A stretch of DNA of 64,000 nt from Cinnamomum chago (taxonomy: Eukaryota; Streptophyta; Magnoliopsida; Laurales; Lauraceae), in NCBI GenBank assembly GCA_038049695.1, contig CP142458.1, positions 66,373,501 through 66,437,500 on the forward strand, read 5' to 3'. The translations under genes and the position numbers were made by a program. Positions 1 through 64,000 of the stretch are shown in pieces. Position 1 is the first letter of the stretch. Every line of letters starts with the position of its first letter. Under the pieces are notes generated by a model that was not told the DNA's origin, ran no database searches, and saw nothing but the letters and a program-made list of their open reading frames with translations.

Positions 1-105
1 TGTTGATCATCCTTGCCCCCTCTAAAAGAAGCTCATGGTTCTGCCACTATATATAAGGGCAATTATCTCTTTTATTTGTATAAGAAAGACAACTCATCAA
101 ACAAC
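1..105. other. Unassigned left edge
   Basis: No gene or recognisable repeat is visible in these bases. They lie directly before an LTR-like start at 106. They do not resemble the GLR exon that flanks the 3' LTR at 7188, so they do not look like the matching left flank of that insertion. Confidence 0.5.
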
Positions 106-1258
106 TGTGACACCTCGACCCGCCTTAATTTCGAGTAATAGTTAATTAATTGATATTAGTTACTTAATGGATGTTTTGACTGTATTTGGGCTTAATTAGT
201 TAGAATTAGTTGGGTTTGACCATTGACTAAGTAGATTATGACTTTTTGGAGTGTTTTGGGTTATATGTGTGTTTTAGATTTTTGGGAGTTTTTGGTGCAT
301 TGCATAGTGCATATCATGGGCTGTAATTCTTATGTTTTGACCTAATTGATTCGAACCCAAACTGACCCATTCCCAGCCCATTTAAGCCCATTTCCTGCAT
401 AAAGCCACTTTTTGAAAACTCTAGAACATACTTGGGTTTGCATGCAAAACCCAGGAAATGTTTTGATTTGAAGAGTTGATCCCTTCAATCGATCAGTCCT
501 TTTTCTTTCCTTTGGCATTCAAGGGGTTCAACTGTCAAGTCAATAACAACTCTATTTTTCATTTCTGAACACCTTTGGTAAGCTTTTTGGTTTAAGATTC
601 ATGTATCCTTGTTCAAATCCGAATTTAAAAGGGTATATTGGTGTTGCATGTGGATTTCAAACCCAATCTTTTCATTCGCCATTGTAGGACTTCATCTTCT
701 CCATTGCATTTGTGAGTTTTTCTTTTGGAGAGCTTGTTTGGGCAATAGAGCTTGATTTTAGCTTGGATTTGTAATTATTAGCTTCAAGCACCTTAAGGCA
801 AGTAAAGCAATTTATATCTTGTGCATGCACCTTCATTTCAATGATTCTTTACTTTGATTCATGTTTTAGAAATCTAATTCCAGCTCATGTGTTAGTTTGA
901 TTTGATTTTTGTAAGTGAGTTCTTGTATAAGGTTGGTGATGTCTTTTAATTGGTGGTATTTGATGGAATGGAATGTATTGGAGACTCCTTTTGGTGCATT
1001 TGTAATGAGTGTGAAAGATTGTTAGAGATTGGTTTTTTAGGCTTAAAACTCGTGGTTCTGCCAAAAATCTTCGGCCAGCCAAAGGCCTTCGGCCACCTGT
1101 TCGGCCCAACGAAATTTAAATAGATTTTCACGGATTTTGGCAGATTTTCGAACGATCATAACTTTTGATCCGTATGTTCGATTTTGAAGTTCTACATACC
1201 GTTGGAAAGCTCTTGAAGCGTAGAATTTAATAGTCCATACAACTTATTGAGTAGAGGT

Positions 1259-1307
<49 letters not shown>

Positions 1308-1340
1308 ATATTTGGATTTAAGAATTTTGGCAACCGGAAT
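106..1340 (+). mobile_element. Degenerate 5' LTR-like fragment of a Ty3 element
   Basis: The stretch opens with TGTGACACCTCGACCC and continues with AT-rich TTAATTAATTGATATTAG-type sequence. It resembles, with substitutions, the start of the 3' LTR at 4565 and of the solo LTR at 8332-11023 read on the minus strand. It probably represents a related or truncated 5' LTR. Only about half the 2.6 kb expected length is present, no primer-binding site is visible before pol, and the left flank (ACAAC) does not match the ACTTC after the 3' LTR. It may therefore belong to a different or recombined copy. The right limit is a guess. Confidence 0.35.
1260..1304. repeat. (GA)n microsatellite
   Basis: An uninterrupted GA dinucleotide run of about 45 bases lies within the LTR-like region. 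Confidence 0.9.
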
Positions 1341-1635
1341 GTACCGCGAGCCAAGTGAAGAACCATGGGATGCTTAGATGGTTTTGGCCCTATAGGTGCA
1401 CCTTAAGGATGGATCCCTTGAACCCTAAATCATACCCAATAGAATTGTAATTCATGTGGGTGAGGTGTAAACTACCAAACACCCTCAAGGAACATCGTGA
1501 ATCTGCATATTGTATTCCGAACCAAATGTGTTATACCAAGGGATTCGACGTCCAAATTAAGTAACACCAAGGGTTCCCTTGTAGCCCAATAACATCGGAA
1601 TCCTTAGTACTACACGGAGTTGGACGGCGAAGACC

Positions 1636-4489
1636 ACGAGTGTTCCAAGACCGTTTCCCTCCAGTAAGGGAAGTAGACTTTACTATAGAACTCGTGCCGG
1701 GTACGGCACCAGTATCAAAGGCACCGTATAGAATGGCACCGTCAGAATTGTTTGAACTGAAGAAATAGATACAGGATTTACTGGACAAGGGTTTTATCCA
1801 ACCGAGTGTCTCACCTTGGGGAGCACCTGTACTGTTTGTGAAGAAGAAGGATGACACCCTTCGTATGTGTATTGATTATAGGCAAATAAACCAAGTGACA
1901 ATCAAGAATAAATATCCATTGCCGAGAATCGATGAGTTGTTTGATCAACTCCAGGGTGCAGCTTACTTTTCCAAGATTGATCTTCGATCTGGATACCATC
2001 AGATTCGAGTTAAAGATCAAGATGTATAGAAGACTACATTTAGGACTCGATATGACCACTATGAATTTTTAGTAATGCCTTTTGGTCTAACCAATGCACC
2101 TGCAGTTTTTATGGCCTTAATGAATAGGGTTTTTGCTTCATATCTAGACCAGTTTGTTGTGGTCTTCATTGACGACATTCTGGTTTATTCAAAGTCAGAG
2201 CGAGAGCATTCACATCATCTACGAATAGCTTTGCGGACGCTCAGAGATAATCAATTGTATGCAAAGTTAGAGAAATGTGATTTCTAACAGCAGCAGGTGA
2301 CATTTCTGGGCCACATAATTTCCGAAGATGGGATAGCCGTTGATACAGCTAAGATTGAAGCAATTACCAAATGACAGAGTTCGAAAAATGTGCCGGAAGT
2401 TCGGAGCTTCTTAGCGTTGGCGGGCTATTACAGGAGATTTGTAAAAGACTTCTCTAAGATAGAAGCTCCATTAACGAAGTTGATTCGGAAGAACGTTCCA
2501 TTCCAATGGAATAATGAATGTGAGTCTAGTTTCCAAATTTTGAAGCAAAAGTTGGTTTCGGCCCCAATCTTGGCGTTACCTGAAGGAAGAGGAGGATTCA
2601 TGGTTTACTCGGACGCTTCAGGAGTTGGATTGGGATGTGTGTTGATGCAGAATGGTAGGGTAATCGCCTACGGTTTGCGTCAGTTGAAGGAACATGAGAA
2701 GAATTATGCAACACATGATTTCGAGCTCGCGGTGGTTGTGTTTGCCTTGAAGCAGTGGAGACATTATTTGTACAGAGAGACTTTTGAAGTCCATTGTGAT
2801 CACCAGAGTCTCCAGTGCCTGTTCACTCAGAAGGATATCAATTTGAGACAACGTCGTTGGTTATAGCTCATCAAGGACTATGATTTTCCATTCACATATG
2901 TGCCTGGGAAGGGGAATATAGTAGCGGATGCTTTGAGTCGGAAATCTGCTGACTTGGCCTCGCTAGTCGGTGAATGGGATCTAATTGAAGAATTCAGAGA
3001 TTTGGACTTATCTGTTGAAATGGTGGACGATAGAGTAATGTTTGCAGCAATGTCCATTTTTGAACCAATGCTTATCAAGGAAATCAAGGATAAGCAATTT
3101 CAAGACCTTGAATTGGTAAAGATCAAGGACAACCTTGCAACTAGACTAGATTTTGTGCTGGTGGAAGGAGTTCTGTATTTTAGAGACAGATTATGTGTAC
3201 CAGCATAAGAGGATTTGAAACAGGCGATAATGTTTGAAGCTCATCACACTAGATATTTTATGCATCCGGAGAGTATGAAAATGTATAGAAATCTCAAGGA
3301 TAGATTTTGGTGGAATAACATGAAGCGGGAGATAGCAAGCTATGTGTCTTCCTGCTTAACATGTCAGCGTATTAAGTTTGAGCACAAGAAACCGCCTGGT
3401 CTACTTCATCCTCTGAATATACCTAGATGGAAATGGGAGCATTTGACTATGGACTTTGTGTCCGGTTTGCCAAGGACGAGGAGGCAGCATGACTCCGTGT
3501 GGGTGATTGTTGACCGTCTTACGAAGTCCGCGCACTTCCTTCCATTTAGAAAAGATATGGGATTCGGCGAGATGTCCAGGCTGTTCGTCAGGGAAATAAC
3601 TCGATTGCATGGAACACCGGTCTCGATAGTTTTAGATCGAGATAGTCAGTTTGTTTCCTCATTTTGGCAATCCTTTCAAAATTCGATGGGTACTAGACTT
3701 CGGTTTAGCACCGCATATCACCCTCAGACAGATGGACAATCGGAGAGGACTATTCAAACCTTGAAAGATTTGCTTCGTGCCAGTGTTATGGATTTTGGCA
3801 GTGACTGGGATGAACACTTAGCGTTATGTGAATTTGCGTACAACAACAGCTATCACTCTAGCATTGAAATGACACATTTTGAAGCACTGTATGGTCGGAG
3901 ATCGAGGACTCCAATTAGCTGGGAAGAAGTTGGAACAAGGAGTTTCCATGGTCCTACTATAATTGCTGAAACAACTGAGAGAGTTCAGAAAGTACAAGAC
4001 AGACTGAAGGTGGCTCGATCAAGGCAGAAGAGCTACGCTGACAATCGTCAGCGTGATCTGGAGTTCGTCATTGATGACTTGGTGTTCTTGAAAACTTCTC
4101 CAATGAAAGGTACTATCTGGTTCGGTCAGAAGGGCAAGCTTTCACCGAGATTTATCGGACCTTTCAAGATTAAAAGCAGAATTGGAGATGTGGCTTATCG
4201 CCTTGAGCTTCCACCAGAGCTTTCTGGCATTCACAATGTATTTCACGTATCAATGCTTCGAAAGTATGCGGTCGATCCTTCACATGTCATTCAGCATGAA
4301 GAGATCCAAGTTTTGCCAAATACCACGTATGTTGAGAAGCCAACTCAAATTATTGATACCAAGGAGCAAGTCCTTCGCACGAGGACAATCAGATGGGTTA
4401 AAGTCTTTTGGGATCATCATGACCCCAGCGAAGCTACATGGGAGCTTGAAGAGCAAATGGCTCAAAAGTATCCAGAGCTATTCGTTTAG
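1636..4489 (+). pseudogene. pol: Ty3/gypsy chromovirus-like pol remnant (RT, RNase H, integrase, chromodomain-like tail)
   Basis: One frame (positions congruent to 2 modulo 3) encodes reverse transcriptase, RNase H and integrase in the Ty3 order. Visible marks are the RT segment around [12 protein letters not shown] (about 2157-2200), the RNase H segment starting [10 protein letters not shown] (about 2600), the integrase zinc region with HH and C-x2-C (about 3239-3370), and the DDE core with MDF (about 3448), LDRDSQF (about 3631) and the Glu of GQSERT (about 3735). The C-terminus ends in a chromodomain-like block (VKVFWDHHDPSEATWELEEQ, about 4399-4460), as in Tekay/Del-type chromoviruses. The frame is never shifted but carries six stops, near 1766, 2027, 2285, 2373, 2864 and 3207. 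Several fit C-to-T or G-to-A changes of CAG, CAA or TGG, as expected from decay of methylated DNA. Gag and protease are absent, so the copy cannot move by itself. Confidence 0.93.
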
Positions 4490-4549
4490 GTAAATTTGAA
4501 TTTGAATTAGCTATTGAATTGTATTGCATTCGGAGGACCGAATGGTTCT

Positions 4550-4564
4550 AAAAGTTTGGGGGCA
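4550..4564 (+). other. Polypurine tract of the Ty3 element
   Basis: AAGTTTGGGGGCA lies immediately before the TG that opens the 3' LTR. This is the normal place for plus-strand priming and fixes the LTR start at 4565. Confidence 0.8.
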
Positions 4565-7187
4565 TGTTACCCCGACCCAAACTAATCATGATTAAGGCTA
4601 ATTAATTGAGATTAATGCTAATTAAGCATGGATAAATGGGTTAATCAAGGTTAATGACCAAAGAGAGATAAATTAGCCTCAGATGATGCATTAAGTGTAA
4701 TGAAATGAAATTGAGTTGGTTAAAATGAGTTTAGACTCAAACAAGGTAGACTAAGGACTTTTTCGTAAATACGGGTTTTCACGTATTTCGTCAAATACAG
4801 AAATTCTTGATACCAACGCGTGTATCTCGAATAGTATGTTAACTTTCATAATAGACGCGGTTCCATTTGACCTCAAATGGACCAAGTGAAACTTCATTTG
4901 ACTCAATATGTAATAAAGCTTATTAAGAGGGGGTTTTTGTGTGAAGGAACCTTATATTAGAATGAAATGAATCATTCATTTATTTTTCACTTCAAGCAAA
5001 ACCCTAGACTCATTCTCTCCTTTTCTCTTCCAATCTCCTTCCTCAAGAGAGAAGCTAGGAGTGATCCAAGTAGTTTGTGAGGAGTGTGTTTTCATCTTCA
5101 TCATCTTCCCCAAGCCATCCTCCCCATTGTTGAAGTGTAGAGCTTGAGAAAGATCTCAAGATTTCTCTCATTGAGCTACAAGTACTTGGAACTTTTAATG
5201 AATTTTCAAGTTGCAATGAGTGAGTAGGCATGATTATTAGCATACATAGCTTATGAGATGTGTTTTTATGTTTTCATGGAGTTAGGGCTTGAAATTTGGA
5301 GATTTTAATCTCAACCCAAGCTAAGGAAAGAGGATTTTTGCCACTAAGCTTCAAGAGAGGCAAGTATAAACATATATTTGTGATTTTGTGTGTTATTGAG
5401 GTGTTTGGAGTTCAATGGATTCAATGTACAGAAATTGGCTTCAGAAATCTGAAGCTCAGAAATCTGAAGCTCAGAAATGTTGTTCTGGGTGAATTTCGGC
5501 TAGCCGCAGGGCTAACTACAAGGCTAACGGCCAGAAAACCCCAATTTGATCAGTCTCTAGAAAGCTTACCGCCGAATTTCGATTAATTTCGGCTAGCCGA
5601 ATGGTGACTGCTGGGCTGACCGAAATTGAGTTAGAAATCCCTGTTAGAAAATCAGCTTCTGGAAAGCTGACCGTAAGCTAACCGAACTTGGTTCGGCTAG
5701 CCGTCATCCGAATTTCAGCTAGCCGCCAACGAGGTTTCGGCTAACCGCCAGTGCAGTTCCGGCTAACCGCCTGGTAGCCGCCAAGGTAATCGAACCTGAC
5801 CAGATTATTCAGTTTGAGTCTAGTGAGTTTGGATTTTTGCATAAGCTTGGAGTATTTCTTGTAAGTATAAGTACTCCTTAAAAATTAGTTTTAGAGCTAA
5901 ACTTCATGGGTGATAATTACGGGGACTATTCAATGCACACTTTAAATATATAATTGTAATGTCCATCGGAAATAACACGTGCATTTGGAAACCAATGGTT
6001 ACACTCAAATGGTTGTTTAGACTTGAGACAGAGTTAAGTAGAACCATAAATGATTAGTGAGTTTTCTCATTATATTGTACGCCACATTATTGGGTTCCAA
6101 TCTAGTGAGATTGGTATCACTATTATTCTCTTCTCTTGTCACGAAGAGAATTATTGAATTGAATTGAATCCAGTAATTAATTGCGTATTGGAGAGCATTA
6201 ACTTTTGATTTTGGCACTATCTAGCTATGGTATTAGAACTTTAACTGAGTTCAATGAATTAATAAATGAAGCAAATGATTAATCCTGCTGCAGCAGATGG
6301 ATTTGGGGTGTTCCGAAACTCCGTGGTGGTGCTAGTTGTCCCTGGTCTGGACACTAGTAAGTCCCACATATTCCGATCATATCTATGGGTATTGATTGAT
6401 GCCTTCCGTTTGGAAGACGAAGCCTTCCGTTTGAAAGACGAATCCTTCCTTTGAGGGAAGATGGTAAATTAAATTAAATGAATCATTCTTTGAGGGAAGA
6501 TGGTAAATAAAATGAAATGAAATGAAATGAAATGAATGAATGAAAGTTATGGTAGTGACTATCTTGTACATTGTCATTGTAGAAATTATCTGGACTTGAT
6601 AGAATTGGAATTGTTATTAAATAGATTGAATGAGTTCAATATATGTATTAACATGTGCTATTACTAGATCTGTTTATACATTGTTGAACCGTCGTGTTCA
6701 CTAGTGTTATTGATGGCATTACAGGCCCAATTGCCTTTGCCGGTGCAGCAGCGCCCCCGGCGGCTGCTGAGGAGACCACTCCGGTTCCTCCAGGAGGATT
6801 GAGCGAATGACACGGATGGAATACCATTTGATATGGTATTCGAGTGTGAAAAGGAACTATCACATTTTGAGAAGCGTTTTGAAAAGTTATTTGTTTAATC
6901 ATTGAGATGTAATTTAATTGTTACTATATGGTGTTTTGGGTACATACTAATTGACAAGAAAAATTATGGGAATGATACATGTATGAGGACTCGATTCTTT
7001 TGTATACATGTAAATTGAATTGATATTGTCAAATATATATGTTTCCGCAATATTGTGTATTTGACAGGTTTCTTGAGGATGTTATCCCTTGTGAATTCCG
7101 TTTTTAACTTCGGTTAATTTGGAGTTTATGGGAGTAATTATGGGCTCACCGCTCGTGATTATCGTAATTCAGGCCCGGGTCGTGACA
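4565..7187 (+). mobile_element. 3' LTR (2.6 kb) of the Ty3 element, inserted in a GLR exon
   Basis: It starts TGTTACCCCGACCC right after the polypurine tract and ends CGTGACA. It is followed at 7188 by ACTTCACACT, which continues a GLR exon in the middle of the codons for DFTLPY. Its size and content match the solo LTR at 8332-11023 read on the other strand, including a cluster of GGCTAGCCG and GGCTAACCGCC motifs around 5500-5800. The following ACTTC is the likely target duplication; its partner lies outside the window or is lost. LTRs of this length suit the Tekay/Del branch. Confidence 0.85.
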
Positions 7188-10100
7188 ACTTCACACTACC
7201 ATACATGAGGTCAGTAGTTTCCATGATTGTACCAGTTGTGGACAGCCACATGAAGCGTCTTTGGTGGTCTCTAAAGCCATTAACGTTGAAATTATGGCTA
7301 CTTATAATAGCTCTGTTCTTGTCAAAAGGGGATTCTGGTTTGGATTTTTGAGCATGAAATAACCGAGTTCAAAGGCGCATTTCCAGAACAAGTGGGGAAA
7401 ATCCTCTCTTTCTCCTTCTCCATCTTCGCCTTTGCACGAAGTAAATTATCCAAATCATCTCTTTACTCAATATTACTTCCTAGGCACATTTTCTTTTTAT
7501 TCCTTTTCTTTTCTTTTTTACCATGATGCATCTAGCTTACTGATTGCAGAGGAGACGCTCATAAGCAATTATTCCAGATTGATTGTAGACCTTGGGACAT
7601 TTGGAGTGTTTGTGTTGGTGACAGTTTATGCCGCCATGTTGCAATCAATGCTAACATCCAATAATGATCAACCAACAGTTACGGGCATCGAGCAGCTAAT
7701 TAGGAATGGGGACTATGTTGGGTATCAGAAAGACTCATTTTTCTACGATCTGTTAAAGCAAATGGGTTTCCAGGAACAAAAGCTCAAGGCCTACTCCTCA
7801 ATACAAGAATATGAAATAGCCATATCAAGTGGAAGCCACAGGAATGGTGTCTCTTCAATTATCGATGAGATTCCATATGTGAAGCTCTTTCTCGCCAAGT
7901 CTGCTAACCGATATACGATGGTTGGACCAACTATCAATCCTAGAGGATTTGGCTTTGTATATATGTCTCTCACTCTACTCACTACATATTAATTAGTTAA
8001 AGCAACACTCAAAAGGAAACAAATAATGTTTTTTTTTTCTTAGGAAAGGGAACATATAATGCTTAAGCTATGAAAGTGCCAATAAATTCTGATCTTTTAC
8101 TTTGAAAACCTGGGATTCATGGTCTAGTAACCCTAATTACATGACCATGGATTTGCAAATATCTTAATGCTTCAATCTTTCTGCGGGTATTTTCCAGGGC
8201 ACTTCTCAATTTGGATACCTTCTCTAAATGTTTAAAGTCGCCTTGTATAACAAATAATTGAACAATTTTTTCCCTATTATTCTAAAATTCCGCTCCAAAA
8301 AAGTCTCTCTTAGGCAGTTATGCTGAACTTCTGTCACATCCCGGTCCCGAAATCACCCTGGCCTAGGGTAATCCCCGAGTTGTGGCACACGTACTTCCGA
8401 ATGTTGTACTTGTCTCGAGCCAACTACAACACACGAAGGAGAGAAAATCGACTATTCCACATGTGAGTCTAGCTCACTAATACAAACAAATAACATTTAA
8501 TATAGCGGAAGTCGTAATTCATTTACAAAAGGTATCATCTCCCATTCAGTACAATTAAACATTTAAGTTTGATACAAAAGAATTATACAAGTATATACAT
8601 TAAGTTACAAAAGAGGGACCAATGAAAGAATCCCCATACATCCACTACCAAAAGTATATGCAAAAGAATTTCGTGTGATCACACAAAAAGGGCTAGTCAC
8701 ACGAATTATGATATTTGTAAGTGTAGCACGCACTCCGAGGAGGTAGAATCAAAGCTGACCCTTGTCCTGACCACTCTTCTAATCCTAAAGGTACCTCTTG
8801 AGTAACCTCCTCTCTCTCCGGGACCTCTTCAAGACCGGGAACTGCATCTGCGTCTGTGACACCAAATGTAGTATCTCAATATGATGATTTAGCAAGTTTA
8901 GGCCAAATAAGAAATTACATAATGTTGCAATTTGAAATTAAGATAAGTAAATTAGTGGATAGTAATGATAAGTATCAACTACGCAAATTGTGCAAACCTC
9001 GAATAATCATGCTGGTGAATTAATTAATAAGAAAACAGACTAATTTAGCTACTACTTTAAGCTCATCCTCTCAAAGAGAGCAAATCTAGTTGGGATATCC
9101 CCAGCTGCCCGACCAAAGGCTAACTAGCTACCCGGTTATGGAGTTCCGGTACTCCAGACGACTTACTGCAGTAGTCTCTAATAAATAAACCAAGTTCAAA
9201 CCCCGTTGGGTATCACAAGGTCGAAGCTAGGTAGTGCCGACTCAATCGAATCAATTAATCGAAATAAGAAGTGGGTTCAAGTGAGTTTGTATCTCAAACT
9301 ATCTATAATAAAAAATCAATTCAATTCATATATCATTGTATACTCACTCAATCCACATTTCAAATAAGTACTGAATCGATATTCGATATACAATATTTGA
9401 AGAATGACGGAGGAAAAATAGAGTAATTAAACCTCAAATGATATTGATGATGCAATGATCTATTTATTTATAATGATCGATCTACCAAATGAAAATAGAA
9501 TTCAATATGAAATGCAATAATTTAAGGAATCAAGGAATTTACTAGCCAATCTAGTCTAATCCTCTAATGTTTCCTCACCATCCAATTCGATATACATTTA
9601 AGGAACCTTTACTTAGAGTCACAGTTTAATAAAAAGTTCATTAAATTAATATCTATGGCATGGTGATAAAATCCTGATTTTTAGGGCTACTCAAGTTCCT
9701 AGGGCTTCAATTAAGCAACTAAGAGGTTAGGGTATCAATTCATGGCTCTAAGAGGGCCTTCGAAATAAAATAAAACAATTTAGAAATTCAGGGGTTCAGT
9801 CAGCTGGCGGTTAGCCGCCTGTAGAACAGTCGGCTAGTCGCCAGGTAACCGCGGTTTTCCTGACAGAAATGTCAGCTACTGGAAATGTAACCGTGGGGGT
9901 TCGGCTAGCCGCTAGGATCACGCAACTAACCGCAAGGTGACCGCGTGGCCTGCGGCACTGTTTCGTTTTGCCAAATCTGAAGCTCTCTCTCCTCCCTCCA
10001 TTTCCACACTTCTCCTCACCTTCTATAACAATGGAGCCTCCTTGCTCCCATGTCCAACATATAAGCAATCCATACCTTTTAAATACATAAGGAGAGCCCA

Positions 10101-11836
10101 ACATACAATTTAAATCCAATCTTACATTGTTGAATACTAAGAGTCATGAGTAAAACATTGAATCAATGGAAGTAACAAAATGTAAATTCATATTATGCTT
10201 ATACTTGCCTCGAATTAAGCTTTCCAGAACCTCTCCTACACTCTTGGGTTAAAGAGCCCTAAATTCCCAAATATTCAAACCCTAAACACAAATCAAATAA
10301 AAAGACTGCAATGAATGTTATGAAAGACTACCCAAGAGTCTCTTGATTCCATTTCAACTCAAAAATCCAAACAACAAGAAGTTGAAGCCTACCTCTTGTA
10401 ATGATTCTGAGATTGAAGGAATTGGAAGATGATGAGGGTTGTTTTTTTCTTGCTTACCAAGAAAGAGAGGAAGGGGAAGAGGAAGAGGAACGGTCTTCTC
10501 CTAGCTCCCAAATGCAATTGCCAATGTCTCTTGATGATTGAGAAGGAAAGAAAGAAGAGAAGAATGGAGAAAAAGGAGAACGTAGAGAGGAAGAGAGGAA
10601 AAGGAATGAAAAAGAATGAAAAGGAGTTGTTGTGAGTGATAAGGATGGAAATTTTGCAGAAAAGTCCACAACATTTATGTATTTCCATTTTAAGTCAAAC
10701 GATCCCACTTCTTCAACGGGTGATAAAATGAAGTGAAGCTGAATACGAAAATTGACGTGCTCAACGAGATACACGCGATGACGCCAAGATGACGTGAAAA
10801 TGATACAAAATGTGAAAATTTATAATTACGAAAAAGTCCTTGACTCTACCCAAGTGAGTCAATTCTACGCCACTCACCTAATCAATTCCCAAGACTCTCA
10901 CTTGACTCAGTCTAAAAAGATCAATGGGTACTAATTTTGATGATTAACAACTAAGCATAATTAATCAAGCTAACTCCTCATTAATTAGCACGAATTAAAA
11001 TCAATTTGGGTTGGGGTGTAACAACTTCACACAGTATGAGTAGAACAGACTCATATTTATATGTCATAAGTCGATCAACCCCATCACCTTCAATATATAA
11101 CTTTATGAACCTTTCAAGGTTTCTACTAAACTGTCAATTGCATCACCTTCAATTGTAGTAAATTGAGATTTAGATGTATAGTCTAGCAATTCTTATAGCT
11201 CATAAATACATTGAGATGTTTATAAGCTTATGCTTCAAGCTTGATCATTTTCCATTTTTTTTTTTATTCCTACAGTTGTTTCAGAGAGGTTGTGCTATCG
11301 TGCATGATGTTTCGAGGGCCGTGCTGAACTTCACTGAAGGAGAGAGGGCACATGAGCTAGAGAAGAAATGGTTTGGCTCCCAAGAACCAAATCCTTCCCG
11401 AACTCAAATACCATACAGAGACATGAGATTGTCAACATATGGTTTCCGTGGTGTCTTACTGATTACTGAATCCATTACAGGCTTCGCAGTTCTCATGTTC
11501 ATCGTTGTCACCATATTCAGACACTGGCAAACCGCGAGGGACCCATCATCCAATGGAGCAATAGTAGTCGACAACATTGAAGAATATAGTAATAGATTTT
11601 ACGCTGAAGTGAACGGAAATTCTTTAAATGAAGGTAATCATGTTGTTGTCATAGAGAGTGATCAGGCCACACAAAATGACAATGATCTAGAGGTGGAAGC
11701 TACATTAAATGAGTGTAGCCATTCAGAGACAGCCTATCAAGACAAATCATTTACAGGTGATGAAATGAGTAACAAAAAGCCTATCTGGACAAACTTTTTT
11801 GTCAGAATTTTGGACAAACTCTATAATATCCCTTGA
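7188..11836 (+). pseudogene. GLR copy A: glutamate-receptor-like pseudogene, 5' end removed by LTR insertion
   Basis: Three exons of a plant glutamate-receptor-like channel remain. Exon 7188-7440 covers the end of S1, M1 and the pore region. Exon 7550-7956 covers M3 and most of S2 and keeps DEIPYVKLFLAK. Exon 11276-11836 covers the end of S2, M4 (about FRGVLLITESITGFAVLMFI) and the cytosolic tail. Splice sites match those of copy C. Defects are: everything upstream replaced by a Ty3 LTR; a one-base insertion in the G run 7328-7331 that shifts the M1 frame and brings stops; a 2.7 kb solo LTR in the last intron; and a MITE in the last exon that supplies a new tail and stop at 11834-11836. The M3 motif reads VYAAMLQS rather than the usual plant SYTASL. 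The 3' UTR continues around 12140-12234 and 13018-13085, split by another solo LTR. The coding exons otherwise resemble C closely, so inactivation looks fairly recent. Confidence 0.88.
8332..11023 (-). mobile_element. Solo LTR (2,692 bp), same family as the 3' LTR at 4565
   Basis: The element runs TGTCACATCC...GGGGTGTAACA. It is flanked by a perfect 5-bp duplication ACTTC (8327-8331 and 11024-11028). Read on the minus strand it begins TGTTACACCCCAACCC and ends GGGATGTGACA, as the LTR at 4565-7187 does, and it shares the GGCTAGCCGC-type motif cluster (about 9795-9950). No internal region is present, so it arose by recombination between the two LTRs. It sits in the last intron of GLR copy A. 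ORFs inside it have no recognisable product. Confidence 0.93.
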
Positions 11837-11915
11837 ATATTCCTATAATATTCAAGGGATAACATAGGGGATGTCCAAAATTCTGGCCAAAAAATTTGTC
11901 CAAATAGCACTAGTG
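11773..11915. mobile_element. Mutator-like MITE (143 bp) in the last exon of GLR copy A
   Basis: The arms of about 60 bp form a near-perfect fold-back around 11842-11847. The ends align base for base (left CAAAAAGCCTATCTGGACAA, right reversed CACTAGTGCTATTTGGACAA). A perfect 9-bp duplication AATGAGTAA flanks it (11764-11772 and 11916-11924). A 9-bp duplication with long terminal inverted repeats is the mark of Mutator-like elements. The insert changes the reading of the GLR tail and provides its stop codon. Confidence 0.85.
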
Positions 11916-11921
11916 AATGAG

Positions 11922-12041
11922 TAAAATGCTATTAGTAGTCTTCAGTGGTCCTATTAGTAAAATAGTAGTAAAATAGTAGTAAAATTAGTAAAATAGTAAA
12001 ATGCTATTAATAGTTAAATGCTATTAGTAAAATAGTAGTCC
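11922..12041. repeat. Irregular TAGTAAAA-type repeat
   Basis: Short units such as TAGTAAAATAG and ATGCTATTAGT recur many times just after the MITE in copy A. They probably arose by slippage. Confidence 0.7.
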
Positions 12042-12234
12042 CCTGCTCGCTCATCAGTTGATGATACGGGAATTACTCTTGCTTTTTAGCGACATTGTAA
12101 TCCAGCAGGTGCTCTTGAGTAGTTAGTCTACATTGATTTGATTTCAACAGATGGGATTTCTCTTATTTGTATATTGCTGTGAATGTTAGCATAGACTAGT
12201 ATATACCATGTCTCTTTTGTGTAGTGTAAGTGCC

Positions 12235-13017
12235 TAAAAATTACGGAATTGGTTAAGCAATTATAAAACTCGCAAGATTGCTGCTAAGCTTGTTTTGGAA
12301 AGATTGAATGCCTGGAACCTGAAAGGGAAGAGAAAATAGAAGTGAGAGGCCCCTGGCTGCTATCAGCCGAAGGCACTTCAAAGCCTAAGTTAGTGCAATC
12401 ACTAAGCAAAGGATGAGTGAGAGAGAGTGAGAATGGGGGTATATGAGCATGTGTAAGCATAAGCATGGGGTTCACCTCCTGCATATATATAGGTGGTGGT
12501 CACCTCAGATCCTTCCTTAGTGGAGGTAGGTGGAGGTACTGTCTCATCGGACCGTACTCCGTTCCTTCAGTGGTGGTAGGTGGAGGTACTATCCCATCGG
12601 ACCATACTTTGATCTTTTGCATGATTGTTGATGTGACCTTCAGATATGGACAACCCCGTATCTATATTCGACGCCCATCTTATCTGTCGGCTCGTTCTGT
12701 AACGTAGCCATGCTTTTATTAATGCTGATTGAAATCTCGTACTCACTTCGGTCAATTGGACCGAACTGAGGAAGATAGCCTCTGTGGATGCACGTCGGCA
12801 CCGCTGCCGAACTGCGCAGGGTCGGTACCATTACCGAGCTGTATTAGACCGAGATGAGCTCCGCTGGTACTTTTACCGAAGCCGGCTCAAGTTCGGTACG
12901 AAGCGGTACTGTTACCGAGCTTCAAGAAACCGAGATCAAGATAGACCTAATTGGTACAATTACCGAAACCAAGGCTTATCTCGATATTAGGGGAATGCCC
13001 CCACACATGTATATATG
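12235..13017 (-). mobile_element. Solo LTR of family Z (783 bp) in the 3' UTR of GLR copy A
   Basis: On the minus strand the sequence runs TGTGTGGGGGCATTCC...GGCACTTACA. It matches the LTR at 60264-61010 in its ends and in a middle rich in TCGGTA and ACCGAG motifs. The flanks TGTAG (12230-12234) and TGTAT (13018-13022) look like a 5-bp duplication with one later change. Sequence on both sides matches, in order, the 3' UTR of GLR copy C (27363-27530), so the LTR landed in the copy A 3' UTR. Confidence 0.75.
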
Positions 13018-13085
13018 TTGGTCCTATCTTTCATGCTCTAAAGGGGGGTTTAAATCCTGCATTTGTTAAATAAAAGAGATTACCC

Positions 13086-14060
13086 TCACTTGTCCATTGA
13101 GAAAAAGAAAAAGTTACCATAGCTAGATTTTTTAATTTTTTTGGGTTACCAAATAGCCCTGGTTGGATTGAGAACCCCAATTGGTCATGACCTCTTATTT
13201 GGACTTTGGATAATCACCCCTTGTGGTGGTCATTGGCCTCTTTAAGCAGATACATGCATGGAACAGGAGAATTCTTATTATATATTAGCAAAACAGTTTT
13301 GATTCAATTTCAACAGCCAGCTTTTGATTAACTATCATTGGACCTTGCATCAACCTATTATTATATATCATATACGCTCATTTCAATTGCATTAATTTTG
13401 ACTTTGACCTATCAATTTCGTCTTGATTTCGATCTCGATTTTGACCCTGTTCTGTCTTCCACTTATCTTGTATATTTTCCTCATAAAATATATATGCATG
13501 TAATACACAGATCTTGGCCTTTTGGTTGAGAGAACGATTGTAGAGAATCTTTGATTATCTCTCTTCTGTTCAAAAGCCCCATTGTTATTCTTTGGACCTA
13601 AGATCTATGGTGAGCTCCACTATGGGTCGATCACAACTTGAGCTATGAGATTGGATAGCAAGGGTAAAAATTTGGATAGTAAGGATCTGTCAACCTAATT
13701 AACTCCAATTGAGCCACTAATTCATTGGGTTAATTTGATTGCAAAGTTGGCCAGATACCAGATGGTTAAGATCTTTCAAGCTGGGGTCTATCACAAGTGG
13801 GCCACTAAATCAATGAGCTGGATCATTCATCTATCCAAGTGGTCCTACACTTTTCTCTTATGTGATTTTCTTATAAGAGACAAATATTAAACGTTTCTAT
13901 AGATACCTATCTAATATTGTCTTCTATTTTTAGAGAGTGTCCTCTTTTATTGGCTAAATTACTTGGTTTCATCTCAGATATAGATTCCATTTTTTTTTAT
14001 ACATGTAAATTGAACCTAATATTAGTAAGATACATTATAAACCAAATTGTACAAACAAAA
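13086..14060. other. Intergenic, no gene seen
   Basis: This is AT-rich DNA between the end of the copy A 3' UTR and a hAT-type MITE. Its ORFs are short and unconserved in appearance. No RNA gene was recognised. Confidence 0.5.
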
Positions 14061-14068
14061 TACACATT

Positions 14069-14443
14069 CAGGGTTGTAAACGGGTCGATTCTGGTCCGGG
14101 TTCATGGTGGACCCGGAACCGAAACCATTAAAGAGAAGGTGGAACTGGAACCGGAACCATTTCGGAACCGATTTCTTGGCTCCGGAACCGGAACCATATA
14201 TGGGACGGGTCTGGATCCAGGTCCGGGTTTAGGTAGAGAATGAAATTAAAAAAAATATTGTTTTTAGGAGAATTTTCGAAAATTGAGGTAATATGTCTGG
14301 TCTTAGGTCCACGGGTTCGAACCAAGGTGGAACCGGACGCTGACCCATTTACTTATCGGGGTCTTCATAAGGACTCAAACTCGGTTTTTAACGGGTTGAA
14401 ACATCCGGGTAATCGGAGAATCGGATACCCATTTGCATCCCTG
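14069..14443. mobile_element. hAT-type MITE (375 bp)
   Basis: The ends are CAGGGTTGTAAACGGGTC and, reversed, CAGGGATGCAAATGGGTA. These fit hAT terminal repeats. A perfect 8-bp duplication TACACATT flanks the element (14061-14068, 14444-14451). The interior is rich in GGAACCGGAACC and GGTCCGGG strings and has no transposase. Relatives occur at 39206-39571 and 63725-64000. Confidence 0.88.
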
Positions 14444-14451
14444 TACACATT

Positions 14452-15103
14452 ACACCTGATATTGCATCTAATAATGTATTTTAGTAAAGGGGTAAATGAT
14501 CCAAGCCCAATTCCAGCTGGGTCAACTAGGTCCTGGTCCGGGTTAGCATATATTTATAGTGGAGTTTGATCTAAGTGACTTGGACCATTTAGGCTCTCAC
14601 ATGCACTGAGCACTTGGACCATATATGCTCTTACAGATGTCGATGACCCCCTAAGAGCCGGCTGCATATTGCTCATATGTATTCCAAGCTCATGGGCCCC
14701 GCTTAAATGTATGTCTATCAATGGGAGAAGGCCAAATGGAAAGGTCTCCTTATGGACAAGAAGAAGCCAAAAATTCTGCCATACCGGATTTTTTTTTGGG
14801 TTGAATTTGGTTTCACTCCAGTTACTCGACGAGTCAGAATTTGGGTCGAGCCCACCAATCGCCTGGCTGACCAACCCAGAAAATTGCACAGTAACCCATC
14901 AAACCAACCTTAGCTGACCTGTTACTTGTGGTGGGTTTGGATTGATTCTTTCAACTTTCAGGTTGTGTTCTAATTGCCGCACCTAGATAAAACTCTGGGT
15001 GGGTCCTCTGAAAAGCGTTGACTTGGGCCTATTTGTTTCATGTAATTGACCATCCAAGATAATATTTCTGTAAGTGGTTAAAAACAAAGAACCAAAGGGG
15101 ATC
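14452..15103. other. Intergenic, upstream of the GLR duplication
   Basis: No gene was recognised. A segment around 14480-14545 resembles part of the repeated GLR upstream DNA around 15815-15890, so some of this stretch may be older duplicated flank. Confidence 0.4.
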
Positions 15104-17659
15104 CAAAAATTATTATCAAGTAACATCCCTTTTAATGAACACTGAATTGAGGAAAGATGAAAAATTGCCCCGGCCATTACCCTTGTAATTGAATACCTAT
15201 AAAAGCTAAGGCCTACATTTTCACCTTTTATACTTCACTCTTCACCTCCTTCAATAGAGTTCATTTGATCACTAGTTCCAACGTATTTTATGCGAAACAA
15301 ACAGCCTCAAATAAATCCGAAGTTGAAGGAGCGTATATAGTTCCACTTATGAACATTTGAGTTGCTTAAAATGAATGCCCTCCCAATTTATGGGGTATTC
15401 CAAAATCCTATTCCACTTGTCAGATCCAAGGATTGACTGTTTGGGTGTCATAGGGTGCTGCTGTGGATAGCAACACCCATTCCCACACCACCCTTCAGCG
15501 ATCGATCCCTGGAGGGGCAGGTTCCCTTTCCTGCTCTGGCCGCCCGGCCAAATCAGCAAGAAGAAAAAAAAAGGATTTACTGTTTGATAAGACAAAACAT
15601 ACTCCAGTTTTATTGTAGGAATTTTCATCATTTTCATTTATGAGACTTACTAAAATTTTATATAAGGTACTAATCTCAATACTTCATGGGACCAATGTAT
15701 CATAAATTAAACCCCCTCACACTCACTAAACCCCATGAATTGTCACTCACCCTAATTGCACACTAATTATACACTAGGAGCTAATGTTTTTACCTGTCTC
15801 ATTAACCCCAATTAGTAAATGGATAAAATGATCCAGGACTGATTCCGGTCAAGTAACCGGGTCCAGGTCCTGGTCTATCATATGACCCAAATCACCACAA
15901 TGGGTTCCAGTCCAAGTAATGACTTTGACTGTTGAATTTGCCTTGGGCTCCATCAGTCAATCTGTAATGTAATCCACATGAGCCTTCCACTAGCCTCCAA
16001 ACGACCCGTGTCTGTGGGTCTTCCATTGTACAGTTCTGCTGCTATTCCCATTATGCAAGAAACTGGACCGCGTTTGCACCAAATTTCTTCCCCTGATTAC
16101 ATACTCTTGGAATTTTACAGATTGGACAAGATGGCAATGGTGGGCCCTGGAGCTCTTTTCTGTGCACCTGGTGTGTTATTGCCATGTGAGTTTCTTTCTA
16201 AAACACGGTTGGGAAGTGATGATAGTGCAAAGTATTTGGGCCATGATTATAGAACACGTCAAAGCCGAAAGCTTTTTCATTTTTTCTCTTGCCCATCTCA
16301 ATATTTTTTATTGCTTTTAAGGTATTTTAGATGTAAACAAAACACCAATATAAAATAGAAAAAATGAAAACCGGTGTGGCCGAAACTCTATAATGCATGG
16401 ATACTTCATAATAGACAACATATTGTGTTATATAGTGTTGATTACTTTACTTTTTATATGCAAAATCCCTGCAGTGTCTATGACGTGTCCATGCTGTAGA
16501 TCGTAGAGGAAAGTATTATTATTAGACAGTGCAACTCGGCTAACGGGGTAGAATTATTTTCTAGCCTTTCAATGTTTTTATTTTTTTTATTTTTTTAGTT
16601 TTATTTTTATTTTCACAAAAGGGATTTAGATCTCAAGAAACAGAAACCCAGTTTTGTTTATGTTGCAAAACTGTTAGAAACACACTACATTGTGAAAAAC
16701 GTTGCATCACACCACGTACTGGAAATTAGAGCAGCAAAAGTGTTAAAAGTCCTTTAAGTTTTATTTCTATGAAAAATGAAACAACCATTGAAACATGTGG
16801 TGGATACTTCACTCAAGTACATCCCCCCAGGACTTTACAGATGGAAAAAAAGAAAAAAAAAACCATAAAATACACCAGTATATATATTGTACTTTCTAAA
16901 AAAAAAAAAAACTCAAAAGTACCTCTAATGGTTCATATGAGAAATAATCTAGATGGATACTAACAATAGAGACAGAGTGATAGAGGGCCTCATTTTAGAT
17001 GAGATTCTGGAAAGGAGAAAAAAGGCAACCTTGTTTAGGCCTAAAGTATTCACACAGAGTCAAACATCAATTGGAATCAACCAGCATCTAAAGGAATAAA
17101 CCAACCGCGGCCAGCAACTTAATGGAAACGACTGAACAGGAAACTCTGAGGAAGTTTATCTTCAACTTTTTATCTCTATATATACCTTGCATAATGCAGT
17201 TCACAACCTCCCACATCTTTGCCAAAAAAGAAGGAAAGAAACACTGAAAGAAGAATTCTTCCACCTGATAGTTGTTTCGGGCATTACACCAATACACACG
17301 ACTATGTTATTATTGCTGGTGCTTTGCTCCCTACTCTCAACAGCAGCAGAAAGCACTACCCATGGGTTGCTAGCTAACAGTACCAATGGCTTCAAGTGCT
17401 GTGGATGGCATAGAGGGAAAGATAATAGACAGTCTCTTTGTCGCTTCATGCAAAGAGCATCAGGTATGGTCAATTCATCTTCCTGCAGAGAAAGGCATTC
17501 AAGGTTCTAAATCTTGGTGCAGATGTCTGATTTCTCAGTATTATGAAACTAGGTTTGACCTTAGTAATAGCATGGTACAAAGTCTCAGGAATTCAGGCCA
17601 CACCTGAATTTCAGATTCCATGATCATGGTAGTTTTAGTTACAGCCCAACAAGATAACA
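15104..17659 (+). repeat. Tandem duplication unit 1: GLR upstream region plus first exon
   Basis: It matches 18150-21963 (unit 2) in order, with scattered substitutions and small indels, from ATTATCAAGTAACATCCC on the left to CAGCCCAACAAGATAAC on the right. Past 17659 the similarity ends abruptly. Unit 2 has about 170 extra bases (19857-20028), and a hAT-like element interrupts its left part. The unit holds the presumed promoter, the 5' UTR and exon 1 of a GLR gene. Confidence 0.88.
17304..17463 (+). pseudogene. GLR copy B: orphan first exon
   Basis: This is the counterpart of exon 1 of GLR copy C (21602-21767). It encodes a signal-peptide-like start (MLLLLVLCSLLSTAAES) and ends at the same CAG|GTATGG donor in phase 1. 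The first ATG of copy C is ACG here, so the frame would start two codons later. After 17659 nothing matches exon 2 or later exons of copy C, so B is a promoter-plus-exon fragment left by the duplication. It could still be transcribed. Confidence 0.7.
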
Positions 17660-18170
17660 GCTTTTCCTTCTGGGTTTTTTATTTTATTTTTTCCCCTTTT
17701 GAGTGCAATGATTTTGCAGAATTTCAACTTCATAGAGATGGTACTTCTATTTATGGAAAATGGAAATTAAGAAAACATTTTTCTATGATTTCACTTTCAA
17801 ATACTTGGTGCGGCAAAACTTTTCTGTGATCAATGCATTTCTACCTTGAGTAAACTGTATGTAACAATCGCTATCCATTGGGTCCAAATGTGCTCAACCA
17901 TAAAAGATGTTGACAAGAAATTATAAAATTATTATTCCTCATAAACTAATTTCATTTCCTGTGGAAAAGGATCTGCAAACATAAGGGATATTTTCTGCAG
18001 ATGTGACCTGAAAAAGCACCCACCAGCATTTTTTGAGGATTTGTGCACGTTCTTATCTCCTTGAATGGTGGTTACACACCAAATCAAAATTGTGGATTCA
18101 GTAGTCTGCAATCTCTCAATCCCAACCTCTCACAGTCATCGTCCCTTTTAATTAATATCAAGTACCCTCC
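17660..18170. other. Spacer after GLR exon B, no gene seen
   Basis: No similarity to other GLR exons was recognised, and no other gene. The last bases (about 18150-18178) already match unit 1 around 15108-15136, so unit 2 begins here and is then interrupted by the hAT-like element. Confidence 0.5.
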
Positions 18171-18178
18171 CTTTTAAT

Positions 18179-19189
18179 TAGAGCTACACATGGGCGGTTC
18201 GGATCGGTTTAATACTAAAACCAACAACCAAACCGAACCTGTCGGTTTTTTAATTAACCGTTCCAATCCGACCGATGGAGAGGGCTTAAACCAAACCGAA
18301 CCGAACCGAACCGTTCGGTCGGTTTAACCATTATTTCTTATTTTATTTTTCGAAAATCAGACATTGAAAATTTCAAAATGATGATACCTCGTCCTTTGCA
18401 TTTATTCCAATGTTTAGTGCAAACATAAAAATCCAACATTTCAGACTGGACTAAACGCATATAAAAAATAATTCTACTCCAAAAAAAGAGTTTGGATGAA
18501 ACGCAAGCGCGAAAAAAAAAAAAAAACAATAACCAACTTGCAGTGAAATATTCATTCCACATGATACCATTTGGAATTACAATAGAATAATAGTTCATGT
18601 AAAAAAAAATAACACACAAACGAAATCTGTATCAGAACCCACTGTATTTTTAAAATGAAGGTTTCTTAGAAACACATGGGTTAGATGAGACCAAAATCAA
18701 CCATCAAAAGGTTAGGCTCTACTGGCTTTTCTAACATTCTCAAGAGTACAGCCTTCTAATAAAAACTTCATTGAAACGAGGTATGAATTATGATAGAAGG
18801 AAAACACCATGCATGTACAGTAACCCCTCAATCTGCAATGAAGTATCAAAAAGCATTTGAGAGATTAGAAGAGATGCACTGAGGCAATGTTGACGGTTGA
18901 GTTCATGTGAGAATGGAGTTGTGGAATGTAACGTTGAAAGTAGTAAAAAACGAAACCCTAAGACTAAAATAGTAAAAAAGCAACACTTAAGTTACTACAT
19001 ACGGTCAGTTCGGTTTAAGCAATTAATCGTACCGTAGACTCAAACTAATAATCAACCGATGTAAGCGGTTTTTATGATTTTCAAACCATTAACTAAACCG
19101 GTCTACTAAAAACCAATCCGAACCATCCGGTTCGGTCAGTTCGGTTCGGTTTGGTTTTGCGGTGATACCGGATTTTTTGTGCAGCAATG
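18179..19189. mobile_element. hAT-like non-autonomous element (1,011 bp)
   Basis: A perfect 8-bp duplication CTTTTAAT flanks it (18171-18178, 19190-19197). The ends TAGAGCTACACATGGGCGG and reversed CATTGCTGCACAAAAAATCC share the GCT(A/G)CACA core typical of hAT ends, though they have diverged. The subterminal regions are packed with CCGAACC and GGTTCGGTT motifs. The other duplication unit has the uninterrupted sequence at 15129-15140, a natural empty site that confirms both boundaries. No transposase frame is visible. Confidence 0.85.
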
Positions 19190-21963
19190 CTTTTAATGAA
19201 AACTGAATTGAAGAAAGATGAAAAATTACCCCTGGCTATTACCCTTGTAATTGAATACCTAGAAAAGCTAAGGTCTACATTTTCACCTTATATAATTCAC
19301 TCTTCACCTCCTTCAATTGAGCTCATTTGATCACAAGTTCCAACGTATTTTATGCAAAACAGACGGCCTCAAATAAACCCAAAGTTGAAGGAGCGTATAG
19401 TTCCACTTACGAAAATTTGAGCTGCTTAACATGAATGCCCTCTCAATTTATGGGGTATCCCAAAATCCTATTCCACTAGTCCAATCCAAGGATTGACTGT
19501 TTGGTTGTCATAGGGTGCTGTTGTGGATAGCAACACTCGTTCCCACACCACTCTCCAATGATCGATCCCTAGAGGGGCAGGTTCCCTTTCGTGCTCTGGC
19601 CATTGGGCCAAATCAGCAAAAAGGAAAGAAAAAAAAAGAAAAAGAAAAAAAAAGGATTGACTGTTTGATAAGACAATACATACTCCAGCTTTATTGTAGG
19701 AATTTTCATTATTTCCGTTTATGAGACTTACTAAATTTTTATATAAGGTACTAATCTCAATACTTCATGGGACCAATGTATCATAAATTAAACCCCCTCA
19801 CACTCACTAAACCCCATGAATTCTCACTCACCCTAATTTCACACTAATTATACACTAGGTTTGCATTTCATAAAAATTATTCTTATGAAACCATTACACT
19901 TTAAGGCCCTTAAATCAATGATTGTAACGATTCGATTGAGATAAACTTTTTTGTCCAAAAATTAATTTGTAACTAGACCCTTTCATCACACTATCTCCAA
20001 TGATTGGCATGTATCCATATGGGTACTAAGGAGCTAATGTTTTTACCCCAATTAGTAAATGGATAAAATGATCCAGGACTGATTCCAGTCAAGTCAACCG
20101 GGTCAAGGTCCAGGTTCTGGTCTAGCATAAGACCCAAATCACCACAATGGGTTCCAGTTCAAGTAATGACTTTGACTGTTAAAACTGCCTTGGGCTCCTC
20201 CATCGGTCAATCTGTAATGTAATCCATATGAGCCATCCACTAGCCTCCAAACGACCTGTGTCGGTGGGTCTTCCATTGTAAAGTCCTGCTGCTGTTCACA
20301 TTATGCGAGAAACTGGACCGCGTTGCACCAAATTTCTTCCCCTGATTACATACTCTGGGAATTTTATGGATTGGACAAGACGGCAATGGTGGCCCCTGGT
20401 GCTCTTTTCTGTGCACCTGGTGTGTAATTGCATGTGAGTTTCTTTCTAAAACAAAGTTGGGAAGTGATGATAGTGCAAAGTATTTGGGCCATGATTATAG
20501 ATCACGTCAAAGCCGAAAGCTTTTTCTTTTTTCCTCTTGCCCATCTCAAAAATTTTTATTGTTTTTAAGGTATTTTAGATGTAAACAAAATACCAACATA
20601 AAATAGAAAAAGTGAAAACCCGTCGTGGCCGAAACTGTATGATGCATGAATACTTCAAAATGGATAATGTATTGTGTCATATAGCATTTTTGGATACTTC
20701 AATTTTTATGCGCAAAATCTGTCTCCCTGCTATATCAATGACGTGTCTATGCTGTATCTGAGCATCATAGCCAAACGTATTATTATTCGACAGTGCAACT
20801 CTAATGGGGTAGAATTATTTTCTAGCCTTTCAATGTTTTTTTTTTTTTTTTGGTTTTTACAAAAAGGGTTATAGATCTCAAGAAACAGAAACCCAGTTTT
20901 GTTTATGTTACAAAACTGTTAGAAACACACTACATCGTGAAAAATGTTGCATCACACCACATGCCGAAAATTTGAGCAGCAAAAGTGTTAAAAGTCTTTG
21001 AAGTTTTAATTCTATGAAAAATGAAACAACCATTGAAACATGTGGAGGATAATTCACTCAAATACATGCTCCTAGGATTTTTAAGATGAAGATAAAATAG
21101 AAAAGAAACATAAAACACACCAGTATAGATATACTATATTATTTTTCTCCCAAAAGTTTGTTCATATGAGGAGAAATAATCTCACTCCTTGTGGGGTGCA
21201 CACTTAGATGGATACCAGCAATAGAGACAGAGTAATAAAGGGCCTCATTTTAGATAAGAACTTGGTGGGAAAAAAAAAAAAGAAGACAAAGGAACCTTGT
21301 ATAGGCCTGAAGTATTCACACACAGTGAAACATCAAAAAGTAATCAACCAGCATCTAAAGGAATAAACCAACCGCGGGCAGCAACTCAATGGAAACAACT
21401 GATCAGGAACGCCAGCAACTTAATGGAAACAACTGATCAGGAAACTCTGAGGAAGTTTCACTTCAACTTTTTATCTCTATATATACCTTGAATAATGCAG
21501 TTCACAACCTCCCACATCTTTGCCAAAAACAGAAGGAAAGAAACACTGAAAGAAGAATTCTACCACCTGACCGTTGTTTCGGGCATTACACCAATACATA
21601 CATGACTATGTTATTCTTGCTGGTGCTTTGCTCCCTGCTCTCAACAGCAGCAGAAAGCACTGCCCATGGGCTGCTAGCTAACAGTACCAATGGCTTCAAG
21701 TACTGTGGATGGCATAGAGGGAAAGATAATAGACAGTCTCCTTGTCGCTTCATGCGAAGAGCATCAGGTATGGTTAATTCATCTTCCTGCAGAGAAAGGC
21801 ATTCAAGGTTCTAAATCTTGGTGCAGATGTCTGATTTCTCAGTATTATGAAACTAGATTTGACCTTAGTAATAGCATGGTACAAAGTCTCAGGAATTCAG
21901 GCCACACCTGAATTTCAGATTCCATGATCATGGTAGTTTTAGTTACAGCCCAACAAGATAACC
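19190..21963 (+). repeat. Tandem duplication unit 2: upstream region and exon 1 of GLR copy C
   Basis: This is the second copy of 15137-17659. It carries the presumed promoter and 5' UTR of GLR C. Relative to unit 1 it has an additional segment at about 19857-20028. Related sequence reappears near 29127-29270, so that segment may be a dispersed repeat, or ancestral DNA lost from unit 1. Confidence 0.85.
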
Positions 21964-24900
21964 GTTTTGGTAAAAAGGGTACCTATCACGCAAATCTGTG
22001 AAGGGTACCTCTTGGACAGCTTAGCTTATTATTGAATTTCATAGTAGAACTCATAAAAGATGATTACAAATAGATTGGACATGGCTAAGATGTGGAGATG
22101 AAGATAGATAGCAAAACTTGTATTTCATAGTTTTTCATTTGCAGGATTACTGGAAGGGATGATTGGATCCGAACTACATGACACAACCTACGGTGAAAAT
22201 GAAGTTAATTTTCCCCTCATCGCCATAGCCAACAGCTCTTCGTTGTTGCCAACTGGATTTCCTTACTCTGTGTTTGTGGCACAAAATATATACTCCAAAA
22301 GAGTCATTCCAACTCCTGGCCCTAACAATGAAAGGAACATGACATCACCTTATCTGATCTCCCATGAGTATTTTGCAAACAAGAATGGCCAAAAAGAAGC
22401 TCTGGAACATGGTCAACACATTTATTATAAGCAGGCACTTGATCAAGTTGTTGGGCATGCAATAGCCACAACAGATACATTGAATTATTCAGACTCAATG
22501 CATCAATTTATTGAGGAAAGTGATTCGATAGAGATCAACATCAATCTGATCACCTGGGAATTGTTGAAGTTTGCCATTATTCACCTTACTTGCTTGGGGA
22601 TCATGAAGTTGTTGAAAAAAGTTTTCAGCTGGATATCAAGTCATAAAAGAATCATATACAATCAAGGTATGGCTACAGGCTACCCATCAAATGTGGTTGA
22701 TTTTCTATTTCACTTTGTCAACTCTCCTCTTTAGCAAACTCCGTCCAAATTGTCACTCTGTCTCTCTCTTTTCATTCCTTTACTTGTTGCAGATGTAAGA
22801 TCAGTGAGAGTCTGTTTGGAACTCATTTTAATCTTGATGTTGCTGACTACTACTCTACTGGCAATGAGTTACACTAGGAGCTTGAACTCCATGTTGAATG
22901 TTGAGAAGCTACTACCCAGTACTGAAGATGTTATGACCGAGCCAGGTGCATTTCGAAATAGCAGTACCAATATTGCCCGTGGGTGGATCTCAAAAGAACG
23001 CAAGGAAAAGAATAATCCATCACTAGGTGGTGATAGCGAAAATTCTGCCAAGGATAGAGAATATGCAACCAAAGCAACAAGAGAGAAGACTTACAAGAAA
23101 CTGAGGGTTAGGATCCCCTTTAAAGATATGGTTCACAAGTTCCTTAAGTTGAATGAAAAATCAAGAGGCAAACTCCGGATAATGACTAGTCTCTCCTTGG
23201 TTGCCAACTTCCCATATAAGGTTTCTGGTAAGTTCTCTCCGCATAAAAATCACAAAGATGATGAAGAATACACTGGTGAATTCGTTTATGAATTGTATAG
23301 CAAGGTGAATGATTCGGTAAGCTTTGAAGATTTTAGGCGCATGGTTGTTGAACATAAGAGGTCCCAGTCACATGTCGAAAATGAGAAAACTGATGTGAAA
23401 TTAAGGATGCTTGTTCACACCAAAAACACATTCCATGAGTTTGTGAAAGCGGAACAAGATCCCAAAGGCAATGGAATGAACGTGACTGGCTACTCTGTGG
23501 ATGCATTCAAAGAGGTCATGGATAGTCTGCCTTATCCAGTTTCCTATGAGTTCTTTCCATATGAAAATGGCCACTCCAATGATATGGGATACTATGATGA
23601 CCTCATTCAGCAATTGCATCTCAATGTGAGTTCATTTTTCAATTCACCATTTATTATCCTTCTCATTCTTTGCATTGGTCTTCTTCTTTATGTATTTTCA
23701 TTTTAATTTTGAGTTTTGAGTGCAGAGATATGATGGAGTCGTAGGAGATATAACAATCACATCCAACAGAACAAAGTATGGAGACTTCACACTGCCATAC
23801 ATGACATCAGGAGTTTCCATGATTGTACCAGCTGTGGACAGCTTCATAAAGAATCGTTGGTGGTTTCTAAAGCCATTTACTTGGAAATTATGGCTAGTTA
23901 CAATAGTTCTGTCCTTGTCAAAGGGGCTTCTCCTTTGGTATTTTGAGCGTGAAAATAACGAAGATTTCAAAGGCACATTTTTAGAACATATGGGGAAAAT
24001 CTTATCTTTCTCCTCAATCTTTGTCTTAGCACAAGGTAAGTAGCCATGTCATCTCTTTACTTATCATGTCTTAAATTAAATTCCATGAGTGTTCCACTAT
24101 TTTTAATTTTGAATTGGCAAGAAGTTTTTATTTGTTGATTTGTTTATTTATATATATATATATATATATTTTATTTCTATTCTACTGATTGCAGATAACA
24201 AGCTCAAAAGCAACTACTCAAAGTTGCTTATGATCTTTTGGATATTTGGAGTGTTTGTATTGTCAACATCTTATGCTGCCGAGTTGCAATCGATGATGAC
24301 ATCCAACAATGATACACCTGCAGTTTCGGACATAGAGCAATTAATTTTGAATGGGAACTATGTTGGGTATCAGAAAGGATCATTTGTTTATGGCCTTTTA
24401 AAGCACATGGGGTTCCAAAGAGAGAAGCTCAAGGCCTATTCCTCAAAGGAGGAATATGCAACGGCCCTATCAAGAGGAAGTCACAATAATGGTGTATCTG
24501 CAATTATTGATGAGATCCCATATATAAAGATTTTCCTTGCCAAGTATTCTAGTAGATATACCATGGCTGGGCCGACTCTCAGACCAGGTGGCTTTGGCTT
24601 TGTAAGTCTCTCACTCAGCTCACTACATGTTAGTTAAGCTAGAGCTACTATGAAAGCTTATGGAAACATAAAATGCCTAACCGATGAAGATCCCAATCTA
24701 TTGTAGTCTTCTACTTTGAAATAGTGGAATTCAGTCTAGTGACCAGGACTCAAAATATCGGGCAAGATGCCACAATCTAGATGATACGAAGCACATCAGT
24801 ATTTGGTATTTTGACATTAATGCAGCAGTGTGACTATCCCCAAAAATGTCCGTAAAATACTTGGTGTACCAGCTGATATAGCTGAGAAATTCAAACAATC

Positions 24901-25582
24901 AGTTTGCAAGCCTATTTAAGGCCCATTTTTCACTTCTCTGTCCTCTTTAGAGATGAAGCTTGTGAGAAATTGAAGAGGGATATGATTTATTCCTTCTAAA
25001 ATGTGAAAAAAAAAAAAAACAAAACAGAACCGTTTGGCAAGGTTGAACATTGCTTATTTGTGTTTTCAGTTATTTCTCTAGAGATCAGTTAAAATCAAAA
25101 GATTTGGTAACTTGAAACCAAATCTTGGAACATTTTATTACTTCTTTAATTTTTCATGCATTTAACCCAAACTTATGAAATTTCTTTTTCAAAATAATAT
25201 GCCTAAAATACTTGCATGTAATGTGTTAAAGTGACTTAGATTTTTACTTTAGGATGTTAGTACTTAGTATGGCTTAAATTTAAAGGTTTTGAGTGAAGAT
25301 TTAATAATATTTTTCATTTTCTTAATAAGAGAAATTAAGAAAAACTTTAAATCATTTCTCTTTCTCATATACTCAAGAAAAAGTAATTTAAAAAAAAAAG
25401 AGTAATTACGTTTTAACTTATTACATATATATATAGGAAGGTGCTCTTGTGAGAGTATCTCTCACCTTACTATGAGAGACAAGGGTGGGGACCCTCACAT
25501 TTAAGTTGTTGGCATTGGTTATGGATGTGAGGGCCCCCGTCTTATCTCTCATAGTAAGGTGAGAGCATCTCTCATAGGAGCA

Positions 25583-25623
<41 letters not shown>

Positions 25624-27346
25624 GCAAACTCTCCTAAGCTCAAGTGTGTGGTAGGGCCCACCTGGGGACCCATATGGTGTGGGGGGGCGGGGGGGCGGGG
25701 GGCGCATTTGTTTTGGGATTTCAAGGACTCCCTAAGATCCTCCTTTCTGCAAAAAAAAAAAAAAAAATCAACCCCAACCGTGACTTCTATCATCTTCATA
25801 TGAGCTCAAAAGTTTAATGGCCAACAATCCATTCCGATCGATACATAGTCGATCCATTAAACTCGAATCTAATCCAAAGTTGGTGGACATGTGCAATTTA
25901 GGGGTGTCGTGTTTGGTCCATTTGGATAGACCAAAGGTGGGCCCCACAGGCATGAGCTTATAAATTTTTATCCTAAGCTCGAGCTTAGGAGAGCCTTGCT
26001 ATACACACACACTTGTGTTTTGAATGGTATATTGGTTATTGGTTAAAAATATTCAATTTATTTGCATAGTATTGCATGAGCAGCACAACTAATTTAATTT
26101 CATAATAAAATACATAATAATAGAAAAAGAAATATGAAAAGTAACTCATGAATAGAGAGTAGATTGGCTCCACATAGTATACTCATTTAGCTGGTTTGGA
26201 GTCTATACACAAGTCAAACATTAGTTAAATCAGGTGGACCTCCACTCCACCGCAAGTCTATCATCATCTTTTTGTCATCCACATTTTGAACCAAAAAAGC
26301 ATACTGGTACCTTGTTCTTTTATGGTGGAACACTTGGATACTCTCAGTTTGTCTTGACTATAGATTTTCATATAGTTTAATGGTTCAAATATGACGCTAT
26401 TATTTTCTGGCACTATCTTAAGCTTCGATAACTTCTCTAAATTTTTATAGTCACCTTATATGCTAAGTTTCTGAAGTACCGAAGCCTTTCTTATGCTGGA
26501 CCTTATAACCTTATAAACTAAGTATGCACATAAAATCTCACATTGCTTTCTCTCTATATGTTGATCAACCACATCAAACAGTGTAACTTTTAGATCATAT
26601 ACAATGATTATGAGCCTTTAATAGGTTTTTATTCAACTGTCAACCCATCACTTTTACATGATGTAAATCAATTTTGTGATGTATGCTACAGTCATTCTTA
26701 CAATTCATAATACATTGAGATGTATACATGCATATGCTTTAAGCATCACCATTCTCATTTTCTACTTCTACAGTTGTTTCATAGAGGTTGTGAAATCGTG
26801 CCCGACATCTCTAGAGCTGTACAGAAATTCATTGAAGGAGAAAAGAAGCCTGAGCTGGAGAACAAATGGTTTGGCTCTAGCGAGCAAAATCCTCCCCCAC
26901 CCCAAAACTGCGAAAGAAACACGAGATTGTCTCTACATGCTTTCCTTGGCGTCTTTATAATCTCTGAACTCATCCCATTAACAATAGCTATCATCTCCTT
27001 CGTTTTCAACAAATGCAGATTCTGGAAAACCAAGTGTAGCCCATCATCTGACAGAGCAGTGGAAGCCCGAAAGAATGAAGATTTTTCTAATAGATTTTAT
27101 GCTGAAATGAATGGAAGTCCTATAAATCAAGGTTCTCATATTGTCCAAGGAGAAAATAATCAAGCCACACCAAATGACAGTCCTCTCGAGGTGACAGTTA
27201 AACAAAATGAGTGTAGCCATTCGGTGATAGCCTTCCAAAACAAATCCTTCACTTGTGATGAGATTCTGCATTCCCGTCGAAGTTCAACAACTGAAAATGG
27301 AGAAATTACTGTGGAGGTTTTTTCCCTACATGGCTTGTCACATTGA
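21602..27346 (+). CDS. GLR copy C: multi-module glutamate-receptor-like channel, six exons, 936 codons
   Basis: Exons are 21602-21767, 22145-22666, 22793-23625, 23726-24035, 24195-24601 and 26774-27346. All junctions are GT-AG, phases agree throughout, and the total is 2,811 nt without a stop. Residues 1-19 or so look like a signal peptide. There is no canonical amino-terminal (LIVBP-like) domain. Residues about 121-180 resemble S1; 191-218 resemble M1; 236-265 resemble M3, with SYTRSL at 255-260; 330-412 are a second S1-like stretch. Residues 432-536 are a good S1, with the ligand-binding Arg in [12 protein letters not shown] (R522). M1 is about 556-578, the pore region about 594-608, M3 about 619-645, S2 651-790 (Glu in DEIPY, E717), and M4 about 802-824, followed by a cytosolic tail. 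The real M3 reads SYAAELQS instead of SYTASL. By family, this is an amino-acid-gated cation channel subunit of the plasma or an inner membrane; true channel activity is uncertain given the altered pore and M3. An unspliced alternative would be several broken genes, but the phase agreement argues against this. Confidence 0.78.
25435..25592. mobile_element. Fold-back MITE inside an AT microsatellite (GLR C intron 5)
   Basis: Arms starting near 25436 and ending near 25590 are inverted copies sharing CTCTCACCTTACTATGAGAG and a GAGGG(T/C)CC block. AT repeats on both sides hide the target duplication. Insertion at TA would fit a Tc1/mariner-type MITE, but this is not proven. Confidence 0.7.
25619..26005. 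mobile_element. Terminal-inverted-repeat element in GLR C intron 5
   Basis: The left end reads GGCAAACTCTCCTAAGCTC and the right end, reversed, reads AGCAAGGCTCTCCTAAGCTC. That gives about 17-20 bp of imperfect inverted repeat. There is no transposase frame. The interior holds a very G-rich run (25681-25703) and an A run. The superfamily was not determined. Confidence 0.6.
25681..25703 (+). other. G-rich tract with G-quadruplex potential
   Basis: Runs of 7, 7 and 6 G separated by single C bases, enough for four G-tracts. It lies in intron 5 of GLR C on the coding strand, within a non-autonomous element. Confidence 0.6.
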
Positions 27347-27539
27347 CATTCTTTCTTACAGGGATGGGATTTCTCTTATGTGTATGTATTGGTTTGCACC
27401 GACTAATATTTATCTTATGTGTAAATATTGATTTGATCTTTCATCCTCTATAGAATGCAAAGGAATTTCCCTTTACTAATAGTTCTAAAGGCAACGTCTG
27501 TCTGAACAAAACCATATAAAACATGATGCATTTTTATGG

Positions 27540-29069
27540 CACGTATAATTTTTTACCCAAAAGTACCTGTAATGGTTCATATGAGGAGAAATGACCTCAC
27601 TCCTTGTGGGGTGCACGCTTAGATGGATACCAATAATAGAGAAACAGAGTAGTAAACGACCCTAACTTTAGATAAGAGAAAAAAAAAAAAAACTTGTTTA
27701 GGCCTTGTAAATTAACAGAGTGAAACATCAAAAGGAATAAGCCAACCACAGCCAGAAACTGAATGGAAACAACAAACAGGAAGCTCAGAGGATGTTTCAC
27801 TTTGGACTGAAATGTCAATTTCTAACTGGAATAATGCAAATCACAACCTCTCACATCACTGCCAAAAGAAAAGGAAAGAATGAAGAATTCTACTTCTATG
27901 TTGAATGTAAAGAAGCTACAACCTAACATCGAAGATGTTACACCTGAACCGGGTGCATTTTGAAATAACAGCACCAATATGGCTGGTGGATGGATCTAAA
28001 AAAAATGCAAGGAAAAGAATAATTCATTGCCAAGTGACGACCTTGAACATTTTGCCAAAGATGGAGAATATGCAACCAAAGCTGGAAGAGAGAAGATTTA
28101 CAAGAAACTGAGAGCTAGAATCCCTTTAAATATGTGGTTTTTAAGTATGTTAAGTTGAATCACAATTTGAAAAGGTAACCAACTAATCAAGACTAGTTTC
28201 TCCGTAGATGTGTCAAAATGGGTGGTGGCTCCTTTTCCATACAAGGTTTTTGGCGAGTTCTCTCCACATGAAAACCAAAAAGATGAAGAAGAATATAATG
28301 GTAGAATCATTTATAAATTGTACAGCAACATCAGCAAGGTGAACAATTCATTAAGCTTTGAGATCCTACGCGCATAATTGTTGAACATAAAAGATCCACC
28401 ACAAATGTCAAAAATGGGAAGACTGATATGAAGTTAAGGATCCTTGTTCCCACAAAAGACACATTCCATGAGTTCATCAAATAGATCATTATCCCAAACG
28501 CAACGGAATGATCATGAGTGGCTACTCTATATATGTGTTCAAAGAGGTGATGGATAGTTTGCCTTATCGAGTTTCATAAAAGTTCTGTTCATATAAAAAA
28601 GGACATTCAAATGATATGGGATACTACGATGAACTCATTCAGCAAATGAAACTCAATGTGAGTTCTTTTCTTAATTTTTAACTTATCCATCCTTCTCATT
28701 GCCTGCAATGGCCTGTTACGTTATTTGTTTTCATTCTAATCTTGAATAATCAGTGAAGAGATATGATGGACTTGTGGGAGATATAACAATCACATCCAAC
28801 AGATCAAAGTATGGAGACTTCACGCTGCCATACATGATGTCAGCAGTTTCCATGATTGTACCAGTTGTGGACCGTCATACAAAGAGTTTTTGGTGATTTC
28901 TAAAGCCACCAACTTTGAAAATATGGCTACTTATAATATCTCTATTCTTGTTGAAGGGAATTCTAGTTTGGGTTTTTTAGCATGAAAATCACCCAGAATT
29001 TGAGGGCGCATTTTCAGAACAAGTGGGAAAAATCACATCTTTCTCCTCCTCCATCTGTCTTTGCACAAA
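27540..29069 (+). pseudogene. GLR copy D: decayed GLR, promoter joined to exon 3
   Basis: 27540-27890 matches the upstream region and 5' UTR of copies B and C. At about 27893 this is joined directly to the middle of exon 3 (M3-like residues LNVKKLQPNIEDV), so exons 1 and 2 and the start of exon 3 are deleted. The exon 3 remnant runs to 28657 with a GTGAGT donor. The exon 4 remnant is 28759-29069, with AG acceptor and GT donor kept. Stops and frameshifts are frequent, for example TGA for Arg near 27961 and TGG-to-TGA near 28895. The order M3-like, extra S1, true S1 is the same as in C. Exons 5 and 6 are missing; a piece of the 3' UTR survives at 31245-31440. Confidence 0.88.
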
Positions 29070-29119
29070 GTAAAGTAGCCACATCATCTTTTTAATACTG
29101 ACGTCTTAAATTAGTTAAA

Positions 29120-31244
29120 TACCTCAATAGAAGAATCCCCTAAATCAATGATTGCATGGATATGATTGAGATTAATTTCCAACCCACCCCCCCCCCCCCC
29201 CCCCAGCGGAAAACCATGTCCTTTCCACCACACAATCCCTTATCATTGGCAATTGGCATGCATGCAAGTGGGTCTCACAAAAGAGGCTTGCATATTTACA
29301 AGGAAACCATGTATGTGTTTGCCTCCCACTGAAATGGGTTGCTATAGTATCTGATTTCTACACCAAAGGAAATGCTGTAAACCCTTAATCAGCTAAGCTT
29401 TGTGAAGGAGAAGGGAAACATTAAAGATTGTAACTTTAGAAACTAATATGGGTGATGATTGAAGAATGAGAACTAACCTTTTCCACTTCTTAAGGGTTCT
29501 TCCAACAAACAAAAGAAAAATATGCTACTGCACTAGCCTTCAGCGACTGCTGTCTGCACGTCGAAGAGTTTGATCAAATGTGCAGACAGGAAATCTGACC
29601 TGTGCAGACAGGAAATCTGACCTGGGCAGTAGATCGGTTAGATAAAAGAAACATCAGATAAAAGAAACATCAGAGGGTGGGTGGGGAGGGTGGGGGTGGT
29701 GTTGGTTCAAAGGGAAGGGACCCAAGTGGGCAGTTAGATTTACATAACACCCCCTTCCCTTCCCTTTCAGATATTTACAGAGGATCACTGACAATTTCGA
29801 TTCTCACATATAACCACCTGGGCCTGGGTTACTATATTAGTCAACTTCTTGGGAGAGGGTCGTTTGTTTGAGTTCATTTACATTTGTGTAAATATTCACA
29901 TCCTAACTGTTACGCATGTTATATTTGTTCGCACCCATTTAGTTATGATGTGGTACATACTGCATAGGACATGTTTATAAGTAGGTTGGAATAAAATAAA
30001 ATGAATTAAGTGCCAAATTTAAAAGAAATAAACTAGAGGGAGTTGGGAGTAAAAGAGCTTTTTTGTCATTTTGTATTTTTTTAAGATATCTATTTTTTTA
30101 TTTGTGCAATAAAAAATACATTTTTCGTCATGTTGTGCTTTTATGACTAACTCCCTCCATTTTCTATTTTTTTTAATTTGGTATTCTATTTTATTTTATT
30201 TTACTCTACCCTATAAACAGGTAAAAGCACCCGTTTATATATAATGTGGTAAATATATGGAGTGTGTGCTTAGAGTCGTGGGCTGGAGACTTTGGGCGTA
30301 ATTTTCATACTCGACAGTTACATTTGTTACTGGCTGTATGCTTCAATGCCCATCTAACCTGGACACATAAAGATCGAGGACATAAATTTTTCAGACTGAC
30401 TTTCAAATAGTAAATGGACCACTATTAGACGGCTGTGAATTATTCAAAATGAACTATTCAACAATTTGAAGGTCTCTTGAGAACGGCTCTTTACCTTCAT
30501 GTTAAGGAGTGGCAGTTCTCATTGGGAGGTCTTGAGTTGGAATCGGCCTCCTTCATCTTTGCATATATGAGTCCCATGTGTGAGTCTCCATTACCTCATA
30601 TGTGTGAGTGGTGTCATGAGTCTCAGGGTCTCAGCCCCTTCATTGGATTTCCAAAAACTTTTTTTAAGGCCTCTTGAGGAAACTAGGTAACTATGATCCG
30701 GGCAAAAGTTTTTTGTGGGGTTGGGTGGAATTGCCCCGATTGCTTCTTCTACTAATAGAATATACTCATTGAACCCAAGCTCATGGACTCTAGAATCAAA
30801 GCCATCCAATCATCATTTATCATTATTTCTATAAACAATATTCCATTCAACTCAAGGTGGTTGAGTGGTACTCAAAAACATAAAAACTTCCGACATTTTT
30901 ACAAGAGGTGGTTTGCCTATTACGAGTGAAACACGTTATCATGTTTGTCAAAATCTCCATTTTCACATGAGTATACAAGTACTTTCAATGGCTTTAAATG
31001 CATGGGAATTTTCAAAATGATATAAAACTTTTGGCTTATTTTCAAGAAAGTAAATAAATTTAACATCTCTCATATGTCAATCTGAATCAACCCATCATAC
31101 ATGGCTAACATTCTAATCAGTCGTAATCAGCTCATCGCTGGAGACTTAGGAATTACAGTGGCTTTTTTTGCACCGGGATACAAGCAATGTTGTGACCTAT
31201 TAGACCACTTTAAGCATATTAGTGACAAGCTGCTTTCTTTTGAA
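29120..31244. other. Filler between GLR D and its 3' UTR remnant
   Basis: No gene was recognised. Visible details are a C run at about 29187-29204, a 22-bp tandem repeat with GCAGACAGGAAATCTGACCT at about 29578-29622, a doubled AGATAAAAGAAACATC near 29640-29670, and AT-rich DNA from 29880 to 30200. Bases 29127-29270 resemble the extra segment at 19907-20028. GLR exons 5 and 6 expected here are absent. Confidence 0.5.
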
Positions 31245-31440
31245 GATAGGATTCTCTTATGTGTATATAATTGTGTAAAGACTTGCTACGACTAATCTCT
31301 TTCTTATGTGTTTTTGCTAGTGCATTCTTTCGTCCTCTATAGGGGTTTGAATTCTGCATTTGTCAAAAGCAGAGGGATTCTCCTTTATATATAGTTCTAA
31401 ATGTAAGAACTGCACAAAACCAAATAAAAAATAAGTTCAG
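31245..31440 (+). pseudogene. 3' UTR remnant of a GLR gene
   Basis: The sequence from TCTCTTATGTGTATAT through CCTCTATAGGGGTTTGAAT to AACTGCACAAAACCAAATAA matches, in order, the region just after the stop codon of GLR C (27363-27530) and the copy A 3' UTR. It is the only trace of the 3' end of copy D or of another lost copy, about 2.2 kb from the last recognisable D exon. Confidence 0.7.
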
Positions 31441-31849
31441 TTGGATGCATTCTCTCATGGAGTAAGGCACATGAATGGACACTACACATTGCTTGTAATT
31501 GCATTACTTAGCTAGAAACTTTCCGTTTGAATATAGTAGAAAGATTTGGAGTGAAAATTTTGCATTTCCAAACTTACATGGTAGCTTAGTTTACAATTGC
31601 TTATATAGACAATAAAGAAGAACAATAAAATTCAATGGCAAACTCTTATATCTCAAAGTAACCAACCTTACTCATTATAATCTGATGTTATCCACAACAT
31701 AATCAGATACAAGAATCAAGCTCACGCTCAAAATTGAGTTTGACCAGTTTTATTATTTCCCTGAATCATTTGCTATGAAAAATTAAAAGTACATCAACTT
31801 ACAAGTAGTAGTGAAACTGAGTATCAATTCATACAGTCTGAATGAAGTT

Positions 31850-34800
31850 TCACACCTTCCGAGCAAGAGTCCGCTGCTTTGTCGCATGCTGGACAACTTT
31901 TTCCTCCACTGGAAGACCTTTCCGTCTCCGCACAGCATCAATGAGCTTCCTTGCTGTGTTCGGCAGAACACTGGAACCATCTCCAAACTCTTCAATCTCC
32001 TCCTCTGTCTTTGGTATGAAGAAGGGATCCTCCAACAACGCTTCCCAATGGCTAAGTACTAGCAAAGCACTTGCTGCTCCCGAAGTCCATCTCCTGAGCT
32101 CATCTGCAAACCCGAAGCTTTCGGCTACCGGCACGTAGGCATGCACCGTGAACAATGGAGACCCTTCTTGCATTTCCTCTTTCAAGACTCTGGCTCGCCG
32201 GCGGGCAAGGACAGCATACATAGGGCCCAGATATTCAGTCGTTGTATTCAATTCACAGAAATACATCGCTTCCACAAGCCGGGGCTTCTTCTGAAGGACA
32301 GCAGCCCTGCATGCCTCTTTGACACTGTTCATAACCTGCCCAGCGAAGATACCATATTGGTCATGTTGTTGAGCAGGTTCAGAATCATCAGACAGGCTCC
32401 CTGTCGGAAAAATGTGAGCTTCCACAAGAAACGCCAGGCCCCACATAGGCTCATCACACAGTGGCCCAGAAGCTGTAGCCAACTGAAAACCTGATAACAC
32501 ACTACTCTCAAGGCTCTGTGCCTCGCTATACAGTGACTGAGAGGGTCCCAAAGATGACTCAGAACCCATATGATTATCTCCGTCCTCTGAATCAGAAGCA
32601 TCAAGTAAACCCAGTCTTCTGGATACACGAGAAGAGCCTGATACGAGAGCACGATCTTTTCCCTGAAAGCAATCAGTACCCCTTCCTCTGACATCTGGAA
32701 CAAGGAGAATATTGGGCCCAACCTGCCGGGGCCCAAGTGCCCAAATCCTCTGAAGAAATTGAAACCACAAGTTCTTACACCTCTCAGCTTTGTCTTTATC
32801 AATCTCTTTACTGGCACACTCCATTTCACTGTCTATCGCATCAATGATTCGCTTCTTCAATGCTTCAACTGAGCTTCCATCTTCCAAAACACTGGTTTCT
32901 TTCTGCATTCCAAAATTTCTATTTCTATGTGCAGATCTCCCTTCTAAAATGTCTCCAAGTAAATCAGCATTTTCATCAAGAACTTTTGTCAGAGCAATTG
33001 GAAGTTTCATGACTTGCACCCGAATAATACATCTTCCATTTGGAGTAATCTTCTCAACATAATCAGCACTACCTGATGCAACTTTCAAAATATCTAGTGG
33101 AAAAGAACCTTCCCCTTCAATGGTCTCCTTATAGGATACAAGAGGCGGCGATACTTCCAAGCTTATCCTTGCAAATCTCTCCTTCAGATCCTTAATGCAT
33201 CTCTCAAGATGCACCTCCCCAGCAGCCGCAAGAACCTGTTCCCCTCTTGCAGAGACACTTACCTCTACGAATGGATCGGCACGGTTCAGCAGCCTCAGGC
33301 CCCTCATAAGTGCACCCATGTCTGCAGGATCTGAAGGCTCGATAGCCACCCTAAGAGTCGGGGCAACCTGAAACACCATACTTGAGAAAGGCCAGCAATT
33401 TTTTGTGGATGAAAGTGTTGCACTTTTCAATATACACTGCCCAAGGCCACGAATTGCCACAACATTCCCTGCTGAAGCAGATGCCACTGGCTTTAAACCT
33501 TGTCCCATCATCAGATACAAGGAATGCAGTTCTGCTCCCTGCACATGCTTCTGCATCGACTCAATTTTTGTAGGGTCATACAAAGCAGAGAGCACAAAAA
33601 CCTTCTGCCCCGCTGAAAGAACACCACTGAAAATCCGAGCAAATGCAAGGAAGCATTCATCTGATTCCCCAGCTTCATTCACTGAGTTCTGAACGATATC
33701 CCCATTGGGACCTCTCTGTGGGAGCATTTTCAAAGGAACTGCAAACATCTTAGAAACAAAAGCAATGCAAGGAGCTTCTGCATTAGAATCACATATCTCA
33801 ACACACTTTCTTGCACGCTCTGCCTCAGCAAGAACATCTGGACTGACATCATTATCCAAAAACTCCCTCTTCGGAAGCAAGCGTGAAATCCTGATGGACT
33901 GAGCGGCAATTGGATCGGGCATACACTTAACTACCATTGACAAGATCGCCTCTGACAAAGGAAGCCAACGGCTCATGACTGCCTGAAGCACAACTTTTGG
34001 ATCCTTGTGCTGGAGTTCACGAGATGGGACTGCCAAATTGAACGACTTGATCACCTTTTCAAGCATCCCCTTCTCCCCATCAGGTTCAAGAGCTGCCTGA
34101 TAAACCTGCCAGAGTGGCTCAAGCACAAACTGCACAAACATGGGCCGTGCCTTGCTCGCACCCCCCACACCCTTCTTCCCCACAATCATCTTCGTCTTCG
34201 GATTAAAATAGTGTGGCCCCCACAAGGCCTTTTGCAGCGCTGTGGAGCTCGCCCTGAGCTTTGAGGCATAGAATTCAGCAAACTCAGCAACACAGAATCC
34301 CCATCCATCTAGTGCACAGACAAAGGCCACATTCCCCTTCTGGGGTTGGAAGGTAACTTCTTCGTCATCCTCCACAAACTCTTGATTCTCACCATCCACA
34401 TCGCCAGCAGGCCCTGCGAGAATGGAATCAACATCGGACAGGTATTTCTCTGATTTATAACCGCTGATAATACCATTAACTTCATGAATGATCCTCTGCA
34501 GTCGGTTGTAGGCTTCCATGGGAGTCAGTTTCAGTTCCGAGATCAGGCGATCAATCTTGTTGAGAACAAGACAAGGCGTCAGCTTCTCAATCCAGGCCTG
34601 GCGGAGAACAGCATGAGTCTGGATGTGAACGCCCTCAACGGCGTCCACGAGGATCAGGGCTCCATCACTGAGGCGGGCAGCAGTGGAGACTTCACTGCAG
34701 AAGTCCATGTGGCCAGGAGAGTCAATGAGGTTGATGGAGTAGTCATTATAGTGAAGAGCAATGGAAGAGCTCTTCATTGTAATTGCCCGCCGCTGCTCTT

Positions 34801-34969
34801 CATCGAGGTAATCCATGAAGCGAAGTCGCCCCGCTTGCTTGGGGTGGAGGATTCCACCCCCGGACGATGCGATCAGATGGTCACAAAGCGTCGTCTTGCC
34901 ATGGTCAACATGGGCTAGAATGCAAATGTTTCGAATTCTCTGGCAACCATTGAAATCAGATTCCTCCAT
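31850..34969 (-). CDS. EFL1: Elongation factor-like GTPase 1 (EFL1/RIA1-type), 60S ribosome maturation
   Basis: A single open frame of 1,039 aa. The family is an EF-2-like GTPase that acts with SBDS in the cytosol to release eIF6 (Tif6) from pre-60S subunits. G motifs are intact: AHVDHGKT (19-26), Thr64 in the switch I region, DSPGH (83-87) and NKID (137-140). They are followed by EF-2-type domains II to V; MGALMRGLRLLNRADPFVEV and GEVHLERCIKDLKERF mark the domain III region. An acidic insertion near 190-215 in the G domain (EFVEDDEEVTF) and a variable loop around 760-830 set it apart from EF-2. Length and lack of coding introns fit plant EFL1. The start is the first ATG; the acceptor of a probable 5'-UTR intron lies 25 bp upstream. 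It converges with the GLR cluster. Nothing suggests damage. Confidence 0.95.
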   Translation of the reverse strand: MEESDFNGCQRIRNICILAHVDHGKTTLCDHLIASSGGGILHPKQAGRLRFMDYLDEEQRRAITMKSSSIALHYNDYSINLIDSPGHMDFCSEVSTAARLSDGALILVDAVEGVHIQTHAVLRQAWIEKLTPCLVLNKIDRLISELKLTPMEAYNRLQRIIHEVNGIISGYKSEKYLSDVDSILAGPAGDVDGENQEFVEDDEEVTFQPQKGNVAFVCALDGWGFCVAEFAEFYASKLRASSTALQKALWGPHYFNPKTKMIVGKKGVGGASKARPMFVQFVLEPLWQVYQAALEPDGEKGMLEKVIKSFNLAVPSRELQHKDPKVVLQAVMSRWLPLSEAILSMVVKCMPDPIAAQSIRISRLLPKREFLDNDVSPDVLAEAERARKCVEICDSNAEAPCIAFVSKMFAVPLKMLPQRGPNGDIVQNSVNEAGESDECFLAFARIFSGVLSAGQKVFVLSALYDPTKIESMQKHVQGAELHSLYLMMGQGLKPVASASAGNVVAIRGLGQCILKSATLSSTKNCWPFSSMVFQVAPTLRVAIEPSDPADMGALMRGLRLLNRADPFVEVSVSARGEQVLAAAGEVHLERCIKDLKERFARISLEVSPPLVSYKETIEGEGSFPLDILKVASGSADYVEKITPNGRCIIRVQVMKLPIALTKVLDENADLLGDILEGRSAHRNRNFGMQKETSVLEDGSSVEALKKRIIDAIDSEMECASKEIDKDKAERCKNLWFQFLQRIWALGPRQVGPNILLVPDVRGRGTDCFQGKDRALVSGSSRVSRRLGLLDASDSEDGDNHMGSESSLGPSQSLYSEAQSLESSVLSGFQLATASGPLCDEPMWGLAFLVEAHIFPTGSLSDDSEPAQQHDQYGIFAGQVMNSVKEACRAAVLQKKPRLVEAMYFCELNTTTEYLGPMYAVLARRRARVLKEEMQEGSPLFTVHAYVPVAESFGFADELRRWTSGAASALLVLSHWEALLEDPFFIPKTEEEIEEFGDGSSVLPNTARKLIDAVRRRKGLPVEEKVVQHATKQRTLARKV

Positions 34970-34994
34970 CTCTGTTCAGCATGAAACTAGAATC

Positions 34995-37190
34995 CTAGAA
35001 GAGAAATAAATGAGTTCAGTAACAATACAGGATTACATTTTTATGTTCCATAACATCTTGCAGAAAAAAGATAACAACATAACCAATTTAACCATTTGCC
35101 CAACCATCAATTCCAAGAAAAGAGAACAGAACAAAAACTTAATTCCAAATAACTTATAAAAAAAAAAAAAATAGATTTTGCCAAAGCACTCTTGTGGCTA
35201 TGTGTACATTGCAATGGGCAGAATGATTACTTCTTATGCCTGTAGCCAGAGAGAAACAACTCGATCCTTTATTTGAATATTAGCATGTGTGCATTTGTGC
35301 AGACAAACAGGGTGATAATCAATAAAACAAAATTTTTAGGCTTCAAAGTCACAATTTACTCATTTGGCTAAAACCACATGTTGGACTTGGTATGACCTTA
35401 TTAGCCTGGCTCATAATACTGTGAAATGCATTCTTAATAAACGTGACCCAAGATTAAAGATGAATCATCCTCCGGATGGAAGCATAAAAGAGGCCACCAA
35501 CATAAAATTGAAATCACATGGAACATTTAACCAATTGACTTAAGGGTGGGTTGAAAAGGATCTACATTTAACTCATAACCCAAATTAATATCAAGATATA
35601 ACAATCTTTTATCATCACTTGGTGCACTACTATTAATCTTCTTGAATCAACAGTGTCTCTCTAACGCATTTCATGTGATATGTGAATGCTATCAAGTTGC
35701 CCATCATCTTGCATTTGTGACATTATCTGTTAACGAACAACCTCATGAATGGATAATTACCTACACCCATTGTAGTCATTTCACTATAGTGACTGTAGAT
35801 AAAATATAATACTACATTCTTTGAAACAATTTCATGCTAGTGGTTTCATGTACTAATATTTATTTATTTTTATAATTTCCTTTTCTTTTTCAAGAAGATG
35901 AGAAACAATCCCTGCTTCTTGTCCTACAACCAAACCAAACAGAGAGAGAAAAGAGAGAATCCAACCTCCCACAATTCACCCAACATGGAAAGGGCCAACA
36001 TCACCACTTCTGAGAGACCGAGCAATTTCATTGGCGAACGACAGGCATGAAGAAATCAACCCATTCAAACCCATCCACACTATCCTCATTATATACAGAG
36101 CCAAGTTCCATGGCATTGCCATCGCCCAAAATTCCTCTTTCCAAAGACAACAAAAATAAAGACTACAAAAGGGAGCTCTTTCTCTTTACTTTGTGCTCTA
36201 TCCAAAGAAGAATTATCAAGAGACCCCGCCTATGAGAGAACTGACACTGCAATTACTTTCTACTGAAATTCTGCATCAGGAATCCAACTTGGGGCGCAGA
36301 AAGTAGCTCTAGAGTCCTACAGCAGATTCGAAAGCAGGTTACAATTACCCCCTTATAAGTTCATCTAAAATTTCTTGCATACACTAATAAATTGTTGTTG
36401 TTTACTTCTAAAGGGGCATCGGTCTAACACAAGGGCAAAAATACTCATTTCCAAATTAAGGCATGTTTGTGCACGCACTGCACGACAGAGCTGTGAATTT
36501 CATTTTCTACAGAAAATTAAAAACTAAAGGCTTCGATTCTATGCATTTTCAGCTCATACTAGTTGGTGTGATCAAACCATTTTCCGCGGTGAAATATGTT
36601 TCCAATTCTTGGGTCTCAATCTGCTTACCCAAAAGAATTAGAAAAAAGGCTAGAAAATGCTTTCACCTCTGAAAATGGAAACTGATGGAGTGTTCACATT
36701 AAAAAGGAACAAAGGAAAAGGTAAAAACGATAATCTTTTTCAGTGAAAAATGCTCCACGCAAAGAGACCCATTACCGGGTTTGATTGGTTCTAGAGAAAT
36801 TAGTACGAGTAGTCAGTAGATGGATGGTTTTGTGGGTTCTGAAGAGAAGAGGAATATGGATACAAAGGTCCTATACTCAGATTGTTTAAGAAGATAGAAG
36901 AGGTTGTTAAGATAGCATATAAGGAGCAAAGGGTCTGATGGGCAGTTATAGAAGAGGTTGTTAAGATAGCATATAAGGAGCAAAGGTTCTGATGGTCAAT
37001 TGAGAAAAGAAGAAGAAGAAGAAGAAGAAGAAGGAAGGAAGGAAGAGGAAAGGAGAAGAAGGGGTAGAAAAGTAGAAAACACACCTGCAATCGAAATCAG
37101 GTTCCAGCAATATCCAGCAGTTGAAAGACTAGAGAGAGAGAGATGAGAACATAGACATTAGGGCGAAAGTTGTGTAATTTATGTTGGGAG
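34995..37190 (-). promoter_or_regulatory. EFL1 5'-UTR intron, leader exon and proximal upstream region
   Basis: Just before the EFL1 start the minus strand reads TTTATTTCTCTTCTAG, a good acceptor (AG at 34995-34996). A leader exon ending GATTGCAG|GTGTGT is plausible at 37085. That predicts a 2.09 kb 5'-UTR intron and a non-coding first exon between 37085 and about 37190. Repeat DNA begins at 37259, leaving a very short unique promoter. ORFs inside the intron are short and unrecognised. This is inferred from splice signals only. Confidence 0.5.
36897..37004. repeat. 54-bp tandem duplication
   Basis: GAAGAGGTTGTTAAGATAGC followed by ATATAAGGAGCAAAGG occurs at 36897 and again at 36951. A GAA/GGAA-rich tract follows at 37006-37060. 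It lies in the probable EFL1 5'-UTR intron. Confidence 0.9.
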
Positions 37191-37258
37191 TTGCTTTAGA
37201 TTTACGTTAACGAAGAAAGAACCCTACTATTTGAAAATATTTATGAAAGCCCCATTGG

Positions 37259-37603
37259 AATTGAAACTATTTCTATTAAGTACTTGATGGCTACCTATTT
37301 TGTTTTCTTCTTTTTACCTTTGGAAATTGCTATTCACACATCTCTCATTAATCAGTGCACGTCTAAACGTCTAAATTTTTTAAGAACAACATACCTATTT
37401 GTGAAATGACAAAAATAGACACCAGCACTACTTTTAGGGCTTTTGGACTTGCTATTTACACATCCTAGCAAAAAACAATTTTCCTTCTATTTTACTGAAA
37501 AATTTAGAGATTAATTTGAAAAGATTTGAAACATATGTCTTTTTTTTTCAAAATAAGGTTAAAACTTAAGGACTTACTTGAAATTTTTTCTTTTTTTTTC
37601 TTT

Positions 37604-37639
<36 letters not shown>

Positions 37640-39580
37640 GGGTGTTTGGGGTCATTGGGAACCGACAAAATCCCACTTAATGTTATTGAAATTTTTAAGG
37701 ATCCAAAATTGATAAAATCGGAAAACACAAAGAATCTATAGAAAAATAGAAACATTTACTTAATAAATAAAATTCCGCAGGCTTCTAGAATCGTAGAATT
37801 TCACTCAATTTGATTAGGAATACTTGGCCCACAAGCAAAGAGTCTTCTCAATCCAAAATAACATACCGTGGGTGCAAATAGAAGAGAAAATAAATAGTTG
37901 GATGTCCAACTGGGGGTCTATTTTGTAGAATTTGAACTCTCCATTAGTTTCCTAGTAACTCATACAAAGATACTATCATTAGTTTTAAAGTACAACTTAA
38001 AACTCCTACTAAGATGCTTGTAGGATTCTCCAAAAACAAGACTCATTAGTACATAAGACTTTCTATAATTGGATGTTTCATATTAAAAGAAAAGACTATT
38101 TTCCAAAACCTAAGTTTGAGTTTGAGTTTGAATTTAAAAAGAATTCTGATATTTTTTTAGAAAAAGAAGTCTGGATTTCTCCTAAATCTAATAAGCATTA
38201 GATAAGGATGTAAGAAATAGAGATTAGGAGTGGGGTTTGATGAAACGGGGCTAAAAATGGTTATATGATTATCTGTTAAAGTCTTCGGTGGGGTGCTTAA
38301 GGGTAGGGACCGCATGAGTCCAATTATTTGCTTGACCGCTCTAGATGGGTTCTGAAGTTGGGTTTTAGCACTAAGGCGGTACATTGATCTAATTTTTTGG
38401 CATGTGTCGTTTATGAACCGGGCTTGGATTAAGTGATAGGAAGCCTGAAGTTCACCCTATCCAAAAAAAAAAGTATTGCATGTAGTTTAGTAAGTAATTT
38501 ACCGACCCAAAGCTCGCGCCCAACTAAGAAATGTAATGTGTGTAGTTTAGTGGCCGATTCACCTATCAAATAATTAGAAAGCTCGGTCTAACCTCTCATT
38601 TATAAGGTAGGCCGAGCTAGAACTTGGGCAGGCAATGGCATTTTATTTCTAAAGTTGGATTGGAGTGGATATGCCTCAGTTCAACCCATAAAGCCCTCAC
38701 TTACTATCCAAATAAAACTTAAAAGCCCTTACTTATAAGGATATGAATAAAACGCCTATGTGACCTACTTTTTGGATCCATGAGATATTTAGGTACGGGT
38801 ATGGATCCATGCATATAGGGGTCCAAAAAATTCAGATATGGAAACGGAGCCTTGTATGTTCCAACTTAAGAAATACATTCAGACACACATACATAGAGAT
38901 GCATTGGCTTGTATCTTTCGGGCGGATTACAGTTGATCATCAATCCGAATGGACCATCCAACACCACCCCAACTCCTCTCCCCCAAACCAATATGTCATG
39001 GATAGATACTAGGGAGCTAGATCGACCGTCATCTTTTCTTTTCTAATTTAAAGCATTAAAGTTGTGGGGAACATATCAAAGGCTATTTTCTATAAAAGAT
39101 CAAGGGATTAAAAGCATTAGATTGACTTAAGACTTCCTTTTCTAAGATGGTCTCACCTAAATCCCCCCGTTCCATTTGGGGAAGGCTGTCAACGGTAGTA
39201 TACCTAGGGTTGTAAATGGATCGGTTCCGGTCCGGGTCCATGTTGGACCTGGAACCGTTAAGAAGAAGGTGAAACTGAATCCGGACCTAGAACTAGTTTC
39301 TTGGCTCCGAAATCGGAACCAGAACCATATATGGGACAAGTTTGGATTCGGATCCTAGTTTAGGTAGAGAATTATATTAAAAAAACATAATTTTTAAGAG
39401 AGATTTTCGAAAATTGAAGTAATATGTCGGGTTTCAAGTCCACAGGTCCGAACCGAGGTGGAACCGAAATCATACTCATTTACTCATCAAAGCCTAAATA
39501 AGGACCCAAACCCAGTTTTTAACGAGTCGGAACCTCCGGGTAATCGGAGAGTCGGGTACCCATTTACATCCTATACCTAC
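37259..39580. repeat. Unrecognised 2.3 kb repeat R1, copy 1
   Basis: From GAAACTATTTCTATTAAG onward it matches 61800-64000 along its whole length, with small indels. A (TG)n run at 37608-37639 is expanded only in this copy. A hAT-type MITE lies at the same place in both copies, so it was part of the unit before duplication. No coding frame or terminal repeat is recognisable, so the nature of the unit (segmental duplication or unknown transposon) is open. Confidence 0.85.
39206..39571. mobile_element. hAT-type MITE inside repeat R1
   Basis: It resembles the MITE at 14069-14443: start AGGGTTGTAAATGG, end CCCATTTACATC, interior rich in GGTCCGGGTCC. The flanks GTATACCT (39198-39205) and CTATACCT (39571-39578) look like an 8-bp duplication with one change; the exact ends are worn. 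Confidence 0.75.
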
Positions 39581-41373
39581 AATTTTGCCCTTTTCAATTT
39601 TGCCCTTTTCTCCTTTGGGTCAGGGTTGGGTCCGGTCCATTATGATGCATGAGCATGATTTTTTCAAAATGTGATCTTAACTATTCAGAAATAAATATAT
39701 AATAACACTAAGTGATTAGTGAGTGAAAAGTGTTCAAAAGTGTGGGGGTCCACTCGTGATTGACCCTAGGGTCAAAAACCAATATCATTTGGATTTTTGG
39801 GGTCAAGATCTTACAAATATATATTATACTTTTTAAGAAATTATTTAAATGGTATGGAGGGAGCTCTTTGAGCAAAATGAATATTACAGAAAATAAATAA
39901 ATAAATAATCTTTCAAAAAAAAAAAAAAAAAAACCTCTTCAAAAGAATCAGGCTTTAAGTGACATGGGCCTTCATCGAACCCTGACATCAAACTTGTTGG
40001 CTCGGACCTGGAATTAAACCCATACCAGACATGGGACTCTTAATTTTTGTCAGGGTCAAACTAAGGCCCATGTAGCTCTGGCCGAATCCGACCCTTGACC
40101 TGCTTCACCCTAGTGACCGAGTTCATTGGATTCAAATGAGACCATTAAGACTTAGGACGTAGGAGTTCCTTCTTATTTGTGGCTCCTTAATGACTAGTAT
40201 ACCTCCAAGCCCATGCGCTTCCAAATCAACTCAATGGAGTTACACTGAGAAGCATAAATAAATGACAAGTTGTTTTCCATCATATCCGAAATGAGATTCT
40301 AGAAATAAGGCCTAAATGCTTCTTTACTATTTTGAAAATTTCCAACACTCCCACAATTTTCAAAATTTCTTACAGCTTTTCTCTTTTTATTGGAGTTTCT
40401 CTTTGAACAAAGCATACGTAGCTGGACCACGGTTCAGAAACCCCCCCCCCCCCCCCCCGACTTACCCGATAGATGAGAGAGGCAAGGAATTCACATGCCC
40501 AAAGAATAATCGATTTTTGAAGAGACAGGACACCCTTTTCAAAAAAAGGAAAAAGTTTGACCAAGTGAATAGTATCTAATGGAGGGATATAAGTCTCACA
40601 AAACTATTTCCGTGGGGAGACAGAAGGCTCATTTGGCATAATCTTTTAGAAATGTTTTTTCATTTCTAAGAAACAAAAATATTGAAAAACATATTTGGTG
40701 GTGTTTTGTAATATTTTACAAAAAAACCTTTCTTAGAATAAATCGATGAGAATCTCGAAACAATGATAATCGTTTTTCAAATGGAATAAAAGCTCACCGA
40801 CTTAAAGTATCTCTCTACTCTACGGTTCTCTCATTACTCTATCCATTTGAAAATTTCTCTCTCTAGAATCTTCCTCCTTTTTTTTCTTTTTAGAATCTCC
40901 CTCATTTTTTATTTTTTTTAGGAGTAAGTTAGGTCTTCATTTTCTCAATAATAATATATAGAAATGAAAGTAAACCATCCGAAAGAATGAGTATATACTT
41001 CCAAAAAAAGGGCATACCCCTTCAATACAATATGAAATGAAAATATAAAACAATACTAACTATCATCTAGAAACTCCATGCCTTATAGAGTTATACAAAA
41101 TATCAATATTCAGTAGTGGAGTTCCCAAACTTCTGCTTATGAGTTTACTAATACGCATAGTCTCATGATGAAGAAAAGAGAAATGTACTTTCTCATGATT
41201 TGTAATCACTATATGAATTCTTCTAACTTGAAACCGCATAGTCCATTCATATTGAGCTGGATGAAGTAGAATATGCTGTAGAGAAGAGTCAGCCTCAATA
41301 GTAAGTGACGAAACCATTACTGGAATGAGATTCAGAATGAATCTCCCTGATTTTCTTCTCCATATTTTTCAGT

Positions 41374-41404
<31 letters not shown>

Positions 41405-44399
41405 TTTCTCTCCCTCTTTCAATTCTCTCTTGTTCATTTCTATGGTTTTCGCCTTCTCCCCTTTCTTTTTCTCTCTCTGTCTCACACACACTTTTCTCCT
41501 TCTCCCCTTCCGATCAACTTAAAACCGGTCAAGTAACTTCAACCCGCACCCATTGCAGGTCAACCCCACCTTACTTGCATAACCCTCATTAATGCAAATC
41601 GACTTGTATGACCCGGCTTGACCTATAGAAGCATAATCCAAACCCAATCCACATCAAATATTAAGGCTATATTTGAGTTAAATACAACCCAAAAAAAACC
41701 CCAACACAAGCTCAACTCATCCCATATAAAATTAACCATTCTTAAACATCAAAGTATTAAACCATGAGATTAATTAAATGGGTTTATGCATGTGGGTTGG
41801 CCTTAAACTAACCCATTTAAATAGGTTTCGGTGGATTATGCATGTCGAGCAGGTAGACCTAACCCTATGCTTCTTTTTTTTTTTTTTTTAATTGTGGTTT
41901 AAGTTTTCATAACCCGTGAGGACCGATTTACATTTTGAGTCAGGTTATGCGGTTCAAATGTAGATTGGGTTAGGCCAATTTTACCACCCTTGGTCATACA
42001 AGGAAACATTTCAAACCATAAAACCAATATTTTCACGAATCCAGGTGGGCCCTGCAACATGGCCAATTCCACAAAAATGTGATGAAATTATTATGTCGTC
42101 ATGCACATGGGTTTTTTTTGGACATGGACCTTATTGGACTTGGTTCTAGACTTGATTATTAACCAGGCCCAATCAATTGCCACAAACCTAGATCCATCTT
42201 CATACCCAAATTTATAAGTTGGATTTTTCTGGTAACCTTGTAATCAAGAGTCCATTAACATCTACGATCCCGAGTTAAATAAAAGTAAACAGAATTACAA
42301 TATAAGAAAAAAAAAATGTTCATATGATTTTAACCTCTCCCATCGGATTGAAGACTTTTTTTATTTTATTTTACATGAGGATAAATTTTCAACTTGAATT
42401 TAGCAAAGCATTATGACATTAGACTTAAGATACAATGGATAATGCCATGGATACGGAGAATAAGTATGTATAAAAATAGCTTAATAACAGATTAAGCTTC
42501 GTATTTTCACCCTTTAACGCTTCTTTCCTGCAGCAAATCTATTTGGCATCCATTTCTCTTTGGTCAATTGAAAGCCCACATACCTACAAAAGAGTGGAAT
42601 AAGGAAATGCTTTCATAAATAGATTTTGATACTGCTTTTAATTTATAGAAAGTGATCGATCTCTGGATATGCCCTCTCCTAACAAATACAAGCGACCTCT
42701 CCCCAGTCCCCACGTTTGCAAGCAGGGGTAGAACTGGGAGTGGCCACGACTCCCCTTAGAAATTTCTGAAACCCACCACACCCCATGTGTGGGTGCTCAC
42801 TCCCCATGTGTGGAAGCAACATATCATCGAGAGTGGGAGTTGCCTTCACCTTGCGTAATACCTCCTATATGGGTGCTCTCACAAGTAACAGTCCCTTTGG
42901 CTGGATTACCAAAGAAAAAAAATTCATGGCAAGGGATCAAAGGGTTACATTATACTAGCAAAGTAATCCGGGCTAAGCATGGGCAAGGGATCAAAGGGTC
43001 CCTCCATTTAACTAGTTTTGATACTGTTTTGACAAATATTTACACTAGTGTGTTGTGGTATAGTGGTTGGGTTAGTTATCTAAAAAGGCAAGAGGGTATG
43101 TGATGAGATCAAATATGCTAACTTATAGGCCCAATAAAAAAAAGTCAAAATTGAAAGTGATCTGGTCAAAATTCAAATCAAAACCTTCTGCTTTAATAGA
43201 TTGTAATAGGGCATTTAGCTAATTGTCATGCCTAGGGTCCGTTTAAATGTGTGGAGAATAAAATATATGGAAGTTTAACTATTGTTATATTAAAGTAAGT
43301 ATATAGATAGTGTAAAATTAAAACCTTGTTATATTTTCTTAGTAATCGTTAAATTTGTGCGCTACGGATGAAGGGCTTAGAGGCATGTTAAACTCCCCCC
43401 ACCCAAAAAAAAAAAAAGTCCCATCAGCATGCATATAAAAAAATTTCATATATATAATCTTTTTGAAGAATCCAATAAATCTTAAAATGACAACTGCTAT
43501 TGATTATAATGCAGCAAAAAAGGTCCATGATAAGCCCAGGCAAAATCAAAATATATCTGAACTTTAAATTATCTATGAAATATAATTGTAAAAAATAAAC
43601 CTAAAATAAAAATATATGTATCAAAATATATTTTAAAGGAGAAAAAGTGCAGTAATCTTTTTTAAACTCAAATCAAATTCGAGCTCTTAAACTTCCACGT
43701 AATTTTATTTTCAATGAAATTTTAGAAAGAAAAGAGAGCAGAGAAACATGTTACAAAAATTAAAAAATATTTCATTTCTTAATTTAAACATTACTAAGGA
43801 TCATAGTCAATTAATTCTAGTTTTTATATATCTATAAATCATTATGTTTTTCCAAAAAAAATGTATGAATTTGCAGATGCATTCTAATTATAAAAAATGA
43901 AAAATCAGATCAGATGTGAAAAATGAAATTAATTTAAAATCACAGAAAGATTAAATATGTTCCAAATGAGTGGCCCAAGATTGAAATGGCTGAAAAAGGG
44001 TAAGGTATGTACTCATAGAAGAGGTTGCACTCAACCCCTTAAAAAACTTCAATCCATATATATAGTTTTAAGAGAATCATGATAAAAAGAATTTACAGAA
44101 AAATAACTCCCACTAATTTGAAGAGACCAGTCCCATTCTCTTCATTACTACATAGATATGAAAAACCAATCTAAAATTCATGAATGATGATAATCATAAT
44201 GAATAAAAATGAATCTACAGAATTGAAAAGAAAAACAAAGGAATCTCCACGTTAATACTATTTATCCAAAATTCTAAAGTGTTACCGAATTCTAGTTAGG
44301 AGTATAAAAAATAATAAGTCCAAATGTTTTTGAACCTATAAAACCTTACCCTTGTAATTTATCATTTCTGTGAAAATGTTAAATGACTGGGATAAAGAA
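39581..44399. other. Gene-poor AT-rich stretch
   Basis: No convincing gene. Details are a run of 18 C (about 40441-40458), a CT microsatellite (about 41373-41400) and a T run (41875-41891). Around 41500-41995 lies sequence rich in CCCAACCC and GGTTATGCGG motifs that ends CCAATTTTACCACCCTTGG, which resembles a worn hAT end. The last exon of the HOTHEAD-like gene would be expected here or further left but was not found. Confidence 0.5.
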
Positions 44400-44407
44400 C
44401 TTGGAGC

Positions 44408-45124
44408 TGGAGATGCGAAAGGGCCGGGCTGGTATGGCACGGCCCGGCCCAGCACGGTAGTCAACTGCACATGGCACAGCACAACATGGTCAACGGCACG
44501 GCCATGACTAGGCCAAGGTCCCAAGCCTATTGGCAAGACTACGACACGACACAACTCACTAGAGGCACGGTACGACACGGGATATTTAGTATTTTAAGTA
44601 TAAATATAAAAAGTATAGTCTTTTATTTTTTATATTTTTATTATCCGGGAAAAGTGCAAATATTTTGAAAATAATCTTATTAAAAACCTTCAATTAGAAA
44701 AGATCCAAATAGTTTTATTTTCAATGGAGTATGTCAAGTTTAACCGAACTACTTAAATATGTTTAAATATGTGTGGCATATTCTTCTTTTGTACGTATCT
44801 TTTAAGTTTTTTAGTGTAGGGAAAGTTTTAAGTGCATCTATCCCTCACCATAGGGTGAAAGACACTTCTCATTTTTGCACATGAAGACAAGAAAGTGTAC
44901 CTCACCCTATGTACTTGAAAAGTAACTTTTGTACTTAAAAATGCCCAATTATAGAAGTACCCCTCACCCTATGGTGAAGGATGGATGCACTTGAAACCTC
45001 CCCTTTAGTGTAATACCTTACTTTTTAAATCCAAAAGATACTGAACTAGATGAACCCGCACAACACGGCTCGGCCTGCCGGCACCCTAGCCAGCCGTGCC
45101 GATGCGGCACGTTTGACTTCCCTA
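44408..45124. mobile_element. hAT-type non-autonomous element (717 bp)
   Basis: The ends are TGGAGATGCGAAAGGGCCGG and, reversed, TAGGGAAGTCAAACGTGCCG, consistent with worn hAT repeats. The flanks CTTGGAGC (44400-44407) and CTTAGAGC (45125-45132) form an 8-bp duplication with one change. Subterminal GGCACGGC motifs are dense at both ends. A Mutator-type MITE is nested in it. It lies just downstream of the last recognised HOTHEAD-like exon. Confidence 0.8.
44819..45003. mobile_element. Mutator-type MITE (185 bp) nested in the hAT element
   Basis: The terminal inverted repeats are about 40 bp (left GGGAAAGTTTTAAGTGCATC, right reversed GGGGAGGTTTCAAGTGCATC). A perfect 9-bp duplication TTTAGTGTA flanks it (44810-44818, 45004-45012), as for Mutator-like insertions. 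It has no coding capacity. Confidence 0.85.
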
Positions 45125-45790
45125 CTTAGAGCCCACAAGATAACATAATACTAAAAAGTGAGATTAAGCTATTTTCCTAAATTTTTTATATAATAGAAAA
45201 AATCAAGAAAAATGAGAAAAAGTGCATATTATTATTATACCTTCCAAGCATCATGACTGTGGCCTGGGGATTGGTCCCAGGGGAGACAGCAAAGGTGGAC
45301 CCATCCACTACTCGGAGTGAGTCAACTCCAATGACTCGGTACTCACTGTCCACCACCTTCCCCACCAGACATCCACCATGGTAGTGCCAAAAGGTGGCGA
45401 GGCTCTTCCTACACAAACCCTCCAACTGTAAATCATCTTCCTCGTCGCGCACCATCTCCGGCCCCACGTACCTGAACTCCTTCCCGCCGAGCACCCCCGG
45501 GAACTTGAACCCCTCCAACTTCGGCGACTTCAACACCTTTGCCATAGTCCTCATTCCCTCTACGCACCGCCCCATGTCGACCGGGCTAGCAAAGTAGTTG
45601 AACCGGACCACCGGGTTATCTTGGACGTCGGCAGAGGCCAGCCAGAGGGAGCCTGTGGAGACAGGGCCGACGACTTTCTCAAAAAGTTCGGCAATAGTGT
45701 GGTTGAGGCTGGGGGAAGCAGTGGAGATTTGAGCGTGGTGGGGGGCATTTTTTGTTGAGGTTTCAATGTAGAAGCTAGAGGAATTGGAGA

Positions 45791-46331
45791 TGATGATGCC
45801 AAAAAGTGGTTTCGGACACCACCGGTCAAGTGATATGCAATAAATATGAAAATTAATGAAGAGAGAGAGAGGAGGTTTATAGTGGTTCGGTCGGTGTGAC
45901 CTACGTCCACTTAAAGTGATTACTTTACTGCTCTGGGGAGGAGATTACAAAGTAGTCAGATACAATGATAGTGAGAAAAATCAATCCCCCTTCTTCCGTT
46001 AGTAGGGCTCTCCTTTTATAGTCTTTCCCCAACGGGTAGGGAGAGTCTTCAGCGATCTCCAACGATGTGAGCTCCAATCTGGTAGAATCTCCCGCACTGT
46101 CCTCAACAGATGAGCAGGTAAGATCTCCTCCGCGGGACTTGGTGAAAGTAGGTAGATGAAACGACATGCTGAGTTCGTCCTTCAGTGGATCCGGATCCGG
46201 CCCCTAACGGGTAGATGACGACCCGGGCTCACCATGGACTAAGGTCGGTTTGACCTAACCCGTTATCGTGGGCCGAGCCACTTGGGCCTAACCTGCCACT
46301 ACGGACCGAGATATTTGGGCCTGGCCCATCA
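45791..46331 (-). repeat. Element X 3' LTR
   Basis: 541 bp, TGATGGGCC...GCATCATCA on the minus strand. The TATA-like CTATAAAAGG lies near 46012-46021. It is 99% identical to the partner at 50498-51038. Confidence 0.95.
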
Positions 46332-46479
46332 TTTGCCCCTCAATGTCTCGTGCCAAAGAAGGGTTTGAAAGGGAGACATTAGTAAAACACAAGTTTCTTC
46401 ATGTCAAGAGATTTGTAACTCTTTTCTTCTTCTTCTTTTTTTTTTTTTTTTTTTTTTTTTTAACACTGAACCCCCTTTT

Positions 46480-47645
46480 AATATATGCCCTCCGCAGAGG
46501 GGGTCCGGGGGTGTCCCCCGGCGGTGGTCGAGCTGGCCGGTCAGCTCTCGGGGGTCCAGGGGGCAGCGCCCCCGGCTAGGGGCTGCCCCCCCCCCCCCAA
46601 ATTTTTTTTTTCTTTATCTTCTGCTTGTCACAAAGGAGAGAGGGCAGCCATTGATACTCCTTGTTGTTCAGAGAAAGAAAAACCCATGGCACAGCAAAGG
46701 AAGCTACGAGACCACCAATCGCCGCGAAGTGCCGGCGACGGACGGCCAGCAGGCGATGGGGACGTTGGACGGGCTGCTGCAGGCAGCGAGCTGGGAAAGG
46801 GCGAGGCGCCGCTGGACCCCACTTGGACTGCTGCGTTGAACGCTTCTCGGGACGAGACACGGGGCGCCCGCCTGTTGCTGGCGAGGAGACCATTGGACGG
46901 GGCGCCCCAGGTTGCTGGCGAGAAGACCGTTGGAGGTGGGGGCGCTGTGGCTGCGATGCACGATCAGGCGCCTGGGCGCCCCGGACGCTGGCGGCCAAGC
47001 ACTGCTGCTGCAGGCATTGGGCGCCTCAGGCGGCGACGGCCAGGTTGCGGGCGGCGCGGTCCCGGGCGAGCAGGCACCGGTGGCCGAGCGGACGCCAGTG
47101 GACGAGCGCCAGGCGCGACAGGCGCTAGTGGGCGAGCGCCAGTTGCGGCAGACGGCAAACGATCGGGCGAGCAGCCCTCTTGGCTTGCAAGCGGATGGCC
47201 CCCCGGGCGCGGGCGTGCAGGCGGACGACCCCCTTGGCGCGGGCAGCCAGGGCCCTGTGGCTGCTGAGATGGGCGCCCCAGGCGCAGGCAGCCAGTCCTC
47301 AGGGCTGCAGGCCACGGGCGCCCCAGGTGGGGGCGCCCCGGGCTCGGGCGGCCACGCGATGCGGTTGCGAACGACGGGCGGCCAGGCGCCTCTGGTGTCG
47401 GGCGAGGCTCCACGATGCGCGCGCCAGGTGGGCGACGATGGCAAGACGTGGGGCTCCCCAAGTCGGGGCGCCCCTACTGCAGGCAGGCGAGGCAGGGGCC
47501 CGGGCGCCCCTGCTGCTGGGCGTGTAGCTCTCGGTCTCGGTGGGCGTGCACATGAAGAGGGCGCCCATGTGGCTGCTGGTGGTGGGCGCCCAGCCTGTTA
47601 CTGGGCGCTGCTGCTGGTGCGGGGCGCCCAGCCTGTAGCTGGATA
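46480..47645. repeat. GC-rich GGGCGCC-motif block of element X
   Basis: Over 1.1 kb is dominated by GGGCGCC(C) and GGGCG(C/A)GC-type words. Long ORFs exist in almost every frame on both strands, but only because stop codons are rare in such DNA; none shows a recognisable domain. A second, shorter block lies at 48190-48440. Similar words occur in the gag middle and in element Y. Confidence 0.85.
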
Positions 47646-48716
47646 GAACAGTTCCATTCTCTGATTTACCGTCCCATTATGAGTGGGGCCCTTGTTCCTT
47701 ATCAAGACTGACACAACTGGTGACATTTGGAGAGGTTTTTGATGGTCCTACTCTCATAGATCAATTTTCCAACGCAAATGCCACTTAATCAGGTGGCCAG
47801 ATGAGGTTGATTAATGAATTGTGCATCCAATACTAACACAATGATTGGACGGTCTCGACTGATGTGTACTTAATGAAGTGTAGTCAATGATTCCAACCAA
47901 GTAGTCCTTATGTGTAAAGGTTATTTGATAGTTGTTCAAAGGAGATTTATAGGTTCCTAGTAATCATTATTGTTTCAAGTTGAAATCTCCCATCTACAGT
48001 TGCACTTGACCAAACTATCTCTCCATCAAAATCTTCCGTCCACAGACTATAGTGTATCCTTTACTTCTCTTTTCATGTGGTACTTTTCAAAAAAAAAAAA
48101 AAATTTTATAGTGGGGCAAGGACGCCCAAGACAAGCTGGGCGCCCAAGTACTTGGATGGGGCCATCACTTGGTACTTTTTTTTTTGGGTGGGCGACGAAC
48201 AAGTGGGCGCTGGTGCTGCTGGGCGCCCACTACTGGGTGCCCGGTGCTGGGCGCCCGCTGCTGGGTGCTGGGCGCCTGGTGTTGGGCGCCCGCTGCTGCT
48301 GGCGCAGGTGAGGCTGCTGGCCGGGGCGCCCCCTTGGGCGAGGGCAAGGCTGCAACAAGCGATAGAAGGGGCGCTGCGATGAGTCATGGATGGGTGGTAC
48401 CCGTGATCTACGCAGAGGAGGAACTGGGCGCCAAGCTGGTGCGTGCCAATGTGGGCGAGCACGCGGGTGAGCAGGCTACTCTGGTCCATTAGGCACCAAG
48501 GGATGCTGATCCAGGCGAGCAAAAGGAAAACTATTTTGGGCGAGTAGACAGTGTCAAGTGCCCTTATAGGCGTTGTTCTAGCTGGTTTGGCTCATTTGGG
48601 TGGCCACACAGAGTCTGAGGATTGCAGATGACCTGGTGAAAGAAGTAGACTGCTTGCGTGAGAGCAAAGACAGAGTCTGAGGATTGCTCGTGAGAGAGCT
48701 TGAGGCCGTGCTTTTG

Positions 48717-49110
48717 GCGCCCCAGGAAAGAGCTGCTAAGCTGGAGAAAGGCTACCTGTTTGAGAACAGAGCAGAGTTAGGCTAAGCTTTTTTGGCGACC
48801 CGTGAGAGAGCTGCTAAGCTGGAGATAGACTGTTTGTTTGAGAACAGTGTAGAGGTAGGCCAAGCTTTTTTGGCGACCCACGAGAGAGCCGCTAAGCTGG
48901 AGATAGGCTGCCTGTTTGAGAACAGTGCAGAGGTAGGCCAAGCTTCTTTGACGACCCGCGAGAGAGCCGCTAAGCTGGAGATAGGCTGCCTGTTTGAGAA
49001 CAGTGCAGAGGTAGGCCAAGCTTCTTTGACGACCCACGAGAGAGCCGCTAAGCTGGAGATAGGCTGCATGTTTGAAGACAGTGCAGAGGCAGGTCACGCT
49101 TTTTTGGGCG
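48717..49110 (-). repeat. 78-bp tandem repeat of element X
   Basis: Five or so units with GCGACCC at 48795, 48873, 48951, 49029 and 49108. The period of 78 is divisible by three, so several frames stay open. The gag stop lies in the last unit, and gag's final residues are encoded by repeat sequence. Element Y carries the same repeat at the same place. Confidence 0.92.
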
Positions 49111-50446
49111 ACCCAAGAGATGATTCACCTCGCCTAGACCTGTTGATTTCCTCAGCATTCATATATTTTTGAGCTTTTGCCAATAGTTCTGGCATGCTCT
49201 TTGGTGGTCGCTTCATTACTGAAAAGAGGAATCTAGATGAACGGAGGCCTCCCAGAAAGGCGGTCATGGCGACTTTGTCATTGGGCTCCTCGACTTGGAG
49301 GACCTCCTCGTTAAAACGAGTGAGGTAACTCCTCAGACTCTCATCCCGATCCTGCTTTATGCTGAGTAGGTGTGCGGCAGGCTTCTGGTGGCGGCGCCTA
49401 CCGATAAAGTGTGAGACGAAAGATCTGCTCAACTCTCCAAAGGTGGCTATGGATGTTTGGGGGAGATTGGCAAACCACTGCCGAGCGGAACCCTTCAATG
49501 TAGTTGGGAATGCCCTGCACATTATCTCGTCAGGGATATTATGCAGCTGCATTTTTGTTTTGTACGTCTCCAGATGGTCCAGTGGATCCTTCGTTCCATC
49601 GAAGGTCTCTATGGATGGCATCTTGAACTTCCGAGGGAGTGGATAGTTCACTACGTCAGGTTTAAACGGCGAATCCGTTCGCCCAACCAGATAATCTACC
49701 GTCTCCGGTGCCTTCGCCTTTATGGCATTGAAGACATTGCCAATCTGATTTTGCATCTCTTTGATCTTCTCGTCCCAAAGGTTGGGAGTTTCTCTGGATT
49801 GACCTTGGAATTGGCTCTCGTCTTCCAGGCTGTATTTTCCACTTCCCATCTCCTGGAAATCAGGATTCTCATGATTGGAAGCAGAGGGAGGGGGTGGAAG
49901 CCCACCGCGATTCGACCCGCCCGGGGGAGGGGGTACGTCGAGATGAGCGCGGCCTTCAGGATCAACCAGGAGTCTTCCGTGCGGGACGACCGGCGGAGCT
50001 CCAGCAGACGTCCCCTGGGCGCGGGCGCCATGATGACGGGCGCCCAGGGCGCCATGAGGATGGGCGCCCAGGGCTTGGGCGCCCATGGCTTGGGCGCCTA
50101 GCTGCAGTCCTCCACCCTGGGCGCCCAGGTGAAGGCGGCCTCGGTTGGCGCCTCGGCCCCGGGCACCGTGTTGACGAGCGCCCGGGTGAGGTGCCCCTCT
50201 GCGTGGAGCGACCAGTTGCTCCGAGAGTGGTGCTTCCTGCGGTCCTGCACCTAGTGCTCCTCCCTGACTCGCCAGCATAAGCTGCAGTATTTGTTGGTTT
50301 TGTGTTACCAACTGCTGCATGGTCTCCAGCATCTGCTGGGGAGAGGGAGCGGGAGCATTCGGTGCCGGGTTGGTCGGTGGAGGATTACCCTCGCCCTCGC
50401 GTGAGGGGATACCATCTTGTCGCCTTGTTGACCTGGTGATCGGCAT
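49094..50446 (-). CDS. gag: Gag of element X (450 aa, Retrotrans_gag type)
   Basis: Starts MPITRSTRRQDG and ends GSPKKA. The order is a Gln-rich N-terminal stretch (QQMLETMQQLVTQNQQILQL), a low-complexity Gly/Ala/Pro/His-rich middle written in GGGCGCC-like words, and a Ty3 gag capsid domain in the second half (ETFDGTKDPLDHLETYKTKM, then AFPTTLKGSARQWFANLP and LRSYLTRFNEEVLQVEEPND). There is no CCHC zinc knuckle and no fused protease. The frame is intact, so the element could still supply capsid protein, while pol would have to come from an autonomous relative. Confidence 0.93.
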   Translation of the reverse strand: MPITRSTRRQDGIPSREGEGNPPPTNPAPNAPAPSPQQMLETMQQLVTQNQQILQLMLASQGGALGAGPQEAPLSEQLVAPRRGAPHPGARQHGARGRGANRGRLHLGAQGGGLQLGAQAMGAQALGAHPHGALGARHHGARAQGTSAGAPPVVPHGRLLVDPEGRAHLDVPPPPGGSNRGGLPPPPSASNHENPDFQEMGSGKYSLEDESQFQGQSRETPNLWDEKIKEMQNQIGNVFNAIKAKAPETVDYLVGRTDSPFKPDVVNYPLPRKFKMPSIETFDGTKDPLDHLETYKTKMQLHNIPDEIMCRAFPTTLKGSARQWFANLPQTSIATFGELSRSFVSHFIGRRRHQKPAAHLLSIKQDRDESLRSYLTRFNEEVLQVEEPNDKVAMTAFLGGLRSSRFLFSVMKRPPKSMPELLAKAQKYMNAEEINRSRRGESSLGSPKKA

Positions 50447-50479
50447 GGCTTTTTGAAAAAAGGAAATTCTTTTCGTTTC

Positions 50480-50497
50480 CCACAGACGGCACCAAAC
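50480..50497 (-). other. Primer-binding site of element X
   Basis: Minus strand GTTTGGTGCCGTCTGTGG directly after the 5' LTR. Element Y (52589) and the Z LTR (61011) have TTGGCGCCGTCTGTGGG at the same place. X has one C-to-T change in that block. Confidence 0.8.
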
Positions 50498-51038
50498 TGA
50501 TGATGCCAAAAAGTGGTTTCGGGCACCACCGGTCAAGTGATATGCAATAAATATGAAAATTAATGAAGAGAGAGAGAGGAGGTTTATAGTGGTTCGGTCG
50601 GTGTGACCTACGTCCACTTAAAGTGATTACTTTACTGCTCTGGGGAGGAGATTACAAAGTAGTCAGATACAATGATAGTGAGAAAAATCAATCCCCCTTC
50701 TTCCGTTAGTAGGGCTCTCCTTTTATAGTCTTTCCCCAACGGGTAGGGAGAGTCTTCAGCGATCTCCAACGATGTGCGCTCCAATCTGGTAGAATCTCCC
50801 GCACTGTCCTCAACAGATGAGCAGGTAAGATCTCCTCAGCGGGACTTGGTGAAAGTAGGTAGATGAAACGACATGCTGAGTTCGTCCTTCAGTGGATCCG
50901 GATCCGGCCCTTAACGGGTAGATGACGACCCGGGCTCACCATGGACTAAGGTCGGTTTGACCTAACCCGTTATCGTGGGCCGAGCCACTTGGGCCTAACC
51001 TGCCACTACGGACCGAGATATTTGGGCCTGGCCCATCA
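50498..51038 (-). repeat. Element X 5' LTR
   Basis: 541 bp. Differences from the other LTR, by eye: one in GGGCACC, one in GATGTGC, one in CTCAGC and one in CCCTTAAC. Confidence 0.95.
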
Positions 51039-52079
51039 GGAGATGCCAACGACTTTGCTGAGGGAGGTGGGGAGGCGGAAGGGGGAGATGATGGCGACTT
51101 TTCCCTGGGGGTTGTCGGCTAGAAACTGGCCGACAAAGGGGTGGGAGACGGCCAGGGGAATGTGCCAGGGGCTGAGGAGGTTTGGGGGGCCAATCCCGGA
51201 GAGGAGGAGGAGGTGGGGGCTACCGAGTGCGCTGGCGGAAAGGATCACCTCCCCCTGTGGGCGGAGGAAGGCGTAGTGGAACCGTCCGAGTGAGTCTCTG
51301 TACATTACACCTTTTGCAAATGGTTTCTTCAAGCCTCCTGCATTATCATCCATTGTTCAAGGACAAAGAAGAAATAGAAAAGATGATGAGAACTATAAAA
51401 GAACAAGGGGTGCTTCTAAGGTAGGTGCCAACCCAAACTTGCATGACCTGACTCAATTAAGCGACATTTAAGTGTCAAGACACTTGTTGTTGAATGGTGT
51501 TGGCACTTTAGTATCATACGTACCTTCGGAAATTAAATCCCAGGATCTCAAATAGTAAAGCTATCTAAAAAAAAAGAGTGAGGAATTCATTCATCATTCA
51601 AGTAGGGCGAATTCGAGTTGGTTGTGAGGCTTGAAATACTTTGACATGGAGACCCAGAACTATATATATTAAGATACATATAAGTATTGTATGCTGTGTG
51701 TACTAGTTATTAATTATTATATTCCATACTCTAAATACAAACTAAACTTAAGAGTTTCTGGTATATTGCATCTTGACCGGACTTAAACCAAGTTACACAT
51801 GTGAGGATAAAAATAGAGTTTTTGACTGGTAGCTTACCTCTAGAAATGATTTTTCCCTCCACCTTTCCAAAAACTCTAATTTTTTCTAGAGGTTCTCCAT
51901 GGTAAGGAAAATGAAAGAATTGCTCAAGTTTATATATATATATTTATATATATATAAAAGGAGTATTGCTAGGAATACGAAATGGTTTTGAAATGAAGGA
52001 AACAAAAGATCAGGACTAGCCGTGTAGTAGCTCTTTCACCACATACAGTTGACACTATTTTTTTCCTGAGATTAAAAAG

Positions 52080-52588
52080 TGATGAGTCAGGCCTAAATGA
52101 CTCGGTCCACGATGGCGGTCGAGTCAAAGTGACCCGAGCCCGTGATGAGCCCGGGTATAAATCCACCCATTAAGGGCCGGGTCCAGATCCACTAGATGAC
52201 GGAGTCAGTGCGTCGTTCCCTTAACCGGTTTTTACCAAGTCCTGCGGAGGAGATCTTACATGCTTGTCTGTTGAGGGCGGTTCGGAAGACTCCACCAGAA
52301 TGGAGCGTACGTCGTTGAAGAATCGTCCCCATCCGTTAGGGGAAGAGTATAAAAAGAAGTTCCACCAACACTGGAGAAAAGGGGGCAGCTCTTATCTACT
52401 TTTTCATTATCATTGTATTCTTCTGCTTTGTAATCTCTTCCCCGGAGCAGTAAAGTCATCAATTGAAGTGGACGTAGGTCACACTGACCGAACCACTATA
52501 AACCATTTCTTTCTCTCTCCATTAATTTTCACATTAATTACTCTTCACTTGACCGGTGGTGCCCGAAAACCACTTTTTGGCATCATCA
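52080..52588 (+). repeat. Element Y 5' LTR
   Basis: 509 bp from TGATGAGTCAGG to GGCATCATCA, TATA-like AGTATAAAAAG near 52345. It lacks one of two 33-bp GGCCCAAATGACTCGGTCCAC units found in the 3' LTR. X has both, so the loss is in this LTR. Confidence 0.93.
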
Positions 52589-52636
52589 GTTTGGCGCCGT
52601 CTGTGGGAATCCGACAAGATTTCCTTTCTCGACATT

Positions 52637-53951
52637 ATGGTGATCACCACGAGGTCAATAAGACGTCAAGATGACAACCCCTCCCGGGAAGGCGAGGGTA
52701 ACCCTGCACCAAATGCTCCTGCTCCCTCTCCTCAACAAATGTTGGAGACCATGCAGCAGCTGGTGACCCAGAACCAGCAGATACTGCAACTCATGTTGGC
52801 AGGGCAAGGAGGAGCACTAGCTGGTGCAGGATCGCAGGAAGTACCGCGCCCGGCGCATCGGACTGCTCCACGTAGAGGAGCACCTCCCCCGGGCACCCAG
52901 CCCCATGGTGCCCGGGGCCGAGGAGCCTCCCGCCCACATCCTCACCTGGGCGCCCATCCCCATGGCGGCCAGGGTCGAGGAGTACACCTGGGCGCCCCTT
53001 CCCATGGCGCCCAGGGCGCCTCTGGTGGAGCTCCCCGTGTCGCTCCGCATGAGAGACTCCTAGTCGACCCTCAAGGCCGCGCTCATCTCGACGTGCCTCC
53101 ACCCCCGGGTGGAGTCCCACTTGGAGGGTCAAGTCGCGGCGGGCTTCCACCTCCTCCCTCGGCCTCCAACGATGAAGATCCTCATTTTCAGGAGGGGGGA
53201 AGTGAAAATCACAGCCTGGAAGACGAGAGTCATTTCCAAGGTCAGTCCAGAGAAGCCCCCAATCGATGGGACGAGAAGATCAAGGAAATGCAGAACCAGC
53301 TTGGTGATGTCTTCAATGCCATGAAGGCACAGGTACCAGAATCAATAGACTACCTGGTACAATTAACGAACGGACACACCGTTCAAACCCGGCGTGGCGA
53401 ACTACCCACTTCCTAAAAAGTTCAAAATGTCAACCATGGAGACTTTTGATGGGACAAAGGATCCACTGGACCACTTGGAAACTTACAAAACTCTAATGCA
53501 ACTACACAACATCTCAGACGAGATCATGTGTAGAGCATTCCCTACCACATTGAACGGTTCCGCAAGGCAATGGTTCTCCAGTCTGGCCCCAGCCTCCATC
53601 TCCACCTTTGCAGAGTTAAGTAAGTCCTTCGTGTCACACTTCATTGGATGACGCCGCCACCAGAAGCCCGCCACTCACCTGCTCAGCATAAAGCAGGATA
53701 AAAGTGAAAGCCTCAGGAGCTACCTCACTCGTTTTAACGAGGAGGTACTCCAAGTCGAGGAGCCCGACGACAAGGTCTCCATGACAGCCTTCCTGGGAGG
53801 CCTTCGCTCGTCAAGCTTCCTCTTTTCAGTAACGAAGCGACCACCAAAGAGCATGCCAGAACTATTGGCAAAAGCTCAAAAATATATAAATGCTGAGCAA
53901 ATCAACCGGTCCAGGCGAGGTGAATCATCTCGTGGATCGCCAAAAGCTTGA
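52637..53951 (+). pseudogene. gag: Broken gag of element Y
   Basis: Starts MVITTRSIRRQDDN and follows the X gag in order: Gln-rich start, Gly/Ala/Pro-rich middle, capsid domain with ETFDGTKDPLDHLETYKTLM and AFPTTLNGSARQWFSSL. A frameshift lies between about 53355 and 53372, and the second frame has a TGA at 53649-53651. It ends GSPKA at the border of the tandem repeat. Confidence 0.93.
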
Positions 53952-54235
53952 CCTGCCTCTGCACTGTTCTTAAACAGACAGTCTATCTCCAGCTTAGCGG
54001 CTCTCTCGCGGGTCGCCAAAAAATCTTGACCTCTACACTGTTCTCAAACAGGCAGCCTATATATCCAGCTTAGCGGCTCTCTCGCGGGTCGCCAAAAAAG
54101 CTTGGCCTCTGCACTATTCTCAAACAGGCAGTCTATCTCCAGCTTAGCGGCTCTCTCGCGGGTCGCCAAAAAAGCTTGACCTACCTCTGCACTGTTCTCA
54201 AACAGGCAGCCTATCTCTAGCTTAGCAGCGCCTGA
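53945..54235 (+). repeat. Tandem repeat of element Y (74-78 bp units)
   Basis: Units containing CTTAGCGGCTCTCTCGCGGG recur at intervals of 74-78 bp. They are the reverse complement of the X repeat as printed, hence the same orientation relative to each element. Confidence 0.9.
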
Positions 54236-55499
54236 TCCACTTAGCTCGCCCAAAGTAGTGCCTCTTGATGCCTGCACGCCAAGGCCAGCCCCCTCCGTAG
54301 CGCCCAAAGCTCTCAAGGCAGCCCAGGCTCGCCCAAGGTGCTCCAAACGGGGCGTATAATATACCTTTTTGCTCGCCTGGATCAGCATCCCTTGGTGCAT
54401 GACGGACTAGAGTAGCCTGCTCACCCGCGTACTCGCCCACATTGGCACACAACAGGTGGCGCCTCAGCCCCGTCCGTCGCTCGCAGCAGTGCCAGGAGCA
54501 CCGCCGCCAGCAGAAGCACCTCGAGCAACAGCGCCTGGGGCGCCCAGGCTGGCGCCCCGTCTTCCGTCATGCGCAACGCCTGGGGCGCCCAGGTCTCCAG
54601 TGCACTTGCCTACACCAATGACCAAACCATGTCTTATCAGTAAAATAATTATTTAACTTCAGTTGACAAATAAACTGAACTGACTGACTTTAGAAGACTT
54701 TGACCAACCTCACAAACCCAAACAAGAAGATAGTGGCTGATGTCATCAAAGAGTTGGTAAAAAGCAGAGAATTGAATCCTGCCAAAGTTGAGCTGTTGCA
54801 TGAGTGGCCCACCTTTCACAAGGAAATGGCAAGTATCTTTTTGTCTACGCCTGATAAGCGTAACTGGATACTTCGACACTTGTACAGGATCTGTAAGGAT
54901 AGATTATTCAGTTGAAGAGCAGCGCCACAAGGGGCGCCCACTTGTTCGTCGCCCATCAATAAAAAAAAAAAAAAAAAAAAAAAAACACTGCTCGCCAAAC
55001 AGCTGCTCGCCCACACCAGCAACAGGGCTGGGCGCCCCTTGCCGTGGTTCGTCCACGTGATCGCCCACCAACAGACAGAAAAAAAAAAGTGAAAAAAGAG
55101 ACACGGGCGCATATACCAAAAAAAAAAAAGTATGATGCTCGCCCAACAGCAGCAGCGCTCCCAGCGCCAGGTAGCTCGCCCGCGCTCCTCGCCCGCGCCT
55201 GCGCTCCCAGCGCCCTTCGCGCAAACAACCAGCTCGTCCGGCTGGATTGCGCCCCTAGCCTGGATTGCCACCCTTTCCGCCTGGGTCTCCTCTCCCGCGT
55301 CGCCCCCACAGGCGCCCTGGACTCCAGCTGCACGCCCAACCAAATCCACTCCAGCTACACGCCCAACAACGGCCCATCATTCAAAAAATGGAAAAGACTT
55401 GAGGTGTTTACCGAGGGAATCTCCACCACCCAGAGCTAAAAAATTCAAGCTAATGCCCCTTCTCCAAATTTTCTTAGACAATGGGCATTGGGGGGCAAA

Positions 55500-56043
55500 T
55501 GATGGGTCAGGCCCAAATGACTCGGTCCACGATGACAGGTTAGGCCCAAATGACTCGGTCCACAATGGCGGGTCGAGTCAAAGTGACCCGAGCCCGTGAT
55601 GAGCCCGGGTATAAATCCACCCGTTAAGGGCCGGGTCCAGATCCACTAGATGACGGGGTCAGTGCGTCGTTCCCTTAACCGGCTTTTACCAAGTCCTGCA
55701 GAGGAGATCTTACCTGCTTGTCTGTTGAGGGCGGTTCGGAAGACTCCACCAGAATGGAGCGTACGTCGCTGAAGAATCGTCCTCATCCGTTAGGGGAAGA
55801 GTATAAAAAGAGAGTCCCACAAACACTGGAGAAAAGGGGGCAACTCTTATCTACTTTTTCATTATCATTGTATTCTTCTGCTTTGTAATCTCTTCACCGG
55901 AGCAGTAAAGTCATCAACTGAAGTGGACGTAGGTCACACTGACCGAACCACTATAAACCCTTTCTTTCTCTCTCTATTAATTTTCACATTAATTACTCTT
56001 CACTTGACCGGTGGTGCCCGAAAACCACTTTTTAGCATCATAA
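55500..56043 (+). repeat. Element Y 3' LTR
   Basis: Starts TGATGGGTCAGG after GGGGGGCAAA and ends GCATCATAA (the 5' LTR has GCATCATCA). It contains two 33-bp units near 55510-55565 and a TATA-like GAGTATAAAAAGAG near 55800. Confidence 0.92.
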
Positions 56044-56048
56044 AAAAG

Positions 56049-58472
56049 GATCTCTTTCCCAAATCTCCCTCTTTTTCATTTTATTTTCTCTTTCTTGAGT
56101 TGAAATTTACGTTCTTTTTTCATAAGACGTAACTAAATTTTACTCTATTATGAGTTGGCCCTACAATTAGATTAAACTTATAAAGAATACATGAATAAGA
56201 TTTAAAAATCATGGGTTTCAAATACATTAGGGTCGACTTTCTCGGATATGTCAATGCAGTATAATCCATTTCAATATAGAAAATTGAGATCATTATGGGG
56301 GCCAAAATTTAAAGGGCTAAAAGGTTTTGACAAATAAAAGTATAAAAAGGACAAAAGAAATAGATGTTGTTACACTTCTCAATTAAAACAAAAGAGTACA
56401 CAATTTACTTAGAGGATGATGCTAATTCAGCTCGTGGGGCCAATTTAACCTCATCTTCATACTCTTAGATCCAATCCCAATTATACTACAAATCCAAGAG
56501 TGCATCTTTTGGCATATGAGCCTTTTGAATTTTTTATTTATTTAAATAGGTAACTTCCTTTGTGAATTACAGTAATTTCTTAAACATAATGGAATATTAT
56601 ACATCTTCTACTACTTCTGAACAATTAAAACTTATGATACGGGATATCAATCATGGTTGAAAAACTTTCTGAGTTGACTGATAAATCTCCCGAGCAATCT
56701 CATTTTGGTTAGGATTTTATTCGTGTTGGCTAATTCATGGGTTCCATTTGAGTTGTAATTTTGAATTTCTTTTAGAATGGACCATGGTTGAGTCACTGGA
56801 AGACCTAAAGCGAGAATTGGAGTGCTTTTGAGCGAAGAAGCCAAAATCCAGGAAACAAGCTCACTATAGCAAAGCTTTAGTTCGTTAGAGCGAAGTGATT
56901 GGAGCACCCGGGATAGAGAAGGCATTCTTTAATAACGAGCCTGGGAAAGAGCTCTGCACAAGTTTGACTTCTAAATTGGTCTTGTTTACAATTTTGATTG
57001 GGATATAATTAGAATACTCTTGCACGATTTTGGGGCTATATAAATGGTGTTTCTCTCAACCCTAAGTAGGACAAGAAGTTGCTCTCTTTTGTTCTAAGGT
57101 GAAAAAAAAAAATTCTAAGAGAGATTCCATGTTCTCTAGAGCTATCATTAAGAGATTGGGCTGAAGATTTGCTCTAGAAGGTTTGGCGCTTCTACTTCTT
57201 TGTATAAGATATGTGTATCTTGGTCCTCAATATGATTGTTGGAGGATCAAGCAAAGGGAGTGGTGCACGGCAAGTAGTTGTGGGAACGAGGAGTTGTGTA
57301 AGAACAATTACAGTCCTTAGGTCGACTTACTGACCATTGGGAAAAGGAGCAAAAAGTATATCTTGTAATCGTTCAACAATGATTGACTTTTTTTATTGTG
57401 GTTTTTCTCCCTCGATAGGGCTTCCATATTAATATTATGTCTGCCTTCTTGTGGTTTGTGATTGGTAGATCTGATTTCTAGTTTGCGTTTGTTTTGTTTC
57501 CGCTGCATTGTTTTTTAAAACTGGCATCCATTCCAGTAAGTAGAACCTTCATCCTCCGGTTACCTGGTACACCATCTTCAAAGTGGACATACTACTTCTT
57601 TATCTCCAATCAAAACCATTAATTGGGTGGCTTGTAGATCACTCAGTAGTCGACTAAAGCATCTTATCTTTGGCCTACATTTGGATAAGAGATCAAATGC
57701 CTTTGAAATAAGGAAAAAAAAATAGCCTATCAACCACGGATAATGTTCTCCTAAAAGCAGTGTACATATGCGTCTAGATTGTGGGGCCCACTTCGATCCA
57801 TGTCTACCTATGGGGGAGGACACATGGGCCCGTTTGACAATTATAATATATTAAGCTAAAAGGTTTTAAATCTAATTTTGACTTTAATTTTTAAATTTGA
57901 TCGAAAGTTATTTTCAATTTCTACAACTACTAACAATTTATTTTCGGTTTCTACAACTGCTAACATACTCTCCCTCCACTTTCCACTAATATACTTCCCC
58001 TATTTATGGACTTCCATCTTCCCCTTTCTAATATACATAGAATCCTATCTCTTTAAGTATATCCGTGATTAACACGGGTTTTTGTGCTAGTTAGCTATTA
58101 AAGTAAAAGTAATGTAAAGCATCAAATCGAGAGATAATAAAATATATAAGGGTTATAATGGTGTTTTGTCTTTAGTGGATTGGTAGGGAGTCTTCTTTAC
58201 TTCTTTTATTTGTGAAAAGTGAGTATGTCCTTTAGTGGAGAAATGAGCTTTTTTTTTTTTTTTTTTTGACATTCGATTTGAAAAGGAGGGGATTTTGAAG
58301 ATGTATATTTTTAATGTGACGTCTTGTCCGAAAAATGAGACTTAACATTACTTTGACTAATCTAGTAAATTACAAACAGACCATTGGATGGACAAGTGGA
58401 AGTAAAAAACTCAACCCTGTACAAATTATCCCTGCACTTGATTAACAGCTTTCAAAGCCTAGCACCACCTTT
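56049..58472. other. Rest of HOTHEAD-like intron 2, no gene
   Basis: AT-rich DNA without a convincing coding frame. The part from about 57000 to 57540 (multiple TTGTAATCGTTCAAC- and GTTTTTCTCCCTCGATAGGG-like phrases, end TTTCCGCTGCATTG) has the feel of a Ty1/copia LTR end. No boundaries, repeats or target duplication were found, so it is not called separately. Confidence 0.4.
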
Positions 58473-58760
58473 AGGGCCCGTTTGGTAATTTACTTTTAAA
58501 ATAAAGTGGAGTGAAGTGAAATGAAAAGAATGAATAAAATATAAGTGAGTCATGATGGTATTTTATTTTTTGTTGTTTGGGATGAAATATTTTTGACTTT
58601 TTGTATGGGGAAATGAAGTTTTTTTGTCTTTTAGTAAGTAAATGTAGTTGCTTTTTTACTTTTTTTGGAAAAGATGAAGGGAGTTTTGATAAAAAAAAGT
58701 GCTTCTGATGGGATATTTAACTTGACTTGACTATATTAGTAAAGTTACCAAACGGGCCCT
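58473..58760. mobile_element. MITE with GGGCCCGTTTGG ends
   Basis: The left end AGGGCCCGTTTGGTAATTTA and the right end, reversed, AGGGCCCGTTTGGTAACTTT form terminal inverted repeats of about 20 bp around a 288-bp AT-rich body. Such ends are common in PIF/Harbinger (Tourist-like) MITEs, but no clear 3-bp duplication was found. It lies in intron 2 of the HOTHEAD-like gene. Confidence 0.7.
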
Positions 58761-60263
58761 AGGAAGATAAAATTGTAGTTGATTCCAGATTGACAACCGT
58801 ATCTAAGCAGTTGTCTTAGAACAGAAATAAAGAAGTGGAAATGATTCTTTTATATATTTGTCAAATGAGGACCCTGGGGAGGCAGGATCTTTGATTTGGG
58901 AAATTTGAGGAGAGTATCTGACACTTCAAACTGCAAATGGGTCAGGAAAAAAAAGCTCCCAAAGGCAACCCCACTACCCCTTCCTCTGTCCATGGTCACT
59001 CACTTACCCATCTTACAATCACAAAGTTAACAGCCAATGGACATCTGAGATTACCAACAAGAAACCAAGATTTCAATGGTTGAGTAAATAGAATCCATCA
59101 ATTGAAACAAACAACAAACAAACAAACCAGAAAGCCAAGAAAAGAACTGAAATCACTTACCGGGATGGAAATCCAGCAGGATTTTCTCGACCGTGGCGCG
59201 AAGTGCGACCACCAAGTTAGTCAATTTGGCGTAGCCCAGTAGCTCCGCCGCGCTGTGCCGCCTGCCGTCGGGCCCGAATGTCGTCCCGCTGATCTTGGTA
59301 CCCTCCAGATGCTCTACGGAGAACCCGTTGAACGGCCTTAGATTCGCCTCAAGGAGGGCACCAGCGACCGCCGTCTCCCAGCTATCCAGCTCCGGCCGGT
59401 GCACCACCTTCTTCTCCACCCACTCGTACGACGCATTGACCAGACCCATGTCCCACACTGTCCCGGCGGCGGCGCCGGCCTCGAAGAAGGCGGGTTCGGC
59501 GCGGCTGTAGAAGCCGGCGTTGACGGAGGAGCCCCCGCCGAGGACCCGACCGCGGATGTTGCTGACGCCGTCGAGGGAGGTAAAAGATTGAGCAGGGGAG
59601 TTGGCAACGCCACTGCTAGCGTCGGCAAGGATTTGGAGGAAACCGTCTTGGGTGGCTGTCTGGGGGTAGTCTTGGTTGTTTCCGCCGCTCTCCAAGACCA
59701 GGACTTTGAAGTGCTGAGAGAGGGTCGCCGCCAGGGGGCAGCCGGCGGTCCCTCCTCCGACGATGATGAAGTCATAGGTGGAGGTGTTGGGGAGGAGGGT
59801 GGCGTCAAAGAGAGATTCATTGTAGTAGTGTCTTCTTCCTCCTGCAAAAGCAAAACAAGACAATCAGAGAGATAAAAGAGAACATAGAAATCATTGAAAA
59901 CATGAGAGAGGAGAAACCTGCAGGAGAGATAGGAGATAAGGAGGAGATGAAGAGAAAAGAGAGGAAAATGAATAGAGGAGATGAAAGGGAAAAGGATTTG
60001 AATTTCTCCATCTCTTAAATCTGATGAAAACCAGAGCTCTGTTGGAGAAGAATAGCAGTGTCTTTTCTTCTTTTTATGTAGTCAACTCTTCTCTTATCCT
60101 ACTAATATAATGATCAACCAGCAAAACACACCCGTGTGTAAATATATAAAAGTTGTGATAAAAATACCAAATTAACAGAAGATTATGATAAAATGGAAGG
60201 TTTTCAAATTTAATTACAAGAACAGCAGGCTATGGAATTCAAAATTCTACCCTTGATAATCTT

Positions 60264-61010
60264 TGTGTGGGGTATTTTCAAGATATCGAGATGGGCTCCA
60301 CAATACCGAGATTATCATAGTTTCGGTAAAAGTACCAGTTAGGCATGTCTTGGTCTCGGTTTTATGCGTCTCGGCAATAGTGTTGAATGCTCTCATATTA
60401 AGCACCAACTTGATGACAGCACCAGCTCGGTAGTAGTACCAGCTCGTAACAACATTAGGTCGGTAGTAGTACCAGCTCGGTGACAGCACTAGCTCGGTGA
60501 CAACACCAGCTCGTTATCGTCTTCAGTTCGACTAACCAAGACAAGCACTGACAACTGTACATTTATGAATGTTCAACCACGTTACAGAACGTGTTGAGTA
60601 ATGATGACATGCATCGGATATGGATAAAAAGTTATCATTATCCGGTAACTACGTCTACTTCAAGGTAAGGTCCATTGGGACTCTACTCCCAAGACGTCAG
60701 GATAAGGTCCGATGGGACTAAACCTCCAAAAGTCAACTCTTGACCTCTATATAAGAGCTAATCCAAAGAAGACACGCTTATGCTTACACATATATCCACG
60801 TTCTAAGCTCCTCCTTCTTCATCCTTTGTCTAGTGACTACACTAACTCAAGCATCGGAGAGCCTTCAGCTGACTGCAACCCGGGTTTCTAACCTTTGTTT
60901 CTCCTTCCCTTTCAGGTTTCAGGCATCCAATTTCCCCCAAAGAACTTCATAAAGATCCTAATCCATCTATAATCCATCCTTCCAAGCCCATATTAGTTTA
61001 GGCACTTACA
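60264..61010 (+). mobile_element. Family Z 5' LTR (747 bp)
   Basis: Starts TGTGTGGGGTATTTTCAAG, ends GGCACTTACA, and is followed by primer-binding site TTGGCGCCGTCTGTGGGG (61012). The middle is full of TCGGTA and CAGCTCGGT motifs. The TATA-like CTCTATATAAGAGC is near 60747. It is the same family as the solo LTR at 12235-13017. It stands just upstream of the HOTHEAD-like gene start, on the opposite strand. Confidence 0.85.
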
Positions 61011-61057
61011 ATTGGCGCCGTCTGTGGGGATCGATTGAGTCAAACTCACAAAAAACC

Positions 61058-61700
61058 ATGTCTTCAAAAACCAGAAAAGGCGAAGGATCATCTAAGACCC
61101 TACCACCACCCCCAATCCCTCGCCAGAGCAGATTCGGGGCAAAACCTGGCGCGGTGAGCGTGGAAGGGCCTGAAACTTAGTTAGGTTCATCTTCAAGGAG
61201 GGTGACGACACCTTCCCGGCAAGATAACCTTCTGCTGGAGCATTCCCGACAAGATAATCCTCTTCAGGTGCGTCCCTGAAGAGACAAATCCCAGATTGAT
61301 GCTGACGACGACGACAATCCACTTCTCGCGAATATCAAGGCCCAAAACCTTGTTATCCAAGAGCAAGATGAATTGATTCGTCAACTCCGACAGCAGCGAC
61401 AAGAGCAGCAGGGGGGCACGAGGAGCTCGTCCTCCCAGTGCAAGGGCCCCCAAATTCTTGACCACTAAGGCAGGTTGACGCTGCTGCATATCCTCTTCTT
61501 CCTCCAAGATAGATGAAGAGTTGGAGGAATGAACGACTTGCTGTGATCCCTTTAACCTCGAGGAGGTCTCAGCAGCAGGGCTTTTGGCTGACTCGGCGGA
61601 CTTCAAATAAGACTCGAAAGTGTTGTCCTCAGCACTAGAAGTGGCCCGGTGTTCTACGCCGGTTGGGGATTGTACGGGCTCTCCCATTTACTCTTCTGCG
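61058..61700 (+). pseudogene. gag: Decayed start of family Z gag
   Basis: ATG at 61058 opens MSSKTRKGEGSSKTLPPPPI, like the starts of Tat/Retand-type gag, but stops after about 40 codons. Another frame continues with an acidic stretch and a Gln-rich coiled-coil-like NIKAQNLVIQEQDELIRQLR near 61335-61395. The element breaks off before repeat R1 begins at 61800. No capsid domain or 3' LTR is seen. Confidence 0.6.
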
Positions 61701-61799
61701 TGAACCTAGCGCCCTTCCCTTATCCGCGGTTGACCGGACCTCCTCTTGATGAAGGGGTGGTACCTCGGTTCGTAATTGAGAAGCACCCAAGCAGCTCAG

Positions 61800-64000
61800 T
61801 ATTGAAACTATTTCTAATAAGTCCTTGATGGCTTACTTTTTTTTTTTTTTTCTTCTTTCTTTTCTTTGGAATTGCTGTTAACACACCCTTCATTGATCAT
61901 TGCACGTCTAAATTTTTTAAGAGCAACATACCCATATGTAAAATAACGAAAATGGACACCAGCAGTACTTTCAAGGCTTTTGGATTTATTCTGTACACAT
62001 CCTAGCAAAAAACGATTTTCCTCTCCTCTTACTGAAAAATTTAGGGACTAATTTGAAATTTTTTGAAACTTATGTCTTTTTTTCCAAAATAAGGTAAAAA
62101 GTTAAGGACTTACTTGAAATTTTTCTCCCTTTTATTTTTTTTTTGGGGTGTGTTGGGGGTTTGGGGTCACTGGTAATTGACAAAATCCTAATTAATGTTA
62201 TTGAAATTTTGAAGGATCCAAAATTGATAAAATCGAAAAACACAAAGAATCTATAGAAAAATAGAAACATTTACCTGAGAAATAAAATTTTGTAGGCATC
62301 TGGAATCGTAGAATTTCACTCAATTTGATTAGGAATACCTGGCCCATGAGCAAAGAGTTTTCTCAATCCAAAATGACAAACCGAGCGTGCAAATAGAAGA
62401 GAAAATAAAAAGTCGGATGTCCAATTGGGGGTCTATTTTGTAGAATTTGAACTCTCCATTAGTTTCCTAGTAACTCATACTAAAACACTATCATTAGTTT
62501 TATAGTACAACTTAAAACTCCTACTAAGATGCTGGTAGGATTCTCCAAAAATAAGACTCATTAGTACATAAGACTTTTTATAATTGGATGTTTCATATTA
62601 AAAGAAAAGACTATTTTTGAAAACCTGAGTTTGAATTTGAATTTAAAAAGAATTCTAAGATTTTTTAGGAAAGAAGTCTGGATTTCTCCCAAATCTAATA
62701 AGCATTAGATAAGGATGTAAGAAATAGAGATTAGGAGTGGGGTTTAGATGAAATGGGGCTACAAGTGGTTATCTGTTTATCAGTTGAAGTCTTCGGATTG
62801 GGGGTGCTTAAGGGTAGGGACAGCATGAGTCCAATTATTGGTTTGACCGCTGCAGATGGGTTCTGAACTTGGGTTTTAGCACTAGGGCGGTACATTGATC
62901 TAATTATTTGGCATATATAGTATATGGACCGGTCTTGGATTAAGTGATAAGAGGCCTGAAGTTCACCCTGTCTAAAAAAAGTACTGTATGTAGTTTAGTG
63001 AGTAATTTACTGACCCAAAGCTCGCGCCCAACCCATAAATGTAATGCGTGTAGTTTAGTGGCTGATTCACCCATCAAATTATTAGTAAGCTCGGTCTAAC
63101 CTGACATTTATAACGTAGGTTGAGCTAGAGCTTGAGCAGGCAATGGCTTTTTATTTCTAAAGTTGGATTGGAGTGGATATACCTCAGTTCAACCCATAAA
63201 GCCCTTACTTAGGATCCAAATAAAACTTAAAAGCCCTTACTTAAGATATGAATAAAACGGGTACATGACCTACTTTTTGGATCCATTAGATATTTAGGTA
63301 TGGATATGGATCCATGCATATAGGGGTCCAAAAAGCTCAGAAATGGAATTCGAGCCCTGTATGTTCCAACTTAAGAAACAAGATAGAGGACGATTACATT
63401 CACACACACATACATAGAGATGCATTGGCTTGTGTCTTTCGGGCGGGTTACACTTGATCATCAATCCGAATGGACCATCCAACACCACCTCAACTCCTCT
63501 CCCTCAAGCCAATATGTGATGGATAGATACTAAGGAGCTGGACCGACAGTCATCTTTTTATTTTCAAATTTAAAGCATTAAAGTTGTGTGCAACAGATCA
63601 AACGCTTTATTCTATAAAAGATTAAGGGATTAAAAGCATTAGATTGACTTAAGACTTCCTTTCTAAGATGGTCCCACCTAGATCCCCCCTCGTCCCATTT
63701 TGGTAAGGCTGTCAACAGTATACCTAGGGTTGTAAACGGGTCAGTTCCGGTCTGGGTCCATATTGGACCTGAAACCGTTAAGGAAAATGTGAAACTGGAT
63801 CCAGACCCGGAACCGGTTTATTGGCTCCGGAACTGGAACCAAAACCATATATGGGACAGGTCTTGATCCGGATCCGAGTTTAGGTAGAGAATGATATTAA
63901 AAAAAATATAGTTTTTAGGAAATATTTTCGAAAATTGAGGTAATATGTCGAGTCTCGGGTCTACAGGTCCGAACCAAGGTGGGACCAAACCTAAACTCAT
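61800..64000. repeat. Unrecognised repeat R1, copy 2 (cut by window end)
   Basis: It matches 37259 onward in order and orientation, including the hAT-type MITE (63725-64000, truncated by the window). The left border abuts the broken family Z element. No coding content was recognised. Confidence 0.85.

Follow-up and report, generated by a model that had tools for sequence, protein, structure and literature searches.

How does a single plant GLR frame come to carry S1-like segments and M1- and M3-like helices ahead of a complete receptor unit, and what would such a front do? The question is raised by gene C, which lies in a 64,000-nucleotide stretch of the Cinnamomum chago genome (C8:66373501-66437500, hereafter the window; the genome searched comprises 1.06 Gb in 14 contigs). 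A sequence-only reading of the window had described three S1-like segments and two channel-like modules in one 936-codon frame. Our reading of open frames and splice sites bears out the frame: six exons splice to 936 codons plus TGA with zero internal stops, all five introns are GT-AG (phases 1, 1, 0, 1, 0), and the peptides quoted earlier are present in the claimed order and frame (Table 1). From 5' to 3', gene C holds a leader, a scrap of amino-terminal domain (ATD), an S1 relic, an M1 relic, a phase-1 intron, an M3 relic, an S1 N-lobe relic and then the complete unit. The ATD scrap, which opens exon 2, had been missed.

Table 1 Features of gene C and of its broken tandem copy D, in positions of the window.
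Feature	Position	Strand	Description	Basis
TATA-box-like site	21478..21487	+	matches TATATATACC; 124 bases 5' of start codon	consensus match alone
Exon 1	21602..21767	+	hydrophobic signal-peptide-like leader, then short Cys-containing stretch; ends SPCRFMRRAS	ORF, splice phase
Exon 2	22145..22666	+	174 codons, phase 1-1	
ATD (ANF_receptor) scrap, exon 2	22195..22299	+	residues 73-107	own-genome ATD profile
Worn S1-M1 stretch, exon 2	22345..22647	+	residues 123-223	joint S1 + exon 4 profile
M1-like helix, exon 2	about 22546-22614	+		hydropathy
Exon 3	22793..23625	+	relic M3, linker, relic S1 N-lobe, true S1 N-lobe	
Relic M3, exon 3	22819..22932	+	residues 239-276; SYTRSLNSML	M3-exon profile, hydropathy
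Relic S1 N-lobe (S1Na), exon 3	23098..23298	+	residues 332-398	S1 N-lobe profile
True S1 N-lobe (S1Nb), exon 3	23398..23625	+	residues 432-507	138.1 bits; AtGLR3.4 match
Exon 4	23726..24035	+	remainder of S1, M1, pore loop	profiles, Pfam, AtGLR3.4
Exon 5	24195..24601	+	M3 (SYAAELQSM), S2	profiles, Pfam, AtGLR3.4
Exon 6	26774..27346	+	S2 end, M4, C-terminal tail, stop	ORF, AtGLR3.4
Broken tandem copy D of exons 3-4	27883..29061	+	internal stops, pieces in three frames	

Residues 433-832 of gene C match AtGLR3.4 (PDB 7lzh) over a full S1-M1-pore-M3-S2-M4 unit (E 3.1e-62). Pfam, run on the whole protein, places Lig_chan at residues 559-809 (64.8 bits, cut-off 30.8), Lig_chan-Glu_bd at 447-541 (42.9 bits, cut-off 30) and SBP_bac_3 at 455-780 (40.5 bits, cut-off 26.4). 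These matches agree with the segment previously picked out as the true S1, and the S1/S2 and M1-P-M3-M4 unit places gene C, by sequence, among the plant GLRs of the iGluR superfamily. The Pfam search of the protein gave zero matches to the ATD family PF01094, leaving the 35-residue scrap alone. An ATD is not strictly defining for plant GLRs, because it is absent in about 11% of them; the accessible text of PMC4995503 gives 11.03%, with 74% of these in the GLR1&2 subfamily, and describes tandem expansion too. The true M3 reads SYAAELQSM and the relic M3 SYTRSLNSM, against a consensus of SYTAxLxxx, and plant GLRs are described as diverging from the animal form (accessible text of PMC11479355). 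The deviation of the true M3 from this consensus counts against the explanation that we favor below.

General searches are silent on the front. In the whole protein, Pfam finds zero families before residue 447; given exon 2 or exon 3 alone, it finds zero iGluR families, and in exon 3 it also overlooks the part of the true S1 encoded there. A phmmer search of residues 231-432 against PDB sequences matched none of 177635 sequences at E up to 10, and single-sequence AlphaFold2 of exon 3 alone gave a mean pLDDT of 39.6, with the relic M3 as the sole confident helix. The iGluR likeness proposed for residues 100-430 thus fails in general Pfam searches and holds with profiles of the genome's own GLRs. 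These profiles were built from GLR exons outside the window: 12 of 18 tblastn rows were kept for the S1 N-lobe, 15 of 21 for exon 4, 19 of 23 for exon 5 and 15 of 18 for exon 6, after window rows and short partial rows were dropped; the kept rows include paralogs of gene C from its own cluster, and some carry stops written as X. The relic matches were compared with 2000 local (8-residue-block) and 2000 full shuffles.

Against these profiles, the relic M3 matched M3 and the start of S2 at 18.7 bits, and S1Na matched positions 1-74 of the S1 N-lobe profile at 20.0 bits; each score was equalled in 0 of 2000 local and 0 of 2000 full shuffles. The S1-M1 stretch of exon 2 aligned in order to positions 44-151 of a joint S1 and exon 4 profile (11 loci) at 12.7 bits, a score equalled in 2 of 2000 local and 0 of 2000 full shuffles. 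Taken singly, its matches are weak: the S1 N-lobe profile gives 5.5 bits (equalled in 3 and 4 of 2000 shuffles) and the exon 4 profile 3.2 bits (40 and 20 of 2000). The exon 2 relative in the paralog P3 reached 20.5 bits against the joint profile (0 of 2000 in both shuffle types), and those of P5 (4.7 bits, equalled in 23 and 23 of 2000) and P6 (1.2 bits, equalled in 51 and 67 of 2000) scored poorly, which we count against our preferred explanation. The ATD scrap, which resembles the beginning of the ATD exon, matched a profile of five own-genome ATD exons at 11.9 bits (1 of 2000 local, 0 of 2000 full shuffles) and shares 16 of 31 residues with the ATD gene at C8:66153742, which contributed to that five-member profile. 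Its alignment to the AtGLR3.4 ATD (chain 138-179) is sub-threshold at -0.8 bits, and its length of about 35 residues likewise counts against that explanation. The S1-like segments reported earlier, three in all, are thus recovered together with the M1- and M3-like helices ahead of the true unit, and by these comparisons the GLR resemblance of the front is real but worn.

The exon structure carries the same likeness. The introns before the relic M3 and the true M3 fall at the same place in the same phase, the same M3 profile position being the tenth residue after the phase-1 junction in both exons. The relic M3 has a hydropathy of 2.43, with its most hydrophobic 19 residues at 22810-22866. It is identical to the M3 of the ordinary GLR L007 at 15 of 38 residues and to those of L004, L005 and L006 at 14 of 38, compared with 10 of 38 for the true M3 of gene C itself. 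The relic M3 of P5 behaves alike (10 of 38 to L004, 5 of 38 to its own M3), but for the P6 relic the closest match is the true M3 of P1 (11 of 34). From the nearness of the C and P5 relics to ordinary GLRs, a matter of few residues, the donor's M3 was probably of the ordinary kind. Could hydrophobic helices and low-information stretches produce such likeness by chance? The silence of the Pfam and PDB sequence searches and the weakness of the single exon 2 pieces would fit, but shuffles that keep local composition, the P3 exon 2 score and the matching intron place and phase make this highly improbable. For exon 3 it is refuted by the shuffles; exon 2 has fewer bits.

The front also lacks parts of a channel unit. 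The exon 2 match extends no further than profile position 151 of 179; the pore loop is not reached, and few residues of the exon remain beyond this point. The conserved S1 arginine is a ligand-binding residue, and at this place the NR of the profile aligns to DT in the exon 2 relic. Of the relic S2, the exon 5 profile was matched over positions 8-45 only, compared with a match to 134 in the true exon 5, and no exon-6-like match that would represent M4 rises above shuffles in the front. Lacking the pore loop, the S1 arginine, most of S2 and M4, the front cannot be a second channel of a known kind, and we rejected a second working channel in gene C on these absences. The helices claimed for a first channel-like module are thus present and its pore loop is not. 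The M1- and M3-derived helices and S1-derived stretches do stand in channel order, as two working modules in one subunit would have them, but with these parts gone and the related copies degenerate we give that arrangement very little credence.

The front recurs in pieces across the C8 cluster, whose members are P1-P7, B, C and D (C8:66335001-66362000 and 66371001-66373500 were covered by whole-genome searches alone). A whole-genome search with the front, in which the best candidates were scored, gave at least 14 matches at E up to 1. Among the matches listed, the ten with E of at most 7e-5 all fall within the C8 cluster (two each in gene C, P5 and P6, and one each in D, P1, P7 and P3); the weaker ones are three C8 rows, at E 0.06-0.6, and a single C2 row at E 0.3. 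Among the copies examined, the whole front is open in gene C only. Because the matches in P1, P3, P5, P6, P7 and D are partial, reduced or broken, the fusion appears to be old and to have arisen within a tandem GLR array. Six of the eight copies with exon 3 (C, P2, P3, P4, P5 and P6; P1 and P7 differ, and the shortened D is uncounted) have in common that this exon follows a GCAG acceptor and opens with an intron-split D codon and a hydrophobic helix (hydropathy 1.6-2.4). P1 has no such helix at exon 3 in its open frame, and P7 has one in frame with a Met before it and no GCAG at that place. P7 (L043, C8:66364945-66365898) is a 318-codon frame in which the signal-peptide-like MRTLLFLILFLIVISP replaces the relic M3.

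Relatives of exon 2 were found in P3, P5 and P6, shortened in P3 and P5 and bearing stops in P6. In P5 a stop truncates exon 2 on its upstream side, and exon 6 contains a stop and is spread over several frames. An exon 2 remnant in P2 was unsupported, with 719 of 2000 shuffles as good. No match to exon 1 or exon 2 was found for copy D, a pseudogene; at window 27544-29061, D's relic exon 3 comes immediately after a stretch with 66% likeness to 21137-21542, the region that precedes exon 1 of gene C. Copy B (window 4564-7188 and 7187-11779) is matched only from inside exon 4 onward. Its match begins where a repeat ends, the inverse of which lies at C8:66274911-66277420 in two pieces (79-80%), and the front of copy B seems to have been cut off at that repeat.

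Exon 1 has tblastn matches at window 17301-17498 and, in small searches, in P1, P2, P3, P4 and P5 (E 2e-12 to 0.012), those of P2 and P4 each with an internal stop. Tandem blocks at window 15129-17664 and 19190-21968, 85-89% alike, hold the region before exon 1 together with exon 1; after the 17.3-kb copy, no further gene C exon was matched until gene C itself. Derivation from the exon 1 usual in GLRs, such as that of the genes A1 and A2, finds no backing in sequence (311 and 213 of 2000 shuffles equal), the two sharing only their place and a like donor context, TCAG/GTATG. Around gene C on C8, loss of the ATD is common. Of 41 genome-wide matches to the ATD profile, one, the minus-strand gene at 66153742, falls in this part of C8, and A1 (C8:66170501-66175126) and A2 (C8:66179290-66182570) each have a leader-like exon followed by an S1 exon with a short pre-S1 stretch and no match in that ATD search. 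Elsewhere, C4:88.13-88.67 Mb holds 9 of 79 Lig_chan matches and C4 holds 0 of 41 ATD matches, so that region is possibly a second ATD-less GLR cluster. Three copies with 6896-base spacing at C8:66199694-66216067 are 65-68% like the inverse of window 1865-4446, and window 46001-56000 has a GC content of 0.49-0.60, compared with 0.33-0.47 in 2-kb bins outside it.

Substitution rates were compared between gene C and its paralogs. Selection in the true unit shows in S1Nb, with an omega of 0.24-0.50 (7 pairs), and in exon 5, with 0.31-0.50 (8 pairs), a point in favor of the explanation preferred below; omega is 0.45-1.64 for exon 4 (7 pairs) and 0.62-0.91 for exon 6 (6 pairs); since exons 4 and 6 are loose too, the whole of gene C may be relaxing. 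In the front, omega is 0.77 for exon 2 in the C-P5 pair (bootstrap 0.43-1.42) and 0.66 in the C-P3 pair (0.34-1.27), and 0.49 (0.20-0.99) and 0.64 (0.30-1.21) for the relic M3. S1Na varies with the partner (0.20, 0.28, 0.94 and 1.18), dS being near saturation in the two low pairs. Judged by these ratios, constraint on the front is weak, which counts against that explanation. In neutral simulations of substitutions only, with indels left out, the 374 front codons stayed free of stops in 20 of 1000 runs at 0.1 changes per site and 3 of 1000 at 0.15, and all 936 codons did so in 4 of 1000 at 0.05 and 0 of 1000 at 0.1. Half of dS to P5 and P6 over S1Nb and exons 4-5 is 0.07-0.19. The pattern fits a frame held open with little demand on its letters.

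These values bear on whether the locus is dead or partly dead. The front would then be a non-coding relic of an upstream GLR, with the transcript starting at exon 3 or skipping exon 2, or the gene would be a young pseudogene, which we consider possible but rather unlikely. Its neighbors lend it weight, D having decayed through stops and frame changes, P6 carrying stops in exon 2 and P5 being broken in exons 2 and 6; so do an exon 2 omega indistinguishable from 1 and the phase of exon 2, which makes in-frame skipping possible. The rarity with which the front stays open in the simulations and the intact splice sites of gene C speak against it, and without exon 2 the protein would lose its M1-like helix, which on topological grounds would probably leave S1 facing inward.

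Taken together, we think it probable that gene C is a divergent plant GLR that arose by collapse of a tandem GLR array, its front being at most a vestigial stand-in for the ATD; the product would most likely be a GLR-type subunit in which a vestigial two-helix leader stands where the ATD was. A deletion inside the array would have joined the front of one GLR copy, comprising leader, ATD scrap, S1, M1 and M3, to the S1-bearing exon of a following copy, with one further partial S1 remaining between. Exons 1-6 would form one transcript, and the leader would take the protein into the ER. The relic M1 would then run inward and the relic M3 outward as a membrane hairpin, followed by a long linker and the normal S1 on the outer face. 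Hydropathy windows of 1.3 or more mark six regions, namely the leader, M1', M3', M1, M3 and M4, and this number of helices would leave the tail inside and both S1 and S2 outside. The true unit by itself would provide ligand binding as well as the pore; the relic front would have no ligand or ion role of its own and would be no more than a leader or spacer where the ATD usually stands. The earlier interpretation of the front as a second channel module is not upheld, given its missing parts and its reduced or broken copies.

A stronger version would make the front a selected, translated N-terminal module that replaces the ATD, the M1/M3 hairpin keeping the ligand lobes outside in a five-helix GLR; we regard this as doubtful. 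If true, the helix of P7 that stands at the place of the relic M3, with its preceding Met, would have become a signal peptide, and the tandem subfamily would recycle a pore helix as a targeting element. Under the array-collapse explanation that we prefer, the consequences depend on expression. If gene C is expressed, tandem receptor arrays may gain new subunit architectures, a neighbor's channel leftover filling the place of a lost ATD with topology kept, and annotators would be warned that ATD-less GLRs may hide relic modules that Pfam misses. If it is not, gene C would be a clear fossil of array collapse.

The layout had been called unfamiliar among plant GLRs, and we too found no GLR with relic S1, M1 and M3 in front among the papers listed in searches of the open-licence literature, outside which most subscription papers lie. 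In its residues 433-832 gene C has the S1-M1-pore-M3-S2-M4 order of AtGLR3.4, and it shares with other GLRs of the genome the breaks of the open frame in S1 and before M3. It differs from plant GLR channels in having an ATD scrap alone, a relic GLR front and the M3 motif SYAAELQSM. GluR0 of Synechocystis is, like gene C, an iGluR without an ATD, whereas it is bacterial, K+-selective and without M4, and no relic front is mentioned in the accessible text of PMC11479355. The ATD-less GLRs of tandem arrays in PMC4995503, as far as its accessible text goes, resemble gene C in both lacking the ATD and expanding in tandem; in those GLRs domains are reported as missing, whereas in gene C relics of S1, M1, M3 and S1 fill the place of the ATD.
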